Below the pieces are notes generated by a model, which worked only from the letters and a program-made list of their open reading frames with translations, ran no database searches and had not been told where the DNA came from. From assembly GCF_025148125.1 (NCBI RefSeq), contig NZ_CP102267.1, positions 3,730,501-3,794,500 of the forward strand: DNA of 64,000 nt, read 5' to 3'. Both the position numbers and the translations under genes were made by a program. Below are positions 1 through 64,000 of this stretch, piece by piece (the first letter of the stretch is position 1; the number at the start of each line of letters is the position of its first letter). Source of the stretch: Blautia wexlerae DSM 19850. GTDB taxonomy: Bacteria > Bacillota > Clostridia > Lachnospirales > Lachnospiraceae.

Positions 1-1571
1 TCTTTTCCATATTTCACAAACATACCTGCAATAAATACAGATTCTGCCACAGGGCCTTCCGACGGCCCTGTTGTCTGAAAGGATTCTCCAGGTTCACTGG
101 AAAAACAGTTCAGATTCAGGCAGTCATTCCAGTCTGCCCTTCCGATCAGAGGAAGTTTGTGAGGACCAAGATGGGTTACTGTGTAATAAAAAGATTTCTC
201 CAGATGTTCAAAAAGCGGTACCTCTGTTCCCTTCTTACAATCAAAGGGTACCTGCACATCAAGTATCCCATAATCACCAGTCTCTTTGATATATGCTGCT
301 ACTGCTGCGATCAGCCATAACGGGTCGTCATTAAATCCGCTTCCAACATCCAGATTCCCCTGTTTTGTCAGCGGCTGGTACTGATGATATGCACTTCCAT
401 CCGGAAACTGTGTAGATGCTATATCAATAATCCTTTCCCTTGCCCGCTCCGGGATAAGATGCACAAATCCCAGAAGATCCTGACAAGAATCGCGAAACCC
501 CATCCCCCGTCCTGTTCCTGATTCGTAATAAGATGCTGATCTGGACATATTGAAGGTTACCATACACTGATATTGATTCCAGATATTTGCCATGCGGTCA
601 ATATGTTCGTTCTCGCTGACGACTGCAAAGCGTGCCAGCAATGTTTCCCAGTAATTTTTCAGTTCTGCAAAGGCCTGCATCGCTTTTTCCATTGTATTAA
701 ATCTTTCAATCAATGCTTTTGCAGAGGTTTTATTGATAATTCCGGGAGCTTCCCATTTATCATCTGCCGGATTTTCACAATATCCCAGCATAAAAACAAA
801 TTCTTTTTCCTCTCCCGGCAGCAGAGTCAGATCTATCTGATGTGCAGCAATGGGATACCATCCGCTTGCAATAGAGTTACTGCATTTTTTCTTACATACA
901 GCTTCTGGAAAAGCATTCCCGTTTCCTGCTCCCAGAAAAGCATCTCTGTTGGTATCATAATTGTCCACCTGTGTATTTACTGTAAAGAAACTGTAATGTT
1001 TCCTTCTTTCTCTGTATTCTGTCTTATGATAAATCGTACTCCCCTGTACTTCCACTTCTCCGATACTTAAATTTCTCTGGAAGTTCGATGCGTCATCCAC
1101 TGCATTCCAGAGGCAGAATTCCACGTATGAGAACAGAGAAATATTTTTTTCAGTTTCAGAGTTATTTTTCAGTTTCAGACAATTGATCTCACATGAAGCA
1201 TCAGAGGGCACAAAAACCAGAAGCTCTGCTTTTAGATTATTTTTCGAAGAACAGAAGCGACTGTATCCAAGACCATGTCTGCATTCATAAGTATCTGTTT
1301 CTGTTGCAGACGGCATAGTTCCCGGATTCCAGATTACTCCGTCATCATTAATATAATAATACTTTCCGTTGGAATCTGCAGGAATATTATTATAACGGTA
1401 CCTGGTAATTCGCAACAATTTTGCATCTTTATAAAAGCTATATCCTCCGCAGGTGTTGGAGATCAGTGAAAAGAAATCATTACTTCCCAGATAATTGATC
1501 CAGGGTAATGGTGTATGTGGTGTAGTGATAACATATTCTTTCGCCTTGTCGTCAAAATATCCGAATTTCAT
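1..1571 (-). CDS. Cellobiose phosphorylase, GH94 (partial, C-terminus outside window)
   Basis: Reversible phosphorolysis of cellobiose to glucose 1-phosphate and glucose in the cytoplasm, saving one ATP over hydrolysis. About 523 codons are present; family members are about 800 residues, so the C-terminal third lies beyond the window edge. The N-terminus [18 protein letters not shown] and the stretch [18 protein letters not shown] are typical of the family beta-sandwich domain. The catalytic acid motif ADWNDCLN is visible at about residues 479-486. Start ATG at 1571 is preceded by a strong AAGGAGG. It is transcribed divergently from the LacI gene at 1968, and the downstream ABC importer genes fit uptake of cellobiose or cello-oligosaccharides. 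A closely related GH94 substrate (such as laminaribiose or cellodextrin) cannot be excluded. Confidence 0.88.
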
Positions 1572-1967
1572 TGAAAAGCCTCCTTAAAAAGAATAAATAA
1601 ACACTTGTGAAGAAAAGGCCGAAAACAGACTTGCGAAAACGAATACGTTCAGAATTTATATGTTTATTATATAGTTTAGATTGGATTTATCACAGTATAA
1701 TTCAGTTTTTCAAAAAAATCAACTACATTTTTAGCAGTCAAAATATTTCACAACTGTTATTTTAACTTCCGTAAGATCATCGCGAAACTTTTCGTTATAT
1801 TAAAGCCTGTTTTTTGTGAAATTAATAAATTATTATAAATTCTTTTTTGTGCAACAGGGATAAATTATACAAATATAACAAAAATACTTGAATTTTATCT
1901 GAAAATAAAGTACGATTAGCTTGCGAAAACGTTTTAGAAACAAAAACAGAAAAGGCTGGACTATAAT
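1572..1967. promoter_or_regulatory. Divergent promoter/operator region between cellobiose phosphorylase and LacI regulator
   Basis: No gene. A leftward promoter is suggested by TATAAT (1666-1671 on the minus strand) with TGTGAT 17 bp upstream. A rightward promoter is suggested by TTGAAT 1888-1893, a 17-bp spacer and TACGAT 1911-1916. The 12-mer CTTGCGAAAACG occurs twice, at 1630-1641 and 1920-1931. The second copy runs into the perfect palindrome AAAACGTTTT (1926-1935), which resembles LacI-family operators with a central CG. Both copies lie just downstream of the respective -10 boxes, where a bound repressor would block transcription. A further half-palindromic CGCGAAACTTTTCG sits near 1777. 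Confidence 0.65.
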
Positions 1968-2981
1968 ATGGTATCCATGAAAGACATCGCAAAACAATGT
2001 AACGTATCTGTTGCAAGCGTCAGCAAAGCACTTAATGGTTATTCGGATATCAGCGAAGAAACCCGACAGCTTATTTTGAAGGCTGCATCAGAAATGGGAT
2101 ATCTTCCAAATTCCTCAGCCAGAGCACTAAAGACCAGACGCAGTTATAATCTTGGCGTACTTTTTGTAGACGAAGCCATGAGTGGCCTCACCCATGATTA
2201 TTTCAATCATGTACTGGAAAGCTTTAAACGCACTGCCGAATCCAGAGGATATGACATCACTTTTACCAGCGGAAACCTCTCCGGTCAGCATCTCAGTTAT
2301 TATGAGCACTGCCGTTACCGTGGAGTCGATGGAGTGGTGATCGCCTGTATCAATTTTTTTACAGAAGAGGTACAGCGCCTGGTACAATCCGAGATACCGG
2401 TAGTCACTATCGATCATGTATTTGATGGAAGAATTGCTGTTGTTTCCAACAACATTCAGGGAATGGAAGAACTTGTCTCTTATATTCTTGAACGGGGACA
2501 CAGAAAGATTGCCTATATTCACGGAGAAGATTCCTCTGTCACACGAAACAGACTTGGAAGTTTTTACAGAACTCTCCAGAAAAAACGAATCGATATACCT
2601 GATGAATATATGCCAGTCATTCCTTATCGAGATGCAGAAGCTGCAGCAATAGCAACTTCAGAGCTTCTGGATCTGAAAGATCCTCCTACCTGTATCCTCT
2701 ATCCGGATGACTTCTCCGCACTGGGTGGCATCAATGAAATCCACGAACGTGGACTTCGAATACCAGATGATATTTCCATTGCAGGCTATGACGGACTTAC
2801 TTTTGCACGCATCCTGGAGCCACGGCTGACAACTCTGTGTCAGGACACAGAAACGATTGGACGGCTTGCCGCACAGAAGCTGATTGATCTTATCGAAAAT
2901 CCTAAAACAACGATCATCGATAAATTCACCGTTGATGGAAGACTTTTCCCCGGTGCATCAGTCAGAAATCTGGCAAAATAA
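1968..2981 (+). CDS. LacI-family transcriptional regulator
   Basis: DNA-binding regulator with an N-terminal helix-turn-helix (MVSMKDIAKQCNVSVASVSK, then the hinge-type sequence GYLPNSSARALKTRR) and a C-terminal periplasmic-binding-like effector domain. The 337-residue length is normal for the family. It is divergent from the GH94 gene and 83 bp upstream of the ABC importer genes, so it most likely controls sugar import and phosphorolysis, with the sugar or a breakdown product as effector (inference). Two identical 12-bp sites, one before each divergent gene, are the probable operators, implying autoregulation. An alternative start at the internal Met4 is possible. Confidence 0.88.
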   Translation: MVSMKDIAKQCNVSVASVSKALNGYSDISEETRQLILKAASEMGYLPNSSARALKTRRSYNLGVLFVDEAMSGLTHDYFNHVLESFKRTAESRGYDITFTSGNLSGQHLSYYEHCRYRGVDGVVIACINFFTEEVQRLVQSEIPVVTIDHVFDGRIAVVSNNIQGMEELVSYILERGHRKIAYIHGEDSSVTRNRLGSFYRTLQKKRIDIPDEYMPVIPYRDAEAAAIATSELLDLKDPPTCILYPDDFSALGGINEIHERGLRIPDDISIAGYDGLTFARILEPRLTTLCQDTETIGRLAAQKLIDLIENPKTTIIDKFTVDGRLFPGASVRNLAK

Positions 2982-3064
2982 GAAAATCTTCAGTATCTTC
3001 ACAGTTGGTGGACTGCTGAAAAGTTACAATCAACCCAAAACAATTATCACAAGGAGGTAATAAC

Positions 3065-4396
3065 ATGATGAAGAGAAAAGCTATGGCAATTACATTAACA
3101 GCAGCTATGCTTGCCGGTCTTACAGCAGTTCCAACATGGGCTGAAGATGCAGCCGCTGACGAAGGTAAAGTTTTAAACATTTATTGCTGGAATGAAGAAT
3201 TCAAATCCCGTCTGACTGACCACTATCCCGGATATGAAGAAGTTGACGGAACTCATGGCAAGATCGGAGATGTTGATGTTGTATGGAACATTACTCCTTC
3301 TGATGACAATGCATATCAGAATAATCTGGATGAGACTCTTCTGAAACAGGCTGATGCAGCAGCAGATGACAAAATCGATCTCTTCCTTGTTGAAGCCGAT
3401 TATGCACTGAAATATGTAAATACAGATTATACAATGTCTGTGGCAGATCTGGGAATCACAGATGAGGAAGTTGCAGACCAGTATCAGTACACCAAAGATG
3501 TTATGACAGATTCGGATGGCAACTTAAAAGGTCTTTCCTGGCAGGGCTGCCCGGGTGCTATGATCTACAGAAGAGATATTGCAAAAGAAGTATTCGGAAG
3601 CGATGATCCGGCAGAGGTTCAGAAGAAAGTTGCAGACTGGGATACATTTAAGGCAACAGCCGAAGAGCTGAAGGAAAAAGGCTATCAGATGACTTCCACT
3701 GTAAATGATGCCTACCGTGTATTCTCTAATAATGTAACTTCCCCATGGGTTGTTGACGGAAAGATCACTGTTGATGACAATATCAAAAACTGGGTAGATA
3801 TGTCCAAGGAAATGGTTGATGCCGGAGAAACAGCTACCTATGAATTGTGGAGTGATGACTGGAGCAAGGGCTTCTTCAAAGACAGCAATGTATTCTCATA
3901 TTTCGGACCTGCATGGTTCATCGACTTCTCCATGAGCGCTGACCAGGATGGTTCAGTTGGTAAAGATGGCGGCTGGGCTGCAACAGAAGGGCCACAGGGC
4001 TTCTACTGGGGCGGAACATGGATCACAGCAGCTACAGGCACAGACAATCCTACACTGGTTGCTGATATCATGAGAACTATGACAACTAACGTTGACGTTA
4101 TGAAAGAAATCGTTACTGCTGATAATGACTTCGTAAACAATAAACCTGCCATGGAAGAAATGGCTAAAGACGAGAGCTACGGCGATGCAGTTCTCGGCGG
4201 ACAGAATCCTCTGGCTATGTTCTGTGCAGGCGCTGATAAGATCGACCTGAGCAACATGAGCATCTATGATCAGGGCTGCAACGAAGAATTCCAGAATGCC
4301 ATGAAGAACTACTTCGAAGGCAACGCATCTTATGATGAAGCTCTCGACCTGTTCTATAAGGCAGTTGTAGAAAAATATCCGGAACTTTCCTATTAA
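3065..4396 (+). CDS. Sugar ABC transporter solute-binding protein
   Basis: Extracellular family 1 binding protein that captures an oligosaccharide and delivers it to the two permeases encoded next. The start follows AAGGAGG closely. Residues 1-26 form a signal peptide (KRKAMAITLTAAMLAGLTAV) ending in an Ala-x-Ala-like TWA-ED site. There is no lipobox cysteine, which is unusual for a Gram-positive binding protein because these are normally lipid-anchored. Length (443 residues) is typical. The next gene is separated by a strong hairpin, a common way to make the binding protein in excess over the permeases. Neighbouring cellobiose phosphorylase suggests cello-oligosaccharides as ligand (inference). 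Confidence 0.87.
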   Translation: MMKRKAMAITLTAAMLAGLTAVPTWAEDAAADEGKVLNIYCWNEEFKSRLTDHYPGYEEVDGTHGKIGDVDVVWNITPSDDNAYQNNLDETLLKQADAAADDKIDLFLVEADYALKYVNTDYTMSVADLGITDEEVADQYQYTKDVMTDSDGNLKGLSWQGCPGAMIYRRDIAKEVFGSDDPAEVQKKVADWDTFKATAEELKEKGYQMTSTVNDAYRVFSNNVTSPWVVDGKITVDDNIKNWVDMSKEMVDAGETATYELWSDDWSKGFFKDSNVFSYFGPAWFIDFSMSADQDGSVGKDGGWAATEGPQGFYWGGTWITAATGTDNPTLVADIMRTMTTNVDVMKEIVTADNDFVNNKPAMEEMAKDESYGDAVLGGQNPLAMFCAGADKIDLSNMSIYDQGCNEEFQNAMKNYFEGNASYDEALDLFYKAVVEKYPELSY

Positions 4397-4412
4397 TCAA
4401 ACATTGAAACCT

Positions 4413-4443
4413 GTGTGCCTGCCTGACCATCAGGCAGGCACAC
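4413..4443 (+). terminator. Intercistronic stem-loop between binding protein and permease
   Basis: A perfect 13-bp stem (GTGTGCCTGCCTG / CAGGCAGGCACAC) with a 5-base loop, followed by only three T residues. It lies in the 78-bp gap between two cotranscribed genes. It is best read as an mRNA-stabilising or partial-termination element that raises binding-protein output, rather than a full terminator. Confidence 0.7.
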
Positions 4444-4474
4444 TTTGGATTACAGCAGACTATGGAGGAAGATA

Positions 4475-5383
4475 ATGGCAAAGAATAATAACCATAAAGC
4501 GGTCAGCTATAACAAATGGGGATATATCTTCCTGATACCATTTGTAGTAGTATATCTCATATTCCAGCTCGTTCCGCTTATCAGTACAATTTATAACAGT
4601 TTCTTTGAAAATTACAGATCTGGATTAACGCAGATAGGACCGAATTTTGTGGGACTTGCCAATTATGCAAAGCTCTTTCAGGGTGGCGATATCTGGATTT
4701 ATTTTAAAAACACAATGATCATGTGGGTAATGGGATTTATCCCACAGATCCTGGTTTCCCTGCTCCTGGCTGCCTGGTTCTCCAATCCAAGCCTCCGGCT
4801 TAAGGGACAGCGCTTCTTCAAAACAGTTATTTATCTGCCAAACCTGATCATGGCATCCGCCTTTGCAATGTTATTCTTTACCTTATTTGCAGACGGCGGT
4901 CCCATCAATGCAATGCTGATGCAGTCAGGAATACTGAAACAGGCATATTCCTTTTTCAGCCATGCCTGGAGTGCCAGAACCCTTGTTGCAGTCCTGAACT
5001 TCCTGATGTGGTTCGGAAATACAACTATTCTTCTTATGGCAGGTATGATGGGAATTGACTCCTCGCTTTACGAGGCAGCTGAAGTAGACGGTGCAACTTC
5101 CTCACAGATTTTCAGAAAGATCACTCTTCCACTCCTTCGTCCAATCCTGATCTATGTTATGATCACATCCCTGATCGGCGGCATGCAGATGTTCGATGTA
5201 CCTCAGATCCTGACAAACGGAACCGGCGACCCCATGCGTTCCACTATGACACTGATCATGTTCCTGAACAAGCATCTGTTCAGCAAGAACTACGGAATGG
5301 GTGGTGCATTATCCGTATTCCTGTTCATTATCACAGGAGTGCTCAGCCTGATCGTATTCCGCTTTAACAAGATAAAAGACTGA
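4475..5383 (+). CDS. Sugar ABC transporter permease (MalF type)
   Basis: Integral membrane subunit of a carbohydrate importer with about six membrane segments. The EAA-loop region YEAAEVDGATSSQIFRKITL contacts the ATPase. ATG at 4475 is chosen because GGAGGAAGATA stands directly before it; the longer frame from 4445 starts with TTG and has no ribosome site. The partner permease follows 14 bases downstream. No ATP-binding subunit is encoded in the cluster, so a shared MsmK/UgpC-type ATPase from elsewhere in the genome is expected, as usual for such importers in Firmicutes. Confidence 0.88.
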   Translation: MAKNNNHKAVSYNKWGYIFLIPFVVVYLIFQLVPLISTIYNSFFENYRSGLTQIGPNFVGLANYAKLFQGGDIWIYFKNTMIMWVMGFIPQILVSLLLAAWFSNPSLRLKGQRFFKTVIYLPNLIMASAFAMLFFTLFADGGPINAMLMQSGILKQAYSFFSHAWSARTLVAVLNFLMWFGNTTILLMAGMMGIDSSLYEAAEVDGATSSQIFRKITLPLLRPILIYVMITSLIGGMQMFDVPQILTNGTGDPMRSTMTLIMFLNKHLFSKNYGMGGALSVFLFIITGVLSLIVFRFNKIKD

Positions 5384-5397
5384 TGGAGGTGAGAAGA

Positions 5398-6261
5398 ATG
5401 AATGAAAAAAACTCCAAAAATAAAAAAGGAATGAGCATGAAAGGTCAGCGTACTCTTGCCTATATCGTACTGATCATCATTTCCTTCTTCTGCCTGTTCT
5501 GGTTTTATGTACTGTTTATCAATGCCACCAGATCTAATGGCGCACTGAAAAAGGGATTCACAGCCATTCCCGGAGGACATCTCATTGAGAACTGGAAAAA
5601 TCTTCTCGCAGGAACACTCCCTGTATGGAATGGTATGTTCAACAGTATTTTCATTGCTACCTGCTCCGCTGTTTTATGTACCTATTTTTCAACAATGACT
5701 GCTTACGCTATCCATGCATACAATTTTAAAGCAAAAAAATTTATGTTTACATTTATCCTTGCAGTCATGATGATCCCAACTCAGGTAACTGCTCTTGGAT
5801 TCCTTCAGCTGTTGGGAAAAATAGGTCTGGACGACTCCTTTGTCCCACTGATCGTTCCAAGTATTGCTGCTCCTGTTACTTTCTTCTATATGAAACAGTA
5901 CATGGAAAGCAACCTTCCTCTGGAGCTTGTGGAAGCAGCACGTATTGACGGTTCCGGTGAATTTAATACCTTTAACAAAATCGTATTCCCGCTTATGAAA
6001 CCGGCTATCGCTGTGCAGGCAATTTTTACCTTTGTACAGAGCTGGAATAATTACTTCATTCCGGCGCTGGTCCTTCACTCAGATAAAAAGAAAACACTTC
6101 CTGTACTGATCGCACAGCTTCGAAGTGCAGACTTCCTGAAGTTTGACATGGGACAGGTGTATGTAATGATCGCCTTTTCCATCTTCCCGGTCATCATTGT
6201 TTACATTCTTCTTTCCAGATTCATTGTAGAAGGTGTTTCCGCAGGTGCGGTCAAGGGTTAA
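5398..6261 (+). CDS. Sugar ABC transporter permease (MalG type)
   Basis: Second membrane subunit of the importer, with about six membrane segments and the coupling loop LVEAARIDGSGEFNTFNKIV. Start ATG 5398 follows GGAGGTGAGAAGA; the in-frame GTG at 5383 overlapping the previous stop is less likely. A basic N-terminal tail (NEKNSKNKKG) precedes the first membrane helix. Together with the binding protein and MalF-type permease it forms one transcript that ends at the hairpin terminator at 6282-6333. Confidence 0.88.
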   Translation: MNEKNSKNKKGMSMKGQRTLAYIVLIIISFFCLFWFYVLFINATRSNGALKKGFTAIPGGHLIENWKNLLAGTLPVWNGMFNSIFIATCSAVLCTYFSTMTAYAIHAYNFKAKKFMFTFILAVMMIPTQVTALGFLQLLGKIGLDDSFVPLIVPSIAAPVTFFYMKQYMESNLPLELVEAARIDGSGEFNTFNKIVFPLMKPAIAVQAIFTFVQSWNNYFIPALVLHSDKKKTLPVLIAQLRSADFLKFDMGQVYVMIAFSIFPVIIVYILLSRFIVEGVSAGAVKG

Positions 6262-6281
6262 ATACTAAATACTGATACAAC

Positions 6282-6333
6282 AAAAGCTGCCTGTTTCGGA
6301 TGCAAATGCATCCGGAATCCAGACAGCTTTTTT
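6282..6333 (+). terminator. Rho-independent terminator after the sugar importer operon
   Basis: Long hairpin: AAAAGCTGCCTG pairs with CAGACAGCTTTTTT, with an inner stem GGATGCA/TGCATCC, ending in a run of T. The same architecture recurs at 36604-36658 downstream of metF. Confidence 0.85.
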
Positions 6334-6400
6334 AATTATTTGCAGTACTGTTCGGACCTCCGACCACCTTCACTTCGTTTGCCATCTTTATTTTCCTTCC

Positions 6401-8095
6401 TTATTCTGCTTCTTTCAGTTCCTTACTCAGCTCTGACGCAAAGTATTTTATACTATTCGCATCCAGTCCAAAGGCTTTCAATATTACTTTCTGGTTCGCT
6501 GTTACTGCATGATCCAGACGGTATATATTGTCTAACTGACGTACCATTTCTATTTTTTCCAGCTCTTTTATTGCCGCCGGTACAGTCATATAGTTCAGTT
6601 TCTTATCCAGTTTTTTCATTTCTTCTTTTAGTTTTATATACATCTTGCAGCGCACTATCATGGCTACAAATGCAACAAATATCTTCGCTCTTGCTGATTC
6701 TTCTGAATACACCCGGATGCTCTTATTCCCCAGATATGATTTGTCTCCGCGGAATAGTTTCTCCGATACATCCCTGCTCTTATACAGTTCGATTGCTTCC
6801 TTCGCACTCATCTTTTCCGATGTAATGATACAAAAATATCCTGCCAGATCCAGTTCTCTTTCTACCACACTGCACCGTTCTTCTGGTAGTATAAAAGCCT
6901 GGCTCTTTTCATCATAATGAAGGTTAAAATACTTCTCAAATCCAGAACCGGATTCCTTTACCTTATTCTGGTACTTTTTCAGATACTGCGTCATCTGGTT
7001 GATCCGATTTTCAATCTCTATCCGTTCTGCGCTTTCTTTGGAAATGCTATGATACAGATGAAAATAACGCTCTTTTTTATCACTTGCATACAGTTTGTGC
7101 CGTATTGTCTTTCCGTAAACTCCATATTCATAGATATTGTTTACCCGCTTATTTTCAAATGTCCCTTTATTTTCCAGGATCAGTTCATTCACAAGGGCAG
7201 ACATCCCTTTCACCATGATAACAAAACTATACCCACATTTATCCATATATTGTATATTCTCGCAGCTGAAATATCCCCTGTCCAGAATGAATCCGATCTT
7301 CTTATAACCATATCCGGATGCTTTATCCAGCATGAACTGAAGCTGGGAGATATCATTCAGACTTCCTGGATATTTTTCATAAAATAATGGTTCCTGATTA
7401 TGAGTATCATACGCAACTGCATAATTAAATACCGGCTCTCCCATATCTACTTTCGGATGCCCAAATTCAACCATTTTTATATCCCCGGCCTGACAGTTTT
7501 TATTCGTTGAATCATAAGAAATATAAATCTTTTCGCGGTAATTCCGTGACTCATTCCATGTATTCAGAAATCCTGTACTTTGATCATCTGTTACTGAATT
7601 CAGGAAATCTGATACGGTTGAATCGCTGTATTGTTTCATCTTTTCCGTAAAAAGTGGATGGTTGTATGTATAATCCGGATAGTACTGCGCTGCGTTGTTT
7701 TCTGCTATGATCGAATAAACCGCCAGATCTAAAAACAGCCCTATATCACGCGATCCAAAATACTTTCCAAGGATATCGTTCAAGCTGCATTCTTCTATGA
7801 TCTTACGCAGTACAAAGTATGTTCCTACCTTGAGACAGCTGCTTCTGGAAGTTCTGTTTTTGCTTTCCGGAAGCTCTGCATCGGGAAAATATTTCAGGAA
7901 ATTTTGATTCGGTTTCATGAGTTCCGGATCCATATCTGACAATTTTCCGATCGTTACTCTTTTGGGAAAAGTATACTTCCGGGATGGATCATAAACCCGG
8001 TCATACTCATACTCTATATATACAACATTTGACTTTTTTCTCCGTGTGATCTTGCCTTTTACGGTTGGTACTTTCACTAAAAAATCCAGATACAT
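6401..8095 (-). CDS. IS1634-family (DDE) transposase
   Basis: 564-residue transposase with the three acidic blocks expected of the IS1634/IS4 superfamily: ISYDSTNKN (first Asp), GFILDRGYFSCENI (second Asp) and a C-terminal YKSRDVSEKLFRGDKSYL block carrying the Y-x2-R-x3-E signature. The start is supported by AAAAGGAGGGCGCT before the ATG. The gene is intact and may be active. I could not identify its terminal inverted repeats or target duplication; the element should lie within about 6340-8279, between the importer terminator and the asnB end. A hairpin around 8139-8191 (CCCGG/CCGGG) lies upstream of the gene. Confidence 0.85.
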   Translation of the reverse strand: MYLDFLVKVPTVKGKITRRKKSNVVYIEYEYDRVYDPSRKYTFPKRVTIGKLSDMDPELMKPNQNFLKYFPDAELPESKNRTSRSSCLKVGTYFVLRKIIEECSLNDILGKYFGSRDIGLFLDLAVYSIIAENNAAQYYPDYTYNHPLFTEKMKQYSDSTVSDFLNSVTDDQSTGFLNTWNESRNYREKIYISYDSTNKNCQAGDIKMVEFGHPKVDMGEPVFNYAVAYDTHNQEPLFYEKYPGSLNDISQLQFMLDKASGYGYKKIGFILDRGYFSCENIQYMDKCGYSFVIMVKGMSALVNELILENKGTFENKRVNNIYEYGVYGKTIRHKLYASDKKERYFHLYHSISKESAERIEIENRINQMTQYLKKYQNKVKESGSGFEKYFNLHYDEKSQAFILPEERCSVVERELDLAGYFCIITSEKMSAKEAIELYKSRDVSEKLFRGDKSYLGNKSIRVYSEESARAKIFVAFVAMIVRCKMYIKLKEEMKKLDKKLNYMTVPAAIKELEKIEMVRQLDNIYRLDHAVTANQKVILKAFGLDANSIKYFASELSKELKEAE

Positions 8096-9696
8096 AGCGC
8101 CCTCCTTTTAGGCGGTTATCCGCCTAAAATAATTGTACTATATTTCCCGGCTATCTGCAATGGAAAGCCGCAGAAAACCGGGATTTTTTATGATTTTATT
8201 TCGTTCTTTTTTCTTTAGGTGGAAAAATTACTGGAAGTTCACATACATTTACATGTTTACCGTCTCATAACCAACTCTCTCACTTCGAACATGTAGTAAA
8301 AAATCTATCGTACCAGATAAGGAATGTTAAAACTGTCCAGATTTTACGGCTGTTATCTGCTTTTTTATCTTTATGGTTGTTCAGGAGCTGGAGCAGTTTC
8401 TCTGTATGGAAAAATTCTTCTGCTTCTTTCGAGGTAAATAAATCTGTTACCATCTGATACCAGTCATTCTGCCGCAGCCACACACGGATTGGAATGGGAA
8501 AACCAAGTTTCTTCCGTTCATTGGTTTCCTGTGGAAGAAATTCTGAAACAGCTTTACGGAAAATATATTTGGTTGTACCTGCTGCAATCTTGGCTTCTTT
8601 CGGAAGCTTTGCTGCAAAGTTAAAAACTTCTTTATCCAGAAATGGTACCCTGACTTCCAGGGAATGTGCCATGCTCATTTTATCTGCTTTCTGCAAAATA
8701 TCGCCAGGAAGCCAGTAGTTCAGATCTACAGACTGCATTTTTTCCATGTCTTGAAGTGAGCCTCTGTTTTCTGACTCAAGCTCTTCATAAAATTGACTTA
8801 AATATTCCTGCGTGGAAGGTCCTGTTACTTTATTTTTCAAAATCTGTGCTTTCTCTTTTTCACAGTAAATATATGCATTTCCGATGAAGCGTTCTTCTAC
8901 TTTCATTCCTGCGCGGATAAGGAAATCCCGTCCTTTCACGTCTGGCAGCTTTGCAGCCAGTTTTTTGACAGCGCGTCTGAGCACGAACGGAATCCAGGCA
9001 ACTTTCTTTAATGCTTCAGGTTCTCTGTAAATATTGTATCCACCGAAAAGTTCATCTGCGCCTTCCCCGGAAAGGACTACCTTAACATGTCCGGCAGCCT
9101 CTTTGGAAAGAAAATAAAGTGCAACTGCAGAGGCATCCCCAAGTGGTTCATCCATATGATACATCACATCTGGAAGGGCATCCCAGAATTCCTGCTTGGA
9201 TATGATTTTCACATGGTGTTTCAATCCTGCTTTTTCTGCCACTTTGGCAGCTTTGTTTACTTCACTATATCGGTCTCCCTCATCAAATCCCACTGTGAAT
9301 GCCTGATCTGCACCGGAGGCAGAAGCCAGATACCCGGAGTCCACTCCCCCGGATAAAAACGCGCCGACTTCCACATCGCTTAACATGTGGTGCTTCACCG
9401 AATCCCTTAAAATCTCTGCAAGCTGGCTCCGCAGCTGATCCATATTCGTCTTACGGTTCCACTTGCTAGGTGTAAGCTTTGTTTTGAAATAAGTCTTTAT
9501 TTCATAGTTTCCGTTTTTATATAAAAGCATATGTCCGGGCATAAGTTTATAGATTCCCTTAAAAAAGGTCTCTTCCAGAGGGGCATATTGAAATGACAAA
9601 TACTGCTCTAGAGCGTGTCTGAAAAATAAAAATTGCACAAAACGCATGTTTTATTTCCCTTTTTCATGATAAAATAAAGAAAAAGGGGTGTTCACT

Positions 9697-10092
9697 ATGT
9701 TGAGACGATATGAGTTGACTGATGAAGAATGGCTTCGCATTGAACCTTTATTACCTCCTGAAAATACTGGAAAACAAGGACGTCCAAGGAAAGACAATCG
9801 TATCATTATGAATGGAATTGTATGGCTTGCACGTAGTGGGGCACCTTGGCGCGATCTTCCTGAACGTTATGGTTCATGGAAAACTGTCTATAGCCGATTC
9901 CGAAAATGGATCGATGATGGTATCCTTGATAATATTTTCCGTATTTTAAGTCTTGAAGCAGAATTGGAAGAATTATCCATTGATGCTTCTATTATCCAGG
10001 CGCACCAGCATAGTGCCGGTGCAAAAAAAGGGGGCCTTCAAATGAAATCGGGCATAGTCGTGGAGGAGCCAGCACCAAAATCCATGCGGTAG
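9697..10092 (+). CDS. IS5-family transposase, upstream frame (OrfA)
   Basis: N-terminal part of the transposase: RRYELTDEEWLRIEPLLPP is the DUF4096/IS5-type N-terminal domain, and ELSIDASIIQAHQHSAGAKK holds the first catalytic Asp. ATG at 9697 is preferred over an in-frame GTG at 9688 because AAAAGGGG lies at a proper distance. The homologous reading moves to the -1 frame at the seven-A run 10023-10029 (GC A-AAA-AAA-G), a classical slippery sequence, so an OrfAB fusion is expected. In frame 0 the chain ends with an unrelated tail. Confidence 0.85.
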   Translation: MLRRYELTDEEWLRIEPLLPPENTGKQGRPRKDNRIIMNGIVWLARSGAPWRDLPERYGSWKTVYSRFRKWIDDGILDNIFRILSLEAELEELSIDASIIQAHQHSAGAKKGGLQMKSGIVVEEPAPKSMR

Positions 10093-10460
10093 TAGATGCC
10101 TATGGATATCCAGTTTATTTAATGATCAGTGAGGGACAGCGTAATGATATCAATTATGCAATCCCTTTGCTCGATCAAATTGAAATAAACGGAAGCAATG
10201 TGTTAGCTGACCGAGGATATGACAGTAATAAATTGCTTGATTATGTGTACGCACGCGGTGGAGAGCCAACCATTCCATCCCGAAAGGGAGCTAAATTTGA
10301 ACGTCATTGTGATTGGTGGTTATACAAAGAACGCCATTTAGTAGAAAAGTATTTTCTGAAATTAAAAGCATTCCGACGAATCGCTACACGTTATGACAAA
10401 TTAGCTGCAACCTACTTGGGATTTATTTGTATCGCCTCAATATTAATTTGGTTAAAATAA
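10028..10460 (+). CDS. IS5-family transposase, downstream frame (OrfB)
   Basis: Catalytic C-terminal part read after the -1 shift at 10023-10029. It begins around HSRGGASTKIHAVVDAYG, includes VLADRGYDSNKLLDYV (second Asp) and ends with ERHLVEKYFLKLKAFRRIAT (catalytic Glu block). An ATG at 10122 exists inside the frame but lies in the middle of the conserved domain, so independent initiation is unlikely. The coding frame stops 29 bp before the right end of the element. Confidence 0.8.
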
Positions 10461-11020
10461 ACAATTTAAAATGTTTTTCAGACACGCTCTAGGGCCTTCT
10501 GATTTACTTTTCTTTCATAGCCTGGAAATGCAAGAATACTCTTAATTTCAGAAGCAAATACAAAGTGTCCATCTATTTCGGCATAGTACACAGGCTTAAT
10601 TCCAAAGAAATCCCTTGCAAGCATCAAAGTCTGCTCTTTTTCATTCCATACTGCAAACCCAAACATTCCCCTGAGCTTATCCAGTGCCTTCTCACCATAC
10701 TGTTGAATGGTATTTACCAGAACTTCCGTGTCAGAATGGGTACAGAAAGAAATGCCGGAAGCCTCAAGTTCTGCCCGCAGTTCCTTATAATCATAGATTT
10801 CCCCATTAAAAACAATATGCAGGTTTCCGTCCGCACTTTCCATAGGCTGCTGCCCATCTGCTAAATCAATAATACTAAGTCTTCGAAAGCCCAGCGTAAT
10901 CTTCTCCCTGCAAAAAGAGCCTTCACTATCCGGGCCTCTATGTTCAATGGCTTTCATCATCTTTTCAATTACTGTCTTCTGATCCTGTCTGTAACCTGTA
11001 AATCCACAAATCCCGCACAT

Positions 11021-11253
11021 TTCTTCCTCCGTATCCATTTGATGTAGTTTAGACACTGCAACGACTTTTGTTACAGTCCAAAATTATTTTTATCGATATT
11101 TTATCATAAAAATGTCTGTTTGTTGTAAAATAAAAATGTCTTTCTTATCAAATAATTATATTTCAAAATAGCTTTTATATCTCATATAACATTTTATAAA
11201 AAAAGAAATGTTTTCCATTCCCTTATTTGCTTACGGAAAACGTTTCTTTTCAT
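11021..11253. terminator. asnB upstream region with bidirectional hairpin terminator
   Basis: The first part is AT-rich promoter-like DNA upstream of asnB. At 11198-11250 a hairpin (GAAATGTTTTCC paired with GGAAAACGTTTC) has A/T runs on both sides. On the minus strand it ends in a run of seven T and would terminate transcripts of the gene remnant at 11254-11543. Confidence 0.6.
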
Positions 11254-11543
11254 TTACTCTTCATAAAGATTTCCGTTCTCATCGATCCAGGTTCCGTCTC
11301 CGTTATTGTAAAGGACTCTGGATTCTTCATCGCCTTCATCTGCTGCTACAATTGATGCCACACCGGACGCAGTATTGAATCCACTGGTATATGGCACGCC
11401 TGCCCCGGTCGCAGGCAGATACAGTTTCGTATGAACAAGCCCTGCCAGAAGCGGTGTGGTAAGACCTGCATTCTGCCTGAGTTCCGGTATTCTGCGTATT
11501 TTTTCAGATGAATAATAAATCGTTTCTTTTAAGCAATTTTTCT
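11254..11543 (-). pseudogene. C-terminal remnant of an unrecognised protein
   Basis: An open frame of about 95 codons without a start ends at a TAA (11254-11256). It reads EKIRRIPELRQNAGLTTPLL, continues AGLVHTKLYLPATGAGVPY and finishes DGTWIDENGNLYEE. The ending resembles tails of secreted or membrane-linked Firmicute proteins, but I cannot name the family. An in-frame TAG lies directly upstream, and an IS copy begins at 11570, so the 5' part has been lost. The hairpin at 11198-11250 probably served as its terminator. Confidence 0.5.
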
Positions 11544-11569
11544 AAACGTTTTTTGATTCGACCACATTG

Positions 11570-13218
11570 GGGTCAGACCCCAATGTGGTCAACCTAGCGT
11601 CAACTTAGGGACATATTAGCAAATAGCCTCCAATGCAAACTACAAAATTAATCGGTTTATGACAGAAAACAGTTGCTGTTTTGTTGGAAACCAGAAGATT
11701 CATAAAAATTGCCGCACTTAAATAAGCCTATTGATGAATGCTGGCTCTATTTTAAAAAGAAGCTTTTTTATTTCGGAAATGTGAACGTCCCTTGGATTTC
11801 AATTTCTTCCTTGGAAACGACCTGCCGGGCAGGAGCTGTGATCTGCAGCGTACAGCATCTGTATATAACTGTTCAATAATTGAAAGCTCAAACAGTCCGC
11901 AGAGTATTTTGGGAACAATACTTTTGATCCGTCCAATGATAAATGCACGATTGGCCTGATAACGGAACTTATTTGTGCTTTTGGCAGAAATCTGTATTTC
12001 CTCATCTGCTTCATTTTTTATAAGGGAGGCCAGATTCGATAAAAGCATATTTATATAAAATTCCTGCTGTATAGACACTGCAGTAGCACCGGAAAACTCT
12101 TCCATGGCAAAGCGGCTTTTTAGTTCTTTGTACTTAAGTTCTACAGGCCATCTGTAGAAGTAAAGTTCCCGGAACATATCTTTTGTAACAGCAGGATCAA
12201 ACAGGTTTGTTGCAAGATATTCTTTTGTGCCATCATCAAGCGGAATCTCAAGGACACGTATAGGTACATCGGAAGTACCTTCTTTTGAAGTTCCCTGAAG
12301 AATGGAAATCATATCACCATTGCATTTTTTAGATAAATTGATTCCCTCTTTCAGTCTCATAACACAGAGATGCCCATGCTCTACACAGTAGCGGAACATA
12401 TCTTCTGAATAATAACCTCTGTCAAAAATAATAATACTGTTGTTATATAGTCCCATATCTTCAAGAACTTTAAGATGTTCTAATGCAGCTGCTCGTTCAG
12501 AGGAAAGAAATTTATGGATAGATGCATGAAGGATATAATCATCCAGAACATCATAAATTATGGAAGCCAGTCCCATGGTATAACGTCGGTTTGGATCAGG
12601 ATAGCTGGACATTTCACCAAAGAAATCAAAAGTTGATTTTGAATTCGGAAGTTCGATCCTGGAACCATCTACTGCAAAAAGATGATAACCCTGCCACAGC
12701 TTTCTTGAAGGGATCTGGCTGTAAAACAGATCAACAGAAAGATAATAAAGTTCCTTAAACAGTGAAGGATTAATGAACTGTCTGGCTTTGGAAAGTGCCT
12801 GTTTTGAAACATCCGGAAAAGAAAGTGTGCCAAGTTCTTCTCTGATCTGTGAAAGATTCTGGAACATGGAAGCTTTTGAAGAAAAGAACAGATAAATAAT
12901 AACTTGCAAAAGTGAAAGTTTTCTTCGCCGTACAAAATGTTTTTCCACCCGATGGGGTTCCAGTTTAACTTGATCTGTGATATAATCTTTAATGGATTGG
13001 ACGATATTTTTACAAATATTAGTTCGATTCATATGGCATACCTCCTACGTATTGGAATAGATAAATATTTCGCCGGTAACGTAATATTGCTTAATCTATA
13101 AACCACATATTTAGGAGGATATGTCAAGATATTTATATAAAAAAATCCAGAATATAAGCCCAGAATCGTTGAATTTTCAGCATTCTGGGCTTAAGTTGAC
13201 CACATTGGGGCCAGACCC
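11570..13218 (-). mobile_element. IS4-type insertion sequence, copy 1
   Basis: 1649-bp element with near-perfect terminal repeats that begin GGGTCAGACCCCAATGTGGT and continue GTCAAC. The distances from transposase ends to element ends (182 and 186 bp) are identical to copy 2 at 14623-16271. The outer 11 bp GGGTCAGACCC appear in the same orientation at both ends and may be a target duplication rather than part of the element (GGGCCAGACCC at this copy's right end). Left of it, GACCACATTG (11560-11569) looks like the right tip of a further, lost copy. Confidence 0.85.
11752..13032 (-). CDS. IS4-family transposase (copy 1)
   Basis: 426-residue DDE transposase. Catalytic blocks are GYHLFAVDGSRIELPNS (first Asp), NSIIIFDRGYYSEDMFRYC (second Asp, DxGY type) and YFYRWPVELKYKELKSRFAM (Y-x2-R-x-E/K-x6-K-like block with Glu), as in the IS4 group. 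The start ATG follows a GGAGGTATGCC sequence. Its predicted protein is identical to that of copy 2, which implies a recent duplication or gene conversion. The C-terminal tail is very basic (PRKKLKSKGRSHFRNKK). Confidence 0.88.
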   Translation of the reverse strand: MNRTNICKNIVQSIKDYITDQVKLEPHRVEKHFVRRRKLSLLQVIIYLFFSSKASMFQNLSQIREELGTLSFPDVSKQALSKARQFINPSLFKELYYLSVDLFYSQIPSRKLWQGYHLFAVDGSRIELPNSKSTFDFFGEMSSYPDPNRRYTMGLASIIYDVLDDYILHASIHKFLSSERAAALEHLKVLEDMGLYNNSIIIFDRGYYSEDMFRYCVEHGHLCVMRLKEGINLSKKCNGDMISILQGTSKEGTSDVPIRVLEIPLDDGTKEYLATNLFDPAVTKDMFRELYFYRWPVELKYKELKSRFAMEEFSGATAVSIQQEFYINMLLSNLASLIKNEADEEIQISAKSTNKFRYQANRAFIIGRIKSIVPKILCGLFELSIIEQLYTDAVRCRSQLLPGRSFPRKKLKSKGRSHFRNKKASF

Positions 13219-13304
13219 CGGAGGTATTCTGTAAATAGCGCATTTCTGAAAGAATAGTTTGCTCCATCGTACACATTTGAGTCTAAAAATACTTTGTAAC
13301 GCAA
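13219..13304 (-). pseudogene. N-terminal stub of a PIN-domain protein
   Basis: From a TTG at 13304, preceded by GGCGGTGAT, the frame reads LRYKVFLDSNVYDGANYSF then RNALFTEYL and is cut by the right end of IS copy 1. The LDSNVYDGANYSF segment with its first acidic residue matches the start of PIN-domain (DUF4935-like) ribonuclease proteins. Only about 28 codons remain. The rest is not seen on the other side of the IS, so the gene is dead. Identification rests on this short stretch. Confidence 0.5.
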
Positions 13305-13394
13305 TATGATCACCGCCTATCACTCCTCTAAACCTTAGCACTTCTACAACAGCCGCTCATTCTATATCATATTTTTGCTTATTTATTGCTACTT

Positions 13395-14513
13395 CTATTT
13401 AATAGTTAATTCTTTTTCTGCCATAGCAAGTGCGGCATCTATTACAGCATCCATATCATAGTATTTATATTCTCCAAGGCGACCGCCAAAAATGACTTTG
13501 TCTTCTTTTTCAGCCAACTCTTTGTATTGAGAATAAAGCTTGCTATTCTTTTCATCATTTACAGGATAATACGGTTCATCTCCTGGTTTCCACTCAGAAC
13601 TATATTCACGACTAATAATTGTTTTCGGAATATCATTTCCATCTTCATCTTTACCAAATTCAAACCATTTATGTTCAATGATTCTTGTCCATGGAGTCTC
13701 TCGATCCGTGTAATTTACAGCGGCATTACCCTGAAAGTTTGGCTGATCAAGAACTTCATTCTCAAATCCGACCGATCGGTATTCAAGATTACCTAACTTA
13801 TAATCAAAGTACGCATCAATAGCGCCGGTGTAAACAATCTTTTCTGCCATTGCGTCATACTCAGTCTTATTCTCAAGATAATCCACACCAAGTCTTACTT
13901 CGATTCCATCAAGAAGGTTTGCAATCATCTTTGTATACCCACCAACCGGTATACCTTGGTACAAAGCATTGAAGTAGTTATTATCGAAAGTAAGTCTTAC
14001 CGGAAGTCTCTTGATAATAAAAGCCGGAAGTTCTTTGCAATCCCTTCCCCATTGTTTTTCAGTGTAGCCTTTCACAAGTTTCTCATAAATATCTCTACCA
14101 ACAAGGCTGATTGCCTGTTCTTCAAGATTCTGTGGCTCACCTGTGATTTCTTTTTTCTGCTCTTCAATCTTAGCAGCAGCTTCTTCCGGCGTTACTACTC
14201 CCCACATTTTATTAAATGTGTACATATTGAATGGCATGGAATATAACTCACCCTTGTAGTTTGCCACAGGCGAATTGGTAAAACGGTTGAATGTCGCAAA
14301 CTGTGTAATATAATTCCAAACCTTTGTATTATTAGTATGAAAAATATGTGCTCCATACTTGTGGAAATTAATGCCTTCCACTTTTTCTGTATAAACATTT
14401 CCTGCTATGTTAGGTCTCTTATCTATTACAAGAACAGACTTGCCTGCTGCTTTTGCTTGCTGTGCAAATACTGCTCCGTAAAGACCAGATCCTACTACTA
14501 AATAATCGTACAT
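13395..14513 (-). CDS. glf: UDP-galactopyranose mutase
   Basis: Converts UDP-galactopyranose to UDP-galactofuranose, the donor for galactofuranose residues in surface glycans; a cytosolic FAD enzyme. The FAD-binding loop YLVVGSGLYGAVFAQQ is at the N-terminus, and NIAGNVYTEKVEGINFHKYG and GAHIFHTNN are conserved mutase blocks. Length 372 is typical. It is transcribed in the same direction as the EPS operon but is separated from it by IS copy 2 and bracketed by two identical IS copies. This gene may therefore be mobile or deletable, and it probably has its own promoter in 14514-14622 or relies on IS read-through. Confidence 0.93.
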   Translation of the reverse strand: MYDYLVVGSGLYGAVFAQQAKAAGKSVLVIDKRPNIAGNVYTEKVEGINFHKYGAHIFHTNNTKVWNYITQFATFNRFTNSPVANYKGELYSMPFNMYTFNKMWGVVTPEEAAAKIEEQKKEITGEPQNLEEQAISLVGRDIYEKLVKGYTEKQWGRDCKELPAFIIKRLPVRLTFDNNYFNALYQGIPVGGYTKMIANLLDGIEVRLGVDYLENKTEYDAMAEKIVYTGAIDAYFDYKLGNLEYRSVGFENEVLDQPNFQGNAAVNYTDRETPWTRIIEHKWFEFGKDEDGNDIPKTIISREYSSEWKPGDEPYYPVNDEKNSKLYSQYKELAEKEDKVIFGGRLGEYKYYDMDAVIDAALAMAEKELTIK

Positions 14514-14622
14514 ATTTATTTACCTTCTTATCTTAGATATTATTGATTTATACACAAATATAAAATAGCTTTTAAAAGAAAATATCATCAATAAAATGAT
14601 ACCCACTGAAAATAACTTCATA

Positions 14623-16271
14623 GGGTCAGACCCCAATGTGGTCAACCTAGCGTCAACTTAGGGGCATATTAGCGAATAGCCTCCAATGCAAACTACAAAA
14701 CAAATCGGTTTATGCTAGAAAACAGTTGCTGTTTTGTTGGAAACTAGAAGATTTATAAAAATGACCGCACTTAAATAAGCCTATTGATGAATGCTGGCTC
14801 TATTTTAAAAAGAAGCTTTTTTATTTCGAAAATGTGAACGTCCCTTGGATTTCAATTTCTTCCTTGGAAACGACCTGCCGGGCAGGAGCTGTGATCTGCA
14901 GCGTACAGCATCTGTATATAACTGTTCAATAATTGAAAGCTCAAACAGTCCGCAGAGTATTTTGGGAACAATACTTTTGATCCGTCCAATGATAAATGCA
15001 CGATTGGCCTGATAACGGAACTTATTTGTGCTTTTGGCAGAAATCTGTATTTCCTCATCTGCTTCATTTTTTATAAGGGAGGCCAGATTCGATAAAAGCA
15101 TATTTATATAAAATTCCTGCTGTATAGACACTGCAGTAGCACCGGAAAACTCTTCCATGGCAAAGCGGCTTTTTAGTTCTTTGTACTTAAGTTCTACAGG
15201 CCATCTGTAGAAGTAAAGTTCCCGGAACATATCTTTTGTAACAGCAGGATCAAACAGGTTTGTTGCAAGATATTCTTTTGTGCCATCATCAAGCGGAATC
15301 TCAAGGACACGTATAGGTACATCGGAAGTACCTTCTTTTGAAGTTCCCTGAAGAATGGAAATCATATCACCATTGCATTTTTTAGATAAATTGATTCCCT
15401 CTTTCAGTCTCATAACACAGAGATGCCCATGCTCTACACAGTAGCGGAACATATCTTCTGAATAATAACCTCTGTCAAAAATAATAATACTGTTGTTATA
15501 TAGTCCCATATCTTCAAGAACTTTAAGATGTTCTAATGCAGCTGCTCGTTCAGAGGAAAGAAATTTATGGATAGATGCATGAAGGATATAATCATCCAGA
15601 ACATCATAAATTATGGAAGCCAGTCCCATGGTATAACGTCGGTTTGGATCAGGATAGCTGGACATTTCACCAAAGAAATCAAAAGTTGATTTTGAATTCG
15701 GAAGTTCGATCCTGGAACCATCTACTGCAAAAAGATGATAACCCTGCCACAGCTTTCTTGAAGGGATCTGGCTGTAAAACAGATCAACAGAAAGATAATA
15801 AAGTTCCTTAAACAGTGAAGGATTAATGAACTGTCTGGCTTTGGAAAGTGCCTGTTTTGAAACATCCGGAAAAGAAAGTGTGCCAAGTTCTTCTCTGATC
15901 TGTGAAAGATTCTGGAACATGGAAGCTTTTGAAGAAAAGAACAGATAAATAATAACTTGCAAAAGTGAAAGTTTTCTTCGCCGTACAAAATGTTTTTCCA
16001 CCCGATGGGGTTCCAGTTTAACTTGATCTGTGATATAATCTTTAATGGATTGGACGATATTTTTACAAATATTAGTTCGATTCATATGGCATACCTCCTA
16101 CGTATTGGAATAGATAAATATTTCGCCGGTAACGTAATATTGCTTAATCTATAAACCACATATTTAGGAGGATATGTCAAGATATTTATATAAAAAAATC
16201 CAGAATATAAGCCCAGAATCGTTGAATTTTCAGCATTCTGGGCTTAAGTTGACCACATTGGGGTCAGACCC
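14623..16271 (-). mobile_element. IS4-type insertion sequence, copy 2
   Basis: 1649 bp, same orientation and near-identical sequence as the copy at 11570-13218; the few differences are in the outer non-coding parts. GGGTCAGACCC occurs in direct orientation at both ends (14623-14633 and 16261-16271), consistent either with an 11-bp target duplication, within the IS4-family range, or with a nearly palindromic tip. No other duplicated flank is visible. Confidence 0.85.
14805..16085 (-). CDS. IS4-family transposase (copy 2)
   Basis: Protein sequence identical to the product of 11752-13032 over all 426 residues, with the same catalytic blocks (FAVDGSRIELP, FDRGYYSED, YFYRWPVELKYKE) and the same upstream GGAGGTATGCC. 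With copy 1 it brackets glf and a PIN-gene stub, forming a composite-transposon-like arrangement of two directly repeated elements. Confidence 0.88.
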   Translation of the reverse strand: MNRTNICKNIVQSIKDYITDQVKLEPHRVEKHFVRRRKLSLLQVIIYLFFSSKASMFQNLSQIREELGTLSFPDVSKQALSKARQFINPSLFKELYYLSVDLFYSQIPSRKLWQGYHLFAVDGSRIELPNSKSTFDFFGEMSSYPDPNRRYTMGLASIIYDVLDDYILHASIHKFLSSERAAALEHLKVLEDMGLYNNSIIIFDRGYYSEDMFRYCVEHGHLCVMRLKEGINLSKKCNGDMISILQGTSKEGTSDVPIRVLEIPLDDGTKEYLATNLFDPAVTKDMFRELYFYRWPVELKYKELKSRFAMEEFSGATAVSIQQEFYINMLLSNLASLIKNEADEEIQISAKSTNKFRYQANRAFIIGRIKSIVPKILCGLFELSIIEQLYTDAVRCRSQLLPGRSFPRKKLKSKGRSHFRNKKASF

Positions 16272-16627
16272 TGGAAGTTTCTTCAGATTCAAGGTGCCAA
16301 TAACATGTAAATTTCCAGCCTGAGATGCTTTTAGGGCTATTTCGGGCTGGAAATTAAGGAAAATCCCTATTTTTCAAGGTTTTTTACAATCTGCCATTTT
16401 TTGAGTGTTACTTTTTCAGGAAGTTAAGGCTAATCACAACTAACACAATTGCCATAGCCCTAAGGTAATCAATCCACTTTTTTCTGTTGATTACCATATC
16501 ATTGTCATTATGCGCTGATATCATACAAACACTCCATAATATTCTTTACAATCGCTACTGCAATTTTTCAAACTCCAGCAGATGTATTCTTATAATTTTT
16601 CTAATAAATTCTAATCAACTGAGTTCC
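16272..16627 (-). pseudogene. Intergenic decay region with acyltransferase-3 N-terminal stub
   Basis: No intact gene in 356 bp. On the minus strand ATG 16497 to TAA 16408 encodes MVINRKKWIDYLRAMAIVLV followed by VISLNFLKK. This is the start of an acyltransferase-3 (OafA-like, membrane O-acetyltransferase) protein: a basic residue pair followed by YLRxxAIxLV and the first membrane helix. It stops after 29 codons. It probably marks a lost O-acetylation gene at the end of the EPS operon. A hairpin with stem AATTTCCAGCC/GGCTGGAAATT lies at about 16308-16352 and may end EPS transcripts. Confidence 0.5.
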
Positions 16628-17782
16628 TCATTCTAGCTGCTTATTTGCATATATAGCCAAACCAATCAGTATATTATATAGCATTACAAAAAAGGCATAA
16701 CTAAAGTTATTCTCAGTATATCCCAAGATCATAAATGAAAAATATCCTGACAAACACACATAGTTATTTAACACTTTCCGTTTACTTAAACCATATATAC
16801 GTGTAGCAATAAAAAGAGTAAAAATAATTAGACCAATAAGACCGAAACATAAAATAATATCAAGATAATTATTGTGCATCGAGTAAACTCGACCATTGTT
16901 CCAAAGTGATGTATATTGTTCTTTTCTCCACATCCCCGGTCCTATCACAAGTGTCTTAAAATCTGCTAATGCAGCATAAAAACGCCCCCATATTATTTCA
17001 CGCCCAGAAAAATATGACTTACCTGTTGTATTTGCAATCCAATCCATGATTTGTTTCGGCATTGCTAAATACAATAGAGGTGCAATTGTACCCATAATTG
17101 ATAGTCCACAGGTAATTATAAATAGTAATTTAGGTTTATTAAGTATTTCTCGTTTTAATAAGACAAATACTATCACAAAAACCAAAAATGCAACTTGTGC
17201 CGTTCGGCTTCTATACATAAACAATATATATAATAGCAATGCATTATAGAACATATAGCAATATTTTTTTCTCCGGTCCGGCACAAACAAATGGATGTAT
17301 GAATTTATAATTATAGCAAAAAACAAATTCATAATTCCAATTGTGTTAGGATTCATTGTTGCCTGACCTGATGCTTCCCAATTCACAAAATAATTCGGGC
17401 TTTTTATTAAAGCAAGTACGTTGTAAATCAATCCAACTATGCTAATTAACTGATAGAAAGCTTTTGAGTATGATATGCTCGTAGTGTAATACATGCCAAT
17501 TATCAATGTCAGAATAACATTGCATTGCCTAAGGCTTGTACCATTCAGCATACATACCATAAAAATAACGACTATAATTAAAGCCAAAGAAAGTACAACT
17601 TTTGCATCATCATTCTTTAAAGCATAAAATAACCCCCATATAATGAAAAACCAATTAAACAGAAAGAGTACATACAAAACATAATCAAACAATCCGATAT
17701 TAAATAAAGGAGATGTATAAAACGCAGACAGCATGACATATAGTAGTAATAATATATTATTCTTTTTTATTTTTAACAACAT
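16628..17782 (-). CDS. O-antigen ligase/polymerase-like membrane protein (Wzy type)
   Basis: 384 residues, strongly hydrophobic with about ten to eleven membrane segments and a large outside loop around ANTTGKSYFSGREIIWGRFY that ends in GPGMWRKEQYTSLWNNG. This SGRxxIWxxxxxxxxxxxxxGxG pattern is the hallmark of the Wzy_C/O-antigen ligase superfamily. In this operon, with a Wzx flippase two genes upstream, it most likely polymerises lipid-linked EPS repeat units outside the membrane. It is the last intact gene of the leftward EPS operon, with a start two bases after the previous stop. Confidence 0.8.
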   Translation of the reverse strand: MLLKIKKNNILLLLYVMLSAFYTSPLFNIGLFDYVLYVLFLFNWFFIIWGLFYALKNDDAKVVLSLALIIVVIFMVCMLNGTSLRQCNVILTLIIGMYYTTSISYSKAFYQLISIVGLIYNVLALIKSPNYFVNWEASGQATMNPNTIGIMNLFFAIIINSYIHLFVPDRRKKYCYMFYNALLLYILFMYRSRTAQVAFLVFVIVFVLLKREILNKPKLLFIITCGLSIMGTIAPLLYLAMPKQIMDWIANTTGKSYFSGREIIWGRFYAALADFKTLVIGPGMWRKEQYTSLWNNGRVYSMHNNYLDIILCFGLIGLIIFTLFIATRIYGLSKRKVLNNYVCLSGYFSFMILGYTENNFSYAFFVMLYNILIGLAIYANKQLE

Positions 17783-17784
17783 AG

Positions 17785-18774
17785 CTAATCACCGCTCTTA
17801 AGCCTTCTATTATTTCTTTTTAGCATCGCCTTTGACATAATACTTGGTGAAATAAAATATAAAATACACGCAATTTTATTCTTAAATCTCCTTTCATACT
17901 TAAGAGGAATACCAATATTGCGACGTAACAATTTAACATATTTTTTGTATACTTCTTCATTATCATCAACAGAATTCGTTTTTACAAGCCCGTCAATAAT
18001 GCTATGGTTGTATCCATACAAATGCAGTTCCCACTCATTTTTAACGCTATCAGAAAAAGAATCTATTATTTCTTTCTGTAATTCCATTGATTTAATTCCA
18101 CATAAAAAACTCTTTAAATTGAAGGCTCGCATAGCGCTTTCTTGATTTGGAGTTTGGTGATACAAGGATTTCTTACAAACGGCAATCTCATTTGTGTATT
18201 TTAAGCATTCAATGTTAAATAACATTCCTTCCCCAAACCATATTGCTTCATTAAATCGAATTTGATTTTTATCTAAAAAAACTTTACTATAAATCTTATT
18301 CCAAACTGCTACAAATATATCTCCGTTGTATATGGATCCAGCTGCTATATTCTTATCTATAATAGTAAAATCATTACTGTCTATATTTGTTCTGCCGGAA
18401 TCATAATAATAATTATAATTCATTCCAATTGAATGGTTCGATTCAACAATCATATTTACAAAAAATGATACATATGACGGATCAACCCAATCATCTCCAT
18501 CGACAAACATAATGTAATCACCATTTGAATGATTAATTCCTACATTTCGAGCAGAGGATACGCCTCCATTTGTTTTGTGTATTGCCTTTATTCGTTTATC
18601 TCTCTGAGCTAAATCATCTATTAATTCAGGAGATCTATCTGGTGATCCATCATCAACTAAAATAATTTCTATATTATTATAATTCTGATTACATAATGAC
18701 TCGACGCCCTTAACAATATATTTTTCAACATTATATATTGGCACGATGATACTAACCAAAGGTTCTTTTTTCAC
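17785..18774 (-). CDS. Glycosyltransferase family 2
   Basis: Adds a sugar to the growing lipid-linked repeat unit on the inner membrane face. The GT-A nucleotide-binding core is clear: SIIVPIYNVEKYIVKGVESL, ILVDDGSPDRSPELID and the metal-binding FVDGDDWVDPSY (DxD at about residue 92). The C-terminal half (to 329 residues) is diverged and probably sets acceptor choice. Donor sugar cannot be told from sequence. AT-rich codon use matches neighbouring EPS genes. It is tightly packed between the wzx and wzy genes. Confidence 0.87.
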   Translation of the reverse strand: MKKEPLVSIIVPIYNVEKYIVKGVESLCNQNYNNIEIILVDDGSPDRSPELIDDLAQRDKRIKAIHKTNGGVSSARNVGINHSNGDYIMFVDGDDWVDPSYVSFFVNMIVESNHSIGMNYNYYYDSGRTNIDSNDFTIIDKNIAAGSIYNGDIFVAVWNKIYSKVFLDKNQIRFNEAIWFGEGMLFNIECLKYTNEIAVCKKSLYHQTPNQESAMRAFNLKSFLCGIKSMELQKEIIDSFSDSVKNEWELHLYGYNHSIIDGLVKTNSVDDNEEVYKKYVKLLRRNIGIPLKYERRFKNKIACILYFISPSIMSKAMLKRNNRRLKSGD

Positions 18775-18780
18775 TATAGA

Positions 18781-20193
18781 TTAACCCACCTTTCTTTTCA
18801 CAAACTTGTTGATAATTCCTCTCAGAATAGTGGTCCAATAATTGGCATAAATAATCATAGCAATTACTAGAAGTATAATCTGGATTGTTATGCCAACATA
18901 ATTATCAATAAACATTATTAGCGATGAACTTAGTAATAAAATAGTCCCCATGATGAATTCATTATTTTTAATATTAAAACGTATATACTTACGAGTATGA
19001 AAATATCTAAACAAGAATACAACAATATAACTAATACATGTAGCAATAGCAGCACCATATACTCGGAATTTTGGAATCAAAAGAAAATTCAAGCCAATGT
19101 TTACTACCGCTCCAATAGTTGCCGAAATTAAAAATCCTTTACTATCTTTATGAACATTATAAGTTGTTGACATAAACGTGCCTAACGTCAAATACACACA
19201 ACCAATCACTAAAAAAGGTGTATATTTCCAGGCAACATAATATGATTTCTCTACATAAATACTTAGAAATGGCTTCATAATTGTAATCAGACCAATTCCC
19301 ATTAGCATTGCTATTGAAATTAATGATTTAAAAACGCCATTATTATATTCACTCTCATCTTCGGCACCATTCTCCCTAATAGCGGAATATCCCCATGCTT
19401 GGTTAAAAATCCCTGTTAAAGTCGAAATGAGTGTTGGCAATTTATATGAAATTGCGTAAATACCATTAGCTGCACTTCCAACCATAGCTGTAACCATAAC
19501 TCGATCTGATGAATTCATAATCCACCACATAAACGTATTAGGAATTAAAAAAGCCGAAAAGCTCACCATTTCTTTCATTTTCGCTGTGTTTATTCTTGTT
19601 TTTGTATATCCTTTAAAACTTTTTCCAACTACCGCCGCATACACTGCAGTTACAATATTTGCAAAAATAAATGCAGAAATGTATCCACGAACTCCCCAAT
19701 CAAAAACAACCAAAAACAAAATGTTAAACAACGCTGATGTCAGAGTAAGAATTACACTTCCAATAGAATACTGAAGCAATAACTCTTTACCTCGTAAATC
19801 ATACAAAAATACAGTACTAGCACCAATTGAAACATTATATATAAAAATATATATGCAGTACTCTCTAATAGGTGCAAACAAACTATACACAGGAATAAGT
19901 AATACGCCTAAAATGATAGAGATTTCAAAAATTCTAATACCAATCTTTGTAATTACCGCTCTATCGGCATCCTTATCCAGACTAAACCTCATTATTGCTT
20001 CAGAAATGTTTAAAATTAAGACCGGTGCAATCACTGCGCATAATGTGGTGATAAGATCTGCCACTCCATACTCTTCAGTTCGTAAAACACTTGTATAAAG
20101 AGGTACCAAGAAGAAGGCAATAAATTTTGATCCAAAATTGCCTATTGTAAATATCAGCGTATTTTTTGCCAAATATCTATTTCGTGATTCCAC
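18781..20193 (-). CDS. Oligosaccharide flippase (Wzx/MATE-like, MVF superfamily)
   Basis: 470-residue membrane protein with about twelve to fourteen helices, starting RNRYLAKNTLIFTIGNFGSK, the usual start of Wzx flippases, and an EEYGVADLITTL motif after the first helix. It moves undecaprenyl-linked repeat units across the membrane. A GTG start is supported by GGAGGTAAGTGT. Presence of both Wzx- and Wzy-like proteins points to the Wzx/Wzy-dependent assembly route rather than an ABC export route. Confidence 0.88.
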   Translation of the reverse strand: MESRNRYLAKNTLIFTIGNFGSKFIAFFLVPLYTSVLRTEEYGVADLITTLCAVIAPVLILNISEAIMRFSLDKDADRAVITKIGIRIFEISIILGVLLIPVYSLFAPIREYCIYIFIYNVSIGASTVFLYDLRGKELLLQYSIGSVILTLTSALFNILFLVVFDWGVRGYISAFIFANIVTAVYAAVVGKSFKGYTKTRINTAKMKEMVSFSAFLIPNTFMWWIMNSSDRVMVTAMVGSAANGIYAISYKLPTLISTLTGIFNQAWGYSAIRENGAEDESEYNNGVFKSLISIAMLMGIGLITIMKPFLSIYVEKSYYVAWKYTPFLVIGCVYLTLGTFMSTTYNVHKDSKGFLISATIGAVVNIGLNFLLIPKFRVYGAAIATCISYIVVFLFRYFHTRKYIRFNIKNNEFIMGTILLLSSSLIMFIDNYVGITIQIILLVIAMIIYANYWTTILRGIINKFVKRKVG

Positions 20194-20216
20194 ACACTTA
20201 CCTCCTTATTCCCGTC

Positions 20217-21380
20217 TTACAAATTAATTTTTCCCTCAATTGCATCCAGTAGCAAACCAAGCGATTGCGTTCTTAAATCTTCTCTATATTCATTTACTCT
20301 CGTATAATCTATTCTCTTATGCAAATCCAAAGAGTCAATGTCATCTATTTTTACAAAGCGCTCTACTAACGCTTCATTACTTAATATGCTTATAAGACGT
20401 TCATCGTTTTTATACTGCCCATTATCCATATGAGTATTAAGTGTCAAAAATTCTTTATTAAAAATAATAGAGAATGCGGTACCGTGAAATGAATCTGTTA
20501 TTATAAAATCCGAATAGTAAATATAATTCAGAAAATCTTTAGGCCCTGTATGCTGTAAGTCAACTTTAACACCATTACGGCTATATTTAACAATTCTAAT
20601 CATATCCATTTGATTAGTAATCGTATATACCGGTAAGCCTAATTTTTCAGATACCTTTTTAGCTACTTGTATTCCTTCCATTTTTGTCCACATATTATAC
20701 AAGAATATGTAGCGCTCATCCTTAATTCTATCTCCAAGTAACGAAGTATACATCTCTTTGTCCAATAATAATGTTGGATCCAAGGTATTATAAATCTTCA
20801 TATTATAATTTAAAAATGAAGATAATTTCTCTACTCCGCTTTGTTCTCTAACCGAAATGAAATCATACTGCCTGAGCCATTTTTCAAGCCAATCTGCCGG
20901 AAATCTTTCATTCACCTGACCATCATTTACACTACAAGCATACGCAATCTTTTTACCATTAAAAGGAAATGGTAGAAAAAAAATAGGATCACAATCTACT
21001 ATGTTTGTATTCCAAACTTGATCACTTCCCGTAATTATCACATCATACTTATCCGCAATGCCTCTGAAATCCGAGTCGTAAAAATACATTTCTTTACTCA
21101 AATGTAAATTTTCTTTTCTAAAACACAAAAACTTATCTCTTTGCATAGATACTTTTCTTTTAAAAGAAAGAATTCTTTTAAGCTTCCTTTTAAATCCTTT
21201 AGCATCTTTTAAGCTTGTTTCATATAAATGCCTTAGTTCTTTGGGTTCGTAATCAATAATTTCAGAATCATACCCATTCATCTTCAAGGTATTCTGTAAA
21301 GCCCATGCTTGTAGAACAGACCCATAATTTATGGCCTTGTGAAAAGTTAATATTCCAATCTTGGCAGTCTTCTTATCCAT
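20217..21380 (-). CDS. Polysaccharide pyruvyl transferase family protein
   Basis: 387 residues. Family blocks are visible: TFHKAINYGSVLQAWALQNT near the N-terminus, DVIITGSDQVWN in the middle and FIITDSFHGTAFSIIFNKEF near the C-terminus (the conserved DSFHG). It should transfer pyruvate from phosphoenolpyruvate to a sugar as an acidic ketal, giving the EPS a negative charge. Some family members act in teichoic acid-like or secondary cell wall polymers, so EPS as target rests on its operon position. Confidence 0.85.
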   Translation of the reverse strand: MDKKTAKIGILTFHKAINYGSVLQAWALQNTLKMNGYDSEIIDYEPKELRHLYETSLKDAKGFKRKLKRILSFKRKVSMQRDKFLCFRKENLHLSKEMYFYDSDFRGIADKYDVIITGSDQVWNTNIVDCDPIFFLPFPFNGKKIAYACSVNDGQVNERFPADWLEKWLRQYDFISVREQSGVEKLSSFLNYNMKIYNTLDPTLLLDKEMYTSLLGDRIKDERYIFLYNMWTKMEGIQVAKKVSEKLGLPVYTITNQMDMIRIVKYSRNGVKVDLQHTGPKDFLNYIYYSDFIITDSFHGTAFSIIFNKEFLTLNTHMDNGQYKNDERLISILSNEALVERFVKIDDIDSLDLHKRIDYTRVNEYREDLRTQSLGLLLDAIEGKINL

Positions 21381-21395
21381 TCTTTCACCTTACTT

Positions 21396-22355
21396 CTAAA
21401 CTTTTAATCGTTTTTTTAATAAACAACATACAAAATTAAATAGATGGACCGAGATAGTGTACATATGGTACATAATCTTATACGTTCCACCAAATATTTG
21501 TCTAACTTCCTTTGAGCCTAATATAACATTTGAGGCATTTGCATATGTAGGATTACTTGGCTCATACGGGCAGTAAATACAATATTGTAATGCATCAGCA
21601 AATAACTCTTCTCTCACAAGTTTAGCCGCTTCATAATTATGTTCTATCAAAAAATTATACTGTTCAAATCTCTGCTCGAATTCATCAGTAACATGCTTTT
21701 TAGTGATCGTATGCGTAATACTGTTATCTGATTGATAGTAATAATACAATTTTGTTTCCAATAAACAGATTTGCGAAGCTCTATCAATAACTTTATAAGT
21801 AGTCGCTAAATCTTCATAAACTCTACCTTCTGGATACTTAATATCATTAAACAAACTTCTCTTGTAAAACTTGTTCCATGAAAAGTTTCCAATATTAGGG
21901 TCGGATAAAAGCCCCATGGCCTCATCTTTGTTTAACAGACGAGATACACTTTCCACAACACTACATTTAATCTGTTCACCGTCTTTAAACTTAGTAAACC
22001 CAAACATAACAATATCCGCTTTGTTTTTCACTGCACAATCATGTACTTTTTCACATAATTCATAATCAATATAATCATCACTATCAACAAAAAGAATCCA
22101 ATCACCAGTTGCATTAGATAATCCAACATTTCTTGCCTTAGATAATCCTCCATTCTTCTGGTGAATAACTTTGATTCTTGCATCATTTCTCATATATTCA
22201 TCGCATATTTCAGGGCACCTATCCGGAGAACCATCTTCTACTAATATTATTTCCAGATTTGAATATGTTTGATTAATTATTGATTGTATGCAACGTGCTA
22301 TAGTATCTTCCACTTTGTAAGCAGGCATAATAATACTTATCTTGTCTTTTCCCAT
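21396..22355 (-). CDS. Glycosyltransferase family 2
   Basis: 319 residues with a canonical GT2 core: SIIMPAYKVEDTIARCIQSI, ILVEDGSPDRCPEICDEYMR, the GGLSKARNVGLSNATGDWIL block, FVDSDDYIDYE (DxD) and a later WNKFYKRSLF and VYEDLATTYKVI, as seen in EpsJ/CpsJ-like enzymes. A membrane-interacting C-terminus (HLFNFVCCLLKKR) suggests peripheral membrane attachment. Donor and acceptor unknown. Confidence 0.88.
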   Translation of the reverse strand: MGKDKISIIMPAYKVEDTIARCIQSIINQTYSNLEIILVEDGSPDRCPEICDEYMRNDARIKVIHQKNGGLSKARNVGLSNATGDWILFVDSDDYIDYELCEKVHDCAVKNKADIVMFGFTKFKDGEQIKCSVVESVSRLLNKDEAMGLLSDPNIGNFSWNKFYKRSLFNDIKYPEGRVYEDLATTYKVIDRASQICLLETKLYYYYQSDNSITHTITKKHVTDEFEQRFEQYNFLIEHNYEAAKLVREELFADALQYCIYCPYEPSNPTYANASNVILGSKEVRQIFGGTYKIMYHMYTISVHLFNFVCCLLKKRLKV

Positions 22356-22394
22356 AAAAATCCCCTCTTCATTTTTCTAATATACAATTTTTTA

Positions 22395-23498
22395 TCATTC
22401 TAATGCATTAAAATACTTTGACATTTTTCCAACCTCTACATCAATATCAAAACATTTGGCTCTAAACCTTTCCTTTATAATAGAGTGTTCACATCTCACT
22501 TCTCCAATTGACTGTTCAATTGCATGACACCACTCCTCTACAGAGTTATCTAAACTAATTCTTATAACATTTGAATTAATAAGTCCTTCATCATTAATTG
22601 CATTTGTAGACGCAATAATAGGAATTCCATTTGCTTGAGCTTCTAATCCAACAATACTTAGCCCCTCAAATCTTGAAGGAAAAACAAACACATCAAATGC
22701 ACTCAGCCAACCGCCAATATCTTTTTGCTCTCCTGCAAAGATTACATACTTTTCTAATCCCATTTGAGAAATCTCTCTAACAAGCATCTCCTTATCAGGA
22801 CCGGAACCAATTAAAACCAATCTATATGATTCATCCTTTTGAATTAACTGATACATAATTACCAACAATTGACTTTGATTTTTTTGAAAATGCAGCCTTC
22901 CTATATGACCTATTACTTTGCATCCGTCTAAATCATATTCTTTACGAATATTTTCGCGCTTTAATTGATCAAATTCATACTTGTCAACATTTATAGCATT
23001 GTTTATAACTGTAGATGGGAGCTTATTTGGATAGAACCATTTTGCCGCACCGCTAGAACATGCCCAAAACTCTGTAGCTATTTTACCAATAAAATACTTA
23101 TTCTTCGTGTGTAATATTTTCTGTAATAATCCACCCATATTACTTGAATTGTGGCTGTGAACAATAATATGTTTAATCCCAGATTTTCTAGCAATTTTTA
23201 AGAAATCCACATTCATCAATGAATTTAAATTTGCCCAAACTGCTACGTATTCTTTAGAATACGTCTTGAAAAAATCTTTTAGTTGTTTTTTATGTAAAAA
23301 CATATTTTTACTTTTAGGAACAACATAGTACACATTTCCCTGTTTTTCAATCTCTTCCGAATAAGCAATCTTATTTTCTGACGGGCATAAAAAATCAAAT
23401 TGTATACCTGTCATATTCTTGTTTAAACAGTAATTTATAAGAAAAGACTCTACACCACCTGGCGTACTAGTCATTCCAATAACTAGAATTTTTTTCAT
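22395..23498 (-). CDS. Glycosyltransferase family 4 (GT-B fold)
   Basis: 367 residues. The N-terminal Rossmann start is KILVIGMTSTPGGVESFLIN, resembling EpsF/CapM-type enzymes. The C-terminal donor domain has VIGHIGRLHFQKNQSQLL and the retaining E-x7-E element in FPSRFEGLSIVGLEAQANG. It probably adds one sugar of the EPS repeat unit with retention of configuration. Start ATG at 23498; the upstream GT2 gene ends 14 bases before it. Confidence 0.88.
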   Translation of the reverse strand: MKKILVIGMTSTPGGVESFLINYCLNKNMTGIQFDFLCPSENKIAYSEEIEKQGNVYYVVPKSKNMFLHKKQLKDFFKTYSKEYVAVWANLNSLMNVDFLKIARKSGIKHIIVHSHNSSNMGGLLQKILHTKNKYFIGKIATEFWACSSGAAKWFYPNKLPSTVINNAINVDKYEFDQLKRENIRKEYDLDGCKVIGHIGRLHFQKNQSQLLVIMYQLIQKDESYRLVLIGSGPDKEMLVREISQMGLEKYVIFAGEQKDIGGWLSAFDVFVFPSRFEGLSIVGLEAQANGIPIIASTNAINDEGLINSNVIRISLDNSVEEWCHAIEQSIGEVRCEHSIIKERFRAKCFDIDVEVGKMSKYFNALE

Positions 23499-23511
23499 AG
23501 GTAATCTCCGA

Positions 23512-24477
23512 TCATATGCATACCCATATTAGGAGAATCTTTCTGCTAACTGACATTTTCCAAAACAATAACTTCTTAAAATTTTGACGCACTATTTTTT
23601 TCATTTTGGCAAACTCACAAGTAAGATTCACGTCTGCCTTGTCATATCCGCATAGTTTCATTTTTCCTAATATTGTAAAATTTGCTCTTGCATAATTTAT
23701 CTGTGAATACTCTGCAAGTTCAGGCCATTTCTTTTTTACATCTTTATGAATTCTCTCAAAGGCATCAATGTACTCTAAGTCTCTCTTAGATACGCTTTTT
23801 CTTGTTACACCTTCCTGGTTCTGAAAATAATTATATAATTTCTTATCAATTTTCACGACTTTCTCGCAATGAGTATAAAAATAATACGACGCCATCACAT
23901 CTTCAGAAATCGTACCTTCAACAAATTTAAATTGATCTAGAACTTTTCTTTTAATTAGCTTAGTATAAATACCATAATTACTTTCCCCGCCATGTATTCT
24001 AAAAAAATTTTCAAGCGTTTGTGTTTGCGATTGCAAATAGACTGATACATTCTTTTCTCCGTCGGTAGGAATTTCCTTTCTTCCATCTGTTCGAGTTGTT
24101 TTACATTCAGCGATATCAGCTTCTGGATATTTCTTGATTGCGTTAATTAATGTTTCATACATATTTAACTGAATCCAATCATCGCTATCAACGAATCCAA
24201 TCAATTCACCATTTGCAATTGCCAATCCAGCATTTCTTGCAGCACCCGCACCTGCGTTCTTTTGATGTATAACAACAACTCTATCATCCTTTGCTTTCCA
24301 TTCATCGCACATGCTTGAAGATCTGTCTTTAGAACCGTCATCAATTAATATAACTTCTATGTTCTTGTATGTTTGATTTAAGACTGATTCCATACATCTT
24401 CCTAAATACTGCTCGACATTATACACAGGAATAATGATACTTATCTTAGGATCTGGACCTAATATTGATTTGTTCAT
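23512..24477 (-). CDS. Glycosyltransferase family 2
   Basis: 321 residues with SIIIPVYNVEQYLGRCMESV, ILIDDGSKDRSSSMCDEWKA, AGAGAARNAGLAIANGELIG and FVDSDDWIQLNMYE (DxD) in the usual order, then ISEDVMASYYFYTHCEKVV in the acceptor half. It is one of three GT2 enzymes in the operon; together with two GT4 domains this suggests a repeat unit of roughly five sugars plus the primed one (inference). A hydrophobic extreme C-terminus follows a basic stretch. Confidence 0.88.
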   Translation of the reverse strand: MNKSILGPDPKISIIIPVYNVEQYLGRCMESVLNQTYKNIEVILIDDGSKDRSSSMCDEWKAKDDRVVVIHQKNAGAGAARNAGLAIANGELIGFVDSDDWIQLNMYETLINAIKKYPEADIAECKTTRTDGRKEIPTDGEKNVSVYLQSQTQTLENFFRIHGGESNYGIYTKLIKRKVLDQFKFVEGTISEDVMASYYFYTHCEKVVKIDKKLYNYFQNQEGVTRKSVSKRDLEYIDAFERIHKDVKKKWPELAEYSQINYARANFTILGKMKLCGYDKADVNLTCEFAKMKKIVRQNFKKLLFWKMSVSRKILLIWVCI

Positions 24478-24520
24478 AAATATGTTCGCTCCTATTCTAG
24501 AACATCAACTCTATCATCAA

Positions 24521-27500
24521 TTATTTTTTCAAAGATGAAATCAAGTCAATTATCTCCATATACGAAGTTTTTCTATCAAACTTCATTTCCGCTAGCAGTC
24601 GTGCATTATTTCCGTATGATACGCGCATTTCTTCGGACGAGAACATCTTATTAATAGCGTTTGCCAATTCATTTGGGATCTCAGCCGGAACATTTATTCC
24701 AACAACATTATCATTTATTAATGTACAGCACTCTTTATTCTCTAATGTATTAATCATTGGTTTTCCTGCTGCAAGATAATCGCCAACCTTGTTTACAATA
24801 CTTTGAGCAACACCTTTAGCAAACGAATTAATAGTAACATCAGATTTACTTAAATACGCAGCCATGGCAGGATGTGTGACATATCCAAGGAACTCAATAT
24901 TATTGCAATTCAATTTTTTAGCTAATTCTTCGCATTCTACTCTCAACGGACCATCACCTAGGATTTTAAATTTAATTCTCTCATTATCTTTTATCTGACT
25001 TGCAGCTCTAACGACATTATCAATTGCATAACTATGACCAATTGAACCTGTATATATGACCCAAAACTCATTTTCTGGCTTAATAACTTTAGTAATATTG
25101 TTGGCAACTTCTTCATCAAAAGCATTAATATCGGTACCAACATATACTGTTCTATTAGGAATTGATCTTACATTATTTTTCCAAGCTCTAGATGTATACT
25201 CTTCAGATGTACCAACAACTCCATTAGCGTATGCATATGTTTTTTCAGCATCGAAATAATATGGCTTCGTTAGTATTTGGAACGGCTTGCTGAATAACGT
25301 TGACATAGCTTCAGGCCAAAGGTCTTCAATGTCAACTATAAACGGTACATTATGTTTTTTGCAAATTGCTCCCACAGTCTTTCCAATATTATTAGGTGGA
25401 ATCGAACAATAAACGGCTTCATAATCCAGTATTCTTTTCTCCAATTCTTTCGAAACTTTTGCAGAAAACATAATATTGCTGACTTCTCTGCGAGGATCAA
25501 TATTTTTCTTGTAAGATATGCAATCTATATAAATTACATTCAAATCTGTACTAATTGATTTATCTCTCTGTTTTTTCTCATGATGCTCATAGCTACTAGT
25601 ATAAACATCTACATCATAACCATTATCTTTAAAAGTTCTAGCTATTGAATAAAAACGTGATGGACCTGCTTCTTCCGGCAGCCAAAAATACTGTGATGAG
25701 ACAATTGCAATTTTCTTGTTTTTCATTTTCATATTTCCTTCTGTTTTCTGTATGCTTTCTTTTAAGGATGTGGTCTGATAAACAATGCCTTCATAAATAC
25801 TCATTTCATGAGCATAAGTAGAATTTCCGAATGCTTTATTAACGAGCCCACCGATCTTACCAGGCACCTTGCCGCCAAGTAAGACAGCTGGCTTCATAAT
25901 TCCACCAATCAATCTAACCTTTTTACCGGTTACTTCACCGATCTCTTTAACCATCTCACTGGTTTTAGTCCACTCACCATTCTGTGGAATAAGAACAATT
26001 GCATTCTCCTTAACTTCCTTAACCATCATAATCTGGCAAAGAAACTCACATAGATTATCTATATGAAGCATGCTACGTTCATTATCTACATTTGGAAATA
26101 CAGGAAGTTTCTTTGCAAACTTGGCTAAAGTAGGATAATTACCTTTGCTGCCCTTTCCGTAAATCATAGGTGGTCTCAAAACAAAAACATGGAACGAATC
26201 ATCTGCTAATTCTCGTACCGCTGCATCTGCTTGTAGTTTAGAATCACCATAGAAATTTGCAGCAAAAGGAACAGTGTGTTCATCTACAACCTTGCTCTTA
26301 CCATAAGGAGCAGAATCTCCATATACAATCATAGATGACATGAATACGAAATTTTTCACTCCTTCAGCTTTTGCCTTTTCACAAACTTCTACTGCAAGAT
26401 CAGTATTAACTGCGTAGTATTTTGCTTTTGTGGCCTCATCCACGTTTCCAACATCTGCATGAGCGATTCCAGCAACATGATAGATAATATCGTAGGATGA
26501 AAAATTCTTCTCTCTCCACGATCCATCAATCATATCTACCGCATCTACTTTGAGTGCTGGATAATGCTCTGTTGCATAAGTTTGGAATGCTTCTCCAATA
26601 TAAGAACCTGCGCCTGTAATAAGAACTTTCTTCTCAGTTTCTATATCTACTTCAACTGGCTCACCAAAGCCAATGTGGCCAATCAACTCTTCAGAAGTCA
26701 TTCCGTCTGTATAGTGACGACCAACAGTCTGCTTTTTCATCTCGCCAGTTCCTCCTTCGACAACAGAATTATCGCCACCGAAAACATGTAAACTTCCTAA
26801 GAATACCTTAGCATCCATAAGGGGACCCATCTTCTGAGCGTACTCGCCATCAAGTTTAGCCTTCACCGGAATCTCAATTTCATCACGTCCATTAATCTGT
26901 GCCCATCCGGTCAGACCTGGTTTGATGTCATTAGCGCCATATTTATCTCTCTCAGCTGTCAGAAAGTCCTGATTCCAAAGACCTGGACGCGGACCAATCA
27001 CAGACATATTACCAATGAAGATATCCCAAATTTGAGGAAGCTCATCTAAACTGTGTGCTCTGATAAACTTGCCAACCTTTGTTATGTACTGTTCCGGATT
27101 TTCCAACATATGTGTTGGCTTATCGTGTGGTGTGCACATTTTCATACTTCTAAACTTATGCAATTTGAAATATCTCTTGTTTTCTCCCACTCGCTTCTGT
27201 GTGAACAGAACAGGACCTGGATCATCAATTTTGATAGCTATTGAAATTCCTAATAATAATGGACTCAGAACTACAAGTCCGCCAAAAGATAGAACTACAT
27301 CAATTCCTCTCTTAACATACTTTTCATATACACCCGCCTTATGACCAGTTACACCCACTGCTTCAAGATGCCCCCTCATACCATCGGCATTTTCTTTATC
27401 ATTTTCATCCTCAACAAAGATTACCTTTTTGCCCTCCATTGGATTCTTCTGATCTGGCTCATTTTTATACTGACTATTATCTTTTTTTACTTTAGCCACA

Positions 27501-27568
27501 ACAGCTGTAGTTACAAATGCGGTTCCAAGTGTCGCTGCAACAATTCCAACAACTTTTTTCCAGCTCAT
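24521..27568 (-). CDS. Three-domain fusion: sugar-phosphate transferase, SDR epimerase/dehydratase and GT4 glycosyltransferase
   Basis: 1015 residues. Residues 5-27 are a membrane helix. Residues 80-270 are a WcaJ/PglC-type initiating phosphoglycosyl transferase (membrane re-entrant segment near 88-110, VLFTQKRVGENKRYFKLHKF, GNMSVIGPRPGL, GLTGWAQINGRD). Residues 313-600 are an SDR with TGAGSYIG (318-325), SSM at 411-413 and the YGDSK motif (Y440, K444). Residues 613-1015 are a full-length WbuB-like GT4 (YFWLPEEAGPSRFYSIARTF, later KVGDYLAAGKPMI). The first step (lipid priming), nucleotide-sugar modification and the next transfer would be on one chain. At 25732 an internal ATG with AGAAGGAAAT before it could start the GT4 alone, so separate synthesis is possible. 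Confidence 0.85.
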   Translation of the reverse strand: MSWKKVVGIVAATLGTAFVTTAVVAKVKKDNSQYKNEPDQKNPMEGKKVIFVEDENDKENADGMRGHLEAVGVTGHKAGVYEKYVKRGIDVVLSFGGLVVLSPLLLGISIAIKIDDPGPVLFTQKRVGENKRYFKLHKFRSMKMCTPHDKPTHMLENPEQYITKVGKFIRAHSLDELPQIWDIFIGNMSVIGPRPGLWNQDFLTAERDKYGANDIKPGLTGWAQINGRDEIEIPVKAKLDGEYAQKMGPLMDAKVFLGSLHVFGGDNSVVEGGTGEMKKQTVGRHYTDGMTSEELIGHIGFGEPVEVDIETEKKVLITGAGSYIGEAFQTYATEHYPALKVDAVDMIDGSWREKNFSSYDIIYHVAGIAHADVGNVDEATKAKYYAVNTDLAVEVCEKAKAEGVKNFVFMSSMIVYGDSAPYGKSKVVDEHTVPFAANFYGDSKLQADAAVRELADDSFHVFVLRPPMIYGKGSKGNYPTLAKFAKKLPVFPNVDNERSMLHIDNLCEFLCQIMMVKEVKENAIVLIPQNGEWTKTSEMVKEIGEVTGKKVRLIGGIMKPAVLLGGKVPGKIGGLVNKAFGNSTYAHEMSIYEGIVYQTTSLKESIQKTEGNMKMKNKKIAIVSSQYFWLPEEAGPSRFYSIARTFKDNGYDVDVYTSSYEHHEKKQRDKSISTDLNVIYIDCISYKKNIDPRREVSNIMFSAKVSKELEKRILDYEAVYCSIPPNNIGKTVGAICKKHNVPFIVDIEDLWPEAMSTLFSKPFQILTKPYYFDAEKTYAYANGVVGTSEEYTSRAWKNNVRSIPNRTVYVGTDINAFDEEVANNITKVIKPENEFWVIYTGSIGHSYAIDNVVRAASQIKDNERIKFKILGDGPLRVECEELAKKLNCNNIEFLGYVTHPAMAAYLSKSDVTINSFAKGVAQSIVNKVGDYLAAGKPMINTLENKECCTLINDNVVGINVPAEIPNELANAINKMFSSEEMRVSYGNNARLLAEMKFDRKTSYMEIIDLISSLKK

Positions 27569-27625
27569 AATCCTTAAACTCTCCTTAAAAGAAACTTTAC
27601 TAAACTATTTCTTTTTTCATCTAAT

Positions 27626-28096
27626 CTATTTAAATACTGTGCAGCTCTGAACTTTTGTACTTTCTGGTACTTTAGCTCCCACTGCCACAACGGCGTTACA
27701 ATCAATCTGACAAAACTTACCGACAACTGCATTATGGTTAACAACAGCACCGGCACAAATGAAGCTACCATCATTAACAACAGCATTTGAGTTAACAACT
27801 GTATTCGCTTCAATCACACAACCAGTGCCAATAACAGCACTCACACTAACACAAGCCGTGGGGTGAATAAGCGTAACCAAGTTCTTCATTCTTCTTAATA
27901 TCTTCTGTTTGATTTCTGGATTACCAATAGCCACAATTGAGCCATCGTACTCTCCCTCAATTTTCTCAAGATTCTCAACCTTCCCCACTGCAAGTGGGCT
28001 GTTGTCATCTAGAAAATCAACTTTATATCCTTGAGCTTCTGCCATTTCTCTAACCAATAGACCATAGCCTCCAGCTCCAACTATTAATAGTTTCAT
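27626..28096 (-). CDS. NeuD-family sugar O-acyltransferase
   Basis: 156 residues. The N-terminal Rossmann-like PglD_N domain (KLLIVGAGGYGLLVREMAEA) is followed by left-handed beta-helix hexapeptide repeats (HPTACVSVSAVIGTGCVIEA, NSNAVVNDGSFICAGAVVNH). Such enzymes acetylate an amino- or hydroxy-sugar nucleotide. The chain is about 50 residues shorter than typical NeuD/PglD, ending in KVQSCTVFK, so the last coils are missing or shortened. It stands between a degenerate second copy (28190-28543) and the fusion gene. With the 4,6-dehydratase upstream it may belong to a modified-sugar route. Confidence 0.8.
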   Translation of the reverse strand: MKLLIVGAGGYGLLVREMAEAQGYKVDFLDDNSPLAVGKVENLEKIEGEYDGSIVAIGNPEIKQKILRRMKNLVTLIHPTACVSVSAVIGTGCVIEANTVVNSNAVVNDGSFICAGAVVNHNAVVGKFCQIDCNAVVAVGAKVPESTKVQSCTVFK

Positions 28097-28189
28097 TTTT
28101 CTTTTGCACTCCTCAACAAAGCAATTATGCCCCTATCAAACATCCGATAGTGTTGCCTATCACATCGTCTGTTTCAAATAGCCCTCTAC

Positions 28190-28543
28190 TAAAAACAAAC
28201 GCTTATAATGCCCCCTGCCATAATGGTTGAATGTACATTCACAATTGCTTTAGGCTCAATAATAACTCCTTCCTGTATTTCGCAAGTTCTACTAACATAA
28301 GCGGATGGATGTATCAGAACAGGTATAGTAAATCCTATCTCTTTGATTTTTCTAATAACTGTTCTCTTAATTTGTTATTGCCAATACCTATAAAGGCATC
28401 TGCATATTCTTCTTTAAAATTTTCTAAATCAGAAATTCTTTCAATAGCTTTCTCACTATTATCGTATATCCACAATCCTCTGTGACTTCTGAAACAACCT
28501 GTCCATGACCGCCCGCACCGATTATTAAAAGTTTTCTTTTCAT
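28190..28543 (-). pseudogene. Degenerate second NeuD-like acyltransferase
   Basis: Starts with ATG at 28543 and MKRKLLIIGAGGHGQVVSEV, the same fold start as the neighbouring intact gene. The homologous reading then jumps frame to DNSEKAIERISDLENFKEEY and again to EIGFTIPVLIHPSAYVSRTC. At least two frameshifts and loss of the C-terminal repeats make it non-functional. The remaining DNA down to 28097 has no open frame. The intact copy probably replaced it. Confidence 0.75.
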
Positions 28544-28566
28544 AAACATTCCCTATCATTTTTCTT

Positions 28567-30528
28567 TTACGCCGGATGATACGTAGCCACAACCTTCTGT
28601 ACTCTCTCCTTCACATCATCCTTATTCTTATAAGCCGCCTCCAGCAACCCATCCAGTTCTTCCAAAAACTCCTCCACATCAAACGGAATCGGGCACCCAA
28701 TATGTATCAGATCATTCTTCGTCTTCTTCAACCCTTCCTCCGCCATCAGTTTCTCCTCATACAGCTTCTCTCCAGGTCTCAATCCGCTATAAACAATCTT
28801 AATATCCACATCCGGCTTATACCCCGACAACCTGATCAGATTCCTAGCCAACGTATCAATCTTCACCGGCTCGCCCATATCCAGCACGAATATCTCTCCG
28901 CCCTTCGCATAGGTTCCTGCCAGCAGCACCAGACTCACCGCCTCCGGAATCGTCATAAAATACCTGATAATATCTGGATGTGTAACCGTAACCGGTCCAC
29001 CTGCCTCAATCTGTTTCTTAAAGAGCGGAATAACCGATCCGTTACTTCCTAACACATTTCCAAACCGGACTGCCACGAATTCCGTCTGGGCGTTCTTTAA
29101 TCCTTCTGCCACTTTCGGATCCACGATCACGTCATCCATACCATGAGTGAAGAGCTGCGGAATCTCATTCGCTTTTCCTTCTTTAATCTTATAGTCAAAA
29201 GCCTGAATGATCATTTCACACAAACGCTTGGATGCTCCCATAATGTTGGTTGGGTTTACCGCTTTATCTGTGCTGATCAGCACAAATCTCTTACATCCAT
29301 GTGCCATCGCTGCATATGCAGTCTTATAAGTTCCCATCGCATTATTTTTAATTGCTTCACATGGACTGTCTTCCATAAGAGGTACATGCTTATGCGCCGC
29401 TGCGTGATATACGATCTCCGGTCTGTATTCATCGAATACTTTGAATATCTTTCTGCTGTCACGAACGGATCCAATAATCGTATCCAGTTTCAGATCCGGA
29501 TATTTCTTCCGTAATTCCTGCTGAATGTCATACGCGTTGTTTTCATAAATATCGAACAAAATCAGATGTTTCGGATTGTGTGCCGCGATCTGTCTTGCAA
29601 GCTCAGATCCGATAGAACCAACACCTGTAACCAGAACCACTTTTCCTGTGATATACCGGAATACTTCATCCATATCCGTCTTAATCGGATCTCTTCCAAG
29701 CAAGTCTTCAATCTGAACAGGTTTCATCTTGCTTACGGATACTTCACCGGTATAAAGCTGATACATTCCCGGAAGGTTCATCAGTTCGCAACCTGTCTCA
29801 TTGCAGATTCTGAGGATTTCTCTTTTATCCTCCGGTTTTGCGCTTGGAATGGCGACATAAATTTTCTCAATTCCAAACTTCGCTACCGCTTCCATGATAT
29901 TCTCTCTACCGCCGAATACCGGAACATCATCTATGTATCTGCCCCATTTATTTGGATTATCATCAATGAAGCAGTAAACTCTCTCACTTGTCTCTTTGGC
30001 ATGTTTAATATCGCGAAAGATCATCTGACCTGCACTTCCTGCGCCGATCAGCATGACTCTCTTCTCATATGCTGCGTCTGTATTTCTCTTTCCCCTAATC
30101 AGCAGGATAAAGCGGTATGCAAACCGGATTCCCAGTGTCAGACAGAACTGAATGATAATACCGAACGCATAATAGGAAATCGGCATTCTGTGTATACATG
30201 CATTCACTACAATTAAATGAACGACTCCTGTAAATACCGTTCCCATAATCACACGGATCAGTTCTGCATAACTTGCGAAACGCCAGATACTCTTATAAAG
30301 ACGCAGAAACCAGAATACCACTACGCAGAATATTGCATAAATCCATGCTGTGTGAAAATATGTCTGCAGATAGTCTTTCTGGATTCCGCCAAATTTACAG
30401 TCAAACCGAATCCACAGTGCTGCAAAATATGACACCAGAATCGCTGTAAAGTCATATACCATCAATAACAGGGATACGATTTCCCAGTGTTCCAGTTTTT
30501 TCTTCATCTTTGTCATACTGTTACTCAT
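28567..30528 (-). CDS. Nucleoside-diphosphate sugar 4,6-dehydratase (CapD/PglF-like, membrane-bound)
   Basis: 653 residues. Four N-terminal membrane helices (about 15-120) are followed by a nucleotide-binding CoA-like domain (RVMLIGAGSAGQMIFRDIKH) and the SDR catalytic domain with VLVTGVGSIGSELARQIAAH, FVLISTDKAVNPTNIMGASK and RFGNVLGSNGSVIPLFKKQI. Family members convert UDP-GlcNAc to the 4-keto-6-deoxy intermediate, the entry to bacillosamine, FucNAc or QuiNAc sugars. Cotranscribed with the acyltransferase genes downstream and 37 bp after the helicase gene. GGAGAAATACAA before the ATG supports the start. Confidence 0.9.
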   Translation of the reverse strand: MSNSMTKMKKKLEHWEIVSLLLMVYDFTAILVSYFAALWIRFDCKFGGIQKDYLQTYFHTAWIYAIFCVVVFWFLRLYKSIWRFASYAELIRVIMGTVFTGVVHLIVVNACIHRMPISYYAFGIIIQFCLTLGIRFAYRFILLIRGKRNTDAAYEKRVMLIGAGSAGQMIFRDIKHAKETSERVYCFIDDNPNKWGRYIDDVPVFGGRENIMEAVAKFGIEKIYVAIPSAKPEDKREILRICNETGCELMNLPGMYQLYTGEVSVSKMKPVQIEDLLGRDPIKTDMDEVFRYITGKVVLVTGVGSIGSELARQIAAHNPKHLILFDIYENNAYDIQQELRKKYPDLKLDTIIGSVRDSRKIFKVFDEYRPEIVYHAAAHKHVPLMEDSPCEAIKNNAMGTYKTAYAAMAHGCKRFVLISTDKAVNPTNIMGASKRLCEMIIQAFDYKIKEGKANEIPQLFTHGMDDVIVDPKVAEGLKNAQTEFVAVRFGNVLGSNGSVIPLFKKQIEAGGPVTVTHPDIIRYFMTIPEAVSLVLLAGTYAKGGEIFVLDMGEPVKIDTLARNLIRLSGYKPDVDIKIVYSGLRPGEKLYEEKLMAEEGLKKTKNDLIHIGCPIPFDVEEFLEELDGLLEAAYKNKDDVKERVQKVVATYHPA

Positions 30529-30565
30529 TTGTATTTCTCCATATTTTTCTTTTTATTTGTCCTTT

Positions 30566-32650
30566 TTATTTCCAGTCCATCCCAATGCTGTCCAACTGCC
30601 TAATCCTATGTTCATCCAACACCATCCCGCTCCCCTCAGGATGTTTCCTCTTCGCCCGTATATTCGAGATCCACCTCCCCAGCTTCACTCCATTCACACT
30701 ATACGAAACCGGCACATTCAGATTCCCATATTCCTCATAGTAATCTTTCGCCAGCGAATACTTCTCATTCCACTGTCTGACAGTCTTCTTCTCCGTCTTA
30801 AAACCAATCTCCCTAAGCCGTTCCAACTGTCTCTCTTCCAATGAACTCCGACATGCATTTTTCTCACCAAACTGGCTCCCAATCTCCGCGAGCCATCTTC
30901 CCAGCGGCACCCCATTCTCCGTCACATACTTCACCGGAACCTCCAACTCCCCATGCTCCAGATAATACCTTTGTGCCTCCCGGAAGTACTCTTCCCATTT
31001 CTCCCCATTCCGGTCCCAAATCATCCCTAACTTCTCTAACTCTCCCTGCTGTTCCTTCGTCAGCGCCTGATCCAGTCCCTTATTCTTCACCTTCGTCCTC
31101 AAATTACAGACCCATCTCCCAAGCCTGAACCCATTCTCCGTCACATATCTAGCCTTAACATCCAGATTCCCATGCTCCTCAAAATAAGCCTGCAATTCTC
31201 TCAACGCCTCATTCCAGCTCTGGTCCTTACTGTCCCAGACCATCCCGATCTCATCCAGCTTCCTGACCTTCTCCTCACTCAGATTCCCGTTCACCGAACC
31301 CGCACGGACCCTGCGCTGCGTCTGAATCCAGCTTCCAAGCGTAAGCCCTGTCTGCGTCAGATAACTCTTCGGAACTTTCAGATTCCCTTTCTCCCGGTAA
31401 TACTGCCTTGCGGCAATATAATAGGTTTCCCAGGCGGAACTTAAATTCGTCTGCAGTTTCTGGAAAAGCATCCTGCAGTCCTTCGTCTCATCCGTAATGT
31501 GGAAACGCTCACTAAAGCGGAACCCCTTCCCATACGTCGTCGGAAACAGCACAAATGCTTCTTCCATTTCTTTCTTCAGACAGTCAATACAAGAAAGGCT
31601 GTCAAAATTATTAACCAGGTCAAAAATAACCGGTGTCTTCCCGCTGCCCGCTGACAATGCACGCCCGATCTGCTGAAGATAAATGATCGGCGACACCGTC
31701 GGACGCAGAAGAATCACACCGTCCACATCATCCACATGAACCCCTTCATTGAGCATATCAATGCAGAAAAGAAGCTTCAGATGTGCACTGTTATCCTTCT
31801 TAAATTCCCTGAATTCTCTGTCTGTAGCAGTATCGTTATAAAACGCTGTATAGATCCGCGGCTCACGGTCTACCCGGCGAAACCACGTACTGACCTGCCC
31901 TTTCATTTCGTCCATATGTTCTTTACCGGAACAAAAGACGATATATTTTCCATTTTTCTTTTCCATGTGCTTCTCAAACACAATGTCCAGCCCCTCTGCC
32001 TGTTCCAGTGCGCGGCGCAGCTGCTCAAGCAGTTTCTGGTTCTCTGTGATGAGGCCCTGATTCGATAACGCCTGGATTCTTTTCTTTAACTGATCCAGTT
32101 CTTTCTTATATGAATACATGGCTATCACATATTTCGGTTCCGGGAGTATTCCCCGGACGATAGCTTCTCCGAGTGTCATCTCGGATGCGATCTTTCCATC
32201 AAAAATCTCCTCTGCCATATTTCTCTGGTTGTCCAGATAGCGGATATTGGTCGCAGACAGCCCGAGTCTCTTCGCATTTGGACAGGCGTTCAGAAGCTTC
32301 CTGACGCTTTTGCCCCATTCTGCGGCACCACAGCGATGAAATTCATCCAGGATGATGTAATCCGGATGCAGGGTTTCAATGCTGTCTTCGTTCTTCATCA
32401 GACGGCTGTAGGACATGAATTGGATGTTATCGAATTCCATTCCGAGGTTCTCCAGCTGTGTCTGATAGATATATTCACTTGGTGAAAGCCATAGGAATTT
32501 CTCTGATGGATGTTCCTCTGCCAGCTTAAATGCGATCAGGGATTTCCCTGTGCCTGTAGGGTGGATGACTGCTGCCATTTTCTCCCGCTCAAGCATGGCG
32601 GTAACTGAGTTATATGCTTCCTGATTGTGTTTGAAAAGATGTATGCTCAT
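30566..32650 (-). CDS. DEAD/DEAH-box helicase with four C-terminal helicase-associated (HA) repeats
   Basis: 694 residues. Superfamily 2 motor: Walker A PTGTGKS (31-37), DEFH box (102-105), LGLSATN, and a second RecA-like domain with QIGRALSAGSGKTPVIFD. From about residue 420 to the end there are four HA-domain repeats of about 65-70 residues, each built around W...YY.E.GNL.VP..Y...G..LGRW and ending in a LD.IGM.W-like turn. HA repeats are small helical domains thought to bind nucleic acid. It is the first gene under the invertible promoter and precedes all EPS genes; no known role in EPS assembly exists. A role in transcription of the long operon or in defence is possible. GGAGGAATACCGAA supports the start. 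Confidence 0.87.
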   Translation of the reverse strand: MSIHLFKHNQEAYNSVTAMLEREKMAAVIHPTGTGKSLIAFKLAEEHPSEKFLWLSPSEYIYQTQLENLGMEFDNIQFMSYSRLMKNEDSIETLHPDYIILDEFHRCGAAEWGKSVRKLLNACPNAKRLGLSATNIRYLDNQRNMAEEIFDGKIASEMTLGEAIVRGILPEPKYVIAMYSYKKELDQLKKRIQALSNQGLITENQKLLEQLRRALEQAEGLDIVFEKHMEKKNGKYIVFCSGKEHMDEMKGQVSTWFRRVDREPRIYTAFYNDTATDREFREFKKDNSAHLKLLFCIDMLNEGVHVDDVDGVILLRPTVSPIIYLQQIGRALSAGSGKTPVIFDLVNNFDSLSCIDCLKKEMEEAFVLFPTTYGKGFRFSERFHITDETKDCRMLFQKLQTNLSSAWETYYIAARQYYREKGNLKVPKSYLTQTGLTLGSWIQTQRRVRAGSVNGNLSEEKVRKLDEIGMVWDSKDQSWNEALRELQAYFEEHGNLDVKARYVTENGFRLGRWVCNLRTKVKNKGLDQALTKEQQGELEKLGMIWDRNGEKWEEYFREAQRYYLEHGELEVPVKYVTENGVPLGRWLAEIGSQFGEKNACRSSLEERQLERLREIGFKTEKKTVRQWNEKYSLAKDYYEEYGNLNVPVSYSVNGVKLGRWISNIRAKRKHPEGSGMVLDEHRIRQLDSIGMDWK

Positions 32651-32726
32651 TTCGGTATTCCTCCAAAGTACACAAAAAGAGGAATTCAGATTTCGCAGAT
32701 TGTTTTAATCTGCGAAATGGGCACAT
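32610..32726 (-). other. Possible leader peptide overlapping the inverted repeat and helicase start
   Basis: A 38-codon frame from ATG 32726, with GGGGAGG nine bases upstream (32736-32742), reads through the whole left inverted repeat and 41 bases into the helicase gene in another frame. It lies within the mRNA expected from the outward promoter. Its translation would pass through the palindrome hairpin and end after the helicase start, so it could couple or attenuate translation. No homologue is recognised; this may be chance. Confidence 0.3.
32688..32724 (+). repeat. Left inverted repeat (37 bp) of the invertible segment
   Basis: Begins AGATTTCGCAGATTGTTTTA and ends GAAATGGGCAC. It is the exact reverse complement of 34113-34149. 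The inner part ATTTCGCAGATT-GTTTT-AATCTGCGAAAT is itself a palindrome with 12-bp arms, as expected for a site bound by a pair of tyrosine recombinase monomers with the GTTTT centre as possible crossover region. No T run follows, so it is not a terminator. Confidence 0.9.
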
Positions 32727-32770
32727 ACGCGCCAACCTCCCCAATTTTATTAAATTTCTTATCAAATCAC

Positions 32771-32806
32771 TGCTAATATAATATGCTGAATAAGTCATTT
32801 TGTCAA
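32771..32806 (-). promoter_or_regulatory. Outward promoter of the switch, reading into the helicase-EPS operon
   Basis: On the minus strand TTGACA (32801-32806) and TATTAT (32778-32783) are separated by exactly 17 bp, close to the sigma-70/SigA consensus; start of RNA expected near 32771. The transcript would cross the left inverted repeat and reach the helicase start at 32650 with no terminator between. No comparably good promoter is seen elsewhere upstream of the EPS operon. Confidence 0.8.
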
Positions 32807-32951
32807 TAAATGGCGATTTATTTAGTTCATTATAACATAAACTGACCAATTTATTTAGTGCTTTTTGTAAGAAAATCAATCTGACTGCTGGAAAGTATCT
32901 CCATTACGGGTCAGAATCGTGGTCAGGAGCCCTAGAAAGGAGTTTTTTATT

Positions 32952-34088
32952 TTGGCAAGACGAGGAGAAAACATACGAAAAAGAAGTGACGGCAGATGGG
33001 AAGGCCGATATCTGATCCATATAAATGGAAGCAAAAAATATCGTTCCGTATATGCCCCTTCTTATAATGAAGTAAAACAGAAACTCTTTAACAGCAAGAA
33101 AGAATCTGAGATTACTCTGCTCTCCCAAAAAGAGCAGACAGCTCCCCTAAACGCCAGTGCTGATATGAGTCTTGATGAAATCGGTCAGTTGTGGCTTATT
33201 TATATTAAGGATAATCGCAAGTACTCCACCTACAGAAAATATGCCAACATCTATGATATGCATATCCAGGATATTTTTGGCAGTCTGACAGCAGACGAAA
33301 TCAGCCTGGAAATCATAGAGAAAGCCCTGCCAAAGGAGATGTCCGCCAGTCTATATAAAAGTATCTACTGTGTACTGAATCAGATTTTATCTTATGGAAA
33401 CCGATACTGCGGCACTCCGAAAATTCATTTAAAAACAGAAAAGCTGCGGACAGTTCCCAAACCTGTGCAGACAATAAACGCTACGGACCAGCAGAAGCTA
33501 TGCCGCTATCTGCTCTCAGATCTTGATTCATGCAAGCTTGGCATTCTGATATGCCTGTATATGGGACTGAGACTCGGGGAAATCTGTGCCTTAAAATGGG
33601 AAGATATCGATTTCCAGAGAAAAACGATTCATATTAACAGGACTGTCCAAAGAATTCAGGTCGGGCAGGGGGATCAGAAAACGATTCTGTATGAAGGACC
33701 GCCCAAAACGCTCTGCTCTGTCCGTGAGATCCCGATTCCGGAATTTCTCTTTCCACTTCTTCTCTCTTGTAAGGATGAGGGGGGTTATGTGTTGAATAAA
33801 TTTTCCCCGATGGAACCACGTACTTACCAGTATAAGTTTTATTCTTATCTGAATAAAGCATATATAAAGAAGTCTCACTTTCACGCACTGCGCCATACAT
33901 TTGCGACAAACTGTATCAGCAATGGGGCTGATGTCAAGAGTGTCAGCGAAATGCTTGGCCATTCTAATGTAAATATCACTTTGAATAAATATGTCCATCC
34001 ATCTATGGATACCAAGCGGAACATTCTGGATTCGCTTTCTTCTATCTCATCTATAAATGGTCAGATCAGTGGTCGGATCATTTCTTAA
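32952..34088 (+). CDS. Tyrosine recombinase (site-specific integrase) inside the invertible segment
   Basis: 378 residues from a TTG at 32952 preceded by AAAGGAG; the frame is open further to a GTG at 32919 without a ribosome site. An N-terminal arm-binding-like domain (RRGENIRKRSDGRWEGRY) and a core-binding SAM-like domain (about 70-150) are followed by the catalytic domain with Arg207 (GLRLGE), His311/Arg314 (HALRHTFAT), His337 (LGHSN) and the nucleophile Tyr347 (NKYVHP). All catalytic residues are present. The gene lies between two perfect inverted repeats, so the obvious job is inversion of this segment rather than integration; no excisionase or phage genes are near. Confidence 0.88.
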   Translation: MARRGENIRKRSDGRWEGRYLIHINGSKKYRSVYAPSYNEVKQKLFNSKKESEITLLSQKEQTAPLNASADMSLDEIGQLWLIYIKDNRKYSTYRKYANIYDMHIQDIFGSLTADEISLEIIEKALPKEMSASLYKSIYCVLNQILSYGNRYCGTPKIHLKTEKLRTVPKPVQTINATDQQKLCRYLLSDLDSCKLGILICLYMGLRLGEICALKWEDIDFQRKTIHINRTVQRIQVGQGDQKTILYEGPPKTLCSVREIPIPEFLFPLLLSCKDEGGYVLNKFSPMEPRTYQYKFYSYLNKAYIKKSHFHALRHTFATNCISNGADVKSVSEMLGHSNVNITLNKYVHPSMDTKRNILDSLSSISSINGQISGRIIS

Positions 34089-34112
34089 TCTTTGATCTCA
34101 TGCACGTTTCCG

Positions 34113-34149
34113 GTGCCCATTTCGCAGATTAAAACAATCTGCGAAATCT
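34113..34149 (-). repeat. Right inverted repeat (37 bp) of the invertible segment
   Basis: Exact reverse complement of 32688-32724, starting GTGCCCATTTCGCAGATTAA 25 bp after the recombinase stop. Homology stops abruptly on both sides, which fits recombination sites rather than an old duplication. Confidence 0.9.
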
Positions 34150-34163
34150 CTGTACGTGAGTAG

Positions 34164-34201
34164 TCCATCCGGCGTTTTTTAGATGCGCGGATGGATTTTT
34201 T
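34164..34201 (+). terminator. Terminator just outside the switch
   Basis: Stem TCCATCCG/CGGATGGA followed by six T residues. It is placed 15 bp right of the right inverted repeat. It would end recombinase transcripts now and would stop the outward promoter if the segment were inverted. A second hairpin, ACCCGCT/AGCGGGT at 34339-34385 with T residues after it, lies further on. Confidence 0.8.
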
Positions 34202-34535
34202 CTCTGTTGTTATAGAACTATTTGTTCTTTTTATTATATTATACTCTGCTCTTTCACGCAAGTAAAATATCAGACAGTTATCGTTCTATCGTTCTTGCCA
34301 TGGACATGCTTTCTAAAATATCTCTGTATAAATAAAATACCCGCTACAAAAGATATTATACATATCTGTCCGCAGCGGGTGTTTTATAAATTTTCGAAAA
34401 TCACATCGGATCATCCGGATGATTGTCGATTTATGTTTGAAATCAAAGCAAAAATATCACATTATTTGATAATATTGTTTGAATATATTTTGAAATAAGT
34501 ATATACTAATAGAAAATGAATTTGGAGGGATAATT
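34202..34535 (+). promoter_or_regulatory. Gap with second hairpin and RloA promoter
   Basis: No gene. The bidirectional hairpin ACCCGCT/AGCGGGT is at 34339-34380. A likely promoter for the following pair is TTTGAA 34478-34483, an 18-bp spacer and TATACT 34502-34507, followed by TTTGGAGGGATAATT before the RloA ATG. Confidence 0.55.
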
Positions 34536-35834
34536 ATGCTGATAGAATTCAGGTTCAAGAATTATAGATCATTTCGTGATGAGGCAACGCTATCTATGGA
34601 AGCAACGGGGCTTGGCCCCTTCAAAAAGAGCTTGATTTCATATGGTTCGTTGAACTTATTACCGAGCGTTGCTATATATGGAAAAAATGGTGGAGGTAAA
34701 AGTAATGTAATTCGGGCGTTTTGGCTGGCTGTGCAATTCATTAAAAATGCGCAAAGAACACAGCACGAAAACGCAAAAATACCAGTAATACCATTTGCTT
34801 TAAATGATTATTCTGAAGATGAACCAACAGAATTTGAATTCATCTATACTTTAGACGGAATTAAATACTGGTATTCCTTTGCCGCAACGAAGGAAAAGAT
34901 ATATAAAGAGTATTTATACCACGCACCAAAGGGACAAAAAGCGTTAGTTTTTAAAAGAGAAAATCAATCATTTATTTTTACAGAAGAAAAGGCAAAGAGA
35001 AAGTTAATCAGCGAAACCGTTGCATCGAATCAGTTGTTCTTTTCGTTGGCTTGTACAATGAATGACGCTATTTGCGCAACTGCAATGAAGTGGTTTCGGG
35101 AATTGCTTTATTTTTCAAGGGATTATTCAGATATTCCTAAACAGCTGTTGGATTATTCTAATGATGCCAATATGCTGCAGGCGATTTCGGATTATGCCAA
35201 AGCTGCGGATCTCGGTATTGAAAGTATGCAATTTGAAATTGACAGTAAGGAAATTAAGGACAATCTAAGTTTTCCCGAGAATATACCAGACGGTATAAAA
35301 GCAGCCTTGATTCAGTTTATGCATATTCTGGCAGATACGTCGAGCAACTCAGAAACAAGATTAAAAATGAATGAGGTTAAAGCAATATCGAAACATCAGG
35401 GTATCAATGCTAATGGAGAAGCGGTTTTATACCCGTTAGAATTATCGGATGAATCAGACGGAACCAGAAAACTCATGTCTATTGCACCTGCAATCGAGTC
35501 AGCACTGAAAAAAGGCGGAGTTCTTATCGTTGATGAAATTGAAAAAGAACTTCATCCAATGTTGGTAGATTTTGTTGTGGCAAAATTCCAGAGTAAGCAG
35601 TCTAACCCAAAAGGAGCGCAGCTTATCTTTACGACTCATAACACGGAACTTATGAATATGGAAATCCTGCGTAAGGATCAGTTGTACTTTGCAGACAAAA
35701 GCAATGAAGATGGGATATCAGAGCTTTATAGTATTAGTGGATTAGGTACCAGAACTACAGAAAATATCAGAAAGGGATATTTGCTTGGTAAATATGGTGC
35801 AACTCCTGATATTGAGATTGAGGAGGTGGAATAA
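34536..35834 (+). CDS. RloA-like AAA15 ATPase (AbiL-like system, first pair)
   Basis: 432 residues of the COG1106/OLD-like ABC-ATPase type. It has N-terminal FRFKNYRSFRDEATLSME, Walker A GKNGGGKS (49-56), a signature-like LSDESDGTRKLM segment, Walker B GGVLIVDEIEKELHP and the H-loop IFTTHNTELMN. Such ATPases sense DNA or phage components and activate a paired effector; with RloB the pair matches AbiLi/AbiLii abortive-infection systems. The RloB gene starts in the stop codon (TAATG), so the two are translationally coupled. Placement beside a phase switch is notable. Confidence 0.87.
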   Translation: MLIEFRFKNYRSFRDEATLSMEATGLGPFKKSLISYGSLNLLPSVAIYGKNGGGKSNVIRAFWLAVQFIKNAQRTQHENAKIPVIPFALNDYSEDEPTEFEFIYTLDGIKYWYSFAATKEKIYKEYLYHAPKGQKALVFKRENQSFIFTEEKAKRKLISETVASNQLFFSLACTMNDAICATAMKWFRELLYFSRDYSDIPKQLLDYSNDANMLQAISDYAKAADLGIESMQFEIDSKEIKDNLSFPENIPDGIKAALIQFMHILADTSSNSETRLKMNEVKAISKHQGINANGEAVLYPLELSDESDGTRKLMSIAPAIESALKKGGVLIVDEIEKELHPMLVDFVVAKFQSKQSNPKGAQLIFTTHNTELMNMEILRKDQLYFADKSNEDGISELYSISGLGTRTTENIRKGYLLGKYGATPDIEIEEVE

Positions 35835-36487
35835 TGCCTCGTAAAGTAAAATCTGCCAAACCACTAATCTATGTATTTTGCGAAGGTGAAAGTGAACAGG
35901 CATACACTGATTATTTAAAAAAGACTTTCTCGGACGTTGCTGTTTTAAAAAGGCCACCAGATACAGGACTGTTTGAGGAAGCAGAAGCAAAGTTTTCAAA
36001 ATCACCCAAATATAAAAACAGCATAGATGTAACAGATGAAATATGGTTTTTTTATGATGTAGAAGAAAAGGATATTTCAAAATGGAATGATAGGTTTACG
36101 ATTATAAAGAAACTTCGTAAATTGAGAAAAAAACAAGGAATACGGGTAAGATTACTAATGACTAGTGGATGTATTGAGTATTGGTTTATGTTGCATTACA
36201 AATACTATACTCCGAAACTCATTACCGTTCCTGAAAAGGAAAAGGTTATTAATGAAGTTAAAAAATTAATCCCAACTTACGTAAAAGGAAATTCTGCGGC
36301 AACAGAGAAGATTGCAGTCAATTATCAAAAAGCAGTAGAAAATTCAAAGAAAACTGTAAAAGCATTATTGCCAGATGGACTGCCGGGAATAGATGATACA
36401 GATGTCAGAAACCAATGGTTAAATACAAAGAGCGTCACATTTTCTAATGTATATGAAGCAATTGAATTTTTACAAAACCAGAATTGA
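35834..36487 (+). CDS. RloB-like effector (AbiL-like system, first pair)
   Basis: 217 residues. It shows the RloB family layout: IYVFCEGESEQAYTDYLKK at the N-terminus (Toprim-like acidic motif CEG-x-SE), EIWFFYDVEEKDISKW in the middle and SGCIEYWFMLHYKYY, the conserved (F/C)E-x-WF-x-LH block. Presumed nuclease-like partner of the upstream ATPase; biochemical activity of the family is poorly known. Starts with ATG overlapping the ATPase stop by one base. Confidence 0.85.
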   Translation: MPRKVKSAKPLIYVFCEGESEQAYTDYLKKTFSDVAVLKRPPDTGLFEEAEAKFSKSPKYKNSIDVTDEIWFFYDVEEKDISKWNDRFTIIKKLRKLRKKQGIRVRLLMTSGCIEYWFMLHYKYYTPKLITVPEKEKVINEVKKLIPTYVKGNSAATEKIAVNYQKAVENSKKTVKALLPDGLPGIDDTDVRNQWLNTKSVTFSNVYEAIEFLQNQN

Positions 36488-36603
36488 TAAATATGATGGA
36501 TCTATAGCACTTTACTATAATCATCAGCATGTCTCCCTCGAAAAAATGTACGATTTTGGCGAAGAAGAATTTTATCTCTTCTAAATCAGTATCGTCTATA
36601 AGT

Positions 36604-36658
36604 AAAAAGAGCTGTCCGCCCCGAATGCAGATTTCTGCATCCGAAATTCAGACAGCTC
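36604..36658 (-). terminator. Terminator after metF
   Basis: On the minus strand AGCTGTCTGAATTTCGGATG folds back on a partner ending GGACAGCTCTTTTT. The inner stem GGATGCA/TGCATTC and the closing AGCTGTC/GACAGCT match the hairpin at 6282-6333. It ends the rnfC2-metV-metF transcript. Confidence 0.8.
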
Positions 36659-36692
36659 TCTGAATTACTCAGATAGAGTAATATTTAATTTC

Positions 36693-37586
36693 TTAGATCT
36701 CAGCCAGTTTCAGCAGATCCGGGATCTTGGATTCCCAGCCAAGTGCCATGATATGTACACCCTGACAGTATGGCTTGCACTCTTTGATAATACGTGCAGC
36801 AATCTCAACACCTGTGATACCTGCTTTTGTCTTTTCTTTGTCTGCTTTCAGTTCCTCGAGCATTTCGTCCGGAACATGAATGCCGGCAACGTTGTTGTTC
36901 ATGAATTTAGCCATTCCAGCGGACTTCGGAATGATGATACCAACCTGTACAGGTTTTCCGAACTGTTTTGCTTTTTCCATGAATTTGATGAATTTCTCCG
37001 GCTCAAATACTGCCTGTGTCTGGAAGTATTCTGCACCTGCAGCTACTTTTCTTTCCATTTTTGCAAGCTGTGCGTCAACGGAATCGCTGCATGGAGATAC
37101 AACAGCACCCTTGGAGAATTTTGGCGGCTCACCAACCAGTTCGTTTCCGCCAAGATCCACACCGGATTCCAGAAGCTTCACTGTGTGAAGAAGGGATACG
37201 GAGTCAAGGTCGAATACAGGTTTTGCCTGTGGGTGGTCACCCATCTTTGTATGGTCACCTGTAAGGCAGAGGATGTTGTCAATACCCAGCATTGCAGCGC
37301 TGAGAAGATCAGACTCCAGAGCGATACGGTTTCTGTCACGGCATGCCAGCTGGAAGATCGGATTCATGCCTGCATCCTTGAGAACTTTACACATTGCAAG
37401 AGATCCAAGACGCATAACAGAAGACTGGTTATCAGTTACGTTAACTGCATGAACATCCTTGAGGTATGTTTTTGCTTCTTCTACCAGTTCATCTACGTGG
37501 ATTCCTTTTGGCGGTCCTACTTCTGCAGAAACTACAAATTCACCACGGTCGAATAATTCTTTCATTTTCATTGTACATTGCTCCAA
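36693..37586 (-). CDS. metF: Methylenetetrahydrofolate reductase, MetF subunit
   Basis: 297 residues, TIM-barrel flavoprotein reducing methylene-THF to methyl-THF in the methyl branch of the Wood-Ljungdahl pathway. Seen: VVSAEVGPPKGIHVDELVEE near the N-terminus, NVTDNQSSVMRLGSLAMCKV, CLTGDHTKMGDHPQAKPVFD and AAGAEYFQTQAVFEPEKFIK. Encoded last in a run rnfC2-metV-metF with 10-bp or shorter gaps, which indicates the acetogen-type complex in which MetV and RnfC2 feed electrons to MetF. Confidence 0.92.
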   Translation of the reverse strand: MEQCTMKMKELFDRGEFVVSAEVGPPKGIHVDELVEEAKTYLKDVHAVNVTDNQSSVMRLGSLAMCKVLKDAGMNPIFQLACRDRNRIALESDLLSAAMLGIDNILCLTGDHTKMGDHPQAKPVFDLDSVSLLHTVKLLESGVDLGGNELVGEPPKFSKGAVVSPCSDSVDAQLAKMERKVAAGAEYFQTQAVFEPEKFIKFMEKAKQFGKPVQVGIIIPKSAGMAKFMNNNVAGIHVPDEMLEELKADKEKTKAGITGVEIAARIIKECKPYCQGVHIMALGWESKIPDLLKLAEI

Positions 37587-37596
37587 TCATTATAAT

Positions 37597-38217
37597 CTAT
37601 TTTAATTCATCGTCTGTTGCAAAGTTATGAATCTGTGTCGGACATTTCAGCGCGTCAAGGCGTCCGATCTCTTTCAGACGTCTGTAGATGCGTTCCCATC
37701 CACATTCCATCTCGCTGTCCACTTCACATTTACCGTTCTTGGAACCACCGCACTGGCCGTTCACAAGGCTCTTTGAACATGCTGTGATCGGGCAGATCCC
37801 GCCTGTCAGGTTCAGGTAGCATTCACCGCACTGGTCACATTTGTACTCTAACGGTGTCACGCCCTGGAAACCAGGTACCGGGTATGTATCGCAGGCTGCA
37901 CAGACCATCTTGTCTTCCAGATATTCTGAAACGGTCTGTACACCAACACCGCAGGAGAATACCAGAACCAGATCTGCTTCCTGGATCTTGCTCATATGTT
38001 TCTTAAGACGTAATTCCATATTTTCCGGATTACAGATGTAATCAGTTGTCATGATTCCTGTCACATTTCCTTCAGCAGCAAGTTCCTTCTGAAGTCGGGC
38101 AGCTTCTTTTTCCGGAAAACGAACTTCTTTACATCCATGACAGTTGATAATGAAAACTTTCTTTCCGGCTGTCAGTGATGTAATTGCTTCTTTTGCTTTT
38201 AACTGGGTAATCAACAT
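37597..38217 (-). CDS. metV: MetV, iron-sulfur/zinc subunit of methylenetetrahydrofolate reductase
   Basis: 206 residues with many cysteines. INCHGCKEVRFPEKEA near the N-terminus is followed by DYICNP, VFSCGVGVQTVSEY, CAACDTYPV and a C-terminal cluster region KCDQCGECYLNLTGGICPIT, then QCGGSKNGKCEVD. Members bind Fe-S clusters and activate MetF. It is one base from the preceding rnfC2 stop. The C-terminal half closely parallels the N-terminal domain of the neighbouring RnfC2, so the two arose by duplication. Confidence 0.9.
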   Translation of the reverse strand: MLITQLKAKEAITSLTAGKKVFIINCHGCKEVRFPEKEAARLQKELAAEGNVTGIMTTDYICNPENMELRLKKHMSKIQEADLVLVFSCGVGVQTVSEYLEDKMVCAACDTYPVPGFQGVTPLEYKCDQCGECYLNLTGGICPITACSKSLVNGQCGGSKNGKCEVDSEMECGWERIYRRLKEIGRLDALKCPTQIHNFATDDELK

Positions 38218-38218
38218 A

Positions 38219-40183
38219 TTATTTCATCCCCCTTACTGCATTTTTTCCGGCTTTGATACTGTTAATGATCGGAATCTTGGAAGAACAGATATACTGACAG
38301 CATCTGCACTCAACACAATCCATAACGTTCATGTCTTTCATGCCCTGCCAGTTCTCGTCTTTCGCATATTTCACGAAATACAGAGGTGAAAGTTCCATCG
38401 GACAGACATCTACACAGCGTCCGCACTTGATACACGGCTGTTCTTTTGTCTCATCCGGTTCAACGGCAATGATACCATTGGAGCCTTTCATCATCGGTAC
38501 ATCCAGTGTGTTCAGAGGGAATCCCATCATTGGTCCGCCCATCTTAACCAGAACATCGTCATCTGTAAATCCGCCGCAGTAATCGATCAGCTCTCTTACG
38601 CTTGTACCGATCTTGATAACGAAGTTTCCAGGATTCTTGATCTTCTCGCCTGTTACTGTAGCAACACGCTCAATCAGAGGCATTCCTGTCTGGATCGCAT
38701 CGGAGATTGCTTTTACTGTACTGATATTATCTACAACAACGCCGACATCTGCCGGAAGACCGCCGCTTGGAACAATTCTTCCCATAACGCGCTTGATGAG
38801 AGTTTTCTCAGCACCCTGCGGGTATTTGGTTTTTGCAACAAATACTTCCATGTTTCCGATGTCAGCAACTTTTTTCTGCATTAATTCAATGGCATCCGGC
38901 TTATTATCCTCGATAACGATGATACCTTTTTCGGCACCTGTTGTCTTGAGGACTGCTTTCAGACCAAAAATAATGTCATCTGCATACTCAAGGAGTACTC
39001 TGTGGTCTGCTGTTAACAGAGGCTCACATTCACATCCATTGAGAAGGATGGTATCTACCGGTTTGGCAGGTTTAAGTTTGACACAGGTCGGGAAACCTGC
39101 ACCGCCCATACCAACGATTCCGGCTTCACGGATGATATCAATAATCTCATCCGGAGTAAGATTGTCAAGCTCACCATGTGGCTGTACGGATTCGTGCAGA
39201 GTATTTTTTCCATCCGATTCAATGACAACAGCCATCACTTCGCTTCCGCGTGTGCCATGCATACGCGGTTCAACAGCAACTACGGTTCCGCTTACGCTGG
39301 AATGTACCGGAGCACTGATAAATCCGGCAGCTTCACCGATCTTCTGACCAACTTTTACAGTGTCACCAACCTGAACGATCGGATTGGCCGGTGCGCCCAG
39401 ATGCTGTGACATGGAGATTACAACTGTCTTCGGATCCGGGAATTTCTTCAGAGCGATATGCTCACTGAATTCCTTGCGTTCTGACGGATGAACACCGCCG
39501 TAATATCCGTCCAGTCTGTCTTCTCTAATGGACTTCACATAGTCGTTGATCACTTTGAAATTAACTTTGGAGAAATCACGAACCTGTACAGGCTGGTTTA
39601 AGAATTCTTCCAGACGTCCCTGTTTTGCAAGTCTCTGGTAAATCTTCTCCCATGCACAGTCTTTATTCGGATCTACTTCGCATTTTCCATTCTTTGCTCC
39701 ACCGCACTGCCCATTGACAAGACTCTTTGAACAGTCAACGATCGGACAGACACCTCCGGTAATGTTCAGATAACACTGCGCACATGCGTCACAGCTCTTC
39801 TTGGTAAGTGCCATGCCATGATGACCTCTGTAGTTAAGGGTGTTGCTTGCAGCAACTACCGGCTTACCTGCCAGATCCGCAACGGTCTGAATACCAAGGC
39901 CACAGGAAATTACTACTACATTCTCTGTACCTTCCGGAATCAGATCCTGTAATTTTCTTTCTGTGTGCATCTTGTTGCATAAGAAATCAAATTTTGCACT
40001 GCCTGTAACATTCTTTCCCTGATCTGCAGCGAATTTCAGGAATTCGTCACAATCCGGTTCGTCAACAGTTTCAAATTCTTTGAAACATTTGTTGCAGGCA
40101 ATCACAAACAGGTTGTCCTTACCGTCAAGCACTGATGCAAGTTCATCACTGCTTTTCAGTTTGTACTTAGTATAGTTTTCCAA
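38219..40183 (-). CDS. RnfC2: MetV-like domain fused to an RnfC-type NADH-oxidising subunit
   Basis: 654 residues from TTG 40183, preceded by GAAGGTGAG; the GTG at 40255 has no ribosome site. Residues about 1-200 are MetV-like (VISCGLGIQTVADLAG, SCDACAQCYLNITGGVCPIV, QCGGAKNGKCEVD). The rest is RnfC: a barrel-sandwich segment (HLGAPANPIVQVGDTVKVGQ), the NADH/FMN-binding GIVGMGGAGFPTCVKL, and two 4Fe-4S motifs CIKCGRCVDVCPMEL and CVECRCCQYICSSKIP. By analogy with Acetobacterium woodii MetFV-RnfC2 it would oxidise NADH for methylene-THF reduction. Gene order rnfC2-metV-metF. Confidence 0.88.
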   Translation of the reverse strand: MENYTKYKLKSSDELASVLDGKDNLFVIACNKCFKEFETVDEPDCDEFLKFAADQGKNVTGSAKFDFLCNKMHTERKLQDLIPEGTENVVVISCGLGIQTVADLAGKPVVAASNTLNYRGHHGMALTKKSCDACAQCYLNITGGVCPIVDCSKSLVNGQCGGAKNGKCEVDPNKDCAWEKIYQRLAKQGRLEEFLNQPVQVRDFSKVNFKVINDYVKSIREDRLDGYYGGVHPSERKEFSEHIALKKFPDPKTVVISMSQHLGAPANPIVQVGDTVKVGQKIGEAAGFISAPVHSSVSGTVVAVEPRMHGTRGSEVMAVVIESDGKNTLHESVQPHGELDNLTPDEIIDIIREAGIVGMGGAGFPTCVKLKPAKPVDTILLNGCECEPLLTADHRVLLEYADDIIFGLKAVLKTTGAEKGIIVIEDNKPDAIELMQKKVADIGNMEVFVAKTKYPQGAEKTLIKRVMGRIVPSGGLPADVGVVVDNISTVKAISDAIQTGMPLIERVATVTGEKIKNPGNFVIKIGTSVRELIDYCGGFTDDDVLVKMGGPMMGFPLNTLDVPMMKGSNGIIAVEPDETKEQPCIKCGRCVDVCPMELSPLYFVKYAKDENWQGMKDMNVMDCVECRCCQYICSSKIPIINSIKAGKNAVRGMK

Positions 40184-40265
40184 TTGCTCACCTTCCTCAC
40201 GATAAAATTTTATCCTTATGATATCTGTTCTTATCCGTTCCCTCCATCTCTGCACTCAAAAAAGG

Positions 40266-40349
40266 GCTAATAAAACCAGATAAATAAGTTCAATACATAT
40301 ACCTTATTAAATGTAACATAAAATGCACATTTTATCCAGTTTTATTAGC
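40266..40349. promoter_or_regulatory. Inverted repeat upstream of rnfC2-metV-metF
   Basis: Two 19-bp arms, 40266-40284 (GCTAATAAAACCAGATAAA) and 40331-40349 (TTTATCCAGTTTTATTAGC), complementary at 17 of 19 positions around a 46-bp AT-rich centre. It lies within 85-170 bp before the rnfC2 start and probably contains its promoter or operator. The long arms could also be the scar of a small mobile repeat. Confidence 0.4.
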
Positions 40350-40687
40350 AAATTTTATAAATTTCTTCTATGATTTCATCCTAAAATTCTATGAAGTGCA
40401 GATATTTGTACTGTAAAAGATATGAAATCAGCAAATTGTATACAATATACTTTATTCTATAGTAACTATGGCGATTCCACAAAGTATGCTAATGCAGACT
40501 ACAAAAAGATATGATATGATAAAAAAAGAGGATATCTGCAATATCCCCAGACCACTCATTTATCAGAAAGAAGCGTGTTTATATGAAAAACACCCGTTTA
40601 CAACTTTATAAATGATAGACTTGTTAATGAATCATCTGTTTTAAGGCCTTTGTTATAGCATTTGATTTTATATGTGTTTCGATATTT

Positions 40688-40864
40688 TTCACGAAAGTGG
40701 CAAAGTATACCAGCTGTCACAAAGGATGATGACATGATCTTTGCTGTGAAATTCAGGCATAACCTGCCGGATCATGGAGACTGCCAGTTCCAGTTTAGAC
40801 TCTTTTTTCTGCCACATACGATAACCAAGAGGAACGGAAAGATAAACCTGCTGAAAAGTTTTTA
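40688..40864 (-). pseudogene. Transposase remnant
   Basis: The minus strand reads QQVYLSVPLGYRMWQKKESK, then LELAVSMIRQVMPEFHSKDH and VIILCDSWYTLPLS before a TGA. The PLGYRMW...LCDSWY combination is the central catalytic part of a DDE transposase of the kind found in Lachnospiraceae (second Asp in CDSWY). No start or C-terminal part is present. The remaining 40350-40687 stretch shows no gene. Confidence 0.6.
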
Positions 40865-40882
40865 ACTTTTCTTAGCAGGTTT
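40846..40882. terminator. Hairpin downstream of the histidine kinase gene
   Basis: AAACCTGCT, then AAAAGTT/AACTTTTC, then AGCAGGTTT form a long, nearly perfect stem at 40846-40882. It could end leftward transcripts of the kinase operon. The kinase stop at 40915 also lies beside the short palindrome CGTGTCTGAA/TTCAGACACG (40921-40942). Confidence 0.5.
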
Positions 40883-40914
40883 ATTATAAGTACTTTCTGT
40901 TTTCGTCAAAAGCA

Positions 40915-43527
40915 TTAGAACGTGTCTGAATTTTCAGACACGCTTTGGCGCATTCTCTCCAGATTTTCCAGAATTATATCTACACTGATTGGTTTGGCAA
41001 TATGAGCGTTCATACCCGCTTTGATTGCCTTTTTGCGATCTTCCTCAAAAGCATTGGCAGTCATCGCAATGATTGGTATATTTGCGCATTTCGGATCATT
41101 CAATGTACGGATTTCCCGGGTTGCGGTGTATCCATCCATCTTCGGCATCTGAATATCCATGAAGATCAGATCATATTTTCTGCCTTCTGCAGATGACATG
41201 ATATTCACAGCATCTGTACCATCCTCAACGCAATCCACATCCAGACCAATTTCCTCCATGATCGCTGTTGCGATCTCCCGGTTCAGCTCATTATCCTCTA
41301 CAAGAAGAACTTTCTTCCCTTCATAACGCCTCTGGATTTCTGCCCGGATTTTCTGCTTCTCATTCTTAAGGGGCTCTCTTTGCTCCGGATCAGGTTCCTC
41401 CTTCACAGTCGTCCCTGATATTTCACATTCAAGCATAACCGTAAACTCCGTTCCCCTTCCTACTTCGCTTTCAACCTGAATCGTACCGCCCAGCATATCC
41501 ACAATGTTTTTGGTGATTGCCATTCCGAGACCGGTTCCTCCTATTCCATTCTCCGTAACGGTATGTTCTCTTGTAAATGAGTCAAACACCTGCTCCCTGA
41601 ACTCCGGCGACATCCCAATTCCATTATCCTTCACACTGAATACCACTGTTGTACATCCGTCTCTTCTGCATGGTTTCTCAGAAACACGAATGTTAACCGT
41701 ACCCCCGACCGGTGTAAATTTCACAGCATTACTGCTGATATTCAGAAGCACCTGCGTCAGGCGCAACTTGTCGGTAATGATATCTTCATGGAGTACATCC
41801 TGTGTATCAATATACAGCTCCTGCTGTTTAGAATGTACAGATTCCTGTATAATTGTATTTAAGTCATGCAAGATATCCGGCAGGTGTACAACTGTATATT
41901 CAATCCGTACGGAACCGTTCTCGATTCTGCTCATATCCAGCACATCATTGATTAGGCTGAGCAGATGCTGACCGGATATATGGATTTTTTTCAGATAATC
42001 CAGAACAAGCTCCTTATTGTCAATATGTGTTGTCGCAAGCGCAGTAAATCCAATGACCGCATTCATCGGCGTGCGGATATCATGAGACATATTATTCAGA
42101 AACACAGTCTTCGCCCTGTTCGCATGTTCTGCAGCCGCAAGTGCATTTCTCAGATTCCTATCCTGCGCAATCTCACGTTCTTTTTCTTCTGTCGCATCAC
42201 GGATTGCAACCAGAACTGTACACAATTTCCCATCTTTATCATATCCCTGTGGCACAATGATCATTGTCATCCATCTTTCATCCACTGTCCGAGCTGTAAA
42301 ACTCAGCGTTTCACGTTCTTCCAGACGTTTTGCCACCGTACTTATATCGACAAATTCCCAGTATGCCTTCTGAAATGGCTCTGCAATCACCTGCCTTATA
42401 AGTTCTTCCTGATGCGCTTTGAAAAGCATATCCCCTTTCTGATCTGGCTTCATATTTCCTGAAGATTTCAGGATTTCGATTTCCTCTGTTTTTAGATTCA
42501 CAAGAGAGATAGAGGCATATGCATGCCCCAGTGCATTGATCACCCGAAGTCTTTTCTGGTCCTGAAGGATACTTCTCTTTTCTGTTCTGCTCCTGTTCAC
42601 CCGATAAAGTAAGAAAAGAAGCAGTGCAAGTAGCACATAAATCACACATATAATATTTCGTGTGATGTACACCTGACTTTCCGGGAAAAAGATATATGCA
42701 TCGTAGTCTTTGATCTTCTCCCGACGTCCGAACCAGTTTCCTGTCTCTGAACGAAGATGGACAATTCCATTCTCATCTACCTCAAATTTATTTTTATACT
42801 GACTTTTTGCTTCTTCTATAGAGCGGGCAGTCAGCTCCTGTCTGTTTGTACTGACAACCTTATCATCATCACAGATCACAACACTTCCATTCATCTCAAA
42901 AGGAAAGTCAGAAAATAACGATGCCATCGTCAGATCTCCGTTAAGCTCATTTACTTCCTCCTTCTGCGCATATGTGATCAGGATACCTGCTGCATCCTGT
43001 CTTGCCACTGCCGCAAAATCATAGATCTTTCCTTTATTTCTCAGACGAGTGGTATAAGTCTTTTCCGGATGCTCTGCAATATCACGTACATAATCACTTT
43101 TGATCAGCTTCTGCCACAGCGACATAGTATCTCCATCTTTTGCACTCTGTTCTGTCACCTTCAGATTCTGATCCAGTACAAGGATTCCTGTCAGGCGCTG
43201 TTCCCTGGCATATTCGTCCAGCATTTCTGTACTGAGATTTCCTTCCTGTTCTATGACTCTGCTTAATTCTGTTGTTTTGTCCAAAAGACGTACCAGGCTT
43301 TTCACCTGATCATTGGTGTTATAAATCTCATAACTTTCAATTCGGTTTTTTACAAAACCAAAGGTCTCATCCAGAGTACTGTTCAGCTTGCTATTATCTC
43401 TCGCTGTCAGCAGAAGAAAAGTCAGTATTCCGGAAAAAATCAGAATAAACACAAGCAAACACGCATTTCTGTCGACTCTCTTTTTCTTCTGTTTCTGCGG
43501 TATCTGCCTTCTTATCTGTCTGCTCAT
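40915..43527 (-). CDS. Hybrid sensor histidine kinase with receiver domain
   Basis: 870 residues. N-terminal membrane helix (about 20-42), an outside sensor region, a second helix (RNIICVIYVLLALLLFLLYR, near 300), a PAS-like segment, HisKA with NNMSHDIRTPMNAVIGF (His482), HATPase with NISSNAVKF (N box) and GTGLGMAITKNIVDMLGG (G box), and a receiver domain LLVEDNELNREIAT...FMDIQMPKMDGYTA (phospho-acceptor Asp791). It has no output domain, so it must hand phosphate to another protein or act through its receiver. Its start overlaps the stop of the binding-protein gene by 4 bases, implying a joint sensor unit. Confidence 0.9.
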   Translation of the reverse strand: MSRQIRRQIPQKQKKKRVDRNACLLVFILIFSGILTFLLLTARDNSKLNSTLDETFGFVKNRIESYEIYNTNDQVKSLVRLLDKTTELSRVIEQEGNLSTEMLDEYAREQRLTGILVLDQNLKVTEQSAKDGDTMSLWQKLIKSDYVRDIAEHPEKTYTTRLRNKGKIYDFAAVARQDAAGILITYAQKEEVNELNGDLTMASLFSDFPFEMNGSVVICDDDKVVSTNRQELTARSIEEAKSQYKNKFEVDENGIVHLRSETGNWFGRREKIKDYDAYIFFPESQVYITRNIICVIYVLLALLLFLLYRVNRSRTEKRSILQDQKRLRVINALGHAYASISLVNLKTEEIEILKSSGNMKPDQKGDMLFKAHQEELIRQVIAEPFQKAYWEFVDISTVAKRLEERETLSFTARTVDERWMTMIIVPQGYDKDGKLCTVLVAIRDATEEKEREIAQDRNLRNALAAAEHANRAKTVFLNNMSHDIRTPMNAVIGFTALATTHIDNKELVLDYLKKIHISGQHLLSLINDVLDMSRIENGSVRIEYTVVHLPDILHDLNTIIQESVHSKQQELYIDTQDVLHEDIITDKLRLTQVLLNISSNAVKFTPVGGTVNIRVSEKPCRRDGCTTVVFSVKDNGIGMSPEFREQVFDSFTREHTVTENGIGGTGLGMAITKNIVDMLGGTIQVESEVGRGTEFTVMLECEISGTTVKEEPDPEQREPLKNEKQKIRAEIQRRYEGKKVLLVEDNELNREIATAIMEEIGLDVDCVEDGTDAVNIMSSAEGRKYDLIFMDIQMPKMDGYTATREIRTLNDPKCANIPIIAMTANAFEEDRKKAIKAGMNAHIAKPISVDIILENLERMRQSVSENSDTF

Positions 43528-44363
43528 TTACTTTCTCCTCCCGGCAGAGTTTCATCCGCGTCCAATCCGTATTTTGTAACTATTTTTTCTGTAATCCCTT
43601 CATTTTGCATCTCTGTAAGCGTTTCTGTAAGTTCTTCTGCCAATTCTTCGTGAGTTCCTTTTTTGAAAGCAATTCCAAGTTCTGATTTATAAGGACTTTC
43701 CTCCAGCATACGGTAAGCGCCCTTGCCATCCTGTATCAGACTGCCAAGCATTGCCTCATGTCCCGCAATCGCATCTGCATAATTTTTTCTAAGTGCAGCA
43801 TAAAGCTCATTCGACGAAGAAAAACAGTTCACCTGTTCTGCCTGCGGAAGATTTGATTCTATATTATGAAGAAAGAGATCTTCTGCTTTTGTAGTCGCCT
43901 GAACTGCAATCCTCTTCCCTTTCAGATCCTGAAGTGTCCGGATTTCACTCTCGGCTCTTACAACCACCATCTGACGACTGTACATATACGGTCCTGCCCA
44001 CTGATATTTGTTTTCTCTTTCATTCATGGAATAGCAGCTCCACAGACAGTCTATTGTTCCATCTGACAAAAGTTTCTCTTTATCTTCCCAGACAACCTTC
44101 TCAAATTCAGGCTGATAACCCAGCCTATGAAAGGCTTCCTCTGCAAGTTCCACATCAATACCTTTATACTCGCCATCACTCGTCCGATAGCTGTAAGGTT
44201 CAAAATAATCTATTCCGATAACAATCTCCGGCAGTTCACTGTCCGATGTTTTCTCTTTCTTTATTCCACATCCTCCCGGTATAAGGCTGCCTGCCAGAAG
44301 AAATGCTGCAATACAAATTCTTTTTCTGCGGGTATGGGAGTCATTCTTTCGATTTTTTCTCAT
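43524..44363 (-). CDS. Solute-binding lipoprotein (family 3) paired with the histidine kinase
   Basis: 279 residues. Signal peptide with lipobox LIPGGC followed by GIKKEKTSD, then an amino-acid-type periplasmic binding fold: EIVIGIDYFEPYSYRTSDGE, YKGIDVELAEEAFHRLGYQP, and LQDLKGKRIAVQATTKAEDL. No permease or ATPase is next to it. Because its gene overlaps the kinase gene (ATGA), it most likely presents a ligand to the kinase outside domain, like BvgS-type sensors split in two (inference). It may alternatively serve an amino-acid importer encoded elsewhere. Confidence 0.85.
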   Translation of the reverse strand: MRKNRKNDSHTRRKRICIAAFLLAGSLIPGGCGIKKEKTSDSELPEIVIGIDYFEPYSYRTSDGEYKGIDVELAEEAFHRLGYQPEFEKVVWEDKEKLLSDGTIDCLWSCYSMNERENKYQWAGPYMYSRQMVVVRAESEIRTLQDLKGKRIAVQATTKAEDLFLHNIESNLPQAEQVNCFSSSNELYAALRKNYADAIAGHEAMLGSLIQDGKGAYRMLEESPYKSELGIAFKKGTHEELAEELTETLTEMQNEGITEKIVTKYGLDADETLPGGESK

Positions 44364-44730
44364 ATCCAGTTCCTTTCCATTTATTACTGTTTCATAACCT
44401 GCATGTCAGAACCATCTTTCCTCAATTGAAACAGAGGGCTTATCCGATTCGGATAAACATCGAAACGATGCAAAAAAAGTTCCACGTAAAAAACTTTTAC
44501 AGGAACTTTTTTCATAGTCATCTCAGGTTTTTGACTGATCTGCCTATAAATCTGTCAACAAAACTTCTGATACATATTATACATTTCATATACTTTCATG
44601 TCTACAATTATTTACTGCTCTGAAGTATAAAACACACGTTACTGTTCACAGTAACGTAGCCAAAATTCATTCCAGATTGCCTGCGGCAATGGAATTTTGA
44701 ATAGGACCTGCTGATTGCGGGAATACTTTT
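44364..44730. terminator. Gap with hairpins between the sensor operon and sfsA
   Basis: No gene. The hairpin AAAAAAGTTCC/GGAACTTTTTT at 44472-44512 can act as a terminator in both directions and would end sfsA transcripts. Two more stems are seen closer to sfsA: GTTACTG/CAGTAAC (44638-44655) and CAAAATTC/GAATTTTG around ATTGCC/GGCAAT (44661-44701). Confidence 0.6.
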
Positions 44731-45429
44731 TTATTTCCAGTCAGAAGCAAAGCATACAGGTACCGGATCATGAATTTCCATTCTGTCAGGTTCTACCAGG
44801 CAGTCATAGGCCAGAATATGCACTCCTGCCCTTTCCGCTTCCTGTAATGTTTCTCCAAATTCCCGATGAGTCTCCCAGTTGGGCTCAAACCTGTCAACTC
44901 CCTTCATCTGGATCACCAGAAGCAGATAAGCTTCGTATCCTTCCTGCATACAATGGATCAGCTCCTTCAGATGTTTCACACCTCTTTCTGTCGGTGCATC
45001 GGGGAAGCGTGCTATATTATCCGACTCCAGAGTGACACCTTTTACTTCTATAAAAGCCTTGCGTTTCTCTGAACAGACATAAAGATCAAATCTGGAATTT
45101 CCATAGGTCTTCTCCGGCGTTACCTGAACTTTTTCCGGAAAAAGATGTCCTGCCTTTACCCACTCCAGTGCTGCTTTATTGGGAATCTGAGAATCCATAT
45201 TAATCAGGCCCCTGCCCTTTTTATTTACGCAGATTAGATCATAGGCTGTCTTTCTCGCCGGATTGCTACTCTTTTCCAGAAAAACCTGTGTACCCGGGAC
45301 CAGAAGCTCCCTGCACCTGCCTGTATTCTTTACATGAACCGTTTCCACCTGCCCATTGATCTCCACATGTGCAATAAACCGATTAGGACGATCTATGAAA
45401 CGGCCCTCTGTGATATGTTCGTACTTCAT
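44731..45429 (-). CDS. sfsA: SfsA family DNA/RNA nuclease homologue
   Basis: 232 residues matching SfsA across its length: FIDRPNRFIAHVEINGQVET (OB-fold N-terminus), VKNTGRCRELLVPGTQVFLE, GNSRFDLYVCSEKRKAFIEV and KGVTLESDNIARFPDAPTER (PD-D/ExK nuclease-like core, with the ERG...HL block following). First described as a sugar-fermentation stimulation protein in Escherichia coli; its true role is unclear, and nucleic-acid binding or cleavage is suggested by structure. Single gene with its own promoter and terminator. Confidence 0.92.
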   Translation of the reverse strand: MKYEHITEGRFIDRPNRFIAHVEINGQVETVHVKNTGRCRELLVPGTQVFLEKSSNPARKTAYDLICVNKKGRGLINMDSQIPNKAALEWVKAGHLFPEKVQVTPEKTYGNSRFDLYVCSEKRKAFIEVKGVTLESDNIARFPDAPTERGVKHLKELIHCMQEGYEAYLLLVIQMKGVDRFEPNWETHREFGETLQEAERAGVHILAYDCLVEPDRMEIHDPVPVCFASDWK

Positions 45430-45674
45430 TTTTTCTGCTCCTCTTTACGCATTGTATACATACCATAACATGTTTTCCTCATACCTACAACATTTTCATT
45501 TTGGAAAACTATTCTCCAAACAAAGTGCCCCCGAGGATGTCAAGTCATTGCTACAAAAAATATGCGGCTCTTTTGCCACCAAAATGGCTTAAAACCGCAT
45601 ATTTCTGTATAGAGGACGTTATATAATTGTCACAAAGTAGGTGGGGAGGATGTAACGTCATTGCTACATCTTTT
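45430..45674. repeat. Paired imperfect direct repeats and nested hairpin next to the RloAB-recombinase island
   Basis: GAGGATGT-(CA/AA)-(A/C)GTCATTGCTACA occurs at 45533-45555 and 45647-45669, each preceded by CAAAGT at a similar distance. Between them AAATATGCGG pairs with CCGCATATTT around an inner GCCA/TGGC stem (about 45556-45602). The second copy abuts the RloB stop. This may be the left attachment or end region of the inserted island that carries RloAB and the serine recombinases; it has no coding frame. Confidence 0.45.
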
Positions 45675-46337
45675 CTATCCTAATGCGTCAATATTTATTC
45701 CTACTTTCGCAAATAAAAATTGTAGCAACACATGCATTTGCGTATCTGGATTATCATAATATCTGTTTTCTTTTGGCGTTTTATTTGCCTCTTTACCCTG
45801 ATTATCCTCTGATATTTTTTTACCCCTTTGAATTGCATTCTTTATATCAGATAATCCGATTTGATTGACTATTTCCGTTACCCTTTTTTCTTTTTTTATG
45901 TTTGCATCTGCTGCTAACCCAAAAACTTGTCGTAATTTATCAGCATATGCATCCTGATTTTGTACTATATCAAAATAGTCTTCTTTATGAAGAATCAGCC
46001 ATAAATCAAAACAATAATTTGTATATCCTAATTCAATCTTATTTTCTATTGCCAAATCTATTGCTTCTTCATACTTATCCTTTTTTCCGTCATAATCAAA
46101 AACAGATACTTTGTTTTCCTTACCAATAGATTTCTGAATAGTTCGTTCTACCACACACTTAGGATTTCCGCCATATGGTTCCGCATAATCAAATACTAAA
46201 TCATGCGTTCTTTCTTCAACGCAATTCACTAATTCTGCTACTTTATCAAAATATATTCTTTCCTGGTTTTTTCCCTCACATCCTACAATGCAGAGGAATT
46301 GTGGTCTTCGTATTTTATTGTTCTTTGGACGATTCAA
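45675..46337 (-). CDS. RloB-like effector (AbiL-like system, second pair)
   Basis: About 220 residues from a TTG at 46337 (GAGAGGCG upstream); an in-frame longer start at 46415 would overlap the ATPase gene by 100 bases. Family blocks are FLCIVGCEGKNQERIYFDKV (acidic Toprim-like), VSVFDYDGKKDKYEEAIDLA and NYCFDLWLILHKEDYFD. Distinct in sequence from the copy at 35834, including a long charged C-terminal part (KISEDNQGKEANKTPKENR). Overlaps the ATPase gene by 23 bases. Confidence 0.82.
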   Translation of the reverse strand: MNRPKNNKIRRPQFLCIVGCEGKNQERIYFDKVAELVNCVEERTHDLVFDYAEPYGGNPKCVVERTIQKSIGKENKVSVFDYDGKKDKYEEAIDLAIENKIELGYTNYCFDLWLILHKEDYFDIVQNQDAYADKLRQVFGLAADANIKKEKRVTEIVNQIGLSDIKNAIQRGKKISEDNQGKEANKTPKENRYYDNPDTQMHVLLQFLFAKVGINIDALG

Positions 46338-47667
46338 GATTATTCGCCTCTCTTTCCAATATGTGCTTAAATGCAATTTCCAAATCCATATGTGGCAATG
46401 CTCCATATTTTCCATTCAAATAATTTTTTAATATTCTTTCTTCTGGACGTAATTTGTAATCTGCTAAAGAATATATCTCGCTCACCATATCATTCCTTCG
46501 CTTTTCAACCATTACAATTTGATCATGTCTAAGCAATTCACCGTCTAAATATATTGGATTATGCGTATTGAAAATTAACTGAGCATTATTTTTATTGATA
46601 TCTTTATTGTTAAAAATTCTTATCAGCGATACAACAATTTCAAAATGCAATGAAGCATCCATTTCATCCAAAACAATGACCCCGCCATTATCTAAAACAT
46701 CTATAAACGGTTGTAACAATCTAATCAAATGGATAGTTCCTCTCGATTCCATCAGCTCTGAATCTACAATCATGGATATTGCATATTTTTTTTGTGGTTG
46801 CTCATCTTTTCTTAATGGTACTTGATACATTGAACACATAGATAATTCATCATTATCTGTTTCTGCCATAAATCCAATTTTTTGATTTCCAAACTCAGCT
46901 ATATTCATAACTTCTTTAACTGAGGCACTTTCGAAAATATTTCTACGAATATCTTTATCTGGTTTTTTATTAAATATCGTCTTTAAGTCTTTTTGTCTAA
47001 AATTCATGTCATTTGCATTCATAATAACATTAAATTTTTCAAACCATAAATTAAAATCCTCAAAATATTTTTTATCAAACAAATTGCTAATTGCACCTGC
47101 TACAACTAACTTTTGTTTATCCAATGTCTGGTTCAATTTGTGAATCAAGCGTTCAGAAAAATCCGCATCATCCTTATTAATATAACCTTTTTTTACTAAT
47201 TTCTTTACATCCACATAAATTTGATTTTCATCATCTCGTGAAAAGAACAAGTCATCATTAACATAAAGAACCTCTTCTTCAATTTTATATACATCAATAT
47301 CCGTAAACTTAATTCCGTATCTATAAATATTATTTTGAGTGGAAAATGTAATTTCTAAAGAAACCGGATCATACCAACTTGTATCTCTAATAAAAGATAA
47401 CATACTTTTATAAGATTCCAGCTCTTTGCAATTTAAGGTTCCTTTCATAACCATTTTTTTTAATATATCCATTGCCAACACAATGTTGGATTTTCCACAT
47501 GCATTTGCTCCATAAATGACAGTCATTGGTAATACTCTTAACTTATTACCATTTACACTTTTATCTATCACATAATCATTATGCGTTTTCTGTTTACTTG
47601 AAAGCATTGTAAAAAAAGTCTCATCTTTAAATGACCTAAAGTTTTCCATTTTAAAGTTTAACAACAT
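46315..47667 (-). CDS. RloA-like AAA15 ATPase (AbiL-like system, second pair)
   Basis: 450 residues from ATG 47667 with AAAGGAGATGC before it; the in-frame Met at 47712 lacks a site. LNFKMENFRSFKDETFFTML starts the ABC-ATPase head, Walker A is GANACGKS (53-60), Walker B is GGVIVLDEMDASLHFE and the H-loop is IFNTHNPIYLDG. Insert between head halves is long and charged, probably a coiled coil. Paired with RloB it forms a second anti-phage-like module, here next to serine recombinases and likely their cargo. Confidence 0.86.
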   Translation of the reverse strand: MLLNFKMENFRSFKDETFFTMLSSKQKTHNDYVIDKSVNGNKLRVLPMTVIYGANACGKSNIVLAMDILKKMVMKGTLNCKELESYKSMLSFIRDTSWYDPVSLEITFSTQNNIYRYGIKFTDIDVYKIEEEVLYVNDDLFFSRDDENQIYVDVKKLVKKGYINKDDADFSERLIHKLNQTLDKQKLVVAGAISNLFDKKYFEDFNLWFEKFNVIMNANDMNFRQKDLKTIFNKKPDKDIRRNIFESASVKEVMNIAEFGNQKIGFMAETDNDELSMCSMYQVPLRKDEQPQKKYAISMIVDSELMESRGTIHLIRLLQPFIDVLDNGGVIVLDEMDASLHFEIVVSLIRIFNNKDINKNNAQLIFNTHNPIYLDGELLRHDQIVMVEKRRNDMVSEIYSLADYKLRPEERILKNYLNGKYGALPHMDLEIAFKHILEREANNLESSKEQ

Positions 47668-47760
47668 TTTTTTTGCATCTCCTTTCCATTTCTTTATATA
47701 ATTATACATCATTATTGCTTTTTATCAACAATTTTATTGTTATTATATGCTAATTTGTTG

Positions 47761-49314
47761 CTATTTATACTCCACCCCCACTCTCCCGTCATCATACACA
47801 TATATTCCCTGCACATATTCTTCCAGCATCTCTCGTGTCAGATTCTCATAGCCTAAATACTTCAACATTTGCTCCACCGGAACATTCTTTTTCATCAGGA
47901 TTTCTTTCTCGTCGTTTATCAACTCATCCAGTTCCTGTACACGTTTCTGCAGTCGTTCTCTTTCTTCTTCCAACTGCTTCTTGGCTTCCATAAACTGGTT
48001 CTGGTTCATCTGTCCCTCGTGATACTTCTCATAGTTCTGGCGGTTCTGGATTTTTATTTGTTCTTGACACTTTTCACAATCTGCACTTTCCGTCTTATAG
48101 GCTTCTATACTGTCCTCATGCTGTTTTCTCATGGATTGCTGCATCTGTTCTTGGCTGATATTCTGACGTAAGTAAGCCTTTATTTCTGCCAGCACGATAT
48201 GCTCCAGCATTTTGTTATCCGCTTTCCCGGCGAAACATCCTGTATCTTCTTTTCCTTTACTGTAAGCACAGCTATAAAGAATATGACCATGAATCGGACT
48301 GCTTGAAGTCAGGCTTCTGCGACAATTCCCGCATTTTACATAGCCACCTAATAGTGTTGTTTCCCTGTCAAATTTGCTTTTCTTGGTGTATCTGATCTGA
48401 AGGGACTGTGCTTTTTCAAAAACTTCTTTTGATACAATCGGCTCGTGATGATTTTCCATCACTTTCCACTGATTTCTCGGTACCGGTACTTCTTTCCCAG
48501 TTCCGGGATCTGGAATCTTTGTTTTTCCATAGACCATACAGCCTATATAAGTTTTATCATCCACAATCTTCCGTATCATATCACTCGTCCACTGCAGTCC
48601 TCTTGATGCAGCTTTCTTGCTGTCTGATTTCTGTCGTCTACTCATAGACTGCAAGGGAGTCAGTACCCCCTCTTCATTAAACAACCGACAAATCTCCATC
48701 TTTGAATATCGCTGATTGGTCAGTTCAAATACTCTGCGAATCACTTCCGCTTCGTCCTCTACAATCACCAGTTCTTTCTTATTTTCTGGATTGATTCGAT
48801 ACCCATAAGGTGCAGAACCACAACAATACTCACCTTTTCCCCGTCTGGTGTTGACTGCTGCCTTTACCTTTACAGACTGATCTTTCACATAGAAGTCTGC
48901 GATCAATCCTTTAAACTGTACTTCGATGTCTGAACTCTTTCCTTTATAATCTTTAGAATCATATCGGTCTGAGATAGAAATGAATCGTACTCCCAGGAAT
49001 GGAAAAATCTGCTCCAGATAAGTTCCCATCTCAATATAGTTTCTGGCAAAACGTGAAAAATCTTTTACCACAATGCACTGCACTTTATTCTCTCTGGCAA
49101 GCTCCAAAACCTGTTTAATTGCCGGACGCTCCATACTAGAACCAGAATATCCATCGTCGTAGAACTCCTGAAATGGCATAGAAGCCAGTTCCGGAATATT
49201 GGAAATATAATCTTTTACCAGTTTTCTCTGATTGATAATGCTGTTGCTTTCTCCCTCTGAATCATCTTCCATGGAAAGACGGTAATATCCAATAATCAGT
49301 TTCTGATTACTCAT
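47761..49314 (-). CDS. Large serine recombinase
   Basis: 517 residues. N-terminal resolvase domain with catalytic Ser14 in IGYYRLSMEDDSEGESNSI, then FYDDGYSGSSMERPAIKQVL, VVKDFSRFARNYIEMGTYLE, followed by the recombinase domain (APYGYRINPENKKELVIVED), a zinc ribbon (KCGNCRRSLTSS... YSCAYSKGKEDTGCFAGK) and a coiled-coil C-terminus (about 385-460). Such enzymes integrate and excise genomic islands. It overlaps the second recombinase gene by 8 bases, so the two are translated together. Confidence 0.9.
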   Translation of the reverse strand: MSNQKLIIGYYRLSMEDDSEGESNSIINQRKLVKDYISNIPELASMPFQEFYDDGYSGSSMERPAIKQVLELARENKVQCIVVKDFSRFARNYIEMGTYLEQIFPFLGVRFISISDRYDSKDYKGKSSDIEVQFKGLIADFYVKDQSVKVKAAVNTRRGKGEYCCGSAPYGYRINPENKKELVIVEDEAEVIRRVFELTNQRYSKMEICRLFNEEGVLTPLQSMSRRQKSDSKKAASRGLQWTSDMIRKIVDDKTYIGCMVYGKTKIPDPGTGKEVPVPRNQWKVMENHHEPIVSKEVFEKAQSLQIRYTKKSKFDRETTLLGGYVKCGNCRRSLTSSSPIHGHILYSCAYSKGKEDTGCFAGKADNKMLEHIVLAEIKAYLRQNISQEQMQQSMRKQHEDSIEAYKTESADCEKCQEQIKIQNRQNYEKYHEGQMNQNQFMEAKKQLEEERERLQKRVQELDELINDEKEILMKKNVPVEQMLKYLGYENLTREMLEEYVQGIYVYDDGRVGVEYK

Positions 49315-50785
49315 ATTCTACCGCCCCCTTAAACCCGAAGTTGATTTCCAGTCTGTTATCACCATATAGATACATACTTTCAATCAGGCTCTCCGCAAGT
49401 TCCGCATTGATTCTGGTTGTCCCATCCAGTTCCAACAGACTTCGTAAAAATCTGGCTTCTTTTTTCTGCTGTTTTTCCAGTTTACGTATAGTCTGCTCCA
49501 GAGACTTCTTCCTCTCTTCACAGAACACTTTCCAGTTATTACGGTCATCTTTCATTTCTATATAGGCTTCTTTGGAAAGTTCGCCCTCTTTATATTGCAT
49601 AAATGCCTGTGCCAGTTTTTCTGAACGTCTTTCCATATCTGCATCCAGTTTCCTGATCTCTGCTTGAATTTCTTTGATTTTGGTAAGAAATACTGCACTG
49701 CTTATAGCAGACATATCCTTTTTCCGTAAGTCAGATAACTGAAACTGTCTGGTCAGCTCTGAACGGACAATTTTCTGCAGCTTCTCTTCGGAAATAGATT
49801 TGTGACTACATTTTCTTTCATCCCGATACCAGGCAGCATTGCAAAAGTAATACACATTGCCTCTGTATCTACGTGTACACATTTTTCGCTTACAATCTCC
49901 ACAATACAATACATTGTAAAATGCTCTTTCATCCTCTTCCCATCCTACTGTAGTTTTTGTTGCTTTCTGTTGTGCTACTTTTAACCTGACCTGTGCTTTG
50001 TCAAACAGTTCTCTGCTGATAATCGGCTCATGAGCATTTGGCGTAATAATCCACTGACTCTGGTCCAGTATGTCACACCATTTTTCACCTCTTTGAAATC
50101 TGGATTCGTATTTTCTCTGAACCAGATCACCATAATAATTATTTCGATTTAAAACCGCACGTATCGAAGAATTTCCCCACTGATGAAGATTCTCTCCATC
50201 CTGACAGTACACATGATGATATTGGTTATAGTCCGAAATCCGATGTACCCTATCCTCAAACAGCCTGTCAATAATGCTCTGTATGCCATCTCCCGAAGCA
50301 TATTCTTCAAAAATCCTGCGGACAATCTTTGCAGCTTCCGGTTCCACAATCAACTTACAAATTCCATTTATCTTTTCCACACAATATCCGTATGGAGCTG
50401 TAGATCCCACATATTCACCGTTTTTTTGTGCAATACGTTTCGCCGCCCGTTCTTTTGCGGAAATGTCTTTTGCATAAGCATCATTCACCAAATTCTTGAT
50501 ATTCATGGATAATTCCTGATTCTTAGCACCCGGTGCAAATGAATCATAGTTGTCACATACAGAAATAAATCGCACTTTCATAAAAGGAAGAATCTTTTCC
50601 AGATAGTTACCAGTTTCAATGTAATTTCTTCCAAATCGTGAGAAATCCTTTACCAGAATACAGTTTATTTTACCTGCCCTGACATCATTCATCATCCGTT
50701 CAAATCCCGGTCTGTCAAAAGCTGACGTTAGATAACGATACTTTTGAAAACACTGGAAAATCAAGGTTTTTCGAGCGACGGACAA
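49307..50785 (-). pseudogene. Large serine recombinase lacking the catalytic N-terminus
   Basis: About 480 residues align with large serine recombinases from TSAFDRPGFERMMNDVRAG onwards: LVKDFSRFGRNYIETGNYLE, VGSTAPYGYCVEKINGICKL, a zinc ribbon (LYCGDCKRKMCTRR...YFCNAAWYRDERKCSHKS) and a coiled coil. The first 60-70 residues with the nucleophilic serine are missing; the upstream codons (VARKTLIFQCFQKYRYL) do not look like the family. The break coincides with the start of the GC-rich conjugative element, so the gene was probably cut by its insertion or by a deletion at this junction. Confidence 0.75.
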
Positions 50786-51019
50786 GCAGGGTATTGTACT
50801 AAAAACTGAATACGACGCAGAAGCGGCGTTTCTTACTCTCTACATGGGAGAACAGGAACGCCGCTTTTTTCATGCCCTTTGTTACGCAGTAGGGGCAGAA
50901 AAAGCCTTGCTACAAGCGGTTTTGCGGGTGTGTATCTGGCGCGGCAAGGGATTTATACCTTATTCCCCGAAACCGCGCTTCTACTGCGTAACAAATCCAA
51001 AGCAAAGGAGCTATGAACT
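50700..51019. other. Junction between serine recombinase gene and conjugative element
   Basis: Base composition changes here from AT-rich to GC-rich. No confident gene. A rightward frame is open from 50748 to 51062 (ATG at 50844) but overlaps the replication gene in another frame and has no recognised family. The hairpin-like GAAGCGGCGTTTC/GAACGCCGCTTTTTT at about 50819-50869 ends in a T run and could be a terminator at the element border. AAAGGAGCTATGAACT just precedes the next gene. Confidence 0.45.
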
Positions 51020-52003
51020 ATGGCAGTTTTCAGAGTGGAACGGAACAAGGGCTACACCGTAATGAGCAACCACCACCTACGCAACAAGGAGCTTTCCCTA
51101 AAGGCAAAGGGGCTGTTGTCGCAAATGCTGTCACTCCCCGAAGATTGGGACTACACCTTGAAAGGCTTATCCCTTATCAACCGGGAGAAGATAGACGCTA
51201 TCCGCGAAGCCATTAAGGAGCTTGAACGCGCCGGGTATATCGTCCGTTCAAGGGAGCGCGACGAGAAAGGATGCTTGCGGGGCGCGGACTATGTGATATT
51301 CGAGCAGCCGCAGCCGCCTACGCCGGATTTACCTACATTGGAAAATCCAACATTGGATAATCCAACGCAGGAAAAACCAACATTGGAAAAACCTACGTTG
51401 GAAAATCCAACGCAATTAAATAAAGATATACAAAGAACTGACTTACCAAAAAAAGAAAAAATAATTACTGATGAACAAAGTACCCATTCCATTCCTATCC
51501 TTTCCCCTACCCCCTCTCCTTGCAGAGAAGCGGCTACGCCGCCGGAACGGAAAGGAACGGAAGCGACAGCACAGAGCGCAGTTGATATATACCGGGAAAT
51601 CATCAAGGACAATATCGACTACCACATTCTCAAACAGGACATGAAGTTTGACAGTGACAGGCTTGACGAGATTGTAGACCTCATGCTTGAAACCGTATGC
51701 ACCGCCAGAAAGCGGGTACGGATTGCAGGGGACGACTACCCGGCAGAGCTTGTGAAATCTAAGTTTATGAAACTGGACGGCGAGCATATCCGCTTTGTGC
51801 TTGACTGTATGCGGGAGAACACAACGAAAATCCGCAACATCAAGCAATATCTGAAAGCAGCCCTTTTCAACGCCCCGTCCACTATCGGCAATTATTACAC
51901 TTCCCTTGTCGCCCATGACATGGCAAGCGGCGCACTGTCACCGAAGAAGCCGCAGTACGGCGACCCGGACTATTATTCATGCAACGAGGGCGAAAGCCTG
52001 TAA
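51020..52003 (+). CDS. ICE replication initiator-like protein (HTH, DUF6017 type)
   Basis: 327 residues. N-terminal winged-helix initiator domain (FRVERNKGYTVMSNHHLRNK, LSLKAKGLLSQMLSLPEDWD, LKGLSLINREKIDAIREAIK), an extended linker with six five-residue repeats PTLEN/PTLDN/PTQEK (105-134), and a C-terminal helical DUF6017-like domain (about 195-300). The linker DNA is a set of 15-bp tandem repeats, likely iterons, so the gene may carry the origin it acts on, as in RepA_N-type plasmids. First gene of the transfer operon. Confidence 0.8.
   Translation: MAVFRVERNKGYTVMSNHHLRNKELSLKAKGLLSQMLSLPEDWDYTLKGLSLINREKIDAIREAIKELERAGYIVRSRERDEKGCLRGADYVIFEQPQPPTPDLPTLENPTLDNPTQEKPTLEKPTLENPTQLNKDIQRTDLPKKEKIITDEQSTHSIPILSPTPSPCREAATPPERKGTEATAQSAVDIYREIIKDNIDYHILKQDMKFDSDRLDEIVDLMLETVCTARKRVRIAGDDYPAELVKSKFMKLDGEHIRFVLDCMRENTTKIRNIKQYLKAALFNAPSTIGNYYTSLVAHDMASGALSPKKPQYGDPDYYSCNEGESL
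51332..51421 (+). repeat. Six tandem 15-bp repeats (putative iterons) inside the initiator gene
   Basis: Units start at 51332, 51347, 51362, 51377, 51392 and 51407 with consensus CCWACATTGGAAAAW; units 3 and 6 are the most diverged. Because TTGGA..TCCAA is also self-complementary, adjacent units can form short hairpins. In-frame length keeps the protein readable. Confidence 0.8.
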
Positions 52004-52034
52004 CCACCCACAACCACAAAAGGAGGATTTTATT

Positions 52035-52256
52035 ATGGCACAGAAAATGACAGGAGCATTGGTATTTGACGAGCGCACCGACCGTTACGACATCCGCTTT
52101 GACTTAAACAGCTACTACGGGGGCTTGCATTGCGGCGAGTGCTTTGACGTATTCGTGCGGGGCAAGTGGAAGCCGACCCGGATTGAGTACGGCGACAACT
52201 GGTATCTTGTGGGTATCAGAGCCGAGGACTTGAACGGGCTGCGGGTGCGTATCTGA
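52035..52256 (+). CDS. DUF5348 family protein
   Basis: 73 residues, start ATG 52035 behind AGGAGGATTTTATT. Small beta-rich protein reading MTGALVFDERTDRYDIRFDL, then YYGGLHCGECFDVFVRGKWK and ending with YLVGIRAEDLNGLRVRI. Constant companion of Tn1549-like transfer genes; function unknown. Acts presumably in the cytoplasm, since it has no signal or membrane segment. Confidence 0.8.
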   Translation: MAQKMTGALVFDERTDRYDIRFDLNSYYGGLHCGECFDVFVRGKWKPTRIEYGDNWYLVGIRAEDLNGLRVRI

Positions 52257-52297
52257 CCGCCGCCCCATAAAGAAAAGCGAAAGGAGGACGCGAGAAA

Positions 52298-52774
52298 TTG
52301 CAGGACGAAGTAAACGAAAAGACCATAGCCCTTTACATCAAGACCGGGAAGCTGACCGCCCAGACGCTCCAAAAGGCAATGAAAGCCATACTGTCAAAGG
52401 GAAAAAAGCAGCTTTCCAAACCGCCACAGGGCAAGCAGAGCTTAAAGCAGCTTATGAAGCAGAACGCGGGCGTTTCCAACATTGAGATTACCGAGGGCAA
52501 TATCAAAGCCTTTGAGAGTACGGCGAAAAAGTACGGTATCGACTTTGCGCTGAAAAAGGACGCGACGGAAAGCCCGCCCCGCTATCTGGTTTTCTTCAAG
52601 GGGCGGGACGCGGACGTGCTGACCGCAGCCTTTAAGGAATTTTCCGCAAAAAAGCTGACACAGGAGAAAAAGCCCTCAATCCGAAAGCTGCTCTCTACCC
52701 TCAAAGAAGCTGCACAGGGCAGAAACGCGGAACGGGCAAAGGTCAAGAACAAGGACAGGGAGGTATCGCTATGA
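52298..52774 (+). CDS. PcfB family protein (DUF3801)
   Basis: 158 residues from a TTG start with AAAGGAGGACGCGAGAAA before it. PcfB-like proteins help bring the relaxosome to the VirD4 coupling protein (PcfC) in enterococcal pCF10-type transfer. Seen: KTIALYIKTGKLTAQTLQKA, IEITEGNIKAFESTAKKYGI, and RYLVFFKGRDADVLTAAFKE; a basic, charged C-terminus. Overlaps the VirD4 start by 4 bases (ATGA), as expected for partners. Confidence 0.83.
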   Translation: MQDEVNEKTIALYIKTGKLTAQTLQKAMKAILSKGKKQLSKPPQGKQSLKQLMKQNAGVSNIEITEGNIKAFESTAKKYGIDFALKKDATESPPRYLVFFKGRDADVLTAAFKEFSAKKLTQEKKPSIRKLLSTLKEAAQGRNAERAKVKNKDREVSL

Positions 52775-54579
52775 AGCCGGAAATCAAGAAGCTGCTTATC
52801 CTAAATCTCCCGTATCTGCTCTTTGTCTGGCTCTTTGATAAAGTGGGCGCGGCTGTCCGGCTCTCCCCCGGCGCGGACGCAAGCGCAAAGCTGCTACATC
52901 TTGGGGACGGTTTTACCGCCGCCTTTTCCAGTATCGCGCCGAGCTTCCACCCGGCAGACTTAGCTTTAGGCATTGCGGGGGCGGTCATTGTCCGGCTGAT
53001 TATCTACACCAAAGGCAAGAACGCGAAGAAATACCGCCGCGGGACAGAATACGGTTCGGCGCGTTGGGGCGGGGCTGACGACATAAAGCCGTACACAGAC
53101 CCGGTATTTGAGAACAATATCCCCCTAACGCAGACGGAACGGCTCACCATGAACAGCCGCCCGAAGCAGCCGAAATACGCAAGAAACAAAAATATCCTTG
53201 TAATCGGCGGTTCCGGCAGCGGCAAGACCCGGTTCTTTGTGAAACCGTCGCTCATGCAATGTACGTCAAAGGATTTTCCAACGTCGTATATCGTCACTGA
53301 CCCGAAAGGAACACTGATTTTGGAAACCGGGAAAATGTTACAGCGGTACAAATACCGTATCAAAGTGCTAAATACGATTAACTTCAAAAAATCCATGAAA
53401 TACAATCCCTTTGCCTATCTGCGGAGCGAAAAGGACATTTTGAAGTTAGTCAATACCATTATCGCCAACACCAAAGGCGACGGGGAAAAATCCGGCGAGG
53501 ATTTCTGGGTGAAAGCGGAAAAGCTCTACTACACCGCACTAATCGGCTATATCTGGTATGAAGCCCCAGAGGACGAGAAGAACTTCACGACGCTGCTTGA
53601 AATGATAAATGCGTCGGAAGCCCGCGAGGACGACGAGGATTTCCAGAACCCGGTTGACCTCATGTTTGAACGTCTGGAAGAAAAAGACCCGGAACATTTT
53701 GCAGTCAAGCAGTACAAAAAATACAAACTGGCGGCGGGCAAGACCGCAAAAAGCATACTTATCTCATGCGGCGCGAGGTTAGCCCCATTCGACATTAAGG
53801 AGCTGCGGGAGCTTATGGAAACCGACGAAATGGAGCTTGACACCATAGGTGACAGAAAGACCGCCCTTTTCGTGATTATCAGCGACACCGACGACACCTT
53901 TAACTTTGTCGTGAGTATTCTCTACACACAGCTATTCAACCTCTTGTGCGACAAAGCAGATGATGAATACGGCGGGCGGCTTCCCGTCCATGTACGGTGC
54001 TTACTTGATGAATTTGCGAATATCGGGCAAATCCCCAAATTTGAGAAACTAATCGCAACCATACGGAGCCGGGAAATCTCCGCGTCAATCATCTTGCAGA
54101 GCCAGTCACAGCTAAAGGCAATCTACAAGGACAACGCCGATACCATAGTCGGCAACTGCGACACCACGCTTTTCTTGGGCGGCAAGGAAAAAACCACGCT
54201 CAAAGAAATATCGGAGATTTTAGGCAAGGAAACGATAGACAGCTTCAACACTTCCGAAACAAGGGGGCGGGAGCTTTCGCATGGGCTGAACTATCAGAAA
54301 TTGGGAAAGCAGCTTATGACGGAAGATGAAATCGCAGTCATGGACGGAGGGAAATGTATCTTGCAGCTACGCGGGGTGCGCCCGTTCTTTTCGGACAAAT
54401 TCGACATAACGAAACACCCGAAATACAAGTACCTATCCGACGCAGACCCGAAGAACGCCTTTGACATGGAAAAGCACCTTAAACGCCGCCCCGCCATTGT
54501 CAAGCCCGACGAGGTTTTTGACTATTACGAGATTGACGCAGCAGACTTACAGGAGGACGCAGACCATGAGGAAACGTAG
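52771..54579 (+). CDS. VirD4/TraG-type coupling protein (type IV secretion ATPase)
   Basis: 602 residues. Two N-terminal membrane segments (about 8-24 and 64-80), then TraG/VirD4 motor: TEYGSARWGGADDIKPYTD, Walker A GGSGSGKTR (147-155), YIVTDPKGTLILETGKML, Walker B region VRCLLDEFANIGQIPKFEKL and SIILQSQSQLKAIYKDNADT. Recruits relaxase-DNA to the transfer channel. Longer than minimal VirD4 owing to a normal all-alpha insertion. Coupled to PcfB upstream and to a small gene downstream. Confidence 0.92.
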   Translation: MKPEIKKLLILNLPYLLFVWLFDKVGAAVRLSPGADASAKLLHLGDGFTAAFSSIAPSFHPADLALGIAGAVIVRLIIYTKGKNAKKYRRGTEYGSARWGGADDIKPYTDPVFENNIPLTQTERLTMNSRPKQPKYARNKNILVIGGSGSGKTRFFVKPSLMQCTSKDFPTSYIVTDPKGTLILETGKMLQRYKYRIKVLNTINFKKSMKYNPFAYLRSEKDILKLVNTIIANTKGDGEKSGEDFWVKAEKLYYTALIGYIWYEAPEDEKNFTTLLEMINASEAREDDEDFQNPVDLMFERLEEKDPEHFAVKQYKKYKLAAGKTAKSILISCGARLAPFDIKELRELMETDEMELDTIGDRKTALFVIISDTDDTFNFVVSILYTQLFNLLCDKADDEYGGRLPVHVRCLLDEFANIGQIPKFEKLIATIRSREISASIILQSQSQLKAIYKDNADTIVGNCDTTLFLGGKEKTTLKEISEILGKETIDSFNTSETRGRELSHGLNYQKLGKQLMTEDEIAVMDGGKCILQLRGVRPFFSDKFDITKHPKYKYLSDADPKNAFDMEKHLKRRPAIVKPDEVFDYYEIDAADLQEDADHEET

Positions 54580-54736
54580 CGCAGAGGAAAAACAAAAGCA
54601 GCTTGAACGGTTTTTAATGAATGTTGCGGAAGCCGCCGACGCTGCATTATGGGAGTATTGGCGGGAAAAGGAAGCGGAACACCGCCGTTTTGCAACGGAG
54701 TATGTCACGCGCCGGGGGCTTATCCCTCAACAGTGA
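54566..54736 (+). CDS. Small conserved ICE protein of unknown function
   Basis: 56 residues, ATG at 54566 inside the end of the VirD4 gene, with AGGAGG eleven bases upstream. Entirely charged and helical (RKRSAEEKQKQLERFLMNVA, then AADAALWEYWREKEAEHRRF). No signal or membrane segment. Overlap with VirD4 suggests translational coupling. Family not recognised. Confidence 0.6.
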   Translation: MRKRSAEEKQKQLERFLMNVAEAADAALWEYWREKEAEHRRFATEYVTRRGLIPQQ

Positions 54737-55154
54737 CAGCATGGCAGACCGCCGGGGAGGGGGGGGACAGGGGAAGCTACACTTCCCCTACGCTGCCTTG
54801 CGGCAGCTACCCCTTTGTGAACTTGCGGGAAGCGAACACCTTGCTATGCAAGCTATTCACTTCCCGCAAGTCTGAATAATACCCGTCCGGCAGCACAGCG
54901 GGACACCGAAAGGAGGAATCGAAGCAATCACATATATCAATATCGGCTACATGATACGCGCCCCTACTTTCCGGCGCAGCACACAGCGGCAGGAGCCGCA
55001 CCCCCCTACAACTGAATACCGCCGCGCCGCAGAACTTACGCAGCGCGGGGACAGCCGCCTTTACCAGAGGGCGGTTTTTTTATGCGGCGGCATACGCTGA
55101 CCGCCTTTTGTCCGCTTGCCGGACAGCCGCAGACGCGGCAGAAAGGATTTATTT
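54737..55154 (+). ncRNA. Structured non-coding stretch with tandem hairpins and a terminator
   Basis: 418 bp without a certain gene. Consecutive stems: GCTGCC/GGCAGC (54792-54807); ACTTGCGGGAAG (54821-54832) with CTTCCCGCAAGT (54860-54871), enclosing CTTGC/GCAAG; and a terminator-like CCGCCTTTACCAGAGGGCGG followed by seven T (55054-55081). An open frame without ATG follows AAAGGAGG at 54910-54917, reading AITYINIGYMIRAPTFRRST, but crosses the terminator. Candidate regulatory RNA, or origin-of-transfer-like DNA; undecided. Confidence 0.4.
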
Positions 55155-55370
55155 ATGGCATTTTTCAATAGCGCAGTAGACGTTTTGCAGACCCTTGTTG
55201 TAGCACTTGGAGCCGGGCTTGGTATCTGGGGCGTTATCAATCTCATGGAGGGCTACGGCAACGACAATCCGGGCGCGAAGAGCCAGGGCATGAAGCAGCT
55301 TATGGCGGGCGGCGGCGTTGCCCTTATCGGCATGACCCTTGTACCGCTGCTTTCCGGCTTGTTCGGTTAA
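55155..55370 (+). CDS. Maff2 family mobile element protein
   Basis: 71 residues with two hydrophobic helices (VDVLQTLVVALGAGLGIWGV and GGGVALIGMTLVPLLSGLFG) around a polar GNDNPGAKSQGMKQ loop. VirB2-pilin-like in size and layout; in Tn1549-type elements it sits directly before the VirB6-like gene, as here. Probable membrane component of the transfer channel. ATG 55155 follows GAAAGGATTTATTT. Confidence 0.8.
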   Translation: MAFFNSAVDVLQTLVVALGAGLGIWGVINLMEGYGNDNPGAKSQGMKQLMAGGGVALIGMTLVPLLSGLFG

Positions 55371-55389
55371 GAAGCGCGGGTAAAGGCTT

Positions 55390-56259
55390 ATGCAGAGCAT
55401 ACTTGACGCGATTAACGAATGGATAAAGGAAATCCTCATAGGAGCCATAAACGGTAATCTGTCAACTATGTTCGGGGACGTAAACGAAAAAGTCGGCACT
55501 ATCGCCGCAGAGGTAGGGCAGACCCCGCAAGGGTGGAACGCAAATATATTCTCCATGATACAGACCCTTAGTGAAAATGTAATCGTACCCATTGCGGGGC
55601 TTGTCATTACCTACGTCCTATGCTATGAGCTTATCAGCATGGTAACGGAAAAGAACAATATGCACGACGTTGACACTTCCATGTTCTTCAAGTGGGTGTT
55701 CAAGGCGTTTGTGGCAGTCTACCTTGTGACGCACACCTTTGACATTACTATGGCGGTGTTCGATATGGCGCAGCACGTTGTTTCCGGCGCGGCGGGGGTA
55801 ATCGGCGGCAGCACAGAGATTGATGTTGCCGCCGCCCTTGCTTCCATGCAGAGCGGGCTTGACGCTATGGAAATCCCCGAACTGCTCTTACTTGTCATGG
55901 AAACAAGCCTTGTGAGCTTGTGCATGAAAATCATGTCCGTACTGATAACCGTTATCCTCTACGGGCGCATGATAGAAATTTACCTTTACTGTTCGGTATC
56001 GCCTATCCCGTTTGCAACTATGACGAACCGGGAATGGGGGCAGATAGGAAACAACTACCTAAAATCCCTGTTCGCTATCGGTTTTCAAGGCTTCCTCATT
56101 ATGATATGCGTCGGCATTTACGCGGTTCTGGTAAACAACATGATAATAGCGGACAATCTGCACAGCGCGATATTCTCCCTTGCAGCCTATACCGTTATCC
56201 TCTGTTTCTCCCTGTTCAAATCCGGCGCACTGGCGAAGTCGATATTCTCCGCGCATTAG
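55390..56259 (+). CDS. VirB6/TrbL-like conjugal transfer membrane protein
   Basis: 289 residues with about six membrane helices (for example NVIVPIAGLVITYVLCYELI and SLFAIGFQGFLIMICVGIYA) and a polar N-terminus LDAINEWIKEILIGAINGNL typical of the CD0411/TrbL family of Firmicute conjugative elements. Forms part of the inner-membrane channel of the type IV secretion system. The 177-bp gap after it holds GTCAAGG/CCTTGAC repeats but no gene. Confidence 0.85.
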   Translation: MQSILDAINEWIKEILIGAINGNLSTMFGDVNEKVGTIAAEVGQTPQGWNANIFSMIQTLSENVIVPIAGLVITYVLCYELISMVTEKNNMHDVDTSMFFKWVFKAFVAVYLVTHTFDITMAVFDMAQHVVSGAAGVIGGSTEIDVAAALASMQSGLDAMEIPELLLLVMETSLVSLCMKIMSVLITVILYGRMIEIYLYCSVSPIPFATMTNREWGQIGNNYLKSLFAIGFQGFLIMICVGIYAVLVNNMIIADNLHSAIFSLAAYTVILCFSLFKSGALAKSIFSAH

Positions 56260-56436
56260 CGGCGTGTCAAGGGCAGGGTGGAGATTTTCAGAGCGAAGCG
56301 GCGAAAATACGACCCGACCTTGACGCGGATAACCCCCATATAATACGGGCGGGCAAAGGGCATAGATTGACCTTTGCCTTGATTACCCTTATGGAAAATT
56401 ACAGCAACACCAAACCCAGAGAAAGGAGGTTTTCAC

Positions 56437-56838
56437 TTGGCGTATGTACCCGTACCCAAAGACTTATCCAAAGTCAAGACAAAAGTAGCTTTCAACCTTA
56501 CCAAACGGCAGATTGTATGTTTTGCGGCGGCTCTCCTGTTCGGCTTGCCGCTTTTCTTTCTGCTCAAAGACAGCACAGGCACAAGCCTTGCGTCTATGGC
56601 TATGATTGCCGTCATGCTGCCCTGTTTCCTCTTTGCCATGTATGAGAAGCATGGACAGCCCCTTGAAGTGGTGGTGAAGAACATCATACGGACAAAATTC
56701 ATAGCCCCCAAAGAACGACCATACAGGACAGACAACTTTTATTCCGTCTTAGAACGGCAGAGAAAACTTGAAAAGGAGGTATCAGCGATTGCAAAAGGAA
56801 ACACGAAGAAACAGCGCGGCGGGAAGCACAAAGCCTAA
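56437..56838 (+). CDS. PrgI family protein (VirB3-like)
   Basis: 133 residues from a TTG with AAAGGAGGTTTTCAC in front. N-terminal AYVPVPKDLSKVKTKVAFNL, two membrane helices (QIVCFAAALLFGLPLFFLL and SLASMAMIAVMLPCFLFAMY) and a C-terminal RERPYR-type segment (KERPYRTDNFYSVLERQRKL). VirB3-like partner of the VirB4 ATPase encoded next; the genes overlap by 50 bases. Confidence 0.87.
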   Translation: MAYVPVPKDLSKVKTKVAFNLTKRQIVCFAAALLFGLPLFFLLKDSTGTSLASMAMIAVMLPCFLFAMYEKHGQPLEVVVKNIIRTKFIAPKERPYRTDNFYSVLERQRKLEKEVSAIAKGNTKKQRGGKHKA

Positions 56839-59227
56839 CCCGCCCCGCAAGCTCACCCGCGCCGAGAAAAAGCAGATTGCGGAAATCATCAGACAGGCAA
56901 AGGGCGACGGGAAAGCCCACACCGCGCAGCAGACAATCCCCTATATCCAGATGTACCCGGACGGTATCTGCAAGGTTACGGGACGGAAATACTCAAAGAC
57001 CGTCGCCTTTGAAGATATTAACTATCAGCTTGCACAGGCAGACGACAAGACCGCCATTTTTGAGAACTGGTGCGACTTCCTCAACTACTTTGACGCTTCC
57101 GTTTCGGTGCAGCTTTCTTTCATCAATCAAGGGACGCAGCGCGGCGAAGCGGAAAAGGCGGTCAATATCCCGGCACAGGAGGACGCTTTCAATTCTATCC
57201 GCACAGAATACCGGGATATGCTGAAAAACCAGCTTGCAAAGGGCAACAACGGGCTTGTCAAAGCAAAATATATCACCTTTGCCATTGAAGCCGACAGTCT
57301 GGGCGCGGCGAAATCCCGCCTTGCCCGTATCGAAACGGACGTACTCAACAACTTTAAGCTCTTGGGCGTGTCTGCCCGCCCCATGACAGGCTATGAACGC
57401 CTTAAAATGCTGCATGGCATTTTCCACCCGGAGGGCGGGCAGTTTGCCTTTGATTTTTCATGGCTTGCCCCGTCCGGGCTTTCCACAAAGGACTTTATCG
57501 CCCCGTCCTCTTTCCGTTTTGGCGAGGGGCGTTATTTCCGCATGGGGCGCAAAATCGGCGCGGTTTCATTCCTTGAAATCCTTGCGCCGGAATTAAACGA
57601 CCGTATCTTATCTGACATTCTGGACTTGGAAACGGGCGTTATCGTCAATCTGCATATCCACAGTATCGACCAGACCGAAGCCATAAAGACAATCAAGCGC
57701 AAGATTACCGACCTTGACAAAATGAAAATCGAGGAACAGAAGAAAGCGGTACGCAGCGGCTATGACATGGATATTATACCGTCCGACCTTGCCACTTTCG
57801 GCAGCGAAGCGAAGAATCTCTTACAGGACTTGCAGAGCCGGAATGAAAGAATGTTCCTCTTGACGTTCCTTGTGGTGAACATGGCGGACACGAAGCGGAA
57901 ACTGGAAAATGACGTATTCGCGGCGGCGGGCATTGCACAGAAGAACAACTGCGCCTTAACCCGCCTTGACTACCAACAGGAAGCGGGGCTTATGTCCTCT
58001 GTACCGCTTGGGGAGAACCTTATCCCCATTCAAAGAGGGCTTACCACGTCAAGCACCGCTATCTTTATCCCCTTTATCACACAGGAGCTTTTCCAGACGG
58101 GCGCGGCTTTGTACTACGGCTTAAACGCCCTTAGTAACAACATGATACTCTGCGACCGCAAGCAGCTAAAGAACCCCAACGGCTTAATCTTGGGTACGCC
58201 GGGAAGCGGGAAATCCTTTGCCGCCAAACGGGAAATGACAAACGCTTTCCTCATTACCGACGACGACATAATTATCTGCGACCCGGAAGCAGAGTATTTT
58301 TCTCTTGTGCAGCGGCTTGACGGGCAAGTGATACGCTTATCCCCTACGGGCAAGGGCATTGACGGGAAGCCCCAGTATGTGAACCCTATGGATATTAACC
58401 TCAATTACAGCGAGGACGACAGCCCCCTTGCGCTGAAATCCGACTTTATCCTCTCCCTCTGCGAGCTTGTCATAGGCGGCAAGGAGGGCTTGCAGCCCGT
58501 CGATAAGACCGTCATTGACCGCGCCGTTAGGAACGTGTACCGCCCTTTCCTTGCAGACCCCGACCCGGAGAAAATGCCTATCTTGGGCGACCTCTACAAC
58601 GAGCTTTTGAAGCAGCCGGAGCCGGAAGCGGCGCGTATTGCGGCGGCGTTGGAGCTGTATGTTTCCGGGAGCCTTAACGTATTCAACCACCGTACCAACG
58701 TGGAGCTGAACAACCGCCTTGTCTGCTTTGACATCAAGCAGCTTGGGAAGCAGCTCAAAAAGTTAGGTATGCTCATTGTGCAGGACCAGGTATGGAACCG
58801 CGTCACCGTCAACCGGGCAGAAAGGAAATCCACCCGGTATTTTATGGACGAATTTCATCTTCTCTTGAAAGAGGAACAGACCGCCGCCTATTCCGTTGAA
58901 ATCTGGAAGCGTTTCAGAAAATGGGGCGGCATACCCACAGCCATTACGCAGAATGTCAAGGATTTGCTTGCTTCCCGCGAAGTGGAGAATATCTTTGAAA
59001 ACTCTGATTTTGTCCTCATGCTCAATCAGGCGGCGGGCGACCGGGCTATCCTTGCGAAGCAGCTCAACATCTCCCCGCAGCAGATGAAATATGTCACCCA
59101 CACCGAAGCGGGCGAGGGGCTTATCTTCTACGGGAACGTGGTGCTGCCCTTTGTAGACCGCTTCCCGAAAGACACCGAGCTTTACCGGGTAATGACGACG
59201 AAGCCGGAGGAAGTGGGCGAAGCATGA
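56789..59227 (+). CDS. VirB4-like conjugation ATPase
   Basis: 812 residues from a TTG at 56789, preceded by AAAGGAGGTATCAGC; an earlier in-frame TTG at 56768 lies inside that ribosome site. N-terminal TraE/CagE domain (YIQMYPDGICKVTGRKYSKT), then the P-loop GTPGSGKSFAAKREMTNAF, Walker B-like DIIICDPEAEYFSLVQRLDG and TRYFMDEFHLLLKEEQTAAY with C-terminal QNVKDLLASREVENIFENSD. Powers assembly of the type IV channel. The methyltransferase gene starts within its stop (ATGA). Confidence 0.9.
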   Translation: MQKETRRNSAAGSTKPNPPRKLTRAEKKQIAEIIRQAKGDGKAHTAQQTIPYIQMYPDGICKVTGRKYSKTVAFEDINYQLAQADDKTAIFENWCDFLNYFDASVSVQLSFINQGTQRGEAEKAVNIPAQEDAFNSIRTEYRDMLKNQLAKGNNGLVKAKYITFAIEADSLGAAKSRLARIETDVLNNFKLLGVSARPMTGYERLKMLHGIFHPEGGQFAFDFSWLAPSGLSTKDFIAPSSFRFGEGRYFRMGRKIGAVSFLEILAPELNDRILSDILDLETGVIVNLHIHSIDQTEAIKTIKRKITDLDKMKIEEQKKAVRSGYDMDIIPSDLATFGSEAKNLLQDLQSRNERMFLLTFLVVNMADTKRKLENDVFAAAGIAQKNNCALTRLDYQQEAGLMSSVPLGENLIPIQRGLTTSSTAIFIPFITQELFQTGAALYYGLNALSNNMILCDRKQLKNPNGLILGTPGSGKSFAAKREMTNAFLITDDDIIICDPEAEYFSLVQRLDGQVIRLSPTGKGIDGKPQYVNPMDINLNYSEDDSPLALKSDFILSLCELVIGGKEGLQPVDKTVIDRAVRNVYRPFLADPDPEKMPILGDLYNELLKQPEPEAARIAAALELYVSGSLNVFNHRTNVELNNRLVCFDIKQLGKQLKKLGMLIVQDQVWNRVTVNRAERKSTRYFMDEFHLLLKEEQTAAYSVEIWKRFRKWGGIPTAITQNVKDLLASREVENIFENSDFVLMLNQAAGDRAILAKQLNISPQQMKYVTHTEAGEGLIFYGNVVLPFVDRFPKDTELYRVMTTKPEEVGEA

Positions 59228-60183
59228 ACGGGCTGAAAACTGACACCATCATCAACCGGGACGCGCTCTATGCCTTGCGGGAGCTTCCAGAGGAAAGCGT
59301 ACACTGTTGCGTCACAAGCCCGCCCTACTATGCGCTTAGGGATTATGGGCTTGATATGCAGATTGGGCGGGAGGACACGCCGGAGCAGTACATTGACAGG
59401 CTGACCGAGGTTTTCCGCGAGCTGCGCCGGGTACTGCGTTCTGACGGTACGCTCTGGCTGAATATCGCGGACACCTACTGCGGCACAGGGAACAAGGGCT
59501 ACCATGCAGACCCGAAGAACCCGAAAGGCAGAAACGGACAGCAGATTGCAAAAAACAACCGCGTTTCCGGCTGCAAACAAAAGGACTTAATCGGTATCCC
59601 TTGGCTTTTAGCTTTTGCCCTACGCGCTGACGGGTGGTATTTACGGAGCGACATTATCTGGCAGAAAGAAAACCCCATGCCGGAGAGCGTGAAAGACCGC
59701 CCTACCCGCTGCTATGAACATATCTTTCTGCTTACGAAGTCAAAGAAATATTTCTATGACGCAGCCGCCATAGCCGAGCCGTTAGCCCCCACAACGGCGG
59801 CGCGGTACCGCACCGGGCGCAGCGCGGGACAGAAATATGCGGACGAAGTACCCGGACAGGGGAAAGTACAGGGGCTTAACCGGGCGAGAAGCGGCAGCTA
59901 CTACGACGAAGCCCTCATGCCGACCATGCGGAACAGGCGGGACGTGTGGCTTATCAATACCGTACCCTACAAGGGCGGGCATTTCGCCGCGTTCCCGCCA
60001 AAACTTGCCGAAACCTGTATCAAGGCGGGCTGTCCGAAAGGCGGCGTTGTGCTTGACCCCTTTTTCGGCAGCGGCACGACGGGAGCAGCCGCAAGGCAGC
60101 TTGACAGGCATTATATAGGCATTGAGATAAACGCCGAGTATTGCGCCCTTGCAAGGGCGCGGATTGGAGGGACAGAAAAATAA
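59224..60183 (+). CDS. DNA methyltransferase (N6-adenine or N4-cytosine, beta class)
   Basis: 319 residues. Motif IV TSPPYYALRDYGL is near the N-terminus (about 37-49) and the S-adenosylmethionine-binding motif DPFFGSGTTGAAARQL is near the C-terminus (about 279-294), the order of beta-class enzymes. An SPPY rather than DPPY box is common among N4-cytosine and some N6-adenine enzymes. No restriction partner is encoded nearby, so it is a solitary methylase, probably protecting the element in new hosts. Confidence 0.88.
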   Translation: MNGLKTDTIINRDALYALRELPEESVHCCVTSPPYYALRDYGLDMQIGREDTPEQYIDRLTEVFRELRRVLRSDGTLWLNIADTYCGTGNKGYHADPKNPKGRNGQQIAKNNRVSGCKQKDLIGIPWLLAFALRADGWYLRSDIIWQKENPMPESVKDRPTRCYEHIFLLTKSKKYFYDAAAIAEPLAPTTAARYRTGRSAGQKYADEVPGQGKVQGLNRARSGSYYDEALMPTMRNRRDVWLINTVPYKGGHFAAFPPKLAETCIKAGCPKGGVVLDPFFGSGTTGAAARQLDRHYIGIEINAEYCALARARIGGTEK

Positions 60184-60218
60184 AACAGTATCGAGCGCGT
60201 GAGAAAGTCACGCAGAAA

Positions 60219-62288
60219 ATGACCCGCGAGGGGGCTGTCGAGGTAAACGCCGCCACCGGGAAAAAGAAACGTATCAGCAAGCGGATAAGGGACGCGGACT
60301 TTGCAAAGACCGAAGCACCGCAGCCGCCGGAACAGGCAGCGCAGACCATACCGGGCGGCGCAGCTCCCGCGCCCACAGCCGCCGCGCCGCCGCTTCCCCA
60401 TGCGCCGGGGGCAGAACGGGAACAGGACACCGCCGCAGCCGAGCGCGTCTTGGAGCGTATCGACGGGGCGCGTACCAGAAAGGCGAGCAAAAAGGCGGCG
60501 AGGAAAGCACAGGCAGAAGCCACAGCAAAAGAAAAATCTTCCCGCTTGCAGTTTACCGACGAGGAACGGGCAACGCCGGAGCTTGAAAGGTATATCCGAA
60601 AATCGGACAAAGCAGCCGACCGTCTGGACGCGGCAAAGGCGGCTATCCCCAAAGAAAAGAAACTTGTACGGGAGCGCACCTTTGATGAAGCCACCGGGAA
60701 AGGCAAGACCCGCCTACATTTTGAGGAACAGGAAAAGCCCATAGGAAGGAATAAGCCCCACAATAACCCGCTATCCCGCCCCGCACAGGAAGCGGGTATT
60801 TTCGTCCACAACAAGATACATTCCGTTGAAAAGGACAATTCCGGCGTTGAGGGGGCGCACAAATCCGAAGAACTGGCAGAGCGCGGCGCAAAGTACGGGA
60901 CGCGGAAAGTCAAGGAGGGCTACCGCAGCCACAAGCTCAAACCCTACCGGGCGGCGGCAAAGGCAGAGAAAGCGGCGTTCAAGGCGAATGTGGATTTCCA
61001 GTACCATAAATCCCTACATGACAATCCGCAGATTGCGGGCAATCCCCTTTCCCGCTTCATGCAGAAGCAGCAAATCAAGCGGCAGTATGCAAAGTCGGCA
61101 AGGAAAGGCGGCGCAAAAACGGCGCAGAAAGCCGCAGAGAACACCCGCAAGGCGGCAAAAAAGACCGCCGAGGAAACAAAAAAGGCAATCGCTTTTGTAG
61201 GGCGGCACCCGGCGGGCGTATGTATCGCCGTTGCCGCGCTGCTCTTATTCATCATGGTATCGGCGGGGCTTTCCTCTTGCGGCTCCATGTTCTCCGGCTT
61301 GATGAACGGCATACTTGGGACTTCCTACACGTCGGAGGACAGCGACCTTGTGGCGACGGAAAATAATTACGCCGCAAAGGAAAACGAGCTTCAGCAGCAG
61401 ATTGACAATATCGAAAGCACCCACCCCGGCTATGACGAATACCGCTATGACCTTGACAGTATCGGGCATAACCCCCATGAGTTAGCGTCCTACCTCACCG
61501 CCCTTTTACAGACCTACACCCCGCAGAGCGCACAGGCAGAACTAAACCGCGTCTTTGCCATGCAGTACACTTTGACGCTGACGGAAGAAACGGAAATCCG
61601 CTACCGCACAGAAACAAGCACAGACCCGGAAACAGGGGAAACGACCAGCGAGGAAGTACCCTACGAGTACCATATCCTCAACGTGAAGCTGACGAACAAG
61701 CCCATTTCCGAGATTGCGGAGGAACTTCTAACGCCACAGCAGCTTGAAATGTACCGCGTCTATCTGGAAACAAGCGGAAACAAGCCGCTGATTTTCGGCG
61801 GCGGCTCCCCCGATATGGGCGCGTCCGAGGATTTAAGCGGCGTACAGCTTGTAAACGGCACACGCCCCGGCAACACCGCCGTTGTAGACCTTGCGAAGCG
61901 GCAAGTCGGCAACGTAGGCGGGCGACCCTTTTGGAGCTGGTACGGATTTAACAGCCGCGTGGAATGGTGCGCCTGTTTTGTTTCATGGTGCTACAATCAA
62001 GCCGGGAAAAGCGAGCCGCGCTTTGCCGGGTGCCAGTCACAGGGCGTACCCTGGTTCCAGTCACGCGGGCAATGGGGCGCGAGGGGCTATGAGAATATCG
62101 CCCCCGGCGACGCTATCTTTTTCGACTGGGACGGGGACGGGAGCGCAGACCATGTGGGGCTTGTTATCGGAACGGACGGGGAGCGCGTCTATACCGTCGA
62201 GGGCAATTCCGGCGACGCCTGCAAGATAAAGAGCTACCCCGTCAATTACTCCTGTATCAAAGGCTATGGGCTGATGAACTGGAATTAA
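60219..62288 (+). CDS. CHAP-domain peptidoglycan hydrolase (VirB1-like transfer protein)
   Basis: 689 residues from ATG 60219. A good GGAGGGACAG stands upstream at about 60167, but the frame between it and 60219 has no ATG, GTG or TTG at proper spacing (ATA at 60181 does), so the true start is uncertain; the frame is open back to 60141. Residues to about 330 are basic and Ala-rich; a membrane helix (VCIAVAALLLFIMVSAGLSS) follows; the C-terminus is a CHAP/NlpC-like domain with Cys in RVEWCACFVSWCYNQ and His in GSADHVGLVIG. Opens the cell wall for the transfer channel. Confidence 0.85.
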   Translation: MTREGAVEVNAATGKKKRISKRIRDADFAKTEAPQPPEQAAQTIPGGAAPAPTAAAPPLPHAPGAEREQDTAAAERVLERIDGARTRKASKKAARKAQAEATAKEKSSRLQFTDEERATPELERYIRKSDKAADRLDAAKAAIPKEKKLVRERTFDEATGKGKTRLHFEEQEKPIGRNKPHNNPLSRPAQEAGIFVHNKIHSVEKDNSGVEGAHKSEELAERGAKYGTRKVKEGYRSHKLKPYRAAAKAEKAAFKANVDFQYHKSLHDNPQIAGNPLSRFMQKQQIKRQYAKSARKGGAKTAQKAAENTRKAAKKTAEETKKAIAFVGRHPAGVCIAVAALLLFIMVSAGLSSCGSMFSGLMNGILGTSYTSEDSDLVATENNYAAKENELQQQIDNIESTHPGYDEYRYDLDSIGHNPHELASYLTALLQTYTPQSAQAELNRVFAMQYTLTLTEETEIRYRTETSTDPETGETTSEEVPYEYHILNVKLTNKPISEIAEELLTPQQLEMYRVYLETSGNKPLIFGGGSPDMGASEDLSGVQLVNGTRPGNTAVVDLAKRQVGNVGGRPFWSWYGFNSRVEWCACFVSWCYNQAGKSEPRFAGCQSQGVPWFQSRGQWGARGYENIAPGDAIFFDWDGDGSADHVGLVIGTDGERVYTVEGNSGDACKIKSYPVNYSCIKGYGLMNWN

Positions 62289-62322
62289 CATATTTTTGAG
62301 CAAAGAAAGGAGAAATTTATTG

Positions 62323-62601
62323 ATGGCTATGAACAAAATTGAACGTATCGACAAAGAGATTGCAAAGACCCGCGAGAAAATCACCGAGTACCAGAACAGA
62401 TTAAGGGGGCTTGAAGCGCAGAAAACCGAAGCGGAAAACCTGCAAATCGTACAGCTTGTGCGCTCCATGCGCCTTTCCCCGCATGAGCTTTCCGCTATGC
62501 TTTCCGGCGGCGGTATTCCGGGCATGGAAGCCGCGCCGGGCTACCCCGCAGAACCCGCAGACCACGACACCGAAGAAATGGAGGACACCGAGAATGAATA
62601 A
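62323..62601 (+). CDS. DUF4315 family protein
   Basis: 92 residues, ATG at 62323 following AGAAAGGAGAAATTTATTG. A coiled-coil N-terminus ([20 protein letters not shown], then [20 protein letters not shown]) is followed by [20 protein letters not shown] and an acidic tail ([11 protein letters not shown]). Regular member of Tn1549-type transfer operons, role unknown. Overlaps the next gene's start by 8 bases. Confidence 0.83.
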
Positions 62602-63295
62602 GAAAATCCTTAGAACCTTGACCGCACTCTGCGCCGCCCTCATGCTGACGGGCGGCTTTTCCGTCACCGCCTTTGCACAGACCCCGGAGGGACAGGACGC
62701 GACCGACGACAGCGGCGTTGTCTATGAGGAACCCGAAAAGGAAGAACCCCTTACCCCGGACGGGAACGCGACCCTTGTAGACGATTTCGGCGGCAACAAG
62801 CAGCTTATCACAGTGACGACCAAAAACGGCAATTACTTTTATATCCTTATCGACCGGGACGACGAGGGCGAGGACACCGTACATTTCCTTAATCAAGTGG
62901 ACGAAGCCGACCTTATGGCACTCATGGAGGACGGAAGCACCGAAGCAGCCCCGCCCGCCGTTTGCAGTTGCACCGATAAATGCGAAGCCGGAAAGGTAAA
63001 TGTGAGCTGCCCTGTCTGCAAGGACAACATGACCGCTTGCAGCGGCAAGGAAGCGGAGCCGGAAACCGAGAAACCAACAGAGCAGCCCAAAGAGAAAGGC
63101 AATACAGGCGGGCTTGTGCTTTTCCTTGTCGTGGCACTTCTTGGCGGCGGGGGCGCGTTCTATTATTTTAAGTTTATGAAGCCAAAGCAGAACGTCAAGG
63201 GCGACACCGACCTTGAAGATTTCGATTTTGACGATTACGACGAGGACGAGGGGGACGGGCTTTCTGATGAAGAACAGGAGGACGAGGAAGCATGA
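62594..63295 (+). CDS. DUF4366 family secreted/membrane protein
   Basis: 233 residues. Signal peptide ([20 protein letters not shown], cleavage near AFA-QT), an outside domain [20 protein letters not shown] then [20 protein letters not shown], a Cys-rich stretch ([20 protein letters not shown]), a C-terminal helix ([20 protein letters not shown]) and an acidic cytoplasmic tail. Conserved in Tn1549-like elements, thought to be part of the transfer apparatus at the cell surface. Confidence 0.83.
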
Positions 63296-63480
63296 CGCTT
63301 TTTACCGAAAACCCTTTAGAAAAAATGATGGTACAAAGACCCACCGGGCGGCGTGACAGTGCGCCGCCCGTTCCAAAATCCCCGGCGTGTATGCGTTGCC
63401 CTTATAAGGCGCAATCCCCCTGTATCGGCTATTGTCTGAAACAGGCACAGGAGAAGAAGCACACCGCGCCGGAACGCTGA
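63292..63480 (+). CDS. Small Cys-rich ICE protein
   Basis: 62 residues, starting inside the stop of the preceding gene (ATGA). Four cysteines in [20 protein letters not shown] suggest a small zinc-binding site. Followed 15 bases later by topoisomerase III. Function unknown; the tight coupling indicates it is a real gene. Confidence 0.6.
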
Positions 63481-63495
63481 AAGGAGGATTTTTTC

Positions 63496-64000
63496 ATGGC
63501 ATTTAGACTTGTGATTGCAGAAAAGCCGAGCGTGGCGCAGACTATCGCCGCCGCGCTTGGCATTAAGGGGAAACAGGACGGGTATATCGAGGGCGGCGGC
63601 TACCTCATTTCATGGTGCGTCGGGCATTTGGTACAGCTTGCGGAAGCTGCCGCCTACGGGGAGCAATATAAAAAATGGAGTTTTGACAGCTTACCCATTC
63701 TGCCGGAGGAATGGCAGTACGCCGTTGACCCGGACAAGGGGAAGCAATTCAAAACCATTAAAGAGCTTATGCACCGCGCCGACGTTTCCGAAGTGGTAAA
63801 TGCGTGTGACGCGGGGCGCGAGGGTGAATTGATTTTCCGCTTTGTCTACGAAGTGGCGGGCTGCAAGAAGCCCATGCGCCGCTTGTGGATTTCTTCAATG
63901 GAGGACGGGGCGATTAAGGCGGGCTTTGCTTCCCTCAAAGACGGGCGGGACTATGGCGCGCTCTTTGCGTCCGCCCTCTGCCGCGCAAAGGCTGACTGGC
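63496..64000 (+). CDS. topB: DNA topoisomerase III (type IA), partial at window end
   Basis: First 168 codons. Start ATG 63496 follows AAAGGAGGATTTTTTC. The Toprim domain begins RLVIAEKPSVAQTIAAALGI with the catalytic Glu, and the DAGREGELIFRFVYEVAG block (acidic DxxxGE-like metal site) is complete; KKPMRRLWISSMEDGAIKAG follows. The active tyrosine lies beyond the edge. Topoisomerase III genes are standard in these elements and probably act in DNA processing during transfer or replication. Confidence 0.92.
   Translation, partial: MAFRLVIAEKPSVAQTIAAALGIKGKQDGYIEGGGYLISWCVGHLVQLAEAAAYGEQYKKWSFDSLPILPEEWQYAVDPDKGKQFKTIKELMHRADVSEVVNACDAGREGELIFRFVYEVAGCKKPMRRLWISSMEDGAIKAGFASLKDGRDYGALFASALCRAKADW

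Follow-up and report, generated by a model that had tools for sequence, protein, structure and literature searches.

The segment at positions 32688-34149 of the window, by which we mean the whole 64,000-nucleotide stretch of Blautia wexlerae DSM 19850 DNA that was analysed, is very probably a self-contained promoter inverton that inverts itself. An earlier note on this DNA had proposed that sites, enzyme and promoter form one ON/OFF unit here; they are found together as one unit, and this unit is reversed in relatives. Its features and those of the adjoining operon, in window coordinates, are as follows.

16628..30528, minus strand: polysaccharide genes (Polysacc_synt_2, PglD-like, a sugar transferase/epimerase/GT fusion, plus others)
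30566..32650, minus strand: HA-domain superfamily-2 helicase, 694 aa, first operon gene, start 37 bp from the left repeat
32688..32724, plus strand: left inverted repeat, identical to the right copy (37/37 bp)
32690-32718, plus strand: left core site (arm ATTTCGCAGATT 32690-32701, spacer GTTTT 32702-32706, arm AATCTGCGAAAT 32707-32718)
32778..32806, minus strand: outward promoter TTGACA-N17-TATTAT, between the left repeat and the recombinase gene, directed left toward the helicase gene
32908..32925, plus strand: left direct-repeat pair GGGTCAGAATCGTGGTCA, 12-bp period, candidate arm-type recombinase-binding site
32952..34088, plus strand: tyrosine recombinase, 378 aa, entirely within the invertible segment
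34058..34075, plus strand: right direct-repeat pair TGGTCAGATCAGTGGTCG, within the recombinase gene at its 3' end and on the strand of the left pair
34113..34149, minus strand: right inverted repeat, reverse complement of the left repeat, identical
34119-34147, minus strand: right core site (spacer AAAAC 34131-34135 on the plus strand)
34162..34202, plus strand: intrinsic terminator just beyond the right repeat (hairpin -22.6 kcal/mol, z -4.15, followed by a T run)

Recombination sites and operon

The earlier claim of perfect 37-bp inverted repeats around a 1462-bp segment (both repeats included) is borne out at every base, the distance between the arms being 1388 bp. A scan of the window seeded on 14-base exact matches found six inverted-repeat pairs of at least 22 bp with arms no more than 5 kb apart, and only 32688-32724/34113-34149 is perfect; the other five are 89-95% identical and are located at IS elements. 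Both repeat arms are palindromic, reading ATTTCGCAGATT-GTTTT-AATCTGCGAAAT as a lox-like 12-5-12 site, and the two spacers are oppositely directed, which is the geometry of inversion. When the 4.69-Mb genome was searched for the core site (spacer RWWWY, at most two mismatches), the two window copies were the only ones found.

Every gene of the operon to the left (16628-32650, about 16 kb) lies on the minus strand, and its polysaccharide genes also include five glycosyltransferase genes, a pyruvyl transferase, a flippase and a Wzy-like polymerase. The 16-kb surface-polysaccharide operon that the segment had been said to head is thus present, although its first gene is the HA-domain helicase and not a sugar gene. 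In the leader RNA of the operon (32651-32727, minus strand) the recombination site would fold as a hairpin, and a second hairpin spans the GGAGGAAU Shine-Dalgarno stretch of the helicase gene.

Several neighbouring features were seen in passing. An AAA ATPase gene and an RloB-like gene adjoin the cassette at 34536-36487 and form a candidate abortive-infection pair (PADLOC: AbiLi, E 4.7e-88; AbiLii, E 1.8e-17). Where the polysaccharide region ends, remote from the cassette, two IS copies encoding 426-aa DDE transposases with identical Pfam match statistics give 11569-16272 a composite-transposon-like appearance, with a UDP-galactopyranose mutase gene (13395-14513) between them. Further left, an IS4/5-type element (9688-10460; repeats 9605-9626 and 10474-10495) splits an asparagine synthase-type gene at 8280-11056 into a synthase part (8280-9647) and a glutaminase part (10478-11056) on the same strand.

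Recombinase

The protein encoded in the segment matches PF00589 (E 5.5e-26) and PF14659 (E 2.7e-5) and carries R, K, H, R, H and Y at 33570, 33705, 33882, 33891, 33960 and 33990, residues whose catalytic roles were matched to Tn1549 Int. In an alignment of 55 recombinase sequences the set R, K, H-x-x-R, H/W, Y is invariant or nearly so. The PF00589 match and the full catalytic set bear out the claim of a complete tyrosine recombinase within the segment, and the domain match rules out a serine-type (Hin-type) switch in the window. Chosen by inspection, the start codon is likely TTG 32952, with GAAAGGAG upstream, rather than GTG 32919. Comparison with the homologue of Blautia sp. MSJ-9 gives dN 0.17 and dS 3.4 (saturated), and the recombinase is under strong purifying selection. 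It is present once in its own genome, where its next relatives reach at most 47% identity over part of the length. The cassette holds no further sense-strand gene of 80 aa or more, the remaining ORFs being antisense.

The AlphaFold2 model of the recombinase (mean pLDDT 83.7) has the Tn1549 integrase as its top structural matches. At its N-terminus a b-b-b-a unit of three strands and a long helix is predicted for residues 8-60; the solved Tn1549 chains begin at residue 82, past this unit, and the comparison with them covers the part that follows it.

A family of cassettes

Related loci were assembled from the window itself, 36 of 37 genus-search matches, 40 of 67 further family-search matches and 19 of 29 loci from a species-wide scan (of the remainder from the scan, two were the same as loci already counted and eight were weak), making 96 in all. 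Under a strict test that asked for repeats with at least 19 matching bases, no more than three mismatches and arms within 900 bp of the recombinase gene, 59 of the 96 loci passed, one duplicate having been dropped, against none of 528 control placements in the same loci. A repeat-bracketed recombinase peculiar to the window locus is thereby ruled out. The other 37 loci fail through contig ends, one duplicate, imperfect repeats or a true lack of repeats.

The two site copies of a cassette differ at 1 of 367 central positions versus 90 of 954 arm positions (p 2e-12), as counted over the 53 of 59 sites with a clear palindrome, where the exact 9-mer seed biases mildly toward this result. Among these 53 sites there are 41 different central heptamers. 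Identical centres within site pairs are the overlap-homology rule of tyrosine recombinases.

In a tree of 102 sequences the window recombinase falls in a group of 21 members, 18 of them bracketed (support 100/99), and nine further integrases encoded in the same genome fall outside this group. A single clade of repeat-bracketed recombinases is ruled out by 20 label changes on the tree, at least 14 of them forced by well-supported branches; bracketing may have been gained or lost repeatedly, or the pattern may be blurred by contig ends. The cassette reaches beyond Lachnospiraceae: in Enterococcus, repeat pairs enclose relatives of the recombinase at five of six plasmid loci, and in Ruminococcus albus 7 a repeat pair encloses one integrase on plasmid pRUMAL02. 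Another pRUMAL02 integrase adjoins a helicase-associated-domain gene, with no repeats detected. Searching IMG/VR with the site pattern returned no matches; the recombinase as query returned three loci, and the one tested (L255) has the repeat pair.

By a rule of thumb under which the target is an outward gene no more than 350 bp away and present on just one side, 13 of the 59 cassettes are ON, the window among them, and 35 are OFF; nine are ambiguous and two have no target.

Mini-cassettes

We examined 1.5 kb upstream of 28 relatives of the helicase, taken from the genus and family searches, and found an inverted-repeat pair, a recombinase of the family or both at 20. Seven have a repeat pair with the recombinase inside, three have a recombinase with repeats not both within 1.5 kb, and ten have a repeat pair 303-916 bp apart that holds no recombinase; at five none was found, and three offered too little sequence. 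One such mini-cassette, of 412 bp, lies at an MSJ-9 locus whose helicase is 96% identical to that of the window; it has the same arms and is drawn ON, and its spacer is CTTTT as against GTTTT in the window. Coprococcus catus VPIC661 has a 424-bp mini-cassette with spacer ATTTT before its helicase, and elsewhere in the genome a recombinase 59-61% identical to that of the window, which stands alone by a single ATTTT-spacer site.

The direct-repeat pair is kept at both ends in six of the ten mini-cassettes. All five genomes that hold these six encode a relative of the recombinase elsewhere; across the genus, at a comparable threshold, 26 of 64 genomes do. On visual comparison, the recombinase locus and the mini-cassette have similar arms in three genomes (G325, G426, G361), and in G236 no site of this kind was seen. 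The recombinase is missing from two of 12 genomes checked, one of which (G315) carries a serine recombinase gene next to that of the helicase. Since mini-cassettes keep sites, promoter and repeats without a recombinase of their own, their sequences would imply action in trans.

Three helicase heads (L221, L232, L237) adjoin a serine recombinase gene (PF00239). Palindromic repeats were seen by eye in L232 and L237, where the helicase head gene may sit under a second type of inversion switch.

Promoter, terminator and direct repeats

The outward promoter that the earlier note had placed in the segment is present, but its match to consensus is not significant on its own (six promoter-like sites in the stretch versus 7.0 expected); what stands is that its place and direction recur in related cassettes. 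Promoters were scored by matches to TTGACA/TATAAT, with 0.5 added for a 17-bp spacer. For a promoter that points outward from the 5' side of the recombinase gene, 40 of the 59 cassettes score at least 10 of 12, where 100 shuffles gave 5.3 on average and 10 at most, and 30 score at least 11, where the shuffles gave 0.4 on average and 2 at most. The remaining three pairings of side and direction yield 7, 0 and 1 among the 59 cassettes versus shuffle means of 4.1, 1.2 and 1.7, as expected by chance, and a consensus promoter for the recombinase gene does not stand out (7/59 versus a shuffle mean of 4.1). As the outward promoter alone rises above chance, the conserved promoter presumably serves the neighbouring gene and not the recombinase. 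We infer from its direction that the segment promoter would drive the operon and that the drawn orientation of the window cassette corresponds to operon ON.

None of 200 shuffles gave a hairpin as stable as that of the terminator, which the pattern scan that listed the window promoters did not list. Its position suggests that it would end recombinase transcripts when the switch is ON and transcripts from the outward promoter when it is OFF. An Rfam search of the window gave no match.

Of the 59 cassettes, 40 have a direct-repeat pair of the form GTCA-N8-GTCA to the left of the recombinase gene, 32 have one at the 3' end of the gene, and 25 have both; none is found on the other strand, and no more than two appear in any of 50 shuffle sets. 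In the window the left pair is strict, and the second unit of the right pair ends in GTCG and so fails the strict pattern. The 3' pair overlaps the coding end of the recombinase gene (C termini of the IYGQxxGQ type), and its retention in the gene-less mini-cassettes argues for a DNA site. Their placement, together with the modelled fold, suggests that the pairs may be arm sites bound by the N-terminal domain of the recombinase.

Proposed mechanism

Recombinase made in the segment would bind both palindromic core sites, its N-terminal domain probably contacting the direct-repeat pairs just inside the ends, and would then synapse the sites and exchange strands across the spacer to invert 1462 bp. 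In the ON state, transcription from the outward promoter would cross the left repeat and enter the helicase gene and, with it, the polysaccharide operon. In the OFF state, the promoter would face the terminator beyond the right repeat, the operon would be deprived of this promoter and the recombinase would point at the operon. Because sites of the same kind lie at both ends and inversion only swaps their inner halves, so that substrate and product are equivalent, the reaction would be reversible with no need for a separate directionality factor. The enzyme presumably catalyses the inversion, which would leave the population heterogeneous.

We regard it as unlikely that inversion, though real, serves mainly self-control of the recombinase or chromosome architecture while another promoter drives the operon. 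When OFF, the recombinase itself reads toward the operon, and a second promoter could lie within the operon, for example in a 470-bp gap at 28097-28566; yet the outward promoter, and not a promoter of the recombinase gene, is the strongest conserved signal in the cassettes, and mini-cassettes that have lost the recombinase retain promoter and sites.

Evidence for inversion

Three pairs of homologous loci carry the segment reversed with breakpoints at the repeats. The first was found by DNA search with window 32100-34600 and pairs the window with Blautia sp. MSJ-9, where the helicase and the segment lie on opposite strands. Homology turns at window 32688-32717, within the left repeat; the left flank is 77% identical and the right flank is not homologous, so this pair rests on one flank. 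The MSJ-9 promoter is nearly identical to that of the window and is directed away from the helicase, i.e. OFF. The second pair, G009 and G017 from the same genus as the window, has flanks 97.2 and 97.3% identical and a reversed segment 91.6% identical, with a 26-bp overlap that is the repeat. The third consists of paralogous loci within G429 (L158/L157), with flanks of 91.7 and 93.9% identity and a segment of 95.0%, again reversed. The earlier note had named a lack of related genomes with the segment reversed as evidence against a switch; the segment is reversed in MSJ-9 and in two further pairs, and both orientations are seen between related species and between paralogues. At L107/L108, we also observed that the inverted segment is less similar (91.6%) than the flanks (97%) between two close species.

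A mobile element, such as a tyrosine-recombinase transposon or minimal integrative element whose independent insertions upstream of the operon account for the orientation differences, would share with the cassette its nearest solved relative, the integrase of the conjugative transposon Tn1549, and arm-like repeats near the ends, which we take to be usual in the Tn1549-type class. We consider this very improbable, since core sites that are complete and have inverted spacers point to inversion rather than excision, the outward promoter is conserved and the cassette leaves no room for a second gene besides antisense ORFs. Homologous loci moreover keep their position by the same head gene, with breakpoints in the repeats; inverted sites, kept flanks and reversal of the interior only rule out an integrative element or transposon as the main reading.

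If the inverton exists in both orientations, contigs of segment length are to be expected, because assemblies break at both repeats when orientations coexist. Among the 120 recombinase homologues listed (of 7052), the longest contig is of segment length (1330-1515 bp) in 35 cases, compared with two of the 120 listed (of 2845) for a control, a 387-aa EPS protein of the same operon (Fisher p 7.5e-10 for the excess); repeats longer than small assembly k-mers could contribute to this peak. Strain-level reversal was also sought in Enterococcus raffinosus and not found: the two comparable strain pairs share the same orientation.

That the switch is decayed or locked, its repeats and recombinase persisting in a strain in which the segment no longer flips, would agree with the single orientation of the closed window genome, but it is the least credible alternative given perfect repeats, intact catalytic residues, purifying selection and a short-contig peak among the closest homologues (one protein with 97% identity, for example, has no contig longer than 1448 bp).

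TnpB/Cas12f-like head genes in relatives

Among 44 first genes beside cassettes, 11 match Cas12f1-like_TNB and five the HA helicase. A profile finds 15 TnpB/Cas12f-like proteins, each encoded within 200 bp of a cassette in the place of the helicase, at the following loci.

L101, L103, L107, L108, L111, L114, L148, L149, L151, L155, L159-L162, L180: TnpB/Cas12f-like head genes

Alignment to 8hr5, a Cas12f1, places P and Y at the acidic positions of RuvC-II and RuvC-III in L108, and in the other subgroup these positions align with K and K; RuvC-I was judged by what we take to be its motif. The model of the L148 protein (pLDDT 84.1) matches Cas12f and TnpB structures with a best E of 3.2e-13. By alignment and model, the head proteins of these 15 relatives appear to combine a TnpB/Cas12f fold with loss of the RuvC catalytic residues, the combination that defines TldR.

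A conserved RNA-like region lies 3' of the TnpB-like gene and includes a long-range helix, 12 of whose 29 predicted pairs show compensatory changes among six sequences, of which two are almost the same; Rfam had no match for it. No convincing guide target was found in the fetched loci. The guessed guides of G017 and G009 gave 15 and 16 matches with up to two mismatches, versus 18 and 14 for the reversed control. One 15-base match common to both genomes, at a gene end before what is presumably an rpsO-like gene, was set aside as chance. A scan of 52 proteins encoded downstream of the TnpB-like heads found glycosyltransferases, sugar transferases and LicD among them.

As far as their sequences indicate, a regulator-like gene, either helicase or nuclease-dead TnpB-like protein, seems to head these operons, and the TnpB-like heads are possibly phase-variable RNA-guided regulators. 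Joining these threads, we offer a tentative reading, which may well not hold as a whole: through domestication, a Tn916/Tn1549-type integrase with its split arm sites would have become a portable ON/OFF cassette that inverts itself, stands before polysaccharide operons throughout Lachnospiraceae and extends to other Firmicutes; shed mini-cassettes would be flipped in trans and kept apart by their spacers; and the head gene would be a trans regulator, the TnpB-like protein and its RNA perhaps setting the expression of other loci by RNA guidance.

Comparison with known systems

Phase variation of polysaccharides is well known in Bacteroides and little described for gut Lachnospiraceae in the literature that we searched. 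The signature of a 1.5-kb one-piece switch (palindromic repeats, identical spacer, outward promoter, paired repeats) can be found in genomes and metagenomes, and the family provides orthogonal-spacer site pairs for one enzyme. The cassettes also lead to two unexpected head genes, one for the HA helicase and one for a nuclease-dead TnpB-like protein that is accompanied by a conserved RNA. Jiang 2019 is reportedly the key survey of gut invertible promoters; in the open literature searched, which excluded it, no description of the tyrosine-recombinase cassette was found.

The Mpi invertons of Bacteroides fragilis likewise have a promoter that inverts between inverted repeats ahead of a polysaccharide operon, and capsule operons of that species begin with a regulator-like gene, UpxY. 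UpxY of Bacteroides capsule loci is mentioned in PMC11892184, and invertible capsule promoters are already known from PMC5903667. There, Mpi is a serine recombinase encoded elsewhere that serves many loci; in contrast, the tyrosine recombinase of the window lies inside its segment and has one target in the genome. The earlier note had the recombinase usually outside the flipped DNA and here within it. It is within, but the arrangement is not peculiar to this locus, being known for the serine enzyme Hin, whose gene lies inside the inverted segment with an outward promoter (PMC5903667, PMC13418256). Salmonella Hin, a serine recombinase, differs from the window cassette in site and mechanism. The unusual part is the tyrosine-recombinase, arm-site-like version and its spread.

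In the fim switch of Escherichia coli and the RecV switches of C. difficile a tyrosine recombinase inverts a promoter or leader switch, and FimB and FimE are not known to have an N-terminal arm-binding domain. The recombinases of fim and of the RecV switches are encoded outside the switch, unlike that of the window. RecV is mentioned in PMC5903667.

Like TldRs, the 15 head proteins have a TnpB/Cas12f-like fold, altered RuvC residues and a downstream RNA-like region. The TldRs described in PMC13418256 control flagellin, whereas the TnpB-like heads lead polysaccharide operons behind a tyrosine-recombinase cassette.

Closest by sequence and fold among solved structures are the Tn916/Tn1549-type integrases, and in the cassette the N-terminal unit is predicted and paired direct repeats lie near both ends. 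Unlike Tn916 and Tn1549, the cassette has neither conjugation genes nor a second gene, and its core sites are inverted, not direct. Because the core sites are inverted and conjugation genes are lacking, the cassette is an inversion device and not an element that leaves.
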